NCBI RefSeq assembly: GCF_965363235.1
Contig: NC_134839.1
Span: forward strand, 75,479,410-75,543,409
DNA: 64,000 bases
From: Mytilus galloprovincialis
Lineage: Eukaryota; Mollusca; Bivalvia; Mytilida; Mytilidae
Reading direction: 5' to 3'
Under the pieces are notes generated by a model. That model was not told where the DNA came from. It searched no databases and saw only the letters and a program-made list of their open reading frames with translations. Of this stretch, positions 1 to 64,000 are shown piece after piece. The stretch's first letter is position 1; each line of letters opens with the position of its first letter. The position numbers and the translations under genes are program-made.

Positions 1-230
1 GAAATGACAATGTAAAACAGTTCAAACGAGAAAACTAACGGCCTCAAGCAAATTTTATGAAACTTATACAAAATACTTATTACAACAGAAGTTAGATCAA
101 GAACACATGTGGGTAGTGTCACTTTTGTCGTTATCAAGTTATGTCCCTTTCTAAAGTAATATGAAAGCGGGGGCATTATCTGTGTGTCCCATTGACTCAT
201 TTCGCATTTTAATATAGGATTAATTGCCCT
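1..230 (+). repeat. Tail of a GCGGGGGCAT-type mussel interspersed repeat
   Basis: No gene. Positions about 50-215 match the end of the repeat seen more fully at 3438-4010: the same phrases occur (ATGAAACTTATACAAAATAC, GTGTCACTTTT, then GCGGGGGCAT followed by CTGTGTGTCCCATTGACTCAT). The first 50 bases resemble the flank of the CAATGAGACAAC-type repeat found elsewhere here. The element is cut by the window edge. Positions 231-784 hold a G/T-rich homopolymer stretch near 395-435 and no supported gene. Confidence 0.5.
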
Positions 231-784
231 AAAATGACAAATTGTTTTGCCTACTATCTTGAAAATTATAATAGATACAGAAAAACTTAATGGTGATCAG
301 CAAGGTCAGTTCTACAAATGAGACAACATGATCGAAATCGTTAATCGACTCCTTAATACAGATAATGTCTATTGATGATGATTTTGACTATTTTTTGACT
401 ATTTTTTTTGGGGGGGAGGGGGGGGGGGGCTTTTTTTACCTTATATCTTGGATAGTAAATAACAAGAAAGCTTAAGGTCTAATTTTAAATCATTGTAACA
501 AAATTCAACTGATAAATATTAATATTTTCACAAACGTAGATTTTATTTGTTTGATTTTTAATGTTTTTAAATTGGCATTTTTAGTGCATTTTCTGAAAGA
601 ATATACATGAACTTTTGCTATCTTAAATTTTAGCAGGAAATAAAGCACAGTGACCCTATTGTATCTATTGATATTCTCAAAGCAGTTTCTTAAAGCTATC
701 TTCTCGCATTTTGTTTTCAATTCTAAAATTTAAATTAGCTTCTGATCACATAATGCTGTTTTTCTCCGTATAATCCATACAAAT

Positions 785-2225
785 ACCGCGCTGAAGTACG
801 TCCACTATTCATTTTCCATTATTCAAAATTCAATATTGAATAATGAAATAGTTCATTATTCACTATTCAACGTTAAGTGTTGAATACTGAAAAATGAAAT
901 AGTTTAAATTTCAGTATTCAAATTGAAAAGTGAATAATGAAATAGAATTATAATTTTTTACTGTGACACTATATATATCCCATATTTCATAATTCGTCAT
1001 TTTCGTATGATCTAACTAATTTAAACAATTTTGTAAGAAATGAATCAAAACACTATGTGAAATAATGCCTGATCTTTTTAATTTATTTATTTTGTTTCGA
1101 ACGATAAACTAGTGGGTTTTCCTAACTATTTTTAACAGAAATTCCTTGGTTTAATGTATGGACGACCTAAATACCAAAATACATGTATATATAAAAATTA
1201 AAATACTAAACATTGTCTTTTTTATTTTCACAAGATCTTTGCTTAATCTTAATCTTCTGATGATAGATATATCATGTCGATTGTGCCGCAATGACCATTA
1301 GAGGGGTTACGGAGATTTAAATGCCAAAATACGCGTGAAATTAAGTACCTGTCTTTGTAAAAATCATGCAGAAGGTGATTCATGACATGTCACAGAAGTA
1401 ATTTTTTTTGCCCTTTATCATAAGAACTTTGGTAGATGAGTAAAATTCTGTCTTTATTTTCCCTGTATTATGCCCGTTGCCATGGTAACCATCAAATCAA
1501 CATTTTGCTTGAATATGTGAAAAAAGACCCTTTTTGAAAATATAAAATAACGGAATTTAAAGTCCCATAGAAATATTGTTAATCAATACAAACAATATGT
1601 ATATTTACAGTATTGACAAACAAAACCCCAAACTATACAAAAACATTAAAATTGTGAATTTTCTAAATAGTTTGTTTCCATAGCAACCATTTAAAAATGT
1701 GTTAAATTTCGAAAATGAAAAATTTCAAAAACTCCTAAATTTTAAATCTGTTTATCTCCCAAGACCAACAATACCATGAAATGTCATTGACAAATTTTGA
1801 AAGACCACATTCTATATCTTCATAAAATAAAAAGAAAGTCGTGCGTTTTTTTTTCTTTAAAAAAAAATTTTAGTCAAAAATTGTCAATTTTCACCAAAAT
1901 TCAGATTAACAATCAGATGAATAATCAAACATTTAGTAACTTAAAAAGCTAAAATATTCCATTTATATGTGCAATTCTGACACGCATTTGTTAATTTCAA
2001 ACAAAAATATATAGTAAATGAAGATAGACTTGTACAAAATGAAAAATCATCACTCTGGGTATGGTCCATCCCCCTTTTTTTTCGATTTTTTTTTTTTTTT
2101 TTCAAAATTGTAAAATTTGTTGAAAAAAAACGTGGTATCTCATTTAGTTTACTTGTGAACTAAGTATTTTAAGAATTTAAGCATAACACAACTTCTAAAG
2201 TTGAGGGCATCATATGTACCCCCTC
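785..2225 (+). repeat. Left terminal inverted repeat arm of the 8.2-kb element
   Basis: The arm matches the right arm in inverted order along its length. Landmarks: the TTCCATTATTCAAAATTCAA cluster near 815, AACAGAAATTCCTTGGTTTA near 1136, CCATTAGAGGGGTTACGGAG near 1297, AAAGTCCCATAGAAAT near 1559, GTTTCCATAGCAACC near 1675 and CTCTGGGTATGG near 2052. Similarity is clear to about 2110 and blurs out by about 2225. The intact TTAA at 1341-1344 corresponds to the site in the right arm occupied by the nested element. Confidence 0.85.
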
Positions 2226-2389
2226 CCTTCAATCTTATATGTAAGATTTCTCAGAAGTTTAAAAAAAATTGGTAATACGCATAACCCGTTGTCGTATCTA
2301 AGACTGATGCTGTCAGTGAAAAAGAATAATGTTGAATCCAAAACTTAATTACTAGTAAATCTATGTATAAAAATAAGACGATGTGTTGT

Positions 2390-2490
2390 AATTGTCAATG
2401 AGACAATTAACTCTCCACCAGAGAGCAAAGACATAGAAATAAACAACCACAGGTCACCGTATATCCTTCAACAATGAGCATAACATGATT
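2390..2490 (+). repeat. CAATGAGACAAC-type interspersed repeat fragment
   Basis: It contains GTCAATGAGACAATTAACTC, CCACCAGAGAGCAAAGACAT, CAGGTCACCGTATATCCTTC and AACAATGAGCA. The same order of phrases recurs at 29475-29580, 37630-37720 and 59725-59790. The family is abundant in mussel sequence, but I cannot give its formal class. Short, no coding potential. Confidence 0.5.
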
Positions 2491-2799
2491 ATCTAGAAAA
2501 ACAAATCTTAATGAACATTTTAAAAAAAATAGCTCAGGATACTTTGTCTTTCAAAATGGCTATAAAAAAGTTACAGGAACAATTTAATGCAACTCATTGT
2601 TGGTTTTTGAAACAGATTAATGCTTTAAAAACTTTAAACCTAGACTAAGATCTGTTAAGCAAGAAGGTTCACCCTGAAATGTCTGGTTGGTTTTATTTAT
2701 CATTGAATTACTTTTGAAACTCTGTAAGTGTTATGTAAAGATTTTAATACAAGTATCATATTAACTTAACATTATCAATGTTCTAAGAAAATGAGGTCA

Positions 2800-3115
2800 G
2801 TGTAAGATGAACTGCGGAAAAGAGAGAACGGAAACGGAAAATTCAGCATTTTTTCCAATTTATAAGGGGCATAACTTATTGACAGTACATGTTAAACCAA
2901 TAACATTCTAACTGTTCTGAATTTTATGGAAATAAGCATTGTGTATAAGTTTCAAAACATTTGGTTGTGGCAAACTTCATGAACTTAAGTTAGAGAACGG
3001 AAACAAAAAAGTCAGCACTTTTTTCCATTTATAGAATGGTATAACTCTGGAACGGACGTACTTACGGACAAGGGTACAACTTAATGCCCCCTTTGCTACG
3101 GTGGGGGCATACAAA
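2800..3115 (-). repeat. ATGCCCCCGC/GCGGGGGCAT-type repeat, minus orientation
   Basis: Read on the minus strand it begins near 3112 with TATGCCCCCACCGTAGC, then GGGGGCATTAAG and ACCCTTGTCCGT, and later repeats the phrases TCCGTTTCCGTTCTCT and GGCATAACT. It is an inverted partner of the copy at 3438-4010; the two copies lie head to head about 320 bp apart. The ORF-like stretches are chance. Confidence 0.6.
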
Positions 3116-3437
3116 TTCTACATGTTCTATCTGAGGAAAAATATACCAACGATCTACATTAAATTGTGCAAGAATTTGTCAATGTTTCTATTGTATATGG
3201 TGGAAAAGGACAGCTTGTCTATTATTATTATTTTTAAAAACCTAACTGATTATTATTTGTATACGGCAGAATAATCGATTTTTTTTATGGTTCTCAAAAC
3301 ATATTTTCCTTGTGGCCTTGAGGACAATTTGCTGGTCCTAACTATTATATACTGTTTTGATTCTCAAACCTTTATGACAACCATGTGCAATGACCATTCA
3401 TTGAATTTTGCCTAATTTAATCAATTGTTATATTTAC

Positions 3438-4010
3438 ACATTTTTATGCCCCCGCAGTGGAGGGGGCATTAAGGTTTACCCTTGTCCGTCCTTCAGTACG
3501 TCCCAAAGTTGGTTTCTGTTCTCTATCTTTAGTTTGCCTCAACCAAATGTAATGAAACTTAATCACATTGCTTATTACCATAAAACACAGACTTAGTTTG
3601 AATTTTTGTGGTGTCACTTAAACCGTCCAAGAGTTATGCCCCTTTACAGATAGAAAAATTGCTGAATTTTCCGTTTATGTTCTCTAACTTTAGTTTGTCT
3701 TTACCAGATGTTATTAAAATTATACACAATGCTTAAAACCACCAAATACAGATCAACTTTGAATTTTGGTGGTGTCACTTTCACTGTTCTATGCAATCCC
3801 TCTTTATAGAGGAAAAAAGTTTTTGTATTTCTTTCTTTAGTTTACCTCAACAAAATGTTATGAAACTTCTACACAATACTTATCACCATAAAAGTTAGTA
3901 CACAATTGGTAAGTGTCACTTTTACTGTTCTTCAGTTATGTCCGTTTATGACTTTTATGATATGCAAGCGCGAGCATCATCTGTGTCCAATGGACACATT
4001 CCGCATGTAT
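3438..4010 (+). repeat. ATGCCCCCGC/GCGGGGGCAT-type repeat, plus orientation
   Basis: It begins TATGCCCCCGCAGTGGAGG and ends near GCGAGCATCATCTGTGTCCAATGG. Inside, a block of roughly 170-200 bp is repeated loosely three times, each with GTTCTCTA/TTTAGTTT, ATGAAACTT..ACACAATGCTTAT, TTTGAATTTT..GGTGTCACTT and GAGTTATG. A similar beginning appears at 53055-53300. No coding potential. Confidence 0.6.
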
Positions 4011-4599
4011 TTCAAATCTTTTACATAAGTTAGATTAATTTATTATATATTAGAATAGAAAGAAAGGTTCTGTAGTTCTTCTTCAATTTCAATTTTAACC
4101 CAGTTAAATTGACATAGTGACAAATAAGTGTTTGCATAAAGGTTTTGATGTACATGTCGATTTACATTGGAGGTAAATAGTAACAGCCATTATGTGTACA
4201 TAATCTGACTCTGCGCAATAGTATACTAGTCCACAAAAGAAACGATACAAGGCAATGTATTTTCCATAGATAATGAAATTGGATACACTGTACCAAGCTT
4301 AAAACTGTCCATTGGTCTAATCTTTACAGAGTGTTATTTTCTTATCAAAACCACTGTTTTAAGACAAAAAAAATAAAATATTTTTTTTATTTTTGTTATA
4401 TCAAAAATAGTATTTTTATAAATAAAAAATTCGAAATTAAGTTCTATAATGATGGACAATGGACTTTTTTTTAAAGAGTTATGACCCTTAAAAATATTAA
4501 AATTTATGGAAAGTGGCCTCGTTTGCGCTCTCGATGGTACAAGTTTTTAATTTTTTATTTTCAGTTTATTTCTAATAGGACTGACGTAGTTTTTTTTAG

Positions 4600-5450
4600 C
4601 TCACCGTTTCAAAGGAACTGTGAAATTTGCCATCACTTGGCGTCCGTCGTCGTCTGTTCGGTGTTAAATATTTGAAACATTTCCACTGAAACTACTGAAC
4701 CAATTCCAGTAAAAGTTAAACTGAATGATCCTTAGGATATCTAGAATAAAGTTTGTGTTTTATTTTCAATTTTGTAAAAAAACATGGCCGCCATGGGTAA
4801 AAATAGAACATAGGGGTAACATGCAGTGTGTAGCTTATATCTCAAACACTAAAGCCTTGAGAGCAAATTTTCAGATAAATCTAACAACCCATTGTTGGGT
4901 TGCGGCCACTAAATTGTTAATTGTACGGAAATTTTGCAGTTTTTGGTTATTATCTTGAATATTATTAATGACAAAGATAAACTGTAAACAGCACAACTTT
5001 CAGCAAAGTAAGATCTACAAATAAGTTTATATGACCAAAATTGTCAATTGAATCCTTCTGGTGTTATATCCCTTTAAAGAATTTTTTCACAATTTGTTCA
5101 TCTAGTTTGCTTACTTTAAAAAAAGTCTTCTTCTGAATATGCTAAATCGATTTCGGCCCAACTTGGGAGTATCTTGTATAAACTTTGTATTTTATTTCCT
5201 TGTACTTCAAGAAACTTAGCCACTATGGCTAAAATGGAACATAGGGGTAAAATGCATTTTTTTGCTTTTGAAGAAAAAACGACAGATACAAAGAACATTT
5301 AAATGGAATTTTTAAGCCACTCATTGATATATATTGAAAGACACAAATAATCATTGATGCAAAATTTATGAAACTAGGACAGAGTCAATTTTAAAGACCA
5401 TGAAATAGCACTTAAAGATTTAAAATTTCAATTTGCACAAAACAAGTGTA
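4600..5450 (+). repeat. AGCTCACC-type interspersed repeat, long copy
   Basis: It starts AGCTCACCGTTTCAAAGG, followed by CCATCACTTGGCGTCCGTCG, ATGGCCGCCATGG and TAAAAATAGAACATAGGGG, then TTGGTTATTATCTTGAATAT and AAAGTAAGATCTACAAATAA. The phrases GCTAAAATGGAACATAGGGG and GGGTAAAATGCA return at about 5230, so the unit is internally duplicated. This order of phrases is characteristic of a very common bivalve repeat. Other pieces here lie at 9180-9545, 13140-13510 (minus) and 13785-14040. Its transposon class is not evident from sequence alone. Confidence 0.6.
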
Positions 5451-5454
5451 ATTA

Positions 5455-5550
5455 GGGACGCAGCTACCCTTCATTCAGTTTTCAGCCTTTCGGCTATTTT
5501 CTGTTGATTGCTTGGGTTGTTGTCTCTTTGACACATTCCCCATTTCTAAA
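5455..5550 (+). mobile_element. Penelope-like element 3' tail fragment
   Basis: It reads GACGCAGCTACCCTTCATTC, then GCCTTTCGGCT, TTGGGTTGTTGTCTC and TTTGACACATTCCCCATTTC. The end matches the 3' end of the Penelope-like element at 11035-12880 (GGGTTGTTGTCG..CATTCCCCATTTCC) and the fragments at 15838-16058 and 41820-41960. It is a short 5'-truncated piece. Confidence 0.55.
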
Positions 5551-5571
5551 AAAAGATCTTAATATATAACC

Positions 5572-6592
5572 AGGTGCTCCGCAGGGCGCAGCTTTATACG
5601 ACCCCAGTGGTTGAACCCTGAACAGTTAGGGCAAATTTGGTCACAATATTCAAGCTTGATTCTGTCTGAATTTGGATTGTGATCAAATTTTTGAAATAAT
5701 ATAGGTTTTTGTCACAAAATTAATGTGGTCAAAGATCTAACAAATCTATTGCACAATACTGTGCAATTGAAGATTTCTTCTTGAAACTTTTCGAAATTCG
5801 AAATTTGAAAAATTTTGAAAAAAAAGGAAGCCCTTCAAAAATCGTAAACAACCCCCCCCCCCCCCCCAATTTTTTTAAACCCCCTTGGAGCAATAACCCT
5901 TAAACTCAATCCCATGCTTTTCATTGCAGTTTTGAACATTGTAGTACAATTTCAGAGAGATCCATACAATTACACATAAGTTATTGTCTTGAAACTAGAA
6001 AAATGCTTGTTTTGACCCCTTTTTGGCCCTTAAGTCCTAAACTTTGACCCCATTACCCCTAAAATGAATCCAAACCTTCTACTTGTGGTTTTAAACATTG
6101 CGATATGATTTCAGAGCAATTGAAATACTTCTACACAAGTTATTATCCTGAAACTAAAAAAATGCTTGTTTTGGGCCCCTTTCGGCCCCTAATTCCTAAT
6201 CGGTTGGGACCATCATCCCTAAAATGAATCCAAACCTTCTACTTGTGGTTTTAAACATTGCGATATGATTTCAGAGCAATTGAAATACTTCTACACAAGT
6301 TATTATCCTGAAACTAAAAAAATGCTTGTTTTGGGCCCCTTTGGACCCCTAATTCCTAATCGGTTGGGATCATCATCCCCAAAATCAATCCCAACCTTCC
6401 TTTTGTGGTATTGAACCTTCTGAAAAAGTTTCATGAAGATCTATTCACTTAAACTAAAGTTATTATCCGGAAACCAATGTGTCTTCGGGCGACGACGACG
6501 CAGACGACGTAGACGACGCAGACGACGTAGACGACGCAGACGACGACATCATACCATTATACGATCCCAAAATTTTTTTGGGGTCGTATAAA
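5572..6592. repeat. TTTATACGACCCC-bounded repeat with internal 160-bp tandem duplication
   Basis: Near the left end stands TTTATACGACCCCAG (from about 5593); the right end reads TTGGGGTCGTATAAA, giving a 13-14 bp inverted repeat. The interior holds loosely repeated blocks (CCTAAAATGAATCC, AGAGCAATTGAAATAC, AAGTTATTATCCTGAAACTA). Two of them, 6061-6220 and 6221-6380, are nearly identical with a 160-bp period, so that duplication is young compared with the rest. A GACGAC/GTAGAC microsatellite lies at about 6486-6547 and a poly-C run near 5850. No protein frame. Confidence 0.55.
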
Positions 6593-6594
6593 AA

Positions 6595-8992
6595 TGGTGT
6601 AGGGGGTTTCTATTATTGAGCTCACCCTTTGAAGAAATTTCATGTTTTAATGCTCAAAATGTTCACAATTGAATTCCATCTTTTAAATTTTTAATAATTT
6701 TTTGAATTTTGAAAAAGGGGGGGGGGTGTGGCACCATGCCCAGAGAGAAAAAAATTCCTTCTATACCAAAATATCTCTATCAATCATATATTCTCATTTA
6801 TAATTACCAAATTTGTGTCAGAAATGCACGTATAAATGGAATGTTTTAGCTTTTTCAGTTCAAAATGTTTCAGTATTCATCTGTTTGGTAATCTGAATTT
6901 TGGTGAAAATTGACAATTTTTGACTAAAATTATTTTTTTAAAGAAAAAAAAACACACGACTTTCTTTTTATTTTATCAATATATAGAATGTGGTCTTTCA
7001 AAATTTGTCAATGACATTTCATGGTATTGTTGGTCTTGGGAGATAAACAGATTTAAAATTAAAGATTTTTTGAAATTTTTCATTTTCGAATTTTAACACA
7101 TTTTTAAATGGTTGCTATGGAAACATACATTTTTAAATGGTTGCTATGGAAACAAACTATTTAGTAAATTCAAAATTTTAACGTTTTTGTATAGTTAGTG
7201 GTTTTGTTTGTCAATACTGTAAATATACATATTTTTTGTATTGATTAACTTTATTTCTATGGGACTTTAAAACCCCTTATATTTCAATTTTCAAAGGCTA
7301 CTTATGAACGTATTTAGGCAAAATTTTGTAAGGATGGTTTCCATGGCAACCAAGGTTCAAAAGAAAAAAATTAATACATGAAACTTATTTTCATACCATA
7401 CCCTCCTCATAAACAAAATATAAAGCCATTTGAAGATGGGTCATGAATCGCCTATCAACAGGAACCTGCATGATTCTTACAAAGACCGGTACTTAAGAAA
7501 TAGCCAATTTTGAATAATGAAATGGATATTTTGAATAATGGAATGGACTGCTGCGACCCTTCAGCCCCTAATAACAGATATACCTTATGACTCATTCGAA
7601 AGCTTAATGTATTGCTATACATTATACGTCATTCAAAAGCGTACCAACAGAGAAACAAGAGGTATATAGCCTATAGCTATACAAAGAGGAATAAAATGGG
7701 TATATAAATATTGACCATTACAGGGGTTACGGAGGACGTAAATGCCAAAATACGCGTATTTTTTTTAATTTTTTTTTTGTAAAATACTTCGTGTAGAAAA
7801 AAAGCGTTTGTAAACAATTATTTACATTAATTTCCGAACCTATGGCCAGTCTAGCTATGAAAATACGGAGAGTCAAACAGTAAATAGGCCATACAACATG
7901 TAAAAAACACTCAGCTGTCTAAAAATGAATTTTATTGCACTATAACTTTCATATCCACCGGGGCCAAAATACGAAACCAAACTCCTTACTGTGTATTGCT
8001 ACCTTATACGTCATTCAAAAGCGTTACAACAGAGAAACAAGAGGTATATAGCGTATAGCTATACAAAGAGGAATAAAATGGTTATGAACAGTATGTCCCG
8101 CAATGACCATTAGAGGTGCCAAAATATACGTTGTTAAAAACAGTTTTGTTACTCTATCAAGGTTTCAAATGGTGTATTAAGGTTTCTTGAATTAGAGGCT
8201 GACTGGTTGCAGCAGTCCATTCCATTATTCAAAATAAGCTATGTCTTTTAATAGTCACATGTATTTCGATATTTAGGTCCTTCGTTTCTCCTCTAATAGG
8301 CGACGAGGAACACACTGACTATATACCTTTTGCTCCTCTATTAATAAGCTTTCGAATGAGGTATAAGGTATAAGTGTAAATAGGGGTTGAAGGGCCGCAG
8401 CAGCCATTCTATTATTCAAATGATCCATTTCATTATTCAAAATTGGCTATTTCTTAATTTTCACGCGTATTTTTGCATTTTGGTCCTCTCCGTAACCCCT
8501 CTAATGGTCATTGCTGTACAATTAGCATGTCATATCTCTAATCAAGGGATGAAGAATAGCAAAGGTCCAGTGAAAATAATAAAAGACAACGTATTTGAAT
8601 TTTTATATATTTATGGTATTCAGGTCGTCCATACATTAAACCAAGAAATTTCTGTTAAAAATAGTTAGGGAAACCCTCTAGTTTTTCCTCCGAAACTAGA
8701 TAAATAAACAAAGTTTAAAATTTCAAAGAGTGTTTGGATTTTTTTGTCTGATATTAGTTTGAATATTTGTAAGATCAAAATTACGAATTCTGTAATACGG
8801 GATATAGTGTCACAGTCAAAAAATATTATCTATTTCATTATTCACTTTTCAACTTGAATACTGAAACAAAAACTAATTCATTATTCATTATTCATCACTT
8901 AACGTATAGTGATTAATGAAATAAAATATTTCATTATTCATTATTGAATTTTGAATAATGGAAAATGAATAATGGACGTACTTCAGCGCTGT
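6595..8992 (-). repeat. Right terminal inverted repeat arm of the 8.2-kb element
   Basis: It is the inverted counterpart of 785-2225. After removing the nested element and one TTAA, its length (about 1.3-1.4 kb) equals that of the left arm. Landmarks are CTGGGTC-like sequence near 6740, GGTTGCTATGGAAAC at 7139 (and a second nearby copy near 7112, a local duplication absent from the left arm), TCTATGGGACTTTAAA near 7255, GTAACCCCTCTAATGGTCAT near 8490 and GGACGTACTTCAGCGCTGT at the very end. Confidence 0.85.
7497..8453. mobile_element. TTAA-flanked 957-bp non-autonomous element nested in the right arm
   Basis: The element begins GAAATAGCCAATTTTGAATA and ends with the inverted counterpart TTGGCTATTTC; TTAA stands directly outside both ends (7493-7496 and 8454-8457). 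The left arm of the host element carries the uninterrupted sequence with one TTAA (1341-1344), an empty site inside the same locus. TTAA duplications point to piggyBac or Kolobok-type transposases. The inverted similarity runs inward for about 100 bp. Inside, a block is directly repeated about 388 bp apart (near 7600-7695 and 7988-8083, with CAACAGAGAAACAAGAGGTA). No transposase frame. Confidence 0.85.
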
Positions 8993-9179
8993 CATACAAA
9001 TTGTGTCATTTTGTCACAACCTGTAGCTTGCGAAAAATGCTCGGTGACCTATCATATTTATTAAATTTTTGAACATTTATTTATACAGTTCATATATACA
9101 TTTTTGTACTACGTTTTGGCACATTCTAGCGTTTTTAATCTAAACTTCCATACCGCCTTAAAGAAGATTTTCATCTATC

Positions 9180-9545
9180 TTTTTTTAAGTTTTGTCATAT
9201 ATTGTAGAAAATTATTATAGATTAAGATACACTTTAAATCACAAAAATGATCAGCAAGTCAAGATCTACTAACAAGTCAAATGTTGTCGACAAAGTTAAG
9301 TAGACTGTGAATCTTTATAGAAGTAATTGCACTTAAATGAGGATTTTTTTATCCTCTTTTGTGTTTTGAGCAAAACTAAACAAGAAAGAAGGAATCGAAA
9401 CAGCACATGATCAGCAATACAAGATCAACAAAACAGATTTTGTCATGAATTATATTCTTGTGTATAATGTTGGAGAGTGTCCTTTGTTGAATATGCACAT
9501 AGACCCAGGTGATCACAAAGGCTATTTAGAGCTTCTAGTTTATTT
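9180..9545 (+). repeat. AGCTCACC-type repeat, 3' part
   Basis: It contains GATCAGCAAGTCAAGATCTA, CAGCACATGATCAGCAATAC, TTTTGTCATGAATTATATTC, then GTCCTTTGTTGAATATGCAC, CCAGGTGATC and TTTAGAGCTTCTAGTTT. The end phrase is the known family terminus (GGTGAGCGA..AGAGCCTCTAGTT) with changes. Parts near 9200 and 9400 resemble each other, consistent with the internal duplication seen in the copy at 4600. Confidence 0.5.
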
Positions 9546-11034
9546 TTATTAGAACTATGCATAGTTGGTTAAACATGACTGTTAAGACTAATGTCGAATA
9601 CTTTTCGCTTAATAGATTTTTGGAACATATGTGAAGGACAACGGTTATTTGAACGGACGTAATTCGAGTTCGAACGTTTTCTAACTCAAGTATGACTTTT
9701 TTCTTGCTTTTACTTTCGACTTGTAAAGTTTAGCTTATGTCATGAATGTCACGCCCTTATTGTAAAAACACTTCAATAAACAGCAGACTATATGCCAGGT
9801 CTTTCTAACAACTAATGACAAACAATTTGGGGCGTAATTTAAGGAGGCTTTTCCAAGGATGCAATTGCTTGTAGACTGTATAATTACCCTCTACAGTATA
9901 CCAAATAATCCACAAGTCCTCAAAAGGGACCTTTTAATGATAGGCCATGTCAAGGGAGATATAAAGGAACAAACGCCCAGCAGGATCGATGCATTTGTCT
10001 TAAACATCTCCGATATTGATTCCGCGTGGCTTCCAAATTGACATGAGTATCCATTGGTGTTCATGTAAAACCTATGGGGCTATATCAGTTTCATGGAAAT
10101 TAACAAAGAGCATGGCAACCTTTCCTTGGTGATGTTTTACATGGCTGTCCGGCATATTAAAAAAAAATCTATTAACCAACAAAATAAAATATCTTATGTG
10201 TAACAAAAGCCGCCAGCGATGGTCACACAGACAATTTGCTACCTTCGTGGATCCTATTAAACATCTAGTGGTGTCACTACATGTACCATGTGCTGTAGAG
10301 ATTTCGTTGCACAAAATGACAGAAACATTCTTTGTTAAGAATCAATATTGATTAATTCGACATTGGATGTTTCATATACCCATTGTAGCCGAAAAATGAT
10401 AATGAAATACTTTTGTTTGATATCGATCTATTGTTTGAATTGTAAACTTTCATATTCATTTTTTTTTTTTTTTTTTTATATACATTATCATTTTGAATAT
10501 AGATTTTGTTTTTGAAAAAGCAAGTGTTGGACTCACTCTTTTATTGGCACTTATTTCATGTTAGCTGTCATTTTTTAAATGTGCTTATCTGAGACCAGGA
10601 GTGCATTCCAGCGGCTTTCTTTCGTTTACTTTAATACAGACCAGTGTTTTTTTTTTGTATTTGTTTCACCACTCTTAACTGCATGTAACATCTTGAACAC
10701 TCAGAACAGCGAAACAAGATTTAGATTTCAGAAATAAATATCATTTAGCCATCAACCAATAACTTTTCTAGAGATGTTTTCGTTAAAGTATAAATCCATT
10801 ATTTTTGTGCAATTCTAAGTCTTAACGACAAAAAAAAAAAAAAAAAGATAAACAGCACATTACGTAAAGCATTAAGTATTACCTATAGTATTTTATAACC
10901 TTCATTGGTGGTAGTTCATATATATTTCTGCTGTTATTTTTGGATATAAGTTATTGTCCTGAATAAACATCTTTATGCGTTTGTGCGTTTTTCCGCATGA
11001 GTTTCAATCTTATGATGAAAATTTCTTTCATTAA
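9546..11034. other. Repeat-poor intergenic stretch, no supported gene
   Basis: I see no domain, splice-linked frame or RNA gene. A 60-codon ATG frame at 9859-10041 has no recognisable motif. Homopolymer runs of T (about 10460) and A (about 10831) occur. Confidence 0.4.
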
Positions 11035-12880
11035 CCAAGACAAAACTTTAAATTCGGCCGTTATAAATGTTTTCGCCAGAAATCCATGCTTAAACTAAAT
11101 GAACTAGCCAAGGAATTTGTTTTTGTCCCGGCTGATATAGCTACTATTAATATCATTATTGTTTGACGGTAAATTTTACATCGAGGTTCTGCAAAAGGAA
11201 ATCACGAATTCACCAACATTCCAACTGACTTCATTTTCAGAAAACGACATCTGTAACAAACACAAACTTTTAGCTACATCTTTACAAGCAGAACCAAAAA
11301 CAATGAAAGTCCCAACTATGTACTGGCTTCCGAAGCTACACAAAACACATTACAAGTATATATTTATTTCATCTTCAAGCCATTGTTGCATTACTAAATT
11401 GTCTATTCTACTTACAGGTACACTTGGTACAATCAAAAACCTGATAATAAATTGTTCAAATAAGGCCTTTGAAAATAGTGGAATTAATTACTTTTGGAGT
11501 GTCAAAAACTCGTTGGAAGTACTTGATAAATTGCATGCATATATTGGTGATTTTGAATCTGTTCAAAGTTATGATTTTTCTACCCTATATACCACTTTGC
11601 CTCATATTCTTATTAAGAAACAAAAAACACATCCCTAATTAATTGGGCATTTAAAAAGTCAGAATGCCAATACATATGTTCAAACTCTTTTCGGTCATTT
11701 TTTAGTAACAACAAACAAATGAAATATAGTCAATTGGACATGCTTTGATACTATATTTGCGCTTGAATTTTTACTTGATAACAATTTTGTTCGCTTTGGA
11801 GATTTCGTATATCGTCAAGTTATTGGAATTCCAATGGAGACTAACTGTGCACCACTTATTGCGGACCTGTTTTTGTATTGTTATGAGTTACAAACTATGA
11901 CTTAAACCAGCAAAGATCCATCGAAACAACATTTGAAACAAAAATTTAACAATACTTTTAAATTTTTGGATGATATATTGGCTCTCAATAATGACGACTT
12001 CAGTATGTATACTAAAGAAATTTATTCTGTTGAACTTACTTTAAATATAGCTAATACTACATGTAACAATGACCACTGTCCTTTCCTCGATCTTGTCGTT
12101 AATCTATATCATTAACGTGAAGCTTAATACAAAAATTTATGATAAAAGAGATGATTTTTCATTTCCTATTGTTAATTATCCATTTTAGATGGTGACGTTC
12201 CCTTGTCACCATCTTATGGTGTTTATATATCTCAACTTGTACGATTCGCTCGTGTATGTAACAACGTATTAGATTTTTGCGAGAGAAATTTATGTATTAC
12301 TGAAAAATTATTACACCAGGGTTTTCGATATCACAAACTAGTCAAAACATTTACTTAATTTATCATCGGTACAAGGAAATAATTCGTAAATATAACTCAA
12401 CATGCAGATATCTTATACGTTCAGGTATTTCACATCCAATCTTTTATGGTAATATTCTTTACAAAGCACAAAAATGTCAGTATTCACCTCAAAAGCTAAC
12501 AAAACCTTTAAACAGACTTATAAAGAAGGGATATAGTTACGATACTGTTGTCAGGTCATTAAAGATTGCATATTTTGGCTTTAATATTGATTCACTTATA
12601 GGGTCTTTGAAATTTTGCGCCTGTCCCAAGTCAGGAGCCCCTGGACTTTGTTAGTCTAGTATCCTTTTTAATTTTAGTTTCTTTGTATAATTCAGAGTTT
12701 AGTATGACGTCCATTATCACTGAACAAGTATGCATGTTTGTTTAGGGAGCTGAAGGACGCCTCCGGGTGCGGGAGTTTCTCGCTACATTGAAGACCCATT
12801 GGTGGCCTTCGGCTGTTGTCTGCTCTATGGTCGGGTTGTTGTCGCTATGACTCATTCCCCATTTCCATTCTCAATTTTAT
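11035..12880 (+). mobile_element. Penelope-like retroelement, broken
   Basis: A Penelope-like element in decay, with several breaks in its reverse transcriptase frame. Diagnostic pieces in order are FVFVPAD (about 11119), MYWLPKLHKTHYK (about 11318), INYFWSVKNSLEVLDKLHA (about 11482), YDFSTLYTTLPH (about 11571), the IGIPM segment (about 11823), FKFLDDI (about 11957), and a C-terminal KFCACPKSGAPG near 12610. FDFSTLYTTLPH and WLPKLHKTP-like motifs are hallmarks of Penelope-like reverse transcriptases in molluscs. The 3' non-coding part holds GACGCCTCCGGGTGCGGGAG and ends near CATTCCCCATTTCCATTCTC. I could not identify a GIY-YIG nuclease. Its 5' start is not defined. It looks old and inactive. 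Confidence 0.85.
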
Positions 12881-13139
12881 TTATTATCTAATAGCAACAA
12901 ATTTAATCATTATATTATTATCAAACATCACATAAAAATTGTGTATTTACAATAAGTAGTTTTTAAGTAAACGAGTTAGTCAAGTGGTTTAAACGAGTTA
13001 AATAAGTCGTTTAAACGAGTTAGTTAAGTCGTTAAAACAAGTAAGCTGTGTTGTTAGTTAAGTCGTTATAACAAGTAAGCTTACTCGTTATAACGACTTT
13101 AAAATAAAATTTCAATCAAACTAAAACTAAAAAATGCTA

Positions 13140-13510
13140 ATTTACCTTAAAATTAAAATATCAGGGGCAGCAACCCCAAAACGCGTTGTCTAATGTAACT
13201 GAAAAATCTCGGGCTATAGATTATGACTTGATGAATATTTTTATCCCAGAACTAAATGCTTTAGTTTCAGAGATATAAGCTGAAATCTACATTTTACCAC
13301 AATGTTCTATTTTTAGACATGGCGGCCATCTTGATTTTTGGGCGGGGTTGTCGGATACCTTTTTGAAACTACATACCCTAAGGATGATTGTGGCCATATT
13401 TGCTTTAATTTTGCCATTAGTTTCAGATTTTCTGAAAGTTATCGACGACGACGGATGCCAAGTGATGAAAAAAAAAACTCACTTAACCCTCTGGTCCAGG
13501 TGAGCTAAAA
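13140..13510 (-). repeat. AGCTCACC-type repeat, minus orientation
   Basis: Read on the minus strand from 13507 it begins TTAGCTCACCTGGACCAGAG, then CATCACTTGGCATCCGTCG, ACAATCATCCTTAGGGTA, AAGATGGCCGCCATGTC and TAAAAATAGAACATTG. It is a 5' portion of the family seen at 4600-5450. It points away from the tandem array that starts exactly at its terminus. Confidence 0.6.
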
Positions 13511-13512
13511 AG

Positions 13513-13765
13513 GCAAAACGGACAAAAAGCAACGGACAAAAAGCAAAAGTGTCGGACAAAAAGCAAAATTATCGGACAAAAAGCAAAACGGACAAAAAGC
13601 AACGGACAAAAAGCAAAAGTGTCGGACAAAAAGCGAAATTATCGGACAAAAAGCGAAACGGACAAAAAGCAACGGACAAAAAGCAAAAGTGTCGGACAAA
13701 AAGCAAAATTATCGGACAAAAAGCAAAAGCGGACAAAAAGCAAATTGCGGACAAAAAGCACCGTA
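13513..13765. repeat. Tandem array: 70-bp higher-order unit built from GGACAAAAAGC modules
   Basis: The word GGACAAAAAGC recurs about every 14-20 bp with spacers AA, AAAAGTGTC, AAAATTATC and AAAAC. The block starting GCAAAACGGACAAAAAGC repeats at 13513, 13583 and 13653, a period of 70 bp, and a partial, more irregular fourth unit ends near 13765. The open frames on both strands here are by-products of the repeat and not genes. The array is flanked by two oppositely oriented fragments of one repeat family. Confidence 0.9.
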
Positions 13766-13784
13766 TCAGACCCTTTAAGAAGAT

Positions 13785-14040
13785 AGTTCCCGTTATAGTC
13801 AATTTTTAACAATTTTCATACATTTTGTAAATTTTGTAAATTTTTACAAAATACTTTAACTACTGGGCCAAGTTTAATATAGATAGAGATAATTGTAAGC
13901 AGCAAGAATGTTCAATAAAGTAAGATCTACAAACACATCACCATCACCTAAACACAATTGTATCATGAATCCACTTGTGTCCTTTGTTTATGATATGCAC
14001 ATAGACCAAGGTGAGCGACACAGGCTCTTTTAAGTTAGAG
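13785..14040 (+). repeat. AGCTCACC-type repeat, 3' part, plus orientation
   Basis: It contains GTTATAGTCAATTTTTAACA, AACTACTGGGCCAAGTTTAA, AATAAAGTAAGATCTACAAA, TCATGAATCCACTTGTGTCC and ends ACCAAGGTGAGCGACACAGG, CTCTTTTAAGTTAGAGCCTT. It has the opposite polarity to the fragment at 13140-13510. Confidence 0.6.
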
Positions 14041-15837
14041 CCTTCAGTTATGAAAACGATAGAACTGAGAACTTTACCTCTCTTTATATTTTCTAAGAAA
14101 AATTGTATGTGCGATGAACATTTTGTTGATTTTTCACGTTATGTGCAGTACACTTAGTCTATAGGCTCGATTTAAAAATAGCTTTCACTATTAGCTAGTG
14201 TATCAGTAATTCTAAACAATCTTAAAACGCGTGGTTTACAAAAATATGTATGATTACCTGTGTAGTTAGCTCCCCAGAAATTCGTCCAAGAACACAAATT
14301 AAAACAGCAAAATCGAAAATCATATCCATTGATTTATTCTCAAACTGTTTTCAGTCATATATATCGAACTTCTTTTTCCTCTGCCAACTTTGTTGTATAA
14401 ATGTTATCACTCAACGCAGTAAAAAAAAATCATGTGTAGATGAGCGTGATTAGTGCTTCAACAGAACAACTGCGTAGGTATTAGTGAATATATAAAAGTA
14501 TATTGAATTGAAATAGTATAGCTAATAACACCAATGACCTGCAGTTTCCGTCTCTTAGTATTTCCTTTATTAATTGCCTTTTTAAAGAACTCCGCTTGTT
14601 AAAAAGTTACTATATGATATTGCAATTTTAAGTCATGTAAAACCTCAGGCTAATACATATAAAGTTTATCTGTACAATTTGATATCTATATGTACATGTA
14701 ATACTAGGAACCAGAAAAATGAATAAGAAATGTACATGGGAACTATCAAGTATAATTATAATTTGAAATCTTTTTGTATCAATTAACGTAAAAATGCTTA
14801 TTTTAGATGCAGGAAGTCGAAAATTGTCGTATCGTTGAAGTAGGAATGATACAGTTTCTTCACTAATTTGACGACATCATATTATATCTATGTAAATAAA
14901 ATCTTTGATATTATGTTCAGTTACATAATATATCGTTTGGCAATCATTTAGGAGTGTCAAATTTAATCGGCTTCGTATCATTTTAGGAAATGAGAAAACG
15001 AATTCAAAATGTCCACATTTGTGTCCGATTAGAACAAATTTATATATACATGTATATTTGGTTGATGCCATCGGAGAATAAATGTGTAATCATAAATTAT
15101 ACACATAACTCTATTTAAAAACTGCAAATTAAGAAAACGGAAATATTGAAACAATAGCAAGCAAAGAGTCGAATCAGAAAATCCAACACTGCTTAGTAAA
15201 TTATTTAGGATCCGGAATGGAAAGGAAACCTGAGAAACAATTAAAAAGATGAAACATAATTGTCTACAAAAAACAAAATTTAATTTGACGAATTAAAGAT
15301 AGCAAATTAAAGGGTTTTTATATTATCAAATTTCAAATGGTCTTACCAATTTAATCAGATATCTAATAAAATATATACAAGAAAGTTTCCCCATTAAGGT
15401 ATCGTGTATTGTTTATAATAAGATATCTTATATCTTTTTAATAAATATATATATATGTTTTGAACAAATACTTTATGGGATGTCTTGTATTGTTTATAAG
15501 ATATCTTTAAAAGTATAAGATATAGTATTTTCCTTATTGGATATTATATAAAGGCGTAAAAGTTTTTGCAGACGGACAAGTGCCTGTGACAAAATGTATC
15601 ATTCCCCAAAACTTACATGTGGATTTAAAAACAATGTCCTGAAGTAATCACGATTAGAGATTTTTTGTTGTCAAATTATCGAATAAAAATGCAAATGTCA
15701 TTATATGAACATATCTTAACATTAATATGATAACATCTGGAAACATCAATAGATACATGTATGTTTAAAGATTAAGCCCATTAGCAAACTGTACTACTTG
15801 TAGAGGTATGGGGAGGGTTAAGATCTCACAAACCCTG
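14041..15837. other. AT-rich stretch without a supported gene
   Basis: No protein domain, splice-linked frame or RNA gene is visible. Around 15380-15540 there are loosely repeated TATC/GATATC phrases (TTGTTTATAATAAGATATCTT and TTGTTTATAAGATATCTT about 90 bp apart), probably a small local duplication. Confidence 0.35.
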
Positions 15838-16058
15838 CCGAATTTTTTGTGGCTCTCCTAAGTCAGGAGCCCGTCTGGCCTTTGTTAGCCTTGTATGTGT
15901 TTTTTGATCTAGTACAATTTTTGTTAGGGACCGGCTGACCCGCATCCAGCCGCAGTAATCTCTCGTTGTGTTGAAGACCCATGATTGGTGGTATTTTTGC
16001 TGTTTTATGCTCTTTGGTGATTTTTTTTAAAGCACATTCCCCATTTCCATTAACAAAT
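15838..16058 (+). mobile_element. Penelope-like element 3' tail fragment
   Basis: It matches the non-coding 3' part of the element at 11035-12880: CCTAAGTCAGGAGCCCGTCT, CTTTGTTAGCCTTGTATG, GTTGAAGACCCAT and CACATTCCCCATTTCCATTA occur in the same order. Only the extreme 3' end is present, as expected of 5'-truncated copies. Confidence 0.65.
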
Positions 16059-16145
16059 TTATTGTGTATTGTCTATTTTTGAAGAGCTTGTTAACCCCCT
16101 TATTTTGAAAACATTTTTTTTTTTTTGTATTTTTCTTGAAGTTTT

Positions 16146-18168
16146 ATATATGAGACAATATCTGAAAAAGTCTAGTTTTTGGCAATAAGAAAAAACCAAA
16201 AAAAAAATCTTTAGACCATGTATTTTAATAGCACAAATCGAAGAACACACATTGGGGATCTAGGAACTGTTGTCTGTAATTCAAATAATTGTTTAATAAG
16301 GAAACAATGGCAATTTAAAAAATGGTACAAAAAAAATCCAGTTCTTTCCTGTTACCAAAGTGAATCAATTTTAAACAGTTTCTAATGGGAATAAGGAATA
16401 AGTTTAAGACACTATTTGTGGTTTACTAGTATATCCTGCAATAGTTTATCAAATGCCAATTATTGATTTTAGCATTTGTAATACAAAAGGTTTAGAAATA
16501 TACTTAAATATAGTCAGATATGTCGGTAACATGAAAGAATCTTGAGTAACAGGACAACGGTAACAGGACAGAGTTGGTAACAGAAAGGATTTTTCTGCTT
16601 TATTTTAAAGTTTAAGAAAAATAAATCATTTTAGATTGGTCAAAATTGGAAGATAACAGCAAACAATGTCATTTATCCTTTGAAACTGTATTTGCAAGAT
16701 GAAAAATCTGCCTAGGTAATGAAAAATCCTAAAATAAATTCCTTTCTGTTACTATCTACTATACTAGAATTGCACAATGTTCTCTGCTGTTATCAATAGC
16801 AAAAAAACTATTTTTTTATTCAATATACTGTATATTATTTTGAAGTTTATTTGATATGGTGGTGATAACTTATATTAAATGAAATGGTTGGCATATAGTA
16901 GATTAACTGTTCGATTCTTCAGTGAAATTGTCTTGAACATCCTTCCTGTTACTGATGATGGTTATGCTGTTACTTTTGATCAGGTAACATGACAGAACGT
17001 AACAGAAAGGAATAACGCGATAGTTTTTGTCCTTTTTATCACATTAAATGTAAGTGTATTTCCTGTGACATACAACTTTTAAAAAGATGATATAAAAACA
17101 CACTTAATGTTGTGGTGCACACTTAAAAATATTCTCAGAAAGTGTAAAAAAAAAAGGCTATAACAGGATAGAACACCAATAAGTATTTTTCTATAAATTC
17201 TTACCTTGGATGGGCTTGAATTTTCAAACCTGGCCGCCTTTCCAACTATTTCTTTGTACTAATACATTCAGGGAATGATGCTCTTCACAATACATAATGG
17301 GAAAATAACTCTTGGTCTTGTAAACGTTTCCACAGTTAAAAAAAAACAGTGGTAACAGGAGGGAAATCATCCCTGGGGACAATTTTTTTTTCTCTTAAAA
17401 TTTGCAAAATTTTATTACATGCTATAGTTATAATATAAAAAGACAAATTAGGGGCAAGTTTATTAAATAATATATCATATATGTGAGAATCGGACGCCTC
17501 TTTAATTAATTTGGATATTATTTGAAAGATTTAGTTTTCAAAAAAACACAGGGGACAACATGATTTTAGGGGGGGGGGGGTTGAACATTTAAATTACAAT
17601 ATTTTATTGGAAGAAATATAAGAATGAGTGTTTAATTGACAGGAGTTGGTGCATTATGGAAGCTGGCTTGTCCTGTTTTAGATTTTTTGTCAGATTTTCG
17701 GAATCCTCTGGTTTTATCCATTTGAATACTTTGAAAAAATTTGCCCGGTGACCCCCATTTTTCTTTCTGTAAATCTTTAACATGTATAATGATAAGTCAT
17801 CTGTAAAAGTCTTATAAAATTTTGATTACTTTTTAACAGTTTTTGAGAACTTCAACATGTCAATGATAAAGCTATGAAAAGTCAAGAGAGAATATTTTCC
17901 CGCCAAAATTTCAATGGCTAATATCTCGAAAACAAGCATGGTGACCTATATATTTTTTTTGCTCTTTGGATTCCTTTATTAATCCCCTATCTTTATAAAC
18001 TAGTGTTTTGAAAAGTTAATTACTTTGAAACTGAGAAGCGAACTCCCTTATATAATTTAGTTTATACTGAAACTTAAAATTTTCAAAAAAGATGGTTGAA
18101 TAAAAAAATAATTGCTGGTGAAGTGAGGGACATGGAAATTAGACTTTTTCAGATATTGTCTCATATAT
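16146..18168. mobile_element. 2.0-kb TIR element with 29-bp perfect ends and clustered GTAACAG motifs
   Basis: Positions 16146-16174 (ATATATGAGACAATATCTGA plus AAAAGTCTA) are perfectly repeated in inverted orientation at 18140-18168. The ends are probably TGAGACAATATC with a TATA or TA duplication outside, but the flanking AT repeats blur this. Between them the word GTAACAG(G/A) or its complement occurs about ten times (16353, 16546-16590, 16744, 16946-17010, 17160, 17352), often as CCTTTCTGTTAC or GTAACAGAAAGG. I see no transposase frame. It ends about 100 bp before the upstream region of the next gene. Confidence 0.6.
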
Positions 18169-18242
18169 GAAGCAATTAACTAAATTTGTAATTAAATATT
18201 ATTCATATAGTACTACTCTATCTATAAATATATATATTAAAA

Positions 18243-18395
18243 GTTGGGACAAATTGTTTGAACTAAATTAGTTGGAACGAATTGACCATCGATTGACTTG
18301 GTACGAATTGTCCAAATCTGGAACGAACTGGCTTGGAACGAATCGGACTTGGAACGAATTGACTTTTGTCGTACGAGACAGAATGAGGACGACAG
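18243..18395 (+). repeat. Degenerate GGAACGAATTGAC tandem repeat just upstream of the five-exon gene
   Basis: The stretch repeats a 14-17 bp phrase: TTGGAACGAATTGACC, TTGGTACGAATTGTCC, TGGAACGAACTGG, CTTGGAACGAATCGG and ACTTGGAACGAATTGAC. It lies 40-190 bp before the first ATG of the gene at 18435, so it falls in the promoter or 5' untranslated region. Whether it has a regulatory role is unknown. Confidence 0.75.
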
Positions 18396-18434
18396 TATTT
18401 GGGGCGAACGAATACGGTATCGGACCTAGTAAAA

Positions 18435-21400
18435 ATGGCAGCTCTCAAAAGAAAACATGACTTTGATGCGCCAACTTCAAATTGTACAAGCAAGGTCTTG
18501 CGCACGAATGTTTCGTGTTGGAATTTACAAAAATTAACATCTTTAGGTATTTCGTATTCAAAAAATAGTTTAACTTCTCCATTAGAAGTTTTAGATAGCG
18601 TCCCGTTTATTTGTAAAGACGTTTCAGACGATTGCGAAAGTTTGATCAATTACCTGTCAGACTGCATTGATTTTACTATATCAACAAATAAACATGGTAT
18701 TATATTTGAGGAATCTCAGGACGAACATTTGTCAAGAAGACGAGAGTACAGATCTGACGTTGCGAGAAGAATGGTTGAAACAATTGACCAGAATTTGAAT
18801 AAGTTGAAATTAAATTACTCTACTTTTGTAGAATCAGGATCATTAGTTTCCAGGTACATTGTATTATAAACAGGCAGCCCCCTTTTCTGGAAAAAAATTG
18901 GTTAATTATATAGGGAATAACTTAAGCTTGACCAGAGTGCCCCCCTTTTCTTAGGCAGCCAGTGGGTCCTCACTATTCATCACCTGCCACTGTGGATAAC
19001 TGGTCATGTCATGTTAATAGTATCTTAAACTCAGGAAATTTTCCCAAAATTTGGGCAAAAGGATATATAGTTCCTTTATTTAAAAGTGGTTCAAAAGATG
19101 ATCCTTCAAATTATAGAAGAATTACCTTTGGGAGTTGTTTAGGCAAGTTATTTGTGAAAATTTTAAATATTCGTTTAGAGAAATTTTTGGCAAATATAGA
19201 AATATTATTAAACCGGAACAAATTGGTTTCTGTAAAGGCAAGCGCACCAGTGATCATCATTTAGTTTTGAGAACTCTTATAGAAAAGTATACTCAACAAG
19301 GCAATAAAAAATTCTTTACATGCTTTGTTGACCTACGAAGAGCCTTTGATACTGTTAATCATGATGGACTTTTTTATAAACTGAGAAATATTGGAGTCAG
19401 TGATTTATTATATAACACTCTTAAAGATATGTATAATAATATTGAACTTTGTAGACAAATATTCTATGACTGAAAACTTTACATCTAACATAGGAGTCAA
19501 ACAAGGGGATAATTTAAGCCCCACTTTATTTAAAATTTTTATAAATGATATTCTTGACTCTTTTGATGAGACCTGTATTTTAAATTCCTTACAGCTTAAT
19601 TGCTTATTGTATGCAGATGACTTAGTATTAATGTCAGAAACAGCTGATGGTCTACAGAGGTGTATTGATAAACTATATAATTACTGTGATAAATGGGGAC
19701 TCCAAATAAATATAAAGAAAACTAAATCAGTAGTTTTTAATAAAACAGGAAAACTAGATGAAAAAATATTTAATATTAATAATATACCTATTGAAAGGGC
19801 TAGGGGCTATAAATATTTAGGAATTTATGTGAGTGCAAGTGGAAGCTTTACAGAGGCTAAAGATGATTTATATAAAAGGGGATTGAAAGCTTTATTTAAA
19901 TATAAAAAAAGTTTTAACTTATATAAACCTAAAATTAACACACTTGCACATATAATTGGTCATACAATGTACTGTGAAACCTGTGTTGTTATATGGGAGT
20001 GAAATATGGGGATCTTCAGTAATAAATAAACTAAATAAATATGAACATAATCTTTTTAAACTATGCAAGGACATGAAACAAGAAAGTATTCATGTCAAAT
20101 TCTGTAAATTTTCTTTGAGTTTAGGTAAAAAATCTACAAATATAGCTGTATTGGGTGAAATGGGAAGATATCCCTTATTTCTTGAAGTAATTTTAAATAT
20201 GTTTAGATATTATAAATATATATTAAAGTCTGATGATATCCTTCTCTCTGAAGCCCTGAATGTCTCTAGATCACTAAATAGTTTAAACAAAAATAGTTGG
20301 TATAGTTGTATTGCTATTCTTATGAAATATCTTGATATAGATCTTAAACTTGTTAAAAATTCAAAGATGGATTTAAAATCACTAATTTACCGGAAATTAA
20401 AACAGAAATATTCTTGTATCTGGAAATCTGAACTTTACAATGATAGACAAAATAAACAGCATGAAAATAAACTAAGAACTTACAGATTATTTAAAGAAAA
20501 TATTTATATGGAAAAGTACTTATTAATTTTAAATGAGGATGAAAGGCGACTGCTCACTAAGTTCAGAGTCAGTGCACATAAATTAGAAATTGAAAGAGGC
20601 AGATATGTGGGGCTTCGAGTGGAGGATAGAATATGTAAATTATGTAACACTGAAGTTGAAGATGAAATTCATTTTCTTCTTCAGTGTCCTGTTTTAGAAA
20701 ATAAAAGATCTGAATATATAGATTACTTAAATAAGGTTAACAAAAACTTTAAAAGCCTCCCAAATAAATCAAAATTAATATGGTTAATGTCATCTGAGGA
20801 TAATGTTATAATTAAAAAAGTAAGTTTATAGTTATTGTGTACTTTATTCAAAGAGAGAAAATTAATTCTAGATACAGTTTAGTCACCGGTAGTTTGTCCA
20901 TCTATACTATATTGTAAAACTATATATATATATATCTTTTCTGCAAAATTTATTTGGTTGAAAAAGACTTGACTTTGTTTAATTGTTAAATAATCAATGT
21001 AATCAATATGTAATCACTTGTATGAAATTGAACTTAATTGTACTGCTCAAATTATTGGGCGTCATAATTGACAATAAAAAACTTTGTATTTTGTCAGGTG
21101 ATGAAATTGTATTGAACCTGGGATGATGAAGGTTTCAGGCCTGTTAGCTCCCAATACAAGTTTGCATCCTACATGTTCACACCTCACATGTTTGCCCCTG
21201 AAGTCCGTTTGCACCCTACACGTTTGCGCCCAATGTTTATTAGAATTTCAGTTGGATTATTAGATATTTTTTATGCGTTACAGTGTATATACGATGTATC
21301 AAATAACTCTATTTTCTGGAATACAATTTGTGGAATTATTTTATTATTAATTTGATTATTAATTTTATTAAATGTTTTAAATTATATATGATTACTGCAT

Positions 21401-24400
21401 TACTGCTAATTGGTATTTACAATGTATTTATATGTTACAGGGAATTTGTGAAATCAGGGATTGCATGAAAATTGATACATAAAAATAATATCATTATACA
21501 CAAGTTCTAGCTCACAGTGTTTATTAAACAAATATATTTCAAAATCATTAGTGATCATTAGTCTACTTTTATATTATGAAAAACACATTTCTAAAAGCAT
21601 GTTATACTTAATTGTAACAGGGATTTTTCCAAAATCCCTAGCCCTATTTTCAGTTATTTTGTAAAATGCCTAACAATTTCAGGGATTTTACAAAACCACT
21701 GAAACTGTTAGTGAGTTTACAAAATCACTAAATAGTCCAGTGATTTTTACAAAATCCCTGGTTTTACAAATTCCCTGTAACATACAAGATGTATACACAG
21801 TAAAAAAAGAAATATGTATAGCAATACAGTAACCAAAACATGATTAGGAATTATTCAACACAAAAAAATAAAATACTGGTTGTCAGAATCTTACTTTATT
21901 TAGAAACAGTGAAAAAAAAAATATATTTACAGCAATACACTTACCATAACTCAATTACAAGTTATCAAACACAAAACCAATAGAAATTGGGCTCGAACCT
22001 GTAGGATGCGAACAGACTTTTGGTGCGAAGGTGTAGGGTGAGAAAGAGAAAGGGGGCGAATGTGAATGGGCTGTGAACATGATTGGGCGCAAACAGACCC
22101 GTATTCGTGCCTTTAAGTGGGTGTACCCCAAATGACCAGCCAAGTAGTTTAATTTTGTTTTATTTTTAGTAAACCTCTATTTTAATTGTTTTCACTTAGA
22201 AAATATGTCATGTATGTCAAAGTTACTGACAAACACCATTTGAGATTTTTGCCTGTCAACTTATATATATCATATATATAGAGGGATAAGTCAACCCGCA
22301 AAAATCTCAAATGGTGTTTGTCTGCAGTATCTTTCGACATATATATATATATAAATGACTCGTCTAAACATCAACTCAACAATATTAGATCTGTAAATTT
22401 GCTTTTGCAAATTTTTTGTTCTTCCCTCGCCGGGATTCGAACCCATGCTACTGAGATATCGGGACACCAAATCGCCTGCACTGTATACAGTGCGCTAGAC
22501 CACACAACCACCTTGGCTTCACAAAAATAAAGCTTTCGGTGGCCGTGTGTTACCTTTCCTCGTCAGTTTTAATCTAGCGTCGTAATACAGTACATGATAT
22601 ATAAGGCATGGAGATGTTATTGTTACAGATCAGCTCAATTATTTATAGTAAAGGATCCTTCAAATTAATGCAAGATACAGTCACAGAAAATAATTATATT
22701 CATAAGTACATGTACGTCTGAGTCAGAGACAACTCTACAACAGATTTATCCATGGGATCACCAGCAATGAATATATATATAAACGCCTAAAAAAGTGTAC
22801 ACAACAACTCCAAATACAAAAAAACGTAACTATAAATGTAATTATTTATAAATATTTCGGATAACAGATATCCTTCCTCAGTCAGATTCTGATGTTAAAT
22901 GAATCATCTTTCAGTCTTCTTAGATAAAACTATTACAATCTTGAAATTTATACAATAAAAAATGTCAAACCCAACATCAGTTAAGACGCTTGCACCATTC
23001 TAAAAATTTGTTAAACATGACATAGGTATTGTAATAGTTTTATCTAAGAAGACTTAAAGATGATTCATTTAACATCAGAATCTAACTGAGGAAGGATATC
23101 TGTTATCCGAAATATTTATAAATAATTACATTTATAGTTACCTTTTTTTGTATTTGGAGTTGTTGTGTACACTTTTTTAGGCGTTTATATAATTTATTTA
23201 TTGTGTACATGTATCGTTACTCGTAACGATCCAGCGCCCTCGTGGGGAAAATCGTTGACTACTATTCAGACGTTTTATATATATATATATAAATGTATAT
23301 GTTTGGTAATAGTTTTGCTTTAAATTCTGATGTATTTGCATTTTATATTTGATACTATATTATAACATGAATTGATGTACAATGTACATGTTGTACATAC
23401 CACTGCCTACATATTTATGTACAATATACAAAATGGTTTTAGTACTATGTATAAAACTGTAAATTTCATAAATCGCAAAAAACAAAAATGATTTAATTCC
23501 ATTATTATTATATTGTTATTTATAGAGAAAATATTCCATTGATATATGCAGCAGCAGTCCACTTCATTCTTCGAGTTAGAGAATTTGTTGTTAGAACATT
23601 AAAAGGCAATAATTATGATGAGCAGTTCTTCACAGAATTGATGTTAAAATTTGGAGAGATGTTTTGTATGATTTCTGAGTAAGTATGAAAGTAAATTTCC
23701 AAAGAAACGTTATCATGATTTTATGAATGGGGATTCCTGTTTTCAATCTTGTTTTGAAAGTTTTCATTTGAAATAATTTTTAAAGTATCAACATGATCAA
23801 TATTACAGTACAGCTGGAAGTATAAAGCAGTCAAAACAAAACAAAACTATTTTGTTTAACATTGTGCAATTCTCTGCATATCTGAATCCTGTTTTAGGCA
23901 AAAGAACCACAGAATTATCAACCCTTTATTCTCTGAATTATAAACTGAATACCAAGTGCATGAAGAGCTGATAAAATAAGTGCTTCTTAACATGAAAATA
24001 ACTCTCAGGTCACTCTTTCCTAATTTAAGTTGATATGTGTGTATGCATGTGGTTGTTGAATTAGTATTGAAAATGTGGTATATTTAGATATTGATTGATA
24101 TAAAATGGATGTACTGTCAGTGTTCTCCCCAGGATTTTTGGATAGGGCTGTGGTAAGCCCGTGATTTATGACAATTCTGAGTAACTTTGTTGTGGCGCGG
24201 TTGGTTTGTAAGTGATTTGTTATGTGTTTTTTTTATATTATGCTATTGATGTTTTCTCTTGTAATGATGTCCTCATCATGCTCATGGAAGTTACCCCTTT
24301 GTTTGCTAATGTTATTGTCTGGATATAGACATGATAGAAGAAAAGTCTTTTTTTCTCCATTGTAAAGTTTTTAAGAGTGTGTGTTATACACCCATGCTTT

Positions 24401-27400
24401 TAAAAATTATAAATTACTTGTTGAAAATTAAAAAAATTATAAATAGACACGACTTTTCAAGTCTCTTGCCTGAGGTGTGCCTCTCTGGAGGTGTACCGGT
24501 ACCTACATGTAGATTGTCAAAAGTTATAAAATACAGATAATGCATTTTTGTTAACATTGTATAGGAACATTGAAAGAAAGCAAATTGTGCAAGTTGAAGA
24601 GTAACAAGGCAAATAAACATGTATTAATAATTGATATTTCAATATGGAATGCATCTGTGAAGTATGTACATAATAAAACGAACACGAATTAATGACAGTT
24701 GATCAGAACTGAAATACACATAGTTAATTTTCTGGCATTTGATGTCTTGTTCAGGACGTAAAGTCGTTAATTCTTTATCTCATTTAAGGCAATACTAAAG
24801 TGGTTGCTGTATCTCAGCTGCATCATAATGCAACCAATCAGAATATATCATGTGATAAGTAATTAATTCAAGATGGCGTGTATGTCAACTGAAACTAATA
24901 GCTGTGCACAGTGATGCGAAGCAACAAATGTTTTGAGCATGTTGAATTAAATTAACATTTGCAAAGAAATGACATGCAGTTAATTTACATTTACATGATT
25001 AACATGATTTATGAATATTGATATTATATCAATTGTTTCACAGCACTGATAGACCTCTGATTTATTTTTTAGTTCTGGTGGTTCAAAACAAAGGTTTTTT
25101 AGAGTTGGTGACACAATGGTTTCATCTGTTCCTGATATCCGTTACAGTTTAATAGATTTAAGAGATCTGCCCTTTCAAACAGTAGCTGTTGTTTCTGTTG
25201 TTAAGGTAAGTTCTGAAAATTTTGGATGATATAGATTCTTTGAGCATTTGATACATGTAATTAAGTAAATTAATCATTGACATGTGGCAATGATATCATT
25301 TCACATACCATTATCAAGTGGAATGGGGGTTAAAACAAATTACAAAATATAGTCTGTAAAATATTTTACATTTAACTTTTTTCTCATGAATATTGCAATT
25401 TCAATGCATAACTGAGGAAGTTTTTTGTAAAGATTTTGGCATGTTTATTTATATACCCCTCCATGGAGCCGGTTAGAGCAACAAACTTTTTTAACTTAGC
25501 TGCAGTGAAGATAATGCCACCAATAGGACATATTCCTTGAAATATTTCTCCTCCAAAAGTTAACAAGTAGAAATATTAATGTTTACCAAATGAACTAAAT
25601 TTTGCACAATTTCATTTTGATAGGTAAAAAAGATGAGCAACTTTAAATGCAATGGTGAAAATTGTCCAAAATCTAATCAAACTGTAAACTCAATAGAAGA
25701 TCAATGTGCAACATCAGATCATAGAGAGCCATCCGTCATCCATACAGTAAATAATACAACTTCAACATCATCAGTGATGAGAAGTTGTCAGTTCTCAACC
25801 ACTACAGCAGTTTCATCAACTGTTAGCTCCACAGAAAATACAGACCTTGGTTCTTCTTCAAGAATGAGTGATTTCAATATACACACACTTGATCCAACAA
25901 TACTAGGAGAACATGGTGGAGAACTCTTGGCAGAATATGAAACTGTTGCTACCCGTCCCTATGTTATAGGAATGATTGTACATGGAACAAAGGTATTTTA
26001 GAGTTATAGTCATATGAAGTGTAGTACATGTACAAATGATATATTTATTACTGTGAAAGTACTTTTATTCGTGGGGTACCAATTTTCGTGGTTTTCGTGG
26101 ATGACTTTATCCACGAATTTAACTGTCCAACGAAATAAAACAACCATTGTCCAAATCAAGACATGGAAAGATCCCCATCGGTAGGTTAGACTATTGATAT
26201 GATCTAGAGAATATATATTGAATAACACCAAATCTGAGAACACTTTAATAGCAGTCACAGAACTACAACCGCATGCAGGATTATACCCATTTAATCTTTA
26301 ATAACCTAAACTACAATTTTTTATCTTTTAATTCTCATAAAAAATATTTTTGATCGATGAAAGTCAGTTTTCCGGTATTGATATGCTAGTATGATAAAGT
26401 GTTCATTTTATAGCCTCATAGTTCTCGTACATTAATTTGAAGAATTATTTGACAATTCAAGATACGTATATAGCATTTGTTTATGTTACTGTATTCTTTA
26501 GGTGACATGTTTATGGCCTAATTAACACCTTTGATGGTTTTTAATCTGTTGATCACTTTATCATGGGTTAATAAGTGTTATCACTACGATTTACACGGGT
26601 CAATGTTTATTTTGCAATTTCCTTCAATCTAGACTATTTGTAACCTTCGTTTCTAAAGGCTTTAATTTTCATTTATTTTTTTTAGAAAACTTAAATCCAC
26701 GAATTTAAAAACCCACGAACATGTAAATATTGCTCAAACCACGAAAATTGATACCCACGAATTAAAGTACTTTCACAGTAATATAATCACAAATCTTATC
26801 GCATGTATCATGTGTATGAAACATGATAGTATGAAATTCAAAACAGTGTAGCTGTGGCCATTGATTGACACATTAAAATCATTCATTGACTGGGACAATT
26901 TAGGTGAACGTTTGTATGTAACGACCAATGCTCACTATGTACTTTTTAAAGACACTTAAACTATGGGGTCACCAAAGGTTCTCAACACCTAAATAAAGTA
27001 ATTCGAAAAATTAATCAGAAATAATACGATATTTTGATTTATATCAATTATATAAATCAAAACACAAAGGTTATTCCTGATTAATTTTTCGAATTATTTT
27101 ATAATTAAAGGCGTTAAGAAACCTTTGTTGACCCCACAGTTTAAATGTCTATCGTAGGTACGTCATGAACAGTGGTTGTTACAGACAAACGTTCACGTAA
27201 ATTGTCCCAGTCAATGGATGATTTTGATGGGTCAATCAATGGCCACAGCTACACTGTTTTGAATTTCATACTACATGTAGATCTATATAAAAATTTTCTA
27301 AAATATTTTTTTTCAATGTTTTTTTTTTATGTAAAAAATGTTCCATTTTGAAACTTATAAAAAAATGAGTAATTTGTTGCTTTTTTAGTTTCAGATAGGT

Positions 27401-28266
27401 ATATAATTTTATATGTCATGTATGTAGTCCTTTAGAACTCTTGGAATTTATATTTTGGGCAATTTTAATAATCATGATAATGGTTGAAATGGAGACTAGT
27501 ATATATGTACCAAAACAAATTAGAAAAATAAACCAAAAGTTGTCCATATATAATTTATTCAGTGCTTGTTTCTAAAACTACATATTAAATTAAGGTATAT
27601 TTTCTATGGGTATTGATTAATAAAAAGGATGTTCAGCATGTTCAGGAAAAATCATAGGTGTATTATTTTTTTTTTCAAATATGAATATGGGATTTTGAGA
27701 TTATAATGCACCATCTAAAATACACCTGTATTTTATATGATTTGACAGTAAAATGTCTTAATTTATGGTGGGGACAGTTATTTTAATGAGAAATTGATAT
27801 GTACTTTTATCATTATCTGTTAACATGGTGGAAGTGGATTAAATCAAAGTAAGTCATGGTTAAAGGTACCCGGTCAAGCTTGAAAATTTTGAAAAACAAT
27901 ATTTTTGAAGAAAAAAAGTGTGAGCTTTGTCATACAGCTATTTTTTGCTACTCAAACATATCACAGAAGTGCTACTATATTCAGAGAAATGATAATGCAC
28001 ATGCTCAACTTACAAACAATATTTTCAGATATAACAATAGTAATGTATTTATTTACCTTTAATTTTAGATAATTGTTACTTGTTTGAAGTTACAAGAAGA
28101 TGACTATGATGAAATAAAACAAAATGGTAAACTTTCTGATGATCATTCAGTGAACATAACTTATTCAAGACCATTTGATATATTCTATCCAGAAGACAGA
28201 AAGATTTTATACAGAGTATTTTTCAGACTATCAGACAAATGTTGTGCTAACTCATCTACAAGCTGA
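18435..28266 (+). CDS. Five-exon gene, 423-residue protein of unknown function (possible PD-(D/E)XK-like fold)
   Basis: Coding exons by splice consensus and phase: 18435-18853, 23526-23678, 25073-25205, 25624-25992, 28069-28266 (1272 nt, phases close exactly, stop TGA). The start ATG has an AAAATGGC context and is the first in-frame ATG. The protein begins MAALKRKHDF, has an acidic/basic helical part (EESQDEHLSRRREYRSD), a helical segment from exon 2 (YAAAVHFILRVREF), then VPDIRYSLIDL and TVAVVSVVKVKK (exons 3-4), a Ser/Thr-rich low-complexity stretch in exon 4, and a conserved-looking end with GELLAEYE, GMIVHGTKVIIVTCLKL and RPFDIFYPEDR. No signal peptide or membrane segment. The order helix, P-D, strand ending in K, then GELL resembles restriction-endonuclease-like (PD-(D/E)XK) proteins, but where an E-x-K would be expected the residue is Lys, so it may be catalytically dead or the match wrong. 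Exon calls are firm; function is not known. Confidence 0.75.
18962..21095 (+). mobile_element. 5'-truncated, frameshifted non-LTR retrotransposon (LINE) in intron 1
   Basis: Reverse transcriptase blocks run in order but across frames: LFKSGSKDDPSNYRRIT (about 19077), PEQIGFCKGKRTSDHH (about 19213), CFVDLRRAFDTVNHDG (about 19322), GVKQGDNLSPTLFKIFINDI (about 19493) and CLLYADDLVLMSE (about 19601, with the catalytic YADD). Downstream come YKYLGIYVS, LLYGSEIWG and a C-terminal zinc-knuckle-like C-x2-C-x8-H-x4-C (RICKLCN..HFLLQC, about 20627). The frame changes near 19200, 19470 and 19980, and the endonuclease domain is missing. The 3' end is near GACAATAAAAAACTTTG (about 21070). It is an APE-type LINE of the CR1/Jockey/I kind; the clade needs a tree. 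It lies in the same orientation as the host gene. Confidence 0.85.
21120..22145. repeat. Foldback repeat with GTTTGCGCCC ends and AGGGATTTT palindromes
   Basis: The left part (CATCCTACATGTTCACACC, TTTGCACCCTACACG, TTTGCGCCCAAT, 21165-21240) is echoed in inverted orientation at 21985-22100 (GGGCGCAAACAG, AGGTGTAGGGTG, GTAGGATGCGAAC). Inside, ATGTTACAGGGAATTTGTGA (21432) pairs with TTACAAATTCCCTGTAACAT (about 21763). Between them are several imperfect AGGGATTTT..AAAATCCCT units (21618-21770). It is an old, imperfect foldback or MITE in intron 1 of the five-exon gene. No coding potential. Confidence 0.55.
22219..22333. repeat. Perfect 25-bp inverted repeat (hairpin)
   Basis: GACAAACACCATTTGAGATT plus TTTGC at 22228-22252 is perfectly inverted at 22298-22322. 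Outside the 25 bp the similarity continues imperfectly (AAAGTTACT against AGTATCTTT). The 45-bp loop is largely TA repeats. It abuts a tRNA-derived SINE and may be part of the same repeat unit. Confidence 0.8.
22335..22520 (-). mobile_element. tRNA-derived SINE
   Basis: On the minus strand the head reads GGTTGTGTGGTCTAGCGCAC (A box TGGTCTAGCGCACTG at about 22488-22502) and, some 45 bp on, GGGTTCGAATCCCGGC (B box at about 22430-22444). These are the two internal RNA polymerase III promoter boxes of a tRNA-type SINE. The body continues GAGGGAAGAACAAAAAATTT, TTTACAGATCTAATATTG and GATGTTTAGACGAGT, ending in a TA-rich stretch. It is not a functional tRNA: the spacing allows no good acceptor stem. 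It may belong to the V-SINE group known in molluscs (RUDI); that name is a guess. Confidence 0.8.
22777..23190. repeat. Long inverted repeat, about 163-bp arms, in intron 1
   Basis: Arms 22777-22939 and 23028-23190 are nearly perfect inverted copies (ATATAAACGCCTAAAAAAGT at one outer end, ACTTTTTTAGGCGTTTATAT at the other) around an 88-bp spacer. Landmarks in the arm are GTGTACACAACAACTCC, ATTTCGGATAACAGATATCC and TTAGATAAAACTATTACAAT. The few differences suggest it is young or kept similar by gene conversion. It could form a cruciform in DNA or a strong hairpin in the pre-mRNA. Confidence 0.85.
26051..26778. mobile_element. MITE with CTGTGAAAGTACTTT ends and TA duplication (intron 4)
   Basis: The left end reads CTGTGAAAGTACTTTTATTC, then GTGGGGTACCAATTTTCGTG; the right end is its inverse (CCACGAAAATTGATACCCAC, then AAAGTACTTTCACAG). 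TA stands immediately outside both ends (26049-26050 and 26779-26780). The element is 728 bp without a protein frame. A TA duplication suggests Tc1/mariner-type mobilisation. The TIR motif is one I associate with common bivalve MITEs. Confidence 0.8.
26829..27271. mobile_element. Foldback MITE with GTATGAAATTC ends and TA duplication (intron 4)
   Basis: The whole 443 bp folds on itself: GTATGAAATTCAAAACAGTG at the left is matched by CACTGTTTTGAATTTCATAC at the right, and further in GGGACAATTTA pairs with TAAATTGTCCC and AATTCGAAAAATTAATCAG with CTGATTAATTTTTCGAATT. The arms meet near ATATCAATTATAT (about 27050). TA lies outside both ends (26827-26828, 27272-27273). It lies only 48 bp from the preceding MITE. 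No coding potential. Confidence 0.85.
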
Positions 28267-29215
28267 GAGGACATAGTCAATTTGAAAAACAAAATAATGC
28301 ACCATGCATAAAGCCAAAGCTAAGTTGATCAGTTCATCTCAACGAAGTTTAGGAAGGACAAAATAGAAACCCTTGACAAAGTTTGGTGTTTTAGTGCTTA
28401 TTTTATAAGACATATCTGAGATCTTATCTCAATAACTATATATAACATGTATAAATCATGTTAATATGTGTAGGGATGCAACTGAACATAAGAACAGCAT
28501 CCAGGCAACTTTTGCTCACAGAGACCTACAAGTCATGGGCCATTGACTTTGGTTTTACATTGGCATTCATATCTCATTGTGTTGATCATTTAATCCTCTT
28601 GAACTGTGAGATTGTCATTCATGTAAAGGATTGGTTACTTTGTAATAAAGTTAAATTGACATGTGTTATACTTAATGTTCAATCTCAATAATAGGTTATT
28701 GTGCAATCATCTTAGTTGGGATACATGGAATAGGAATACACCTTGAAGAGAAATTACCTTAAATTTAAGCTCTCTTATATAATTAGCTAGTTCAATTGCT
28801 TTTAAAAAAAAATATGCACTGTTTTTCTCTCAATAAATTGGTTCAAGCACCAGTGTCAAGCAGTAATTTTGTAAATGAATATATGATGCATCAAATAATT
28901 TCACTACCCTGTAATTTTGTTTTGAGTCAAAACTTTTGACTTTGTGAAATTTAAGTTCAGAAATCATACTAATTCATCAAATTGTGTGCAGAGATGCACT
29001 TTGAAGTACTAATTGACAATATAAGTTCACTGTTGCTCATTTAATGGTGAATTGACTTTGGTCAAACGTAACTTCCAAAATCACATCTCAGTATCTTATT
29101 TGTTTTTACCCCCTTACATGAAGCAAACTTCATTTGTTTTTGTAGGATTTTTTTCTTAATAAAGTTTCATATTTGAATAAATATTACTATGCATTTGATC
29201 ATTATATCAAATAGT
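28267..29215 (+). other. Probable 3' untranslated region of the five-exon gene
   Basis: After the stop at 28264-28266 there is no further long frame with splice signals. Polyadenylation-type hexamers occur at about 28831 (CTCAATAAATTGG) and 29158 (CTTAATAAAGTTTC). Which one is used cannot be told from sequence. Confidence 0.4.
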
Positions 29216-29469
29216 TTTAAAACTTTATTCTAGATTTCAGAGAGAATACATTGTGCATAAGCTGTTAAATGGCATCAGGATTACGGAAATGCAATATACA
29301 ACCAATAGAAATCCTTTAAACAAAACCATTTTCACATTTTATAAGGCAAAACAAATGACACAAAAATGATTCACAGCCAATTAATCTCTCTGTTTTAGTT
29401 AGGCATGTATACTTACTTTATTTAAGACATGTTTGTTTTATAAATACCAAATATAGAAATAGAAACATG

Positions 29470-29830
29470 TGTTTTGAATGCCAATAAGACTACTCACCAC
29501 CAGAGACCAAATAATGTAGAAGTTAACAACTTAAGTGCACCATATGTCCTTCAACCATGAGCAAAGGCCATACTGCATAGCAGGCTATGAAAGGCTCTGA
29601 TATGACAAATATAAAACAATTCATAATAGAAAATTAATGGCCTGATATATGTAGTAAACAATATAAGAAAAATCATTTTGATGTTCTGCAACAGAGGACA
29701 ACCACTGATTAACAGACTCTTCACTTAGGACAGACACATACAGAATGCCAGGTTTTTGTGATACGATTGCTTTTAAGCAATCTGTAGACTTAATATACCA
29801 TTGACTCAGGGCCATACCCTCGCGTCAACC
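29470..29830 (+). repeat. CAATGAGACAAC-type interspersed repeat
   Basis: It carries TGCCAATAAGACTACTCACC, ACCAGAGACCAAATAATG, AAGTGCACCATATGTCCTTC, AACCATGAGCAAAGGCC, then GGACAACCACTGATTAACAG and ACAGACACATACAGAATG. The same order recurs at 37615-37990. It is longer than the copy at 2390 and lacks coding potential. Confidence 0.6.
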
Positions 29831-32800
29831 GTTTTATTCTAAACATCAAGGAACATCTCAGATTCTTGAGATTGTCTTGCTTTAAATGGTATAAAAAACA
29901 AAAGGATTGAATTTAAACAACTGTCCTATAATGTTCTTCTCATAATCTTCATGACGTTTCGATATTTCCCTGGACTTTTATGCATGTTTTTAACAACACG
30001 GAAAATCAGAACTAAGCAGTATTTATATTTAGTGTTTTTATAAATTTAGAAACACGTCAGAGGGAATTCCACATTTTTGATAACATGCGAGAGTTCTCTG
30101 AATTCCGATCGATAAATCTATTTCTGTCAAATAAGAACTGAAGTGTAGTTTTCATATATGTCACCGTTATGAAACTGATATTTGATATTGTACTTCCATA
30201 AAGAAATGGAGGTCGTTTAATTAACATTTAATATACGTCCTTGCTACAAATCACAAGTGTAGGGTTTGTTTAAGTAATTATGCGTATATATAGTTTTCTT
30301 GTCTTGATTGCTTGCCTTGATTGAATGGTTGCTCTGGATTCCCCACTCCATTGATTAATTTGAAACTCACAAGATCCTTCTATGTATGTATGCTATTGAG
30401 GGTTATTGTTGTTGCATAATTTTAAATCATATGCATCATTTAAATTAAAATAAATGTAGTCCACAACGTAAATGTGTAACTAGAACACGCCTTCAGCCAA
30501 AATGGAGTCTTCCATATTATCGCTTCGAGTTGTCTCCCTTCCGTAAGTAACTTTCGTCAAACGACGATACGTCAAGAAAAATTAACTCGTTCTGTCGATA
30601 GAGTCTATCGGATAGACGTCGTATTATATTAAAACCGATCGCAATTTAAACAGAGGAATGTGTACGGAAAGGAGTCATGCCCACTGACCCAAAGGAAATT
30701 TAATATTTAAAGAGTTAGGAATAGGGGTTACACCTAGAATTCACGTAGGATAATATGTGATAAGGTACAACATGTACGACTCTCACTCTCAGTGACTGCT
30801 GTGGAAAATTCAAATTGGAATTAAAAGTACAAAAATAAAAGACAATTAGTACATTGTTCATACACTTGTATCGATGATTGACTATTTTTTAAAGTTTAAT
30901 AACTATTCAGATTACGTAAATTACATTTTACGAGTATTTTACACCTGCAGTCGAATTATTTTTGAAAATAATACTAATACATGTATCAACGAAAACAATG
31001 GCAATCGTATCTCTAAGAGCAATCTGCTCTTTGATTAAAACAAATTCCTGCAACAACCCTTCCCTGACCTGGGACAGTAGTGTAACAGTACAACATAAGA
31101 ACAAACTATAAAATTCAGCTTAAAAGAGTCGGATATGTCTCTGAAAGAGTTTATCTTTTTTGCCAACTTGTTTCTTTATTCATATGAGGCTGACTTCATA
31201 CATGAGCTTCTTAGGAAGATAGTTAAGCAACCTCACATTCCGCTATGTAAATGAAGTTTTGCATCTAGACATTGATATTGATGGTCGGTTGGAAAAAAAC
31301 TTTTAAGACAAAAGGTATGGTATCAGCTTCACAGTTGTGAACGTACAATTTCTATGTAGCAATATTCCAACAACGCCTGCATATGGAGTATATACCTTCT
31401 AGTTGTAACGATACTCCAGGGCTTGCATTTTCTATCATGATTTCTTTTATAGATGGTTGTTGAGCACAAGGAAGCTATTACCTAAAATCACCCAACGTTT
31501 TCGGTTGCTTTGTGTTAAGTTTTCTATGTTCAGTTGTGTTTTATCTTGAAGGCTTTTCGTTTAGTCTTTTTGATTTTTTAGCCATGATTTATTATCGACT
31601 TATGAATTTGAAGGCCCTTTTGGTATTGTTCGCCTTCTTTTAATCAACGAAAACATAACGACACCATAAAAGGTTTCCCGAAAACGGACAATCATTTGAA
31701 GATATGATAGTGTTGAACTGGGTTGATAATTAAAGATATGTACCCTCGCCCTTTATAAGCGCATATGCACGATTGGAGGATCCAAATGGACATAGACAAC
31801 GGAGTTTCACATTCAAACCCTCTGAAATATTACATTTGTTGTTCTTTTAAAACTTGTTTAACTCCACCACATTCTGAAAGTGCCTGTCCAAAATTCATCA
31901 TTTTCTACAAAAATTAGACATTTAGTTTTTTTTGTTTGAATTGTTTTTCATTTGTCATTGCGTGGCCTTTTGTAGCTGTTTTTGCGAAATGGGCAGTATT
32001 CATTGTGCAACGATCGACGATCAACAGTTGTTAACTTGTGTGTCATTTGGTCTCTGTTGGCAGATATTTCTCTCATTAACAATTATACCAAAACTTCTTT
32101 TATTATCATGATTATATGAAGCAATGTAGAAAGTTAAGATGTACAAAGTGTCGTTGCGTTTGTACTCATGAAAACTGTAGTTGATTTCAAGGGATCAAAG
32201 ATCAATTATTTGAAAACGGCAAGATTTTGTAACAAAACAGAGAAACAACAAGCTATTTATTTCGAAATGATCAATCTAGTAAAAATACAATTATAGCTTA
32301 TCGTCATCAAATACATGGATATAGCAAATACTTATATATGTATACGCTGAATGAATATGACACTAGTCCTTCATTTTCTCCTCGAAAGGCTTGAGTTTTA
32401 CAACAGAAAATATTTCAAACAAAATTGAGTGACAACACATTTAGTTTTGAATTTAATGCAGTAAATGAAGTTTTCTAATCTTAATCTCTTTGATTATCAA
32501 AATGTACCTACCAAATGACTTGTGTGTGTTGGTGTGTCATTTGGCGATCAATGAAATGCATTTCCACATTTCAATTCCAGATTTGCAACTTAGTTGTCAA
32601 TGCCGATTTTTCTAATACATTAATTAAAAAACGGTACTCTTGACGAAACGGTTTTCATTACTTTAATGGAAACTTTCTTCGCTTGCTTCGAAGTTTAAAT
32701 AAATATTCATATGATTTCAAATGAAATAAAGTTGTATATATTGCTGTCCACTTGATTTATCATAGCGAAATTCATCTTATATTCACGCTTTGTATACTAG

Positions 32801-32845
32801 TATATATATATCCAAATGCATAGTCTTTTTCTTCTAAAACAATTT
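29831..32845. other. Intergenic stretch with minor repeat fragments, no supported gene
   Basis: The part at 31040-31130 (CCTTCCCTGACCTGGGACAG) resembles the end of the CAATGAGACAAC-type repeat. The part at 31500-31640 (TATCTTGAAGGCTTTTCGTT, TTATCGACTTATGAATTTGA) resembles repeats at 50760-50920 and 63575-63710. An ATGGAGTCTTCC start followed by a GTAAGT (30502-30550) could be a first exon, but no partner was found. Confidence 0.4.
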
Positions 32846-34861
32846 TTAAAACCCTTCCTCTGGAAGTTCGAAGACCAAAAGTGTATTACTGTTACAGCTA
32901 GTCGGGTCTAAAGACACTATCAAGCTATCTTCATTTGAAGTCAAACATACTGTTTGAGGACTAAACGAACCATTCCATCGATTAACAACTTCCCTTATAA
33001 AACGTCCGTTGTGGTCTATGAAATGAATGTTGTCCGATCCCCATCCAACTACAAAAAAATCATCATTCTTTCTCATAACTAAACCTCTTGGTGCGTTCAA
33101 CCGATCGTGAGAATAGACAAACCGACGAAGTGTAGTACCGACACAACAGTAAATCTGGGCACGGTGACAGTCCGAGACATACAAATGTGATCCACTATTA
33201 TCAAACTTTACATACCACGGTCTCAAAAACAGTGATTGGAAATTTACCTCTGGACATATTGTCATTATTGCATCACCATTGTCAGTTATCATTTTTACAC
33301 ATGTGTCCTTCGCAAACGGACATGTGTACGCGAATCGTTTGTTAGAATGGGCTATACCATAACAGCTATCTTTAGTGGCTATTGTTTTCTTCAACTGTAT
33401 CGAAGAACCTATGCTGAAAATTGAAATTACGGATTGTGATGGTATTGTAGCAGCTACTTTGTTTTTACCTACAATAGTAACATCAAATGGAGAAAACTCT
33501 AGTTCATGTTCATTTTGTATTTGGAATTCTGCATCAAATACTTTCAGTTTTGAGTTATTTTTGTCTGTACACACCAGAATATTGTTCGGTAGCATTACCA
33601 TTCCAGTAATAAAGCTTGCGTGTTCATCAGTTTTGGTTTCCACCGAAAATTGTTGCAATGGCAGCTGATAAGATAACATCGACACATTATCTTGGTACTC
33701 ATTCTTGTTTTCTTGCATCAATTCCTGTACTTTTCCTAATCCAGTTATAAGATTTACGTTTTCTTTTTTAATACTTAAATCGCCCAAGTTACGGAGAGAC
33801 TTTGTTATTTTTTCAAGATCATCATTTATAGTGAAAGTTACCCGTGAACTGGTCAGCGGTTCATGAATATCAAAAATCATGTCGTTCAACATTTGTGCTT
33901 CTTTCTCAATCTTGTTTTGCCATTGTATGAAATGGACATCATTTGAATGTTTAGAAGCTGCTTTCAAAACACTGTGCATGTTGTGTGACGTGTTATAAAT
34001 TCCCTGGACACCCTGTACATCAGTATCCAGGACTTGTTTCTCCTTTAAACATATATCGTCCAGTTCTTTCAAACTTTGGTTTTCATATTTTGTTAGAATA
34101 TCATTAATTTTACGCCTTACAGACATAATCTTTTCTTTTAATTTTGATTTTGTAACTTCAAGCATTTCTTTTTCGCTTTCACGATTTTCTAAGAGTATTT
34201 TCGCGTTTCTTTCGTGTTGTCCTAGCGAGTGTGATAACGTTTTACTGTCATTACGGATTCGTTCTGCATGCACTGATACCAGGAAAACTGATTTACAAGA
34301 ACGATGAGTGGAAGCTTTACAAGAATTGCAAACAAATTCCTTGTGATCATAACAATAATGATCTAAGTCTTCTTGGTGTTCCTCACAAGGAGGAGGAATT
34401 AGCAGTTCTTTTAACGGTTGATTTTTTAATTTTGCTAGATCGGTTATCTCATGGCCCATGGTTGTTTTGAAAGAACTGTGTGATTCAACGCACGCATCGC
34501 AAAGTGGTTCTTTGCATTTGATACACCACTGAGTTGCGGGTGCTGACTTCTGCTTCCGGTTACATGGTTTACAGTTGACTTTTCCCGTCTTGAGATTGTA
34601 GCCATCAATTACATTTGATGCCAGTTTATTTTTGGGTAAATGTTCACCCCAATGTTTCATCGTTACGTCATTTGGGAACTTAGTCACCCTGGAACATATT
34701 GGACAATAGTACGTACGACTTGTTTCCGATTTATTTCGCTTCTTTATATCATCATCAATACACGAGCGACAAAAAGTATGAAGACATGGAAGATTTCTTG
34801 GATCTTTTAAAGTTGTTTTGCATAGTCCACAGTGAATTAAAGGCTTCAGTTCAGTATCCAT
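32846..34861 (-). CDS. TRIM-type RING/B-box protein with C-terminal propeller-like region
   Basis: 671 codons in one uninterrupted exon. The RING is C11-x2-C14-x11-C26-x-H28-x2-C31-x2-C34-x18-C53-x2-C56. B-box 1 spans about 97-137 (C97, C100, C113, C116, C121, C124, H128, H137) and B-box 2 about 159-189 (C159, H162, C170, H173, C178, C181, H186). A heptad-rich, Lys/Glu-rich coiled coil follows (about 200-345). From about 415 on there are repeated beta-type blades (for example ITGMVMLPNNILVCTDKNN, YVKFDNSGSHLYVSDCH, GLVMRKNDDFFVVGWGSDN) typical of the NHL-like ends of mussel TRIM proteins. It is predicted to be a RING E3 ubiquitin ligase, likely cytosolic, with the propeller binding the target. 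The start is the first ATG. Just upstream (34879-34880) is a splice-acceptor-like TTTTAG, suggesting a 5' untranslated exon farther right. Such genes are strongly expanded in bivalves; the substrate is unknown. Confidence 0.9.
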   Translation of the reverse strand: MDTELKPLIHCGLCKTTLKDPRNLPCLHTFCRSCIDDDIKKRNKSETSRTYYCPICSRVTKFPNDVTMKHWGEHLPKNKLASNVIDGYNLKTGKVNCKPCNRKQKSAPATQWCIKCKEPLCDACVESHSSFKTTMGHEITDLAKLKNQPLKELLIPPPCEEHQEDLDHYCYDHKEFVCNSCKASTHRSCKSVFLVSVHAERIRNDSKTLSHSLGQHERNAKILLENRESEKEMLEVTKSKLKEKIMSVRRKINDILTKYENQSLKELDDICLKEKQVLDTDVQGVQGIYNTSHNMHSVLKAASKHSNDVHFIQWQNKIEKEAQMLNDMIFDIHEPLTSSRVTFTINDDLEKITKSLRNLGDLSIKKENVNLITGLGKVQELMQENKNEYQDNVSMLSYQLPLQQFSVETKTDEHASFITGMVMLPNNILVCTDKNNSKLKVFDAEFQIQNEHELEFSPFDVTIVGKNKVAATIPSQSVISIFSIGSSIQLKKTIATKDSCYGIAHSNKRFAYTCPFAKDTCVKMITDNGDAIMTICPEVNFQSLFLRPWYVKFDNSGSHLYVSDCHRAQIYCCVGTTLRRFVYSHDRLNAPRGLVMRKNDDFFVVGWGSDNIHFIDHNGRFIREVVNRWNGSFSPQTVCLTSNEDSLIVSLDPTSCNSNTLLVFELPEEGF

Positions 34862-37800
34862 TTTATTACGCTTCAGATCTAAAACAAATATAATAAAGAT
34901 TATTATTGATTGTGGTTACAAGCTTAAGATAAATGTACCAACAGGAATATGTACTTACTTATTGGGATCCATCCCCACATTTCGTACGCGTATATACAAA
35001 TTATCGTTGATAGTTCAATACATACAATTTTGATTGTTAGTTTACTTTGCATTATTAAGAAATTTGACCTTGAAATAAATTGTATTGATTGGTGAATTTA
35101 AAAATATTTCAAAAATTTTACAAAACATACATGATCACCTGCATGTAAATTCATTAAGATACGAGGTTGACAAATCATTTGCCAATGTTTAACTTAGTAA
35201 TATTTTTGTGCTTTAATTTCTTGGTCAATCAGTTAAACTTTTCACAGTTTAAAAGAAATATATTAAAGTTTTATTATATTTTCTTCTATATGAAATTCTA
35301 AAGCATATTCTTTGATATAAAATCTCTACTTTTACCTAACATTTTATCTTTACATTCACGATGAATTAAATCTAAAGTTGTCAATACACAAACGATCAAT
35401 GAAAAAATCATTTAAAAAATGTACAATGAAACCAAAAAATAATTAAAAAGATTATTGAATATTTTTTATATTACAACGATCGATAAATATTTCAAATATA
35501 AAGCCTACCATATTATATATGTTATTATTATAGTAAGAAATTCTAATTGTTTACTCATTCAAATTGAACATCATTTGCCAAAGAAACATTTTGTTAAAAA
35601 TCAATATTTAGAGCTGGTTTTGAGAGTAATTATTATCTATCTTGGATTTTTATTTTCACCACTGGAGAGCAAAACAATTAAATGTAGATCTAAATGGAGC
35701 ATGACATTGATCTTCTTTTTTTAAAACAGATTTAAGTATTTTCAATTTCTTCTGAAAAAACTATTTGAACTCTTGATTTCTTATTTTAACTTTTGATTTT
35801 TTTATATATAATATTTTACCAAAGTTTATCAACACATTTTACTCCAATGATTCCATTCTGTTTCGCGTTTGAAGGAAATGTGCCATTTTCATTTATTTTA
35901 TTTGGTTATTAAATTCGAAATCCGTTTTTTCTTAAGAAATTGTTGCCATATAATAAAACCTCATTTTTCAAAAGTTTTTTGGCAAGATCAAATTTTGTGT
36001 GAAAATTTGTTTCAAAAATAATACTAAGCAACAGATTGATAGTAATATCCTGTTTCAGCCGACTTTAATAAAAATAAATGCTGCATATAAGACAGTTATT
36101 ACAAAAACCTACAAACACAATACTTATATTTGGAGCAAACATATTGTTTTCAACAAAAGGCAACAAAGCAGAAGTGGCTTCGATCGTATTATTTTTAAAA
36201 CAAGTCATTAGTTGATAAATGAAGGGTTATCTAGAATGCTGGACAAGTGAATGAAATTGTTGCAATATATCGTTGAATAAAAAAAAATGTGTTTGCTTGT
36301 AAGTGACACATACCTGAATATTATAAAACTTCTCCCTGAATTGACTGTCATCCATAGTTTTAATATGAGATAGTCATTGAACTACACGTTGATCGTTTTA
36401 GATCAGTTATATTGAATACAAGTTTATGATTTAAAATTCTGTATATACCACTCAATAGGTGCGATACTATTAAACTCTATACCAAAAATAAAGTCATTCA
36501 AACCTCATAGCGTAATATAAGAAAGTTTTTATAAAGGTTTGCGTCAATGAATTTATACATTTTTGATTTCAATAGATCTGTTGAATATGTGTGATGGTTT
36601 ATTTGATTTGTTCAAACATTTAAACAATTTTGAGTTTAGCTTTGTTAATTTATTTGCCAATCAACTTCATTTTGTAGTCTCTATGGAACATATATGGTTG
36701 AATATATCATTATATTTTTATAAGATCATGTATTGTGGCATCCGGTATGTATGGCAACCCTGAATGCCATCAACCTCACTAAAGCCTGAAATAAATATAC
36801 AAGGTTGCTGTCACCCTGATAAATTCATACTTATTTCCTTCGAACTCATTGTATAAAAAACATTATTTGCACATGCTTGCCTGGAGAGCGGACGGTCCCT
36901 GGCGAGAGAAAATAAAACCTGCACATTTTGTTTGAAGCTTCTCCAAGCACGATGTGTCAAAGAACAAGAGAACAGACTGACGTCTCAGAGTCTAGAATAT
37001 ATGCCCGGGTGGTCCTGTATGTTTTATGAAGACTCTTACCTAGTGAGTAAACACGTTTGAACACTCCAAGTGTCAGTATATTACAGACAGGGTTAACTTT
37101 ATATCTCACTTTTAAAATGGTTGTCCCAACCGGTGTATTATTTCTGTACTTCATAGAGAATGTTGGACAAGTATTTTATAGTTTTCTTTGCCATATAAAA
37201 TGTACAACTTGTTGATATAACCCTCGCAGTTGTTTTTCCAAATACATATGTTTGTTTATTTGTTTTTTCTGTACACGTTGTGTTTTTGTGGTGAATTGTG
37301 GTGAATTGTAACACCATATCCCTTCCTTTCCATTATTAAATATTTGTCGCTGGACGTTTATTACCCATTTATCATTTAATTATGTTTATATGATTATATG
37401 ATGTTTAAAGAAGCTATAGTTGCTTTCATCCACGTCCTCTGGTGTCTGGTTGACATTTGTTTCATTCACAATCATACCGCATCTCTTTATTTTTAATTCT
37501 ATAAACCTTTTTACAGCGACAAAATAGAACTACTTTTGTCGAAAACAGTAACTGCGAAATAAGTACTAACAATCCATACGCTGTTTACACTCCTCAACAT
37601 CTATCTAATATATGTGGTTTGATAGTCAATGAGACAACTATACAAAAGAGGTCGAATGCAGTGGATTAAAGTAACTATAGGTCACTACACGGCCTTCAAT
37701 GACGAGAAAATAAAAAACCAAAACCCGTTAAGTCAGCTATAAAAGAACATACGTGAAACATTTCAAACGAAACATTCACCGACTTCATTTTTGACAAAAC

Positions 37801-40716
37801 AAATGTGATATACAGCAATCAACGACAACCACTGAATTGCAGACTCACAACTTGGACCGGCATATATAGAATGTTGAGAAGTTAAACTTAATTGTGTGTA
37901 ATTGCTAACCCCCTCCCCAACCCCCAATCTGGGACAGTGATGTGTACGTGCATGTTACATAAAAACAAATTGTAGAAATCAATTTGAAATGGCTTGACTC
38001 CTTTTACCCCTGGTAATATAATTATGGATTTCCGGATTTATTCAAGGCTACTATGATAACTTAACTTTTCGCTCGGATTTATGCTTTTTGATAGTATTAT
38101 AATATACCAATTGTTACATGTATATCACGCATATTGTATACCTTTCTTCTGTTGAAGAAATCATAACATAGTACCATTTGTATGTCGCTCGGTTGCTGCC
38201 TACGTTATTTTTAACATTCCCATTCAATCACGAAATATGTTTTTGAAACCGAACGTAAAAAAAATTACCCAGAATAAAACACAGAAAAATAATCATTGAA
38301 AACACTTAATAAACAAACAAACAAACAAGGGAAAAAATAAAAGCAAAATAACGGCGCTTATCTTACTACAGAGAGTAAAAGCACCCATCTAACGGCAAGT
38401 TCACGGCGGTGCATTGCACCAGTTTGAAATATGATTTATTTGCTAGTCAACTTAAACATGCCAGATTCAATTACAGTCTCGTCTTATAGATATGCTTAAT
38501 ATCTCACAAGCACAAAAATAATCTACGAATACCTATAGCCATATACTGTAGTTGAAAAGTCCACCAATTTGAATACATACATGGCAAAATCCATGATTGG
38601 CTAGGGAAAACACAAAAATCATTAGAATTAAAAACAGGAATTGTATATTGGGTTATTAAAACGATGTCTCTCATATGTGGTTATTCATTTATATTCCGCT
38701 TCCATAAGATTGTATGCTTACGATGTTAGACATCAACGAATTTACAAGGCTTCAAATGCATCGAAACTACTAAATTAACCTGACAATCACTAAACACTTG
38801 ATCCCAATGATAGACGGGTATATGAATACGACCATCAGGATTTATAACGGCCAGTAAACCCAATCTCCATTGATGAGATTATTTGGTTATGTGGGGATTT
38901 ATAAATACGCAGCCACGCAAACATCAATACGAATGTTAAGTTTGAAAGTATCAGAACCTCGTTCGTGTGCCTGTTGTAATTAAAAAAAATATCAGTCCTA
39001 TCCAATATGCCCGCTTTGTTCAGTGACAGTCTATGTTTCCCGCCTTCATCCCAGATAACATTTTTTTCTGTGTAGAACTTACCCTTTAGATTAATATATA
39101 TATATATATATATAGTAGTTTGTCCAGAATATGAATGAGATATATGTCACTGAGAGTTAAACAAACAACAAACAATCAATCAATTTCTCGTAAATAACAT
39201 ATTTTTGAACTAAAACGATGATTAACTTATTAACATCATCCAAACTGTGATGGAGATATACTATTAAAAGGTGAATGTACATAAGGAAACTATGTAGTAA
39301 ATACTACAAGTTCACTACAATTAAGGTCAATCCAACGAACTGTAAAATAGGCGATATGTCACACATTCTTCTGCACACAACATGCATGGATGCCATGAAC
39401 TTTAACCGGAAACCAATGGTACTGCAAGCAAAGCTAAAAAAAATGATATCTCGACCATTACAATGTTCATGATTTAGTTAGAAAAAAATTGCTATAGTAT
39501 ACTGACAAAATAAAACACACTAGCATTTTAATAAACTGTTATATGTGCAGACATGATTAAATCCAATTGATATAGAAGTGAACGACACAAATCATTCAAA
39601 GAAAGAAATGAAATAAGAAGTGCAACTACACCATATATATATATCTATAAGTTACATTCTGCGAAATTCTGTTTCATACATCTGTCAAACTGTTCAGGAT
39701 GGGTTAATGATACAAAGTGGGTCAGGAGGACTTATAGTTTCAAATAGATATATATCGCTGTTTTGGAAATCTGCTTGACCATTATATTTTTTTCATCAAA
39801 TTGGGTATTAAAATGATAACCCCCCTTTTTTTAAAGTTAGATTGGTGTTCCCTTATCATATTTCATAATTTACTCAAACTTTGGGTATTTGAATCGGATG
39901 TATATGTCAAATTATATATTTATATAAGGAAGATTTGACAGAATTGACATATTTAGGTACAATCATTTTGTAAGGCAATTTGGCTAAATTGCTAAAAATA
40001 GTCAGTTACGTATAATGTTTTGGTCAAAATGCATGTAACATGAGGGTACTAACTCGACCATCACATTCCCTTATTGAGGTGAAACTAAAATAAAGATTGA
40101 TTCAAATACGCTATAGCTCACCTTCCTCTCGTTTTTCAAATTTCTTTCCAATTGCAATTGAAATTGCATTGACTTGGATATTTTAACTATTATATTTCAA
40201 AGTAACGTTTCTTTGTTTTGGATTTAATATAACTGATACCAAAAAAGAATTCAAAGTTATGATTTTCAAATGTTTATATAATTCTAAATGACGATGTAAA
40301 GACGTGTTTATGTGAAGACCGCGATTACAACACATATATACACGTTTTATACCCGGAAGTCGTGATAACATATGTTAATCATACAGACATATCACATTTG
40401 ATAGAAACTTCAAAACATGTGCGAAAACGAAATTTATTAATGAAATAAATTTCATTAAAAACTAAAAGTCAATTGCATTATTTTTGGACACAATTATTCA
40501 AAGGACATGCTCAGGATTTGTAAACCAGTATCTGAGTTTTAATATGGATTTTTACATAATTATGAAACTAGTACACATATATTTGACAGGACATACCTAC
40601 CTACCTGTCGAAATTTGATTGATTGCAAATGACCAATTAATAAAAAATTTGGTTCGATATTTATGTTGATTTTAACTAAAAGGATATTTTTTTGGAAAGT
40701 TCAAATCTGTGGCAAA
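34862..40716. other. Intergenic stretch; candidate TRIM 5' exon region near 37.0 kb, no firm gene
   Basis: No protein domain was found on either strand. The stretch at about 36870-37080 is more GC-rich than its surroundings and carries, on the minus strand, a donor-like CTCACTAG|GTAAGA (near 37041), so it could hold an untranslated first exon of the TRIM gene. This is speculative. A TA microsatellite lies at about 39093-39113. Confidence 0.3.
37615..37990 (+). repeat. CAATGAGACAAC-type interspersed repeat, long copy
   Basis: It reads AGTCAATGAGACAACTATAC, AGGTCACTACACGGCCTTCA, TCAAACGAAACATTCACCGA, ACGACAACCACTGAATTGCA, ACAACTTGGACCGGCATA, then CCCCCTCCCCAACCCCCAAT and CTGGGACAGTGATGTG. It is the most complete copy of the family in the window and shows that the pieces at 29690-29760 and 31060 belong to the same unit. 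Confidence 0.6.
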
Positions 40717-43700
40717 ATGAATTTTCGTGTATTGCAATTGTGTTTTGTAAAATTGATTTTCGTGAATCTGATACTAGGATATCCGAATGGAGCACCAAGA
40801 ACCGAAGATTCATGTCTTAATTTACAACCTATACATTCAGACCCAATAACAAATCAGCAGTTTCCAAACCAACAAGGGCCAGCACCCTTCAGAATAGAAT
40901 TATCTACAGGAGTTTACCAGCCATGTGTGATGCCAATAGACTGCCGACGAGCTCCTATTACAGGTACAGTAAGATATTATGAAACAGTCTTATATAAAAA
41001 AAAAAACGATTAGCCAGCATTCTGACAGAACTATAATTTAATTTGTCGAAAATCATCAGAAACTTAATTTATTTTATGATATGCAATCTGTTTTTAAAAA
41101 ATGTATTGATATATAATAATCTCAACTGAAATCAGCAAAAATCCAGTATCAAGTGGGACTTCTCCAACCACTATATCATGAACAGTTACTTATAAAAAAA
41201 AAAAGCAGAGACATTAAAAATATAGTACAGATCTGCATATAAGTTTACTCTATTTAAGCATAGAGGTTCTGATTTTATTCATCATTGAAATTATATTTAC
41301 TAAATACGATTTAATCCATCACACATGGTAGAACCAAATACATAATTAATATGTGGTAACTGCGGAAACGGTAGTCTTTAATGTCGTTTTGTTGTGATAA
41401 AAGGATTTTAAAATAGACATTTTACATTTGTGATTCAAAGTATAATAGTTTGTTGTATTCTTCCTTGTATTATACTTTTCAATTTTCTCATGAAAATGTG
41501 TATAAAGTATTGCCTCGCATCGTACATGTAATATGCAAGTGGAAATCAGCGATAATGACAAAACGTCATGACATAAATAGCTTCTGGCATCGAACTTTGG
41601 ACATGTTTTGATAAAGTTAGTATGATGTCGGTATATATTTTCTCGTATGTTCCTCAACCAAACATAAAGTATTCAATCATAAAAACAAAACACTTAGGCT
41701 AATAGATAAACCAACAAAACACTATATTGTATTATTAAACAAGAAAGAATATGTCCGTTACATTTGACATCTGCACTGGCCGCTGCAATGATGAAATATC
41801 TACAAAAAACAAAAAATAGTATACAAATGACGCCTCTGGGTGCGGGAGTTTCTCGCTGCATTGAAGACATATTGGCGACCTTCTGCTGTTGCCTGTTCTA
41901 TGATCGGGTTGTTGTCGTTGTTGTTGACACATTCCCCATTTCCATTCTCAATTTAATTATGCAATAATAAAAGTAATCATAAACCAAAAATCTTTTTGAC
42001 AATTTTCTTTTACATAATTTTATCTGTCGTTTGCTTTATCGTTTTTCCGTGACCTTGTTTTTTGAAAATAGGATCTTTCATACCAACGCTTGCCGCACCC
42101 GTAGCACCACACGACCCCAGAGAGTGAAAGCCAAATTGAAATTTGGTAAGGCTATGCTTCAAATAGTAGAAAGTAAAATTTCTCTAGCTCTTGCATCAGA
42201 AAGATATTTGTCAATAGTAAGAATTAATGTTTTTTTTACAAAAACTAACAGATAAAAAAATAAATCACTTGTTTCTAGAATAGCAGCTAATGTTAAATAT
42301 CATAAATAGCATGAAAACATTTAAACACGTAGAATTATTTGTAGCAGAAATAACTACATCTTCTCTGTACACATCAGTTTTACTTTTATATAGACGTAAA
42401 ACATCATAATTCGAATGAAAAATAATATTGTGGCGCTTAAGGTAAGCTTATTCCGAGAAACGTAATAATCTGTATAACACACAAATTGCAAGTCACATAT
42501 CTTTCAGATAAGAACTACTGTTACCAGACTTCCAAATACATATGGCAAAAAAGAGTCGAATCACATTTTGGTACAATTAAAGTGCCTTCGTCCTTACCGT
42601 ATAACAATTGTTTAATTTTTGTCTTTCATGATCATTTATGTGTTTTGTTTTTTTCAGTTACGATTCGTGGACTTTCTCGTTATTTCCGAGGATTTATAAT
42701 ACAAGCTAGGACAGAGTTCGGAGGTGTTAAATCCTATGGTAAATTTATCCCATTGGGAAACATGGTGTCCAAAACTGTTGCATGTCAAAATGGACAATCT
42801 CTGACTCATTCTAATAACAACGACAGAACAGTTGTACAATTCCAATGGCTTCCTGAACCCAACATGAGAGAAACCTTTCGGTTCATGTAAGTACTATATA
42901 AACTCCTATTACTATAGGATTAGAATTTTATACACAAGCTGCACCTTTCGTTTACAAATTAATCATCAGAGGTATGACGCTCTATTATAAAAATAAAAAT
43001 GCAAAATAACGTACAAAGTTGAAAAGCATTAAAGACTAGTGATACTTTTCCCCCCTAAATATTGATGATTTCTACACTTTAAAACAACTTTAATATCATG
43101 ATATATCGTACTTGTCCTTCTCGAAACAAATATGGTCTCCCGTCAATGTTTTGTTCAGATGATAGAGCCACTCCGAAATTTTGGAGAGTAGAAAATCTTA
43201 ATACATTAGAATCCGACAAAAATAAGGCGCGGTTCTATCCTATAAAGTGACAATGGACTCTATGACAAATATATACTAATGCTCATCTATAGAAGTCGTT
43301 TTCATATTTAAGTAATTTATTATCAAATGTGATATAGAAATAACACAGTACGAATTATGGTGAATGAATGAATATGTACTTTGCATTTTGAACAAAATAT
43401 ATATTTGTATAAAGCACTAATCATAAATTAAATATTCATTAATGAGATTGACGATGCTGATGCTTTAAATTATAATATCATGAGGGCACTGTACAAGTAA
43501 TACGCATCCCTGTAAAAAAAAAATCCTAATCAAACGATTTTTGCAGAGAAATTTGCTAGCTTTCAATAATAGAAGAGTCTAATATATGTCATTTTAATTG
43601 AATACTTCTTGTTTGTTTCAGATCTACAGTTGTCCAGGATCTTAGAACGATCTACACCGATGTAATGTCAACAGAAATATCTCCTACCGGCAGTAAGTTG

Positions 43701-46700
43701 AACAAAAATGATCAATTGAAAACGTTTTGGTTAAATTTCATTATCAATTCGCTCTAGCTGCGCAATTAATTTCTAAGAGTAGCGCAATTCGCTCTAGAAG
43801 CGCAATTAATTTCTAAGAGTAGCGCAAATGACTCACAACAATATCAATACGTTGTTAACTACATGTATCAGTGTTGTGACGCTCCTTAAAATTTGAATAA
43901 TAATCGTAAAAAGCCATGTTTCAACTTTGTTACAAACTACATGGTGTATCTTTTTAGGCAATATGAATCACATCATCAATTTAAAATAGTTGATTGATGG
44001 TGATTTCAAATATACACCATATATCTGTAAATGATTATTCTTACATGTTCCCATCTAAAATAAGTATCAGGTTTTCGTACATGTATGTGCCTCGGGTAAC
44101 AATATAGAATAGAGTATATTAAGTGCAAATAATTGATGATTTACTAACGGATGACATATTCTTCTTATCTTCCCATAGTCATAATTTAGAAAGTTATTCG
44201 TTCATTCAATTCGATGGCGGGTCCATCCGACGGGTTCTGGGGGTCGGACCCCCGCCCTTTTTTTGACGATCAATGCATTCGCATGGAGGCATATGGTTGG
44301 TAAACCCCCTTCAATAATGTTTGGATCCGCCCCTTCAATTTTGACGGCACTTGTTTTAAACAACTAATAACTGTACATATTTTGACAAATTTCAGTTTCG
44401 ACAACACGGGATAAAAAAGGTATATTAGTGTGAATCATCATGTATACAATATTAAAATACTAATTTACCTACCTAACTATTAAACTAAACTTTAATAATT
44501 CTGCTTTTGGAAAGGAGTTACAGTATACTAAAACACAAATGCGGTATATAATCCATTAAGCCTTAACCGCCATTACATAATTTGTTCTGTTTATGTTCTC
44601 ATTTGATTTTTTTGTCCCCTGAGTAGGAATGATTGTTTTCGAGGTAGCTATTACAACTACCTGCTGTGTTTATTTTCATTCGTCAATAGCTATTATAACA
44701 TCTTAATATTAGCCAATCATCCGAATGTATATACATTTTATAGGAGAAAGCAATTGTCAAAGATAAAAAATTAACTGGAAACAATTGGCCTGTCGAAATG
44801 TCACAACTAATATTGATATGAGAAGTGAATGTCCTATATTACTGAATGTGTTTAAAATAAAAGTATTTTGGGGTATACACTGTACTGATGAAACAAATCG
44901 ACAAATTCACCAGGTCAAACTGAGAAACAACGCGCCTCTAAAGCTATGTAGTTTCTGTATTTGTAGTAAAAGAACATTAAATTTTATTTGTGATACTAAT
45001 GTCAAATAATAGGTTACAGTATATTCTTGTTTTCTGTAATATGCAGTTAAGAAAGAGTGTTTGGGGCTTTGTAGTACTCCGTTTTATCTTCAAATGAAAT
45101 AAAATAAAAAAAAACCAACAAGACAAATAAAGCACTGGTGTTTTTGTTCAAATCCTGGCTGGTCCATATAGACACTCATGAACGTACTGTATATTATTAT
45201 TGGTTCAAAGAAAAAAAATGGAAACCGTATTGTAAATATTGTTCGAGATCAGTAGTCAATAGTAAAAATTCATTATTTCCCTATATAATAATTTCATATA
45301 AGCATTGTGAATGTGAAAAATGTACCTGGGGAATTAATTGGTCAATTCTGTAAACATTTCAGGAACATGTAAAAAGAAAACAGATTCACAAAATTTTGCA
45401 GCAATCAAATTTTAGAATGTTTAAAATGAAAATAAAATCACAATTCCTTTGGCTTTTGTTGGATTAATTGAATTATTAGGAGGGTAGGGTTTAACAACTT
45501 TATAGAAAACCTATTATATATGATATTAACAGAGTTGCATGTGTATGAATGTATTTTAGTGAACCTATTTCAACACACGATTCATTAAGTAACAGATGGC
45601 CTAGCCCAGAACTGTGTTATAGAGAATACGTTATATACAATAAGTAGACGAGTAACTTTATTTATTTGGTACATTACGTATTTCAGTTGTACGCCAAGAT
45701 AATGAACGAAAAACATCAAATGTTATTCAGCAACCGCCCTCTGGGCCTCGTAAAATGTTTATTCTAAAGGCGTCTCCTCAAGAACCATTTGATTACACAT
45801 GGAGCAGTAATCAGAAAAACGTTCCGGCATCTTCCGTGCGGCAGAATATTCAAAATCAACAAGTTAATCCTCAGTCGTTTAATCAACCAGGAAATCCTAA
45901 TAACGCACCGTCATCTTCCGTGCGGCAGATTATTCCAAATCAACAAATTAATACTCAGTCGTTTAATCAACCAGGAAATCCTAACAACGCTGCGTCATCT
46001 TCCGTGCGGCAGATTATTCCAAATCAACAAATTAATACTCAATCGTTTAATCAACCAGGAAATCCTAATGTACTTTCCTCTACTTTGCGGAGTCCGTCAA
46101 ATCAGCAACCAAATGATAGAGTTATTGGAAACGTCAGAAGTAATGTACAACAAATTGCTCCCCAAACGAATAACGGGGTGCAATTTCCACCAACGAACAT
46201 TATTGTACAACCGTCGAATAATATTGTACAACCGTCGTTGAATAGTTTAACTAATATGCAACGTTCACGACCGGCTCTTAACACAGGTCCATCTAATATA
46301 AGACCGGCACGTAACCAATTGACAGGAGCGCAAACCGCCTTAATTTCTAGTAACCAACAAATAACAAACTCCAGAACTTCAATGATGAAAAATTTATCTT
46401 TACAAAGAAATCAGCAACTTATGTTACCTGTGTCTACAAATATAAGTAATCAAAATGTGCCAATGCAATCACAATCAACAAGTATGCAACAACCTAACAA
46501 TGCACTAATATTAACAGGTGGAGCACAATTAAGTGATCCGAATATGAGATCAGTACCGGCTGATCTATTGAATCCAGGAATGCTACCCGATATTCAACCA
46601 GAAATTGTAGCTCAGAAAATCGAAGTAAGAACGACAATTCGGACACCTTTGCTATTGCGAATTTCAAAAACAATATCAATGGGAGTAACCACTAATCCAG

Positions 46701-47646
46701 TAACTAAGATTAACCGTATTAATAAAACTAATAAAGTAGCCATGCCAGTTAACAATATTGGAGAAAGGCAATCTAATAACTTAGCGGCGTCTATGAAAAA
46801 GGACAATGAATTTCGTCAACTTAATGGTAAGTATGTTGTTTTACTGTCCTCGAAAAGCACTCGCCAACAAATGATCGGACTCTGTACAATAAGCTTTAAC
46901 AGGATAGTCAAACATGCATATTATAACAGTTGTGAATTAACTATTATTTTTGTTAATTATATGAGTAATTATCAACCATAGAAATTCCATTAATCATAAC
47001 ATATTACTTCCAATAAGCTTTGCTTTCTATTATACAACAGCTTTATCAGGATAGGATACGATGTGATGATAGTTATTATGTGCAGGACTGCGTCAATTGT
47101 TGTATTTTTCGTGTATAGGTCAGGCATTTCCTTTTCCTTTATTTGTCAGAGTCGTTTCGAAACGCCTCTAAGGTGTATATAAAAGACAAGTATTCCTATT
47201 AAGCTCCTGGACACATATTTATTTGGTAAATGCAACACTTTTATGATTAAAGTTAAGCTGCAAGGTCAAATAAGATTAAAGATAATTTTATAACAGGAAA
47301 TGCGATGGAACTGACATACATTTAGTAGCAATAAAACATGTCAAGAAGGTTAGAGTTTTACCACGTTTGCAAACTACCAAAGCTACATTCGCTTATGATA
47401 ATGCTAACATAAAATTAAATCAACCAATAGTATACATGACCATATTGCATACGTCTGAATAGCGATATTTTGTTTTCCAAACATCTATTGTAAGCCAATG
47501 TATTAAGTTAGAATACTTTATGAGTTATAATTTAAAGCTCAGTTTATATTTCTGTTTTTTTTTCAGATGACAAGAAGAATTCTGGATGCACAGCTGTGTT
47601 ATCTACCTTGATTATGTTAATACCTCTTGTTTTTATAATTCTGTAA
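40717..47646 (+). CDS. Secreted reeler-domain protein with N/Q-rich repeats and hydrophobic C-terminal anchor
   Basis: Six coding exons by splice consensus and phase: 40717-40963, 42658-42886, 43622-43692, 44396-44419, 45687-46826, 47567-47646 (1791 nt, 596 residues, stop TAA). An in-frame ATG lies 54 bp upstream, but the one at 40717 gives a classic signal peptide (MNFRVLQLCFVKLIFVNLILG) cut before YPNGAP, the usual start of a reeler domain. The domain spans about 22-175 (C at SCLNL, VYQPC, ACQNG; RGFIIQARTEFGG; THSNNN; VQFQWLPEP; TFRFISTVV). After it come a Ser/Pro/Asn/Gln-rich region with three 28-residue repeats (about 238-321) and a hydrophobic tail (STLIMLIPLVFIIL) after KKNSGC, fitting a GPI signal or a tail anchor. 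Reeler domains occur in reelin, ferric-chelate reductases and insect/mollusc defence proteins; no reductase domain is present. Role outside the cell likely; exact function unknown. Confidence 0.8.
41820..41960 (+). mobile_element. Penelope-like 3' tail fragment in intron 1 of the reeler gene
   Basis: It contains GACGCCTCTGGGTGCGGGAG, TTTCTCGCTGCATTGAAGAC, TTGCCTGTTCTATGATCGGG and ACATTCCCCATTTCCATTC, closely matching the 3' end of the element at 11035-12880. It is the least diverged of the short tails and has the same orientation as the gene. Confidence 0.75.
43745..43824. repeat. Two-copy 40-bp tandem duplication in intron 3 of the reeler gene
   Basis: CAATTCGCTCTAGCTGCGCA, then ATTAATTTCTAAGAGTAGCG, is followed at once by a second copy differing only at CTAGAAGCG. 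The period is 40 bp. It lies 53 bp after the donor of exon 3. Confidence 0.9.
44205..44335. repeat. GC-rich repeat fragment (GGTCGGACCCCC) in intron 3 of the reeler gene
   Basis: The stretch GATGGCGGGTCCATCCGACG, GGTTCTGGGGGTCGGACCCC and GGATCCGCCCCTTCAATT stands out from the AT-rich intron. It contains GGGTC/GGACCC palindromes. Similar phrases end several animal MITEs. I cannot define its ends. Confidence 0.4.
45830..46081 (+). repeat. In-frame 84-bp coding tandem repeat (three units)
   Basis: The phrase TCTTCCGTGCGGCAG recurs at 45830, 45914 and 45998, a period of 84 bp or 28 codons, giving SSVRQIIPNQQINTQSFNQP in the last two units and a slightly diverged first unit. Units two and three are nearly identical at DNA level, so the expansion is recent. 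A fourth, decayed start (TCCTCTACTTTGCGGAG) follows near 46077. Alleles with other copy numbers are likely. Confidence 0.9.
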
Positions 47647-48658
47647 TAAATACGAATAGTCTATTTAAGTTTATTATCATTCAGTCGTCATTATTTATAC
47701 GACGAAGAGCTCCTGGCTTGTTTGGAGATTGAAACAATTTGTTGTAAATATATACCGTAGTTTTCCAAACTGTATGTGTCGTTTCCATATATGTTTTGTT
47801 TGTTACTTTGTTCTCCTTTAAATGCTTTTTGTTTGATATCTTCATTTTTGTCACGTGGTATACATTCAAATAGAGGTATAACGAAACTAGTTTGCTGATT
47901 CGACCAGTTGCCACGACGTCCTCATGGAAATAATAAAATTTTGTTTACTACATGTATTTGTATTGCAGTGAGAAGCAATTCTACAATTATGGAATAAACA
48001 CAATACAAACATAGAAAGGAGGGACAAAAGATACCAGAGGGACAGTCAAACTCATAAATCGAAAATAAGCCGTTTAAAAAATGACGTTCAATCTCTTTGT
48101 TGAATTTCATTTTTAAGTACTATGACTTGTATATAAAACCAAGAGATGTAAGATGATTGACAGAGAGACCAATTGTCTACCAGAAATTAAAAGATGTATA
48201 TGTTAGCAACTGAGTAATTTTGTACCTGCTCTGCTCTTCAAATTGAAAGAAAGACGTTCAATAAACCGATGACTTCCAAACGATCCACCTTATCCACCTT
48301 AGTATGTAGGTCACATTTATATCAAGCGAAAAGTAATTAGAAGAAACTATTGTCAAATACTATCAAACAGACATACATATATACACTACAGTTGTTGTCC
48401 ATTCGTTCCATGTGTGTGAATTTTTTTATTTTCCATTGATTAAGGACATCCGTTTTGAATTTTCATCAGAGTTCAGTATTTTCGTGATTTTACTTTTTAC
48501 TCTCTATACATTATCAGGTATGTATAGAGAATTGAATACGAAATTGCTGTAAGTAATTTGTCAGAACTAATAATAGAAGACTGTATAGATTTAATCTTTT
48601 TATGTTTGAATATACCCTTCTCATAAAATAATGTATTTATATGTTAATCCCATGCTCT
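47647..48658. other. Gap between convergent genes; holds a mussel repeat fragment
   Basis: The reeler gene (plus) and the next gene (minus) converge here. At 48013-48070 stands GGAGGGACAAAAGATACCAG, AGGGACAGTCAAACTCATAA, a phrase I know as a common mussel interspersed repeat. At 48150-48200 is a fragment resembling the CAATGAGACAAC family (GATTGACAGAGAGACCAATT). No gene. Confidence 0.45.
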
Positions 48659-51600
48659 TTATTTTTTATTTGGTTCTAAGTATCTTGAAAGTAGAAGATT
48701 ACTGATATCGAAATCTGCTCTGGTAATATTTCCTCGCCTATGATTATCAGCAGAAAATTCTAAAACGGCGTTCATTGCAATTCCTAGCCTTCCAACAAAC
48801 TCAACTGAAAAAGATGTAAAATTATCTCTTGCAGTATACATAAAATACAGAAAGGGATGACGCCCGTCACCCTTTTTCAGTTTTAAAGATCCCTCGGGGC
48901 GAATTCGAATCCGCTGATGGGAAGGCAAAAAAAGATCTCCCGATCTGTATGCCAAGCTGTTTTTCTGTTTTTGATGCTCTAAAAGTACAGAATCTACACG
49001 TTGTTTCAAGCAACATTCTGCAATGAAATAAATTGTTTTGTCCGTTTTCTTTAGAAAAAACACTAAGACTGTACACAGCATGCGGGTACCATAAAAAGCT
49101 TCTAATTCGTCCGTCAATATTGTTGTAAGTTTCTTGTGGTCAAGCTGGTTTGGTTTAATTCTTGCAAAAAGCACACTGAAATAAAAACAATTATTGATAG
49201 TTTTAACAACCCAATAATCAAAACACACAGTTTCAAAGATATATATATGTATTATTTTAGGAAATCAGCGTGCCGAAACTATAACAGAAACGAAAGTATT
49301 ACAATATTGCTTGATATTCTTTGAGACGAGTTTCAAGCTTCTAGTATTGCATATCGCAATAATGACTACTTAGTCAGCTTCAAACATTGTACGTTATATT
49401 TATCTTTGAAGGTGTTTTGTCTTTATTATAAGAATGGTATTTATTACTATTGATGATTTTAAACCATTTTTTTTCTCATGTAAATTTTGTGAGTACTAGA
49501 TATGTTGAAGGTGATTATTTTTCTATTGATTCAGTACTTTGCAAATGTCTAATTGACATTAAGCTAAATAGTCACCAACACACTTCATGATCATGAATAT
49601 TAATTATGCGTAACACATCATCATGTTCCAATTACTGGTCATCTACACTGGACATATACTAGTTAAACCATAAGGAGACAAGTAACGAAGTGATTTTATT
49701 TATATCACAGGAACTGACCAAAAGCGCGTCAAAAAAGTTTTTGAAAAAAAATAGTAGAAAGTAAACGTTCGTTTGTTTCTTTTGACAAGTGTTTATTTGT
49801 GGTTGCTTTATAGTGATATTTTTCGTTTTTTATGCCCTACCTAGGTATCCAGTATACAGATTGGATGTTTTCATAGTATAACAAAGAAAAAACAAATTTA
49901 TGATATATACAGATTTATAAGCTATATGACGACCACGGGCTGAAAAAATGAGAAAATATTTCGGTTTTATTTATAATATGACTTGCTAAGTAATATCATG
50001 ACATTGCATAATCGAAGCGTTGTGAAAATAACCATCATAAAAAATAAAATAAACTTATCGTTATTCTCCTGTGTCTTTAATATTTACCCATCAGAGTCTC
50101 GTATTTGACCAGTATACTCCTTTGTGTCAGTCTTTTTACCTGTTGGCAGAACTACGATTTCACTCTTATTGAAAACAATCATTTTTACGTGTGGATTATC
50201 TGAACCAACTAGTTCTTGGCTACTTTTCGGGTCACTGGTTAGTCTGGCAGAAACACTGATGGATCCCTTTAGTTGTGTCTTGTTAAAATCTAATGTTATC
50301 TTGTGGCTCACGGCTTCAACCAATGTCTTAGAATAAACGTCCTTGTTCTCAAGTTTTCCAATAGGTCTTTGTATCTAATAAATATGTTGTAGCAATATAA
50401 TGTTCACAAAAGGAGGTGAAATGTTTGTTATTACATTTTTTTCGTGTTTCCAAAATGTCGATTTTGAAAAAAAATCTAAGATATTCTGTGGTGTTTGTCG
50501 ATGATTGAATAGTTCGTTGTTGTTCTGCGATTTGCATGTAGTGTCGACTATTGTATTATTTGTTTGTCCGTTTCTCTTTGATCACTGTTTTTGCCTGTAT
50601 TTGTGCTGTATTTCTGTCACGTAGTGTTGTCATTTTAACGATATTATTTAACATTGTCATGAAGCAGGAAGTTTGGCTAGCTATTCAACCAGATTCAACC
50701 CACCATGTTTTCTTAAATTGTCCTGTACCTAGTCAGTAATATTGCAGTTGTTATCAAATAGTTCATTTCTATGTATGTTGGCGTTGGTTCCGCTTCCTTT
50801 GTTTTCCTCTTATAATTGATGTGTTTTCCTCAGTTTAAGTTGGTAACCCGGACTTGTTTTCTCTCAATCGATTTATGACTTTTGAAATTGGTATACTACT
50901 ATTGCCTTTATTTAAGATATCGTGTACATGATATAAACCTAGATGAAACATTTGTTTTTATGATATTGTTCTTAAAACACTGACAACAACGACGAACTTA
51001 GCAAACATATATTACGTAACGTTAAAGTCAAAACAAACGACTGTCAATCGATTTGACAATAATGGAATTTATGTATTATACTAGTACATGAATTCGGTTA
51101 TTTTAGTGAAACGTGTGTATTTCGTCGTTACAGTGCTTTCTTTGTCATATTTTATTTAGTTGTTAAGATCTACAGTTATGACGTCAAAATTTGAAGTAAA
51201 CGTTCTTTTTAACTTTTAGCAGCGAGAGAGCAAAAATAATTAGATGGAAGACTTTTTCGAAAAAAAACCATCCTCCATCCAATATATATAGAAATAAAAT
51301 AATAAAAGTGATATATACATACCATATACTCTATTTTTAGTTCTACCTCTGTACAGCCTTTCGTAAAGTTAACTGTCATGCAATCATCCCCTCCAGTTTT
51401 TATCACAGATCCCTCAGACTTCACGTCATGTTTAAATTTTTTTGGGCGGGCCACAAGCAAAAAGCTATTCATTCGACAGCATGGAAATTCAATATAGTCA
51501 AACTGTCATTATAATGAACAATTAGCATTTAATTTCAAAACATCAGTATTTTCAAAAATTTTGTTACAGAATATTTTTTCGTAAAGTACTCGTAACGACA

Positions 51601-54013
51601 CATATACAGTGTTCGTAATAACTCGTTCCAACCAGCGTAAAACATCGTTACCTGACTCCGTGGACAATTTAGAGATGATGTTTGTCATTTATTCATTCAT
51701 GTAGGCGATTGTATTCGATCTTGCAAACCGTAAGGGTAAACCTGTGTATGTGTAGGCACAATTCGTAACATTCAGGCAAAAAAAGGTGAACATGTTTAGC
51801 TTGTTCTAGAATTAAATACACACTAATCGTAATGTCGTCTAAGTACAGTTATTGCGTCATTATTTTGGTCTTGTTTGTCATTGTTTAGTTAAGTGTTTCT
51901 GAATATCAAAATAAATTAACATTGTAATATGACCTTAAAGATGTTATGAAGATAAGGTAAGTGTTTTAAAGTGTTTAACTAATATGTGTGTACAGGCATT
52001 TGTTTTAATTATATAGATACTGGTAATAAAGAAAATATAACGCTTGCCTACACAATTTAAAAGAAGGTAATACGGAGTCCTGTTTCTTTTTCCTGCGTGT
52101 TTCAACATATTATTTGTTATAATTTACAATTGCTTTTAAATATTATGAAAAATAGAAACTAATGAAAAAATTTCAATATGAAGATTTATTGTCATGGTTT
52201 GTTAAAGTAATGTCAAGCCGTTTTTAAAACATTTATGAATCATACATATAACCCAAAATGAAAGAAAAAGGGTATGACAAGGAGAGGCTTAAATATTATA
52301 GAAGTTTGTGCAAACGTCCGACTTGTATTATGCTAAACTTTATGTGATGAGGTTACCAGTTAATTACCTTTACATATGCTGGCACCTCCTTCCATCTGTT
52401 CTCTGCATCTTCAATGAGCGCCCAATAATCATTAATGTCGCTGTCCTTGACGAAGGAGTGGTATACCGGAACTTGAAGGTACACTTTCTTCTTATATTTA
52501 TCGCGGACAGAAAATACACACTGTTTTTCTTTAAAACGTTTACTTTCTGAAGGATCGGTCAATTCTTCCAATCCGGGTGTATCAGGTTGGCCTAATAGTC
52601 TATATATGTCCGACACCAGCGTGATATGATTTGGAAGACTTACATCATTAAGATAGTCGTCTCTTTCCTTAGATGTCCAATTTTCCACTTTAAAACATTT
52701 AAATGGTGCTGAGAGTTCTGGTTCTGTCCGTAATCTGATCCCCTGCCCTAAAACTACAATACCGTGTCCTTCAACGTAATACAAAAAATCATTCAAAACG
52801 TGTGGATCGGGTGAATGGTCGACAATCCTGGGGGTGGGTGGTGTTGATGGTCGTTCTGGACTTTCTTCTCTCTTAAATCAAAAACATGACTTTTCAAATA
52901 ATAATTTATACAAATTATCAAATGAAACTTTTTATCAAATGCGTACTTGTCATCCTCCACCTGGTGTGTACCCTAGAGAAATAAGAATCCTTACATACCC
53001 GTTCTGATCACCTGAATCCCTGTCACTTTTAATAAATTTGCATTTCTAAATTGTTATGCCCCCGCATACTTGCATAAAAGGTGCATATCATTTCCGGATA
53101 GCATTTCCGGATAACTCCCCCTACAGTTTGAATGCTAGGAAGTTTTCACTTTGCAGGCTGTTTGTACATATATTGAAGGTGTGCATGTGGTCAGGGTTTT
53201 GATTTTTATTAATATTTGCTCTTTTGGGAGATAAGTAAAAAAACTTTGTCATTTTTGGAGTATATCGTTATACTTGCATAATAAGTGTATAGAATTTCCG
53301 GTTAACTTTTTCATTAGTTTGAATGCTAGGAAGTTTTCACTATGCAAAAATAGAATTAACTGTAAAAAGTTCATATTCATAAGAACAAATTAAAGAAAAT
53401 TATAACACGCGAATAAGATGATAATTTACCATATCACTATAGCACAATGACGGGATGTTTAAGAACAGAGACACGTCAAATGGATATTTCCACATATGAA
53501 CTTAGCAGTAAAAGCTTTATTTATAAAGACAAATTAAAGAATACTATAACAATTTATAAGGATGATAATTTATAAACTTGATATGAAAATCTAGAGTTTT
53601 GAGTATCGGTATATCATTGTTGATCCTTACTTATTTAATTCAGCGTGTATTAAGTATTTGAGTAATTTACTGATATTTGTTTTCCGATATTTGTATTGTG
53701 GTAAAAAGTACTTGTTTTTAGTTTCGTACAATTTTTAAACTTATATGTTTACTTTTTATTCCATAGGTCATTCTTAAAATTATGAAACGGTAGTTTTTTC
53801 TGCAAGAGCTATTCTAATACTTTATTGCATTTTATACAGGATTTTATACCGTTTCAAACTATATCATTTGCATATATTTGAAAGGCTGGATTTTTGTTTT
53901 ACAATAATATTGTTTCCACTGTAAGAAAATATTTGTACTTAAAATTAAAAATGATAATTCATTACCTTTTCTGGTCGCGGTTTTGAAGGTCCAAATATAC
54001 GCGAAAACATCAT
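48659..54013 (-). CDS. Beta-rich adaptor-like protein, tentative ZU5/UPA-like (paralogue 1)
   Basis: Five exons by splice consensus and phase, in coding order: 54013-53966, 52871-52368, 51502-51323, 50374-50088, 49175-48659 (1536 nt, 511 residues). The protein starts MMFSRIFGPSKPRPEKREES, then a Pro/Ser linker. Residues about 42-184 end with a beta-type stretch (KKVYLQVPVYHSFVK, DDAENRW-like W-K-E-V). Exon 3 gives CCRMNSFLLVARPKK, then EGSVIKTGGDDCMTV, reminiscent of the switch from one ZU5 module to the next. The last exon carries LTDELEAFYGTRMLC, ECCLKQ and SHQRIRIRPEGSLKL, which resembles UPA domains of UNC5/PIDD-type proteins. No death domain, signal peptide or membrane segment is visible. 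The family call is by eye and weak; the gene model is well supported because the paralogue at 57214-61588 has the same exon plan. Confidence 0.65.
50560..50925 (+). repeat. GGTTTCCCTC/ATGACTTTTGAA-type repeat fragment (intron of paralogue 1)
   Basis: GATGTGTTTTCCTCAGTTTA, TTGGTAACCCGGACTTG, CAATCGATTTATGACTTTTG and CTATTGCCTTTATTTAA occur in order. The same series, more diverged, is found at 58170-58330 (GATGTGTTTCCCTCGATTTT..ATTATGACTTTTGAACAGCG) inside the other paralogue and, weakly, at 31500-31640 and 63575-63710. The orientation is opposite to the gene. The ORFs here are chance. Confidence 0.5.
53050..53545. repeat. ATGCCCCCGC-type repeat with internal duplications (intron 1 of paralogue 1)
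   Basis: It begins TTATGCCCCCGCATACTTGC. The block CTTGCATAAAAGGTGCATAT..TTTGAATGCTAGGAAGTTTT (about 53068-53146) returns at 53272-53338. Later GACAAATTAAAGAATACTAT (53529) echoes GAACAAATTAAAGAAAATTA (53384). Two direct duplications therefore lie side by side. Non-coding. Confidence 0.5.
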
Positions 54014-54572
54014 ACAGTACTTAGAAGTTTATCATTTGACATTACACGTCCAAAACCACATTCTTCCTGATTGTATGCGTAAATCGATGATTTAACATTA
54101 AGACATTGCTGAATAGCATTTTTAATTGATTGAATTATAACTGAGATAATGACTATTTAAATGACTATTGTAATCTATATATACTTTGTGTAAAACATCA
54201 TGATAGTATGACGTCATTGCTCATAAGGTTCAAGTTTAAATTAACGATAGACAAATTGTGCTGATTAAATTCCGATAAGTTGAAGTATTATTACAGTAAA
54301 ATTATCATTTTATCATAACATGTTAGCGTTTATGCTTACAATATTCGTTTTAATTCTTATGATCATTTCACAGCTCTCTGGTCAGTTCTTCGGACAATAT
54401 CGACATTTTAAGATTAAGATAATAACACAATGTTGACTTCTGTCCCCCTATTTTTGACATTTTTACCTTTTATGCCTGTTTGTTTAGTTTACAAATCGTT
54501 CTCATTATAATGGAACTTGATACGACTGTCATACAAGTGAAAGTTGTAGCTAGCTATAAAACTAGGTTTAAG

Positions 54573-55285
54573 GTAGCACAATACAAATATTTTTTCATTC
54601 CCAATCAGACATCTTTAAACTGATGTAATTTATTTCATCCTTCTTTATAATTTATAAATGAGGTACCAAAAGAAAGAAGAAAGAATAATCTTTCAAATTG
54701 TGATAATTTCATTATGACATAATTATTACATAATCAATTGTTATGTAATTAGTTGCTATATTGTGATGTCCACACTTGAATGAATTTAGCGTCTTTGTTC
54801 TTCATAGCATCCCAAAATATTTTATAGATTCTTGTACAACACAGCTTGACCTCAAAAACTTTGTCTCAGATTTCCAAAAACATCAATAGAACAAGTTTTA
54901 TACCCAATTGAGTTTAGTGATCTCTTATGAATTGATGTTGCAAACTTCATTGAAGATTTATGAGAGAATGAAATACAATAGGAAAAATCTGAGACACTGT
55001 TTTGGAGGTCAAACTGTGTTGTGCAAGAATCTATAAAATATTTTGGAATGCTATGAATAACAAAGAAACTAAATTCATTCAAGTATGGACATCACAATAT
55101 AGCAACTAATTACATAACAATTGATTTTGTAATAATTATGTCATAATGAAATTATCACAATTTGAAAGATTAATCATTCTTCTTTCTTTTGGTACCTCAT
55201 TTATAAAATTTAAAGAAGGATGAGTGGAATTACATCAGTTTAAAGATGTCTGATTGGGGATGAAAAATCTTTGTATTGTGCTACC
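54573..55285. mobile_element. Near-palindromic 713-bp TTAA MITE
   Basis: The element begins GGTAGCACAATACAAATATT and ends AATCTTTGTATTGTGCTACC, with TTAA directly outside both ends (54569-54572 and 55286-55289). The two halves (about 54573-54920 and 54935-55285) are inverted copies almost to the centre; for instance GATGTCCACACTTGAATGAA (54760) pairs with TTCATTCAAGTATGGACATC (55075). TTAA duplications fit piggyBac or Kolobok-type mobilisation. It carries no gene; the minus-strand frame at 54852-55082 is chance. It sits upstream of paralogue 1. Confidence 0.9.
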
Positions 55286-55289
55286 TTAA

Positions 55290-57213
55290 TTTGCCGTTTT
55301 CTACATCTTGAATTGCCTGTACCAAGTCAGGAATATGACAGTTGTTATCTATTTGTTTGATGTATTTGATTAGGGACTTTACGTGTTAAACTTTCCTCGG
55401 AGTTCACCATGTCTGTGATTTTATATGTAATTTAATTTTATAGCCATTATTTCTTTAAATGCATTTGAATCTTTGAAGTATATCAGGTGATATGTTGAAA
55501 TTGAGAAAAATCAATACGTTTCCATTGTTTTTTAACGAATCGGTTTTATCAAGTTAGAGACTGTACAGATATATACTTATTTATTTAATGTTCTCAAAGT
55601 TTGACAGACACACACACACATACAATTGAGCTATTCTGATATTTAATATGTGTTTTCTTTATCACAAAAATTTTGTAAAAAAGTAAGAACTGTCTATCGA
55701 ACTTTTAATTCCGTTTGTTTTATTGATTAAAAGAAAGAAAAAAAAACCGCGCGCTGAGGGTCTTATATTCAGCAGAATTGAAATATTATATACATGTAGA
55801 CATGTTTTCAGATACCAAGTTATCTATATAATGGATATACTTTTATTTTTTCTCCGACTTAATTTTTCAGATAAAAAATTTAAATGATGCCATGAAAGTT
55901 AAAACCCTTATGTGTACCTTTTTGATATAAAGCATAGCGATGCGATAATGTTTTTTTTTCATACTTAATATAGAAGCAGGAAAGAAAAACCAAATCAGTT
56001 ATAAAATTGATAATCGACAAACAAAACATGACAACAACTCTTTTAAAAAAAAATAATCCATGAGTCCGAAGCGCTTTTCTGGATTTACCTTCATCAGGAT
56101 CGCTCAAAGCTAAAAAATGATTTTGTTATTTAAAACAAACTGAAATAGAGAGTTGCCATCACTGTCTCTTGTTACACAATAATATTCACTTTCCGATTTG
56201 TCACACAGAGGGAAATTTTCAAAAAGTAAAGGTGAAACAAATAAATGATAAATTCATCGAATCGATTGCATAAGATTCAATAACACTGACCAGAGCTTAA
56301 AAGTCCATATCAGATTGAAATAAATCCGTTGGAAAGGGACGCTACCTAAAGTTTTATAAAATAAAGGTTGAATCAATTATAGTATTTGTCTAAAAAATGA
56401 TTGACAAAAGATAGAAACATGTGTATTAAACCTATTGACAGGATTTTACTTGACCACCAACATATTTTTGGAACATATGGATTAAGTGATCCCTGCTCTT
56501 GAATAATAGAATCCTGTATCAACTTATCAGAAAATGATAAGCACAGTAAGCACAGTAAAACAATATCAAACGAGTTAACCTATCACAGATTGTTGAACTG
56601 TACGAGTTTTGCAAAATCGATTATTTTGTATGTTCCCTTTACAATATATGGTCTAATATAGAAACATGGTAGATTTATGTTTTAAACACGCTGCAATTCC
56701 TTGAATGTTATTTTACATGCTTTCTAATTGAAAGGTAGAAGGTCTGTTTCTATATACATGCATTCAACGTAAGAAACAGATGATAAAACCCTTTCCCATG
56801 TTAAAAAACAATATAGAAATAAAAATATGTTGCATGTTTACCATAAAACAGGTATCCATCGTATAATCAAGTCAACATAATCAACTACAGGGTACTATAC
56901 ACCCTTCAACAAGACTGATTATACTAATATTGAGCACCTACTAAAACTATTTTTTAAAGTATGATTTAATTCGTAGTACATATTGGTTTCATAATATTGT
57001 GTTGGAACACTTAACATTTATCTTATCTACTAATACAGCCTGCGTGTACAGATCCTTTTGTCAAAATATACTCGTTTGTTTCCACAGAGAGCATAATGGT
57101 GTAGGAATTGAAGTTATATCGAATTATTTATGTAACATAGTTTAATTAAAATATTGCTTATTGTATATGCATACATTGCATAATTGATTCAAGATTACAT
57201 TAAAATCCATACG
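55290..57213. other. Gap between the two paralogues, no supported gene
   Basis: It contains a short CACACACACACA run at about 55609 and small fragments without clear identity. The frame at 55880-56107 (minus) has no motif. Any 5' untranslated exon or promoter of paralogue 1 would lie here or in the preceding MITE region, but I cannot place one. Confidence 0.35.
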
Positions 57214-60200
57214 TTATTGTTCGTATCGTTCTAGTGTAGTGTTTGATAATATAAGACCTCCGACATTTGGATGTTTACTTTCCGTCTCCGAAACGAAAGT
57301 ACTACAATCAGTTGGACAATGTATCGAGGAAGCAACGTTATCGACACCTGCTTCTATTGATTTCAAATCACTGCTTTTGGTAATTTTAACAGTTTCTATT
57401 TTTTTGGTGTCTATTTTAGATTGGTTCAATTCTCCAATGTCCAATCGATTTTGAAGAAATGGCAAACTATCTAGATTGAATTCAACTTTCATTATTTCTG
57501 TGTAGGTTTTGGTATTTGTGTCTGTTGAAAAGCATAGAATGGCATTTGGTGATCCTCCCATTGTTCTGTTTATTTGAACCTGGAAAGTTAACGCATTTTC
57601 ACTTGAGACTGACAAGAAAAGCATCCACAAATGAGCACCACTGCCTGATTTTAGTCCGATACATCCTGCCGGACGTAATTTGAATCGTTGGTATGGTGTT
57701 AAACCCAAATTCTCGGACTTGTGAATAAGAAAGTGTCCCTCTTGCTGTTCCTTAGTTATCAGTAACTTGGTCTGTTCTGCGCGACAACAATTGACTCTTA
57801 GCCGTAATGTTGATGAATTTCTCTTCAGAAAATGAACTAAAATGTTGCACAATATTCTACTGCCATAAAACAAATTCAATTCATCTGTCAATTCTATCTT
57901 CGAGATTTTTTCTTCTTTAATCTTAAGTACTGCTGCAAAAGATACTCTGTAAAAAAATGCCATATAGAAGTTCAGTTATAATGGTCAAACACCAAACATA
58001 TAAAAAAAAGATAAATAGTCAAGCATAAACTTTTGTAATAGCATTCACCCTGTTTAATGCGAAGTCTACTAACTTTCTTTTTAAATTGAGTGTGAATTAA
58101 TTATTTCTTTCGACGTTTCCATCAATCTCTACTTTAAATTTCTTTGTACAAAGTAAATAAAAATATGTCGCTTGTTTTTTGTTGCACTTCAGTGTTTCTG
58201 TTGCTTTGTTGTTTTTCCCTTCTTCTTGATGTGTTTCCCTCGATTTTAGTGGATTTGTTTGTTTCTCAATAGAATTATGACTTTTGAACAGCGAAATACT
58301 TCTGTTGCCTTTATATAGTACAACATATTTCAAAATAGGGTTTATTGGATCAATTTTGTTTAGGTTGTTAATGAATCTCTTGTAAACCTCATAACGACTT
58401 TCAGAACCAAGAATATTACAGTTTGTGTTCTTGTCAAATATAGCCTATGGTAGTTATTTACAATTGCGTCCTTTGGTTTATTGAAAAAGTTGTCTCATTG
58501 GCAATCATATCATAAATGATTTGGAATCATCGAAGCTTACTTTAGTGGTGGTAAAGTACACATCATTTGAAAAACTTATTATAAAAATCACAAATACCCG
58601 TCATATCCATAAAGAGAACCACTGTAAATAGAATCTGCACTCTTCTTTACGGAATCAACAATAGAAGCGAATCCATTCTTGTAACCAACCAATAAAACTT
58701 CTATTTTTGACTTATTCTGAGGCTTAAGAGGAACGTTGGTGAAGGATACCACTACCTTAATTGGTTTTAAGAATTTCGCCTTATCATATTCAAAGTTGAC
58801 TTTGTTGCTCACATGTTTGACATGTCGTGTAGATGTGTGAATATTTCTGGAAAACTCAACGTCTGGGGTGTGTACCTAAAACAATCCAAGTACAAAGTGT
58901 ACAGCTATATGCCAAAATTTCATTTAAAATAAATGTGTAAAAAATATGTACATAAAAAAATAATGAGTACATGTTTTCATTCTTATATTGTGGGGTTGTT
59001 TGTCGATCATTCAGACATCAAAATATTGCTTTCTTCAATTCTTCAATTTGTTACATGTATTGTAGTCTTCACCAAAAACCAAAGAGAAATTATATTTTAA
59101 TAATTCAATCGGGATTACATGTATTGTGTATTTGGCCTTTTACGCATTTTTTTATTCGATTGTCACTGAAGAGTCCTTTGTAGACAAAACGCGCGTCTTG
59201 CGTGAATATAAAATTGCAATCCTGGTATCTATGATCAATTCAATTATTATATTATGTTATATGCTCAATTCAATGATCAGATGTGTATCGGATTCTGATT
59301 AGATTAAAACAATTCCGAAAACCACACATCTAATGGACAGGTTTAAGGCAAAAAGGAAACATCTCTTGGTTCACATTCTATACTAACCATATACCTAAAG
59401 TTTTCATTTGATTTTACACAATCCTTATCAAACTTTAGAATACATGCACAGCCATCACGGATGTCTATTTCAGTTCCCAATGGATTAACAGTCGCATTCA
59501 TTCGCTTTGTCTGAATAACTATTCCAAAACTATGAAGTTGATTGCAGTAAAATTCAGCAAAACCATTCTAAATATAAATATAATATCATATAAGTAAGGG
59601 AGAAAGCATCATATATATCATATCAGCCATTGTTGTCTTAAATAGCAAGACAAATTTCCATTTTCAAATTTTATTTCTGAAATAAAAATAATCTGTAGAT
59701 AAAAATAAAAATATTTGGTGTGAGTGCCAATGAGACAACTCACCATCCAAGTAAAAAGTAAACAATTATAGTTCAAAGTACGATCTCCAACACGAAGCCT
59801 TGGCTCAAACGGAACAGCACGTTATAAAGGGCCCCAATATGACTTGTGCAGAACAATTCCAGTAAAACTGTTTTATCTTTTAAAAACGTGGATGCTAGAT
59901 TTTGTTTTGTAACAATATTTGATTTTTTTAACACCGAAAAAAATTAGTTATTTTATAAAAAAAAACAAATCCAAATTCAAAACAGGTAAAACTATCAAAA
60001 CAAAACAAACAAAGCATAAAAAATCTATCAAGACATAATAAGGTAACCAAAGCTACCGTTCTAAAACTAAGAACACTCTTCCAGAACTTTTTTTTGTATT
60101 GAAATTAGTTAATTACGAAATATTTTAATGAATTTTATGTGATATATCAAAATAGATAATCACTTTTTGAAGGACAATACATGTAACTCATAATAAGATG

Positions 60201-61588
60201 GTTTCAATTATATTACATTTAGGAAATGTTCTACTGCTGATAATTTCTATGGATGTTTTTGGAGAGATAAAGATAAAAAGCAAAACAATAGATTGATTTT
60301 GAAATACATATTGAAAAAAAGTTTTAAAACATTCATGAAAAAAGAGATTCACAATTTTCCTAGAACTCAAAATATTGTATACACTAACTTAATTCCTTTA
60401 ATAACTTGTATGAGGCAAACAACCAGACAATGTCTTTTTAATTGATTACTAAACACATTTCATAAACTGAATGAAAATGTTGCGATCTTTGCAAATTTTT
60501 CGATTTTAGGACTTTATTCATATTATGTTTTAATTCATGGCAATGTTTGATCATTCAATATGACTGTCTTTAATTACCCTTTCAAAAAGTTTTTATTCTT
60601 CGATAAGATATCAGTGCTACAAATTAACATTTTCTTAGTTTAATTTTCAAGTGAAGAATAGCAGAAGTAACAGGATGTTACCGCTCTGACTTGCCTTATC
60701 TCTGCCAGAACCATTCTGGCACGCATTAGTTCCGCTCATACCTCTTCTGACTCGTCTTACTTCAGTCCCGAGTTTTAATGGTGTTCATGTTGTTTGCTTT
60801 AAAGGTTTTTTTTTGTAAAGCTTTTTGTTTGATTAACGTCAAGTGTATAGTGTTTTGGACTGTTGTTTGTTCGTCCTTAACATTTGACCATGTTTTTGTT
60901 AAAGGATTATGAATACTCTTTTATAATGTACCCTCCAAAAAAAAATAACTAAATAGGAAAATGATGCGTTTTTAGCTATTTATTGGACATAAATCTGAAC
61001 AATAAATACTTAAATGTTATAAATAAGAGGACATGTGGATATTGTTAGGAAAGACACGAACCCAACTATTCAAAAACAACAAATTACTATAAGTATAGGT
61101 GTAGCAAAATTTACCTTTACAGTGGCTTGAAACATTTTCCACTCTAATCCGTCATTTATCCAAGCAAAAACCTCGTAAAATTGGCTCACAGTCTTTTCAA
61201 CGAAAGAATCTCTAATTTTGACACTGAAACTCACTTGGTCGTTGTACTGGGAAGGTATATTAAATTTAAAAGAACATGTCTTATCTAATTTTTCTTTCTG
61301 AACTTTAACACAAGGATTTCTATTTTCTTCGTCCTGCCGTGGAACAGTTCTGAAGATATCAGACACAAATGTTTGTTCCAAAGGGAGGTTTAAGAATTTG
61401 AGTGAATTATTTTTCTCATCTGCTGTCCATTTGGTGGTTATGAATTCATTCAAAATACTATATAAACTGCTTGGACCTGTAATACTGACATCATTTTCTA
61501 GGTTGATAGTACATGTAGTAGTTCCAGGTTCTGTATCATCTTCAAAGTCGGACGAATAGCAGTCATCACTTGAGTTTCTATCATCCAT
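57214..61588 (-). CDS. Beta-rich adaptor-like protein, tentative ZU5/UPA-like (paralogue 2)
   Basis: Four exons in coding order: 61588-61115, 59567-59388, 58875-58598, 57946-57214 (1665 nt, 554 residues). The start ATGGATGATAG is the first in frame. The N-terminus is acidic and Ser-rich (MDDRNSSDDCYSSDFEDD), unlike the paralogue. Then follow SFKFNIPSQYNDQVSFSVKI, W-K-M-F-Q-A-T-V-K at the exon end, FYCNQLHSFGIVIQTKR opening a 180-nt exon, and a final exon with LTDELNLFYGSRILC, CCRAEQ and YQRFKLRPAGCIGLKSGSG. Introns fall at the same places and phases as in the gene at 48659-54013 (after VK, after YM, and inside a D-G pair). It has a unique C-terminal tail of about 75 residues rich in Lys, Ser and Thr. 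No death domain, signal peptide or membrane helix. The ZU5/UPA relation is inferred by eye; a role in intracellular signalling is possible. Confidence 0.65.
58140..58330 (+). repeat. GGTTTCCCTC/ATGACTTTTGAA-type repeat fragment (intron of paralogue 2)
   Basis: It contains CACTTCAGTGTTTCTGTTGC, GATGTGTTTCCCTCGATTTT, AATTATGACTTTTGAACAGC and CTTCTGTTGCCTTTATATAG. It is the same family and orientation as the fragment in the intron of paralogue 1, but in the following intron (between the last two exons here), so the two insertions look independent. Confidence 0.5.
59150..59245 (-). repeat. Mussel GTACCAGGATTATAATT-type repeat, minus orientation
   Basis: Read on the minus strand it gives ATACCAGGATTGCAATTTTA, ACGCAAGACGCGCGTTTTGT and CTACAAAGGACTCTTCAGTG, matching the plus-strand copy at 62189-62340. 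The family is very common in mussel DNA. Confidence 0.6.
59715..59870 (+). repeat. CAATGAGACAAC-type interspersed repeat (intron of paralogue 2)
   Basis: GAGTGCCAATGAGACAACTC, ACCATCCAAGTAAAAAGTAA, AGTACGATCTCCAACACGAA, GCCTTGGCTCAAACGG and AAAGGGCCCCAATATGACTT occur in order. This copy differs from the others in its second half, so it may be a separate subfamily. Confidence 0.55.
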
Positions 61589-64000
61589 TCCAATTTTTCT
61601 TATCTTTTATCAAAATAAGAAGATGAAGTAAGACTGACAATGAACAAACTATTTATACATGTAAGATCAAAAGACAAATATATGAACATATATTCTAGAT
61701 CACCGTATTGTCTTCGACAATTAGGAAACTCATACCGTAATATAAGCTATTATAATGAATAATTATAATAACAAACGGTCCCTGCCAGAATGATAAATTG
61801 GGGTAAAAAATTCAACTGAGAATTAAAAACTAATTTTTCAAAGAGCAATTAAAGGTTTTTTCCATCCCCAAATGATCATATTTTGAAACGAAATTATAAA
61901 AAGCTTGTTTAAAAAGTCATGTGTGGTGTCAGACGATAGCTTACGTAAAGCGTATCCCAAAAATATATGATTTCAATACATTTTTGCTTAAAAAAAGTAA
62001 TGTGTAATCCTAAATGCAAAAGACCTTACGTCCCAGGCACTTCTGGAAATCGGAAAATATCACCTTATAGTAAACAGATATTTAACAGAGACTAGTACCT
62101 CTGTATATAGACATAGTATACAGTTATTTTTGTTAATGTAAAACTAATGGTTGTGGTGTGATTATTACTTCCTTCAAAATAGTTATCAAAGGTACCAGGA
62201 TTATAATTAAGTACGCCAGAGTCGCGTTTCGTCTACACAAGACTCATCAGTGACGCTCTTATCAAAATATTTATAAAGCCAAACAAGTACGAAGTTGAAG
62301 AGCATTGAGGATCCAAAATTCCAAAAAAGTTGTGCCAAATACGGCTAAGGTCTGGGATAAGAAAATCCTTAGTTTCTCGAAAAACTGTAAAACAGGAAAT
62401 TTCTAAAAATTACCACATTATTGATATTAATGTCAACCAGTAATATAGTTATGAGTTGACGGTAGTTGTGTTTGCTCCACAAGATTTTACCCTAGTTTTT
62501 AATTGTGCAATTTTTTTATTTTTTTTGTGTAATTTTTTGTGAACTGTTGAATTCGTATTATTGTTTTTTAATGATGGCTTTATCTGTTTTCCTTATCTTC
62601 TGTTTTGCTTGTCTGCATAAAATCCGATGCCCCTTTCAATTACTTTGCAAAAAGCAAGTGTTTTAACAAAACATTGCAACCAAACTATATTTTGATTTCC
62701 TCCCTTTACCTTCATATACGTTTAAGGTTTATGACCCCTTCTGTGGCATTTCAATTATAAAATTTAAAAAAACGCAATAGTATCTTAACAGAAAAGACAA
62801 TGAAAAATATAGATGGACCATTTTTGTATATATGTCAAGGGGAAACTTCGTTCAAAGCATTATTATTTATAGTTTAATTGCATTTAGTATAAAAAGAGAA
62901 TTTGGTGAAAATAAAACCATGATGTTTGTAAAAAATCCGCAGTCTTTAATACAGAGATTTTTTTATAAAATTTTTAAATTACTCTTATGACTTATTACTC
63001 TATTACTTCTTTTCTATATGATCAGCTAGCGTTTAGAAACAGTGTACTTGAATTGGTCTATATTTATATTAAAATTTTGTTTTAAACAATATCAAAATTT
63101 ATAAACTTGTTTTTAGGAAATCATTGCTAGCACTGCATGCAATAATCCTCTTTCAATCAAACATCGAATTGCCAAATATGAGCGTACGAAGGGAAAGGCT
63201 GTGGATTTTCTATAAAATTTTCATATGTTTAGCATTGAATCAACACAAGTGTACATAATCCTTAAACATTAAAACTCTTCAGGCATACCAGGTTTACAAT
63301 TGTATATGCCAGATAAAAATAAAAGGTTTACAGACACTATGACTAGTTTTTTACCGTTATGTAATTCACAGATGATGACGGTTATGTCCGTATTATTGTA
63401 CTACATGTAACAATATTCCCATCCCCTTTTCTTCGAATGTGACAATATTAGATTTATCACTGAGGTTATACTTACCTGAGCATTACGACGATACCACATG
63501 TAACACATGATTTCTTTACACTTCAAGAGCATATGAAATAACTCCGGGTTTTGGTGGGGTTCATGTAGATCAGTTTTCAGTTTTCTTTGTTGTGTTTTGT
63601 GTACTGTTGTTTGTATTTTAATTGTTTTTCTTTTCTTGTCATGCTATTATGAGTTTGTTTTCACCTGTAAGTTTGAAAATCCCTTTTGGTATCATTTGCC
63701 TAGCTCTCTTTACAATGCTGTTTTTATCATTTTACATCAATGTTAATATATACCTAATATATGTTTACATATATTTATTTATTTAATAAAATGCAATAAA
63801 ATTATATTATTGTACTTAAATGTAATACAAAATATGAAACTTACCAACGTGATTTTAACAGTGTAAGGTTTGAATTATTTTAAACCTAACAAAACAAAGA
63901 CTTTCACTTTTCTGTTTAAACGTAACTTGATATATATTAATCGTCAAATCCACTAACAATATAAAACGTATTATTATTTGAAACAATAAAAAAGATATAC
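61589..64000. other. Upstream region of paralogue 2; repeat at 62189-62340 and possible untranslated exons
   Basis: A plus-strand copy of the mussel GTACCAGGATTATAATT-type repeat lies at 62189-62340 (AAGGTACCAGGATTATAATT, AAGTACGCCAGAGTCGCGTT, CAAGACTCATCAGTGACGCT). On the minus strand, donor-like CAG|GTAAGT stands near 63474 and TTG|GTAAGT near 63842. They could end 5' untranslated exons of paralogue 2 or belong to a further gene beyond the window. The stretch 63575-63710 resembles the GGTTTCCCTC-type repeat. No coding gene. Confidence 0.35.

Follow-up and report, generated by a model that had tools for sequence, protein, structure and literature searches.

Two neighbouring mussel genes belong to an expanded family with a UPA-related last domain and no death domain in their models

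Two neighbouring genes on the minus strand of a 64,000-nucleotide stretch of the Mytilus galloprovincialis genome (this whole stretch is called the window here) raise the question of what a ZU5-UPA module could do in a protein that ends without a death fold. In PIDD and in NLRP1/CARD8 the ZU5-UPA unit is a switch that restrains a death fold until it is cut or released. A preliminary description of the window had read the two genes, here called A and B, tentatively as tandem paralogues with a ZU5-ZU5-UPA order of domains and no death domain.

Gene structure and family

The joining of the exons was deduced from the sequence and from paralogues. Gene A is predicted to encode 511 amino acids in five exons and gene B 554 amino acids in four; all exons are on the minus strand, all introns are GT..AG and both frames are open. 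In gene A, exon 1 (53966..54013, 48 nt) has an ATG and a GT donor, but it is the least certain exon and is extra in comparison with gene B. Exon 2 (52368..52871, 504 nt), with paralogues at 36.2 and 75.5-75.65 Mb of C2, the contig of the window, encodes an N-terminal tail and a first, putative ZU5 domain. The probable second ZU5 is divided between exon 3 (51323..51502, 180 nt), which is in order with the second ZU5 of ankyrins (ZU5-2), and exon 4 (50088..50374, 287 nt), which ends in phase 2. Exon 5 (48659..49175, 517 nt including the stop) encodes the UPA-related domain and a short tail. The same parts are found in gene B as exon 1 (61115..61588, 474 nt; tail and putative first ZU5, with a start conserved in copy E), exon 2 (59388..59567, 180 nt) and exon 3 (58598..58875, 278 nt, phase-2 end) for the two halves of the probable second ZU5, and exon 4 (57214..57946, 733 nt including the stop) for the UPA-related domain, followed by some 80 residues of tail.

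The shared exon plan that had been claimed for the pair was reproduced, with both product lengths and an exon of 180 nt in each gene. Three introns have equal places and phases in A and B: two of phase 0, which follow VK and YM, and one of phase 2 within a D-G codon. The two proteins share 122 of 451 residues in BLASTP (27%) at E = 3e-53, so their likeness is not due to chance. No match to Rfam was found over the window. Myticin, which is typical of mytilids, gave seventeen matches in the genome and none in 14 control genomes, as would suit a Mytilus-like mussel.

The last exons of A and of B were used to search the mussel's own genome (1.38 Gb, 331 contigs) at E values up to 1, giving 23 and 16 matches, respectively; the search with B added only one fragment (C2:75548883) to that with A. 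A search with one of the members that we call outer (e.g. C2:107.5, C11:17.98 and C14:23.44) added C14:23499428 and C2:101001013. The family thus has at least 25 last-exon places on five contigs among the best candidates scored. Eight form a tandem array at C2:75.528-75.646 Mb, on one strand throughout, with two of them in the window; these copies and the fragment answer the earlier suggestion that tandem copies be sought beyond the 64 kb. The other places are at C2:36.2 (two), 101.0, 107.5 and 112.66 Mb and on C6 (two), C11 (six), C14 (three) and C5 (one). First-exon searches of the genome gave 7 and 9 matches. The pair had been proposed as an "undescribed signalling family", and of that phrase the result carries the family, which is real and large.

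An exon of exactly 180 nt was present in eight of the ten genes compared (A, B, E, K2, F, C6a, M and C14:23.44). The corresponding exon 3 of copy H has 182 nt and a stop inside, and for C11:17.98 the acceptor could not be placed. In-frame stops were also found in three last-exon copies (C2:75623774, C11:17904684 and C11:18053232) and in the first exons of copies H and D. For B and E, the copy closest to it, dN was 0.087 and dS 0.243 (dN/dS 0.36; NG86, 499 codons), which points to purifying selection and hence to a constrained protein; in four other gene pairs dS was saturated (> 2).

Domain relationships

Single sequences gave the impression of no known fold. Searched whole against Pfam, A and B gave nothing but a FAM110_N match in B that stayed below threshold; in all, four whole family proteins, these two included, and 32 domain rows had no Pfam match to ZU5 or UPA, and phmmer with A alone against PDB returned nothing credible. 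This impression was overturned by profiles built from paralogues. A profile of 17 last exons (17 of the 25 places, omitting K1, E, 75545160, the three stop-bearing copies and two later finds) matched four PDB sequences at E values up to 10, all of them ankyrins and all over the UPA region (ankyrin-3, 5e-5; ankyrin-2, 1e-4 and 1.3e-4; ankyrin-1, 0.029). An AlphaFold2 model of the last domain, with the window sequences alone as input, was of low confidence (pLDDT 51.5); in fold searches with this model UNC5b, NLRP1 and ankyrin-B ranked first. The top six Foldseek rows, headed by UNC5b 3G5B, and the top eight VIA-align rows were all UNC5b, NLRP1, ankyrin or CARD8. Identity in the UPA rows was 3-16%, and for part of the rows we take the aligned ranges to be the UPA domains of those proteins. 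PF17217 gave six matches over the genome, none in the A/B family. Four exceeded the cut-off, three of them in exons of a C9 gene resembling UNC5 and one at a place on C12; the two sub-threshold matches were on C13 and C1. By sequence profile, and by the predicted fold of a low-confidence model, the last domain of the A/B family is related to UPA.

A full-length profile of seven proteins matched only three sequences in PDB, all ankyrins (E = 1.1e-6). In 6m3q_E it covered two stretches in order, chain residues 168-259 and 346-465, which we take from knowledge of the 4D8O module to be ZU5-2 and UPA. With eight proteins, outer members included, the matches were to ankyrin-3 (6e-9), ankyrin-2 (1.6e-7 and 5.6e-7) and ankyrin-1 (0.0077), and the sole non-ankyrin row was unrelated (E 0.78). 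Single stretches were weak when taken alone (best i-Evalues in the seven- and eight-protein profiles 1 and 0.03 for ZU5-2, 0.0094 and 0.0023 for UPA); the weight of these profiles lies in the ordered pair of ZU5-2 and UPA and not in either stretch.

For the second domain, a profile of A, B, E, K2, F, C6a and M did not find ZU5, and neither did a Pfam search. A profile of the outer members C2:107.5, C11:17.98 and C14:23.44 gave ankyrin-3 (0.002) and ankyrin-2 (0.015 and 0.017) as its top three PDB matches, falling at the start of ZU5-2, followed by two unrelated rows (0.18 and 0.34) and ankyrin-1 (0.43). The outer members thus appear to retain more typical ZU5 sequence than the window-type genes. 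They are tied to the window genes by the last exon and by the place of the phase-2 intron, and the outer member M is related in exon 3 to the window-type copies K2, F, H and C6a. Since they are related in this way and share the intron, the chain from the window genes through the outer members to ankyrin appears good, whereas a direct link from the window genes is weak. When second-domain profiles were aligned by hhalign with four canonical ZU5 sequences of the same genome, the outcome was weak, with uncalibrated E values of 0.008-0.023 and probabilities all below 5%; controls with the first domain and UPA gave 0.44 and 0.57. The full-length profiles and the outer-member profile support the second domain as a probable relative of ankyrin ZU5-2.

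The first domain is a putative ZU5 by its size and position. Its profile had no credible match and its AlphaFold2 model (pLDDT 35.8) was unusable and was discarded. PF00791 was found at eleven places over the genome, none of them in the A/B family. The ZU5-ZU5-UPA order of the preliminary description is supported on the whole. UPA is upheld by the ankyrin-only profile matches and the fold search, and the second ZU5 by its order and spacing with ankyrin and by the outer-member profile; the first has the right size and order, and with its null profile and unusable model "ZU5-ZU5" is partly something that we infer.

Death folds and the serine position at the ZU5/UPA border

In the gene models the last exons of A and B end in stop codons right after UPA. 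A search for Death over the genome gave 146 matches among the best 150 of 217 candidates scored, none of them less than 490 kb from the array, which argues against a death domain merely missed downstream of it; the Death match nearest to the C2:36.2 Mb pair in the same scoring was about 496 kb away. The stop codons and the distance of the listed matches bear out the earlier statement that no death domain follows. As a positive control, a Death match lay within 17 kb of five of the eleven PF00791 places (three on C3 and two on C9), and since six had none nearby, the test is not fully sensitive. A search for CARD placed none in the array among the best 150 of 365 candidates scored, and among the matches listed the one nearest to any family place was C5:101246346, about 68 kb off; with 150 of 365 candidates scored, the absence of CARD is weaker than that of Death. 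One family-like last exon, C2:101001013, is an exception: some 2.1 kb downstream of it, and in its orientation, lies a Death match. This exon branches with C2:112.66 on long branches in the last-exon tree, and may belong to a related death-domain gene or to a family member that retained the domain.

PIDD1 is built as LRR-ZU5-ZU5-UPA-DD, and UNC5 and the FIIND of NLRP1 and CARD8 contain in shorter form the ZU5-ZU5-UPA supramodule of ankyrin and PIDD. In the order of their domains A and B resemble PIDD1, with two ZU5 domains proposed before UPA. They differ from ankyrins (ANK1/2/3; ZU5-ZU5-UPA-DD; PDB 4D8O, 6M3Q, 6M3P) in having neither ankyrin repeats nor a death domain, and identity is low. 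The UPA fold is common to them and UNC5 (ZU5-UPA-DD; 3G5B, low-confidence model), but UNC5 is a membrane receptor with one ZU5 and a death domain. In the FIIND, ZU5-UPA with an SF/S cut is followed by a CARD, whereas A and B have no CARD, lack the motif and contain two ZU5-like domains.

Self-cleavage takes place at SF/S in CARD8 and NLRP1 and at HF/S in PIDD; in NLRP1/CARD8 the cut parts ZU5 from UPA and the second serine is essential (PMC3210808, PMC7794386). Replacement of this serine by alanine abolishes self-cutting in both CARD8 and NLRP1 (PMC3210808). We compared the corresponding place in the family using the phase-2 intron at the ZU5/UPA border as an anchor, assuming that the intron has not slid; the donor agrees in place and phase across the 17 copies compared in exon 4. 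Neither SF/S nor HF/S was found at the border in A, which reads DSD (50090..50098, minus strand), or in B, which reads GYD (58600..58608, minus strand). GYD was also found in E, F and H, DSE in K1 and K2, and GCD in D and C6a, so that the serine position is Asp or Glu in nine of nine window-type copies, as against Ser in seven of eight outer copies. The A/B tandem clade differs in this from PIDD1 with its HF/S site (PMC3210808), and also in having no death domain. Five outer copies (C2:107.5, C11:17.98, C11:18.05, C11:17.597 and C5:101.18) read SFS before the donor, where it may be a working cut site; the others read KIS (two on C14) and SLN (C11:17.90), and C11:18.05 and C11:17.90 carry stops elsewhere. 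At what is by eye apparently the corresponding place, the triplet is HFT in three canonical ZU5 genes on C3 and SFT in one on C12.

When nine acid and six serine rows were labelled on the last-exon tree, a single change separated them, with support 93/94 and in 98% of 200 bootstrap trees. The tree has 20 rows (75545160, the three stop-bearing copies and C14:23499428 were left out, so that of the eight outer copies in the triplet comparison it lacks two); its root is arbitrary and its long branches are flagged.

Possible roles of the module

We incline, by a little more than even chances, to the reading that A and B are tandem members of an expanded ZU5-ZU5-UPA family, having neither death domain nor CARD and serving as a non-cleaving scaffold or decoy. 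Family proteins would end directly after UPA, and those of the tandem clade, with Asp or Glu for the serine, would presumably not cut themselves. With no death fold and a blocked cut site, such a protein is most readily understood as an intact binding module that may act, probably in the cytosol, through protein-protein contact. It could be a scaffold in the manner of the ankyrin ZU5-ZU5-UPA module, or a decoy or regulator that pairs via UPA or ZU5 with the death-domain ZU5-UPA proteins of the genome (C3:5.2 Mb, C9:75.48 Mb), and it may have an immune role. Because of the tandem expansion, decay and divergence we slightly prefer the decoy or regulator, at a confidence of about one third at most. 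UPA parts of NLRP1 and CARD8 are known to self-associate and to promote the growth of CARD filaments (PMC7794386).

The strongest competitor, though a good deal less probable than our main reading, is an ankyrin-type scaffold whose ZU5 contacts spectrin-like or membrane partners and which is unconnected with death or immune signalling. Every significant PDB profile match is an ankyrin, and the ankyrin ZU5-ZU5-UPA module bears the beta-spectrin site (PMC3663501). However, the Pfam scan found no ankyrin repeats in A and B, the rank of ankyrins may mirror which ZU5-ZU5-UPA structures have been solved, and tandem copies that are partly decayed and of low identity seem unlike a structural gene. It is improbable that the whole family cuts itself at the ZU5/UPA border to free a UPA fragment, the tandem clade using another residue: the SFS of five outer copies and the self-association of UPA parts with filament growth (PMC7794386) would suit this, but the Ser-to-Ala result in CARD8 and NLRP1 (PMC3210808) and the acidic residue in all nine window-type copies speak against it, and there is neither CARD nor death domain to release. 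We consider it very unlikely that an unrelated family merely shares a beta-sandwich fold with ZU5-UPA proteins. Identity in the UPA rows is low, Pfam is silent and single-domain profiles are weak, yet two domains match ankyrins in the right order with nothing else below E 0.1, the outer members form a bridge to ankyrin, and UNC5b, NLRP1, ankyrin and CARD8 outrank every other sandwich in the fold search. That these are mostly decaying copies making no protein is just as implausible, for despite the stops that three last exons, the first exons of H and D and exon 3 of H carry, A and B are open across all five and four exons and dN/dS between B and E is 0.36.

Returning to the non-cleaving module, a wider form of this reading, which we advance only tentatively and hold for rather unlikely as a whole, is a bivalve-specific ZU5-ZU5-UPA family without a death fold, in which one clade cuts at SF/S and a tandem clade is locked by an acidic residue, the locked proteins regulating the others or death-domain ZU5-UPA proteins. 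TRADD-N proteins fused to a FIIND or UPA-ZU5 module, and TRADD-N expansions in bivalves, have been described (PMC8195603), as has ZU5 together with NACHT in cnidarians (PMC8260672). In the accessible parts of the open-licence literature on ZU5, UPA and FIIND proteins we found no description of a ZU5-ZU5-UPA family without death folds, which is no proof of novelty. As no Pfam ZU5 or UPA match was obtained with the four whole proteins and 32 domain rows searched, counts of ZU5-UPA proteins based on Pfam would overlook the A/B family. A family that retains the module without a death fold, and that has apparently cuttable and locked clades, would allow the role of the module itself to be separated from that of the death fold.

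Other open frames and repeats around genes A and B

An inverted repeat (arms 54591-54873 and 54985-55267) lies in the intergenic region that separates A from B, the minus-strand tandem ZU5-ZU5-UPA-like paralogues. Its arms, of 283 nt each, are 93% complementary and separated by a spacer of 111 nt, and by appearance it looks like a MITE-type element. Two broken reverse-transcriptase-like frames were picked out on the plus strand by eye only: one is LINE-like (18932-20828), and the second (11141-12651), judged in the same way, may be Penelope-like.

On the minus strand, a single-exon ORF of 689 codons (32849-34915) was recognised by eye and reads like a TRIM protein, with RING, B-boxes, coiled coil and a propeller-like C-terminus. 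The plus strand carries a Q/N/S/P-rich ORF of 441 codons (45656-46978), inside which lies an in-frame tandem repeat (unit 84 nt, 2.9 copies).

Death matches elsewhere in the genome

Three neighbouring ZU5 genes of the same genome (L002, L004 and L007; contig C3, 5.167-5.222 Mb) have Death matches nearby. At the apparent ZU5/UPA border, all three carry HFT in place of the self-cleavage motif HFS.

Searching the genome also gave a family-like last exon on contig C2 (101001013-101001465, minus strand), followed downstream, at a distance of approximately 2.1 kb, by a same-strand Death domain match (100998667-100998894). This pair is a possible link between the A/B family and death-domain ZU5-UPA genes.
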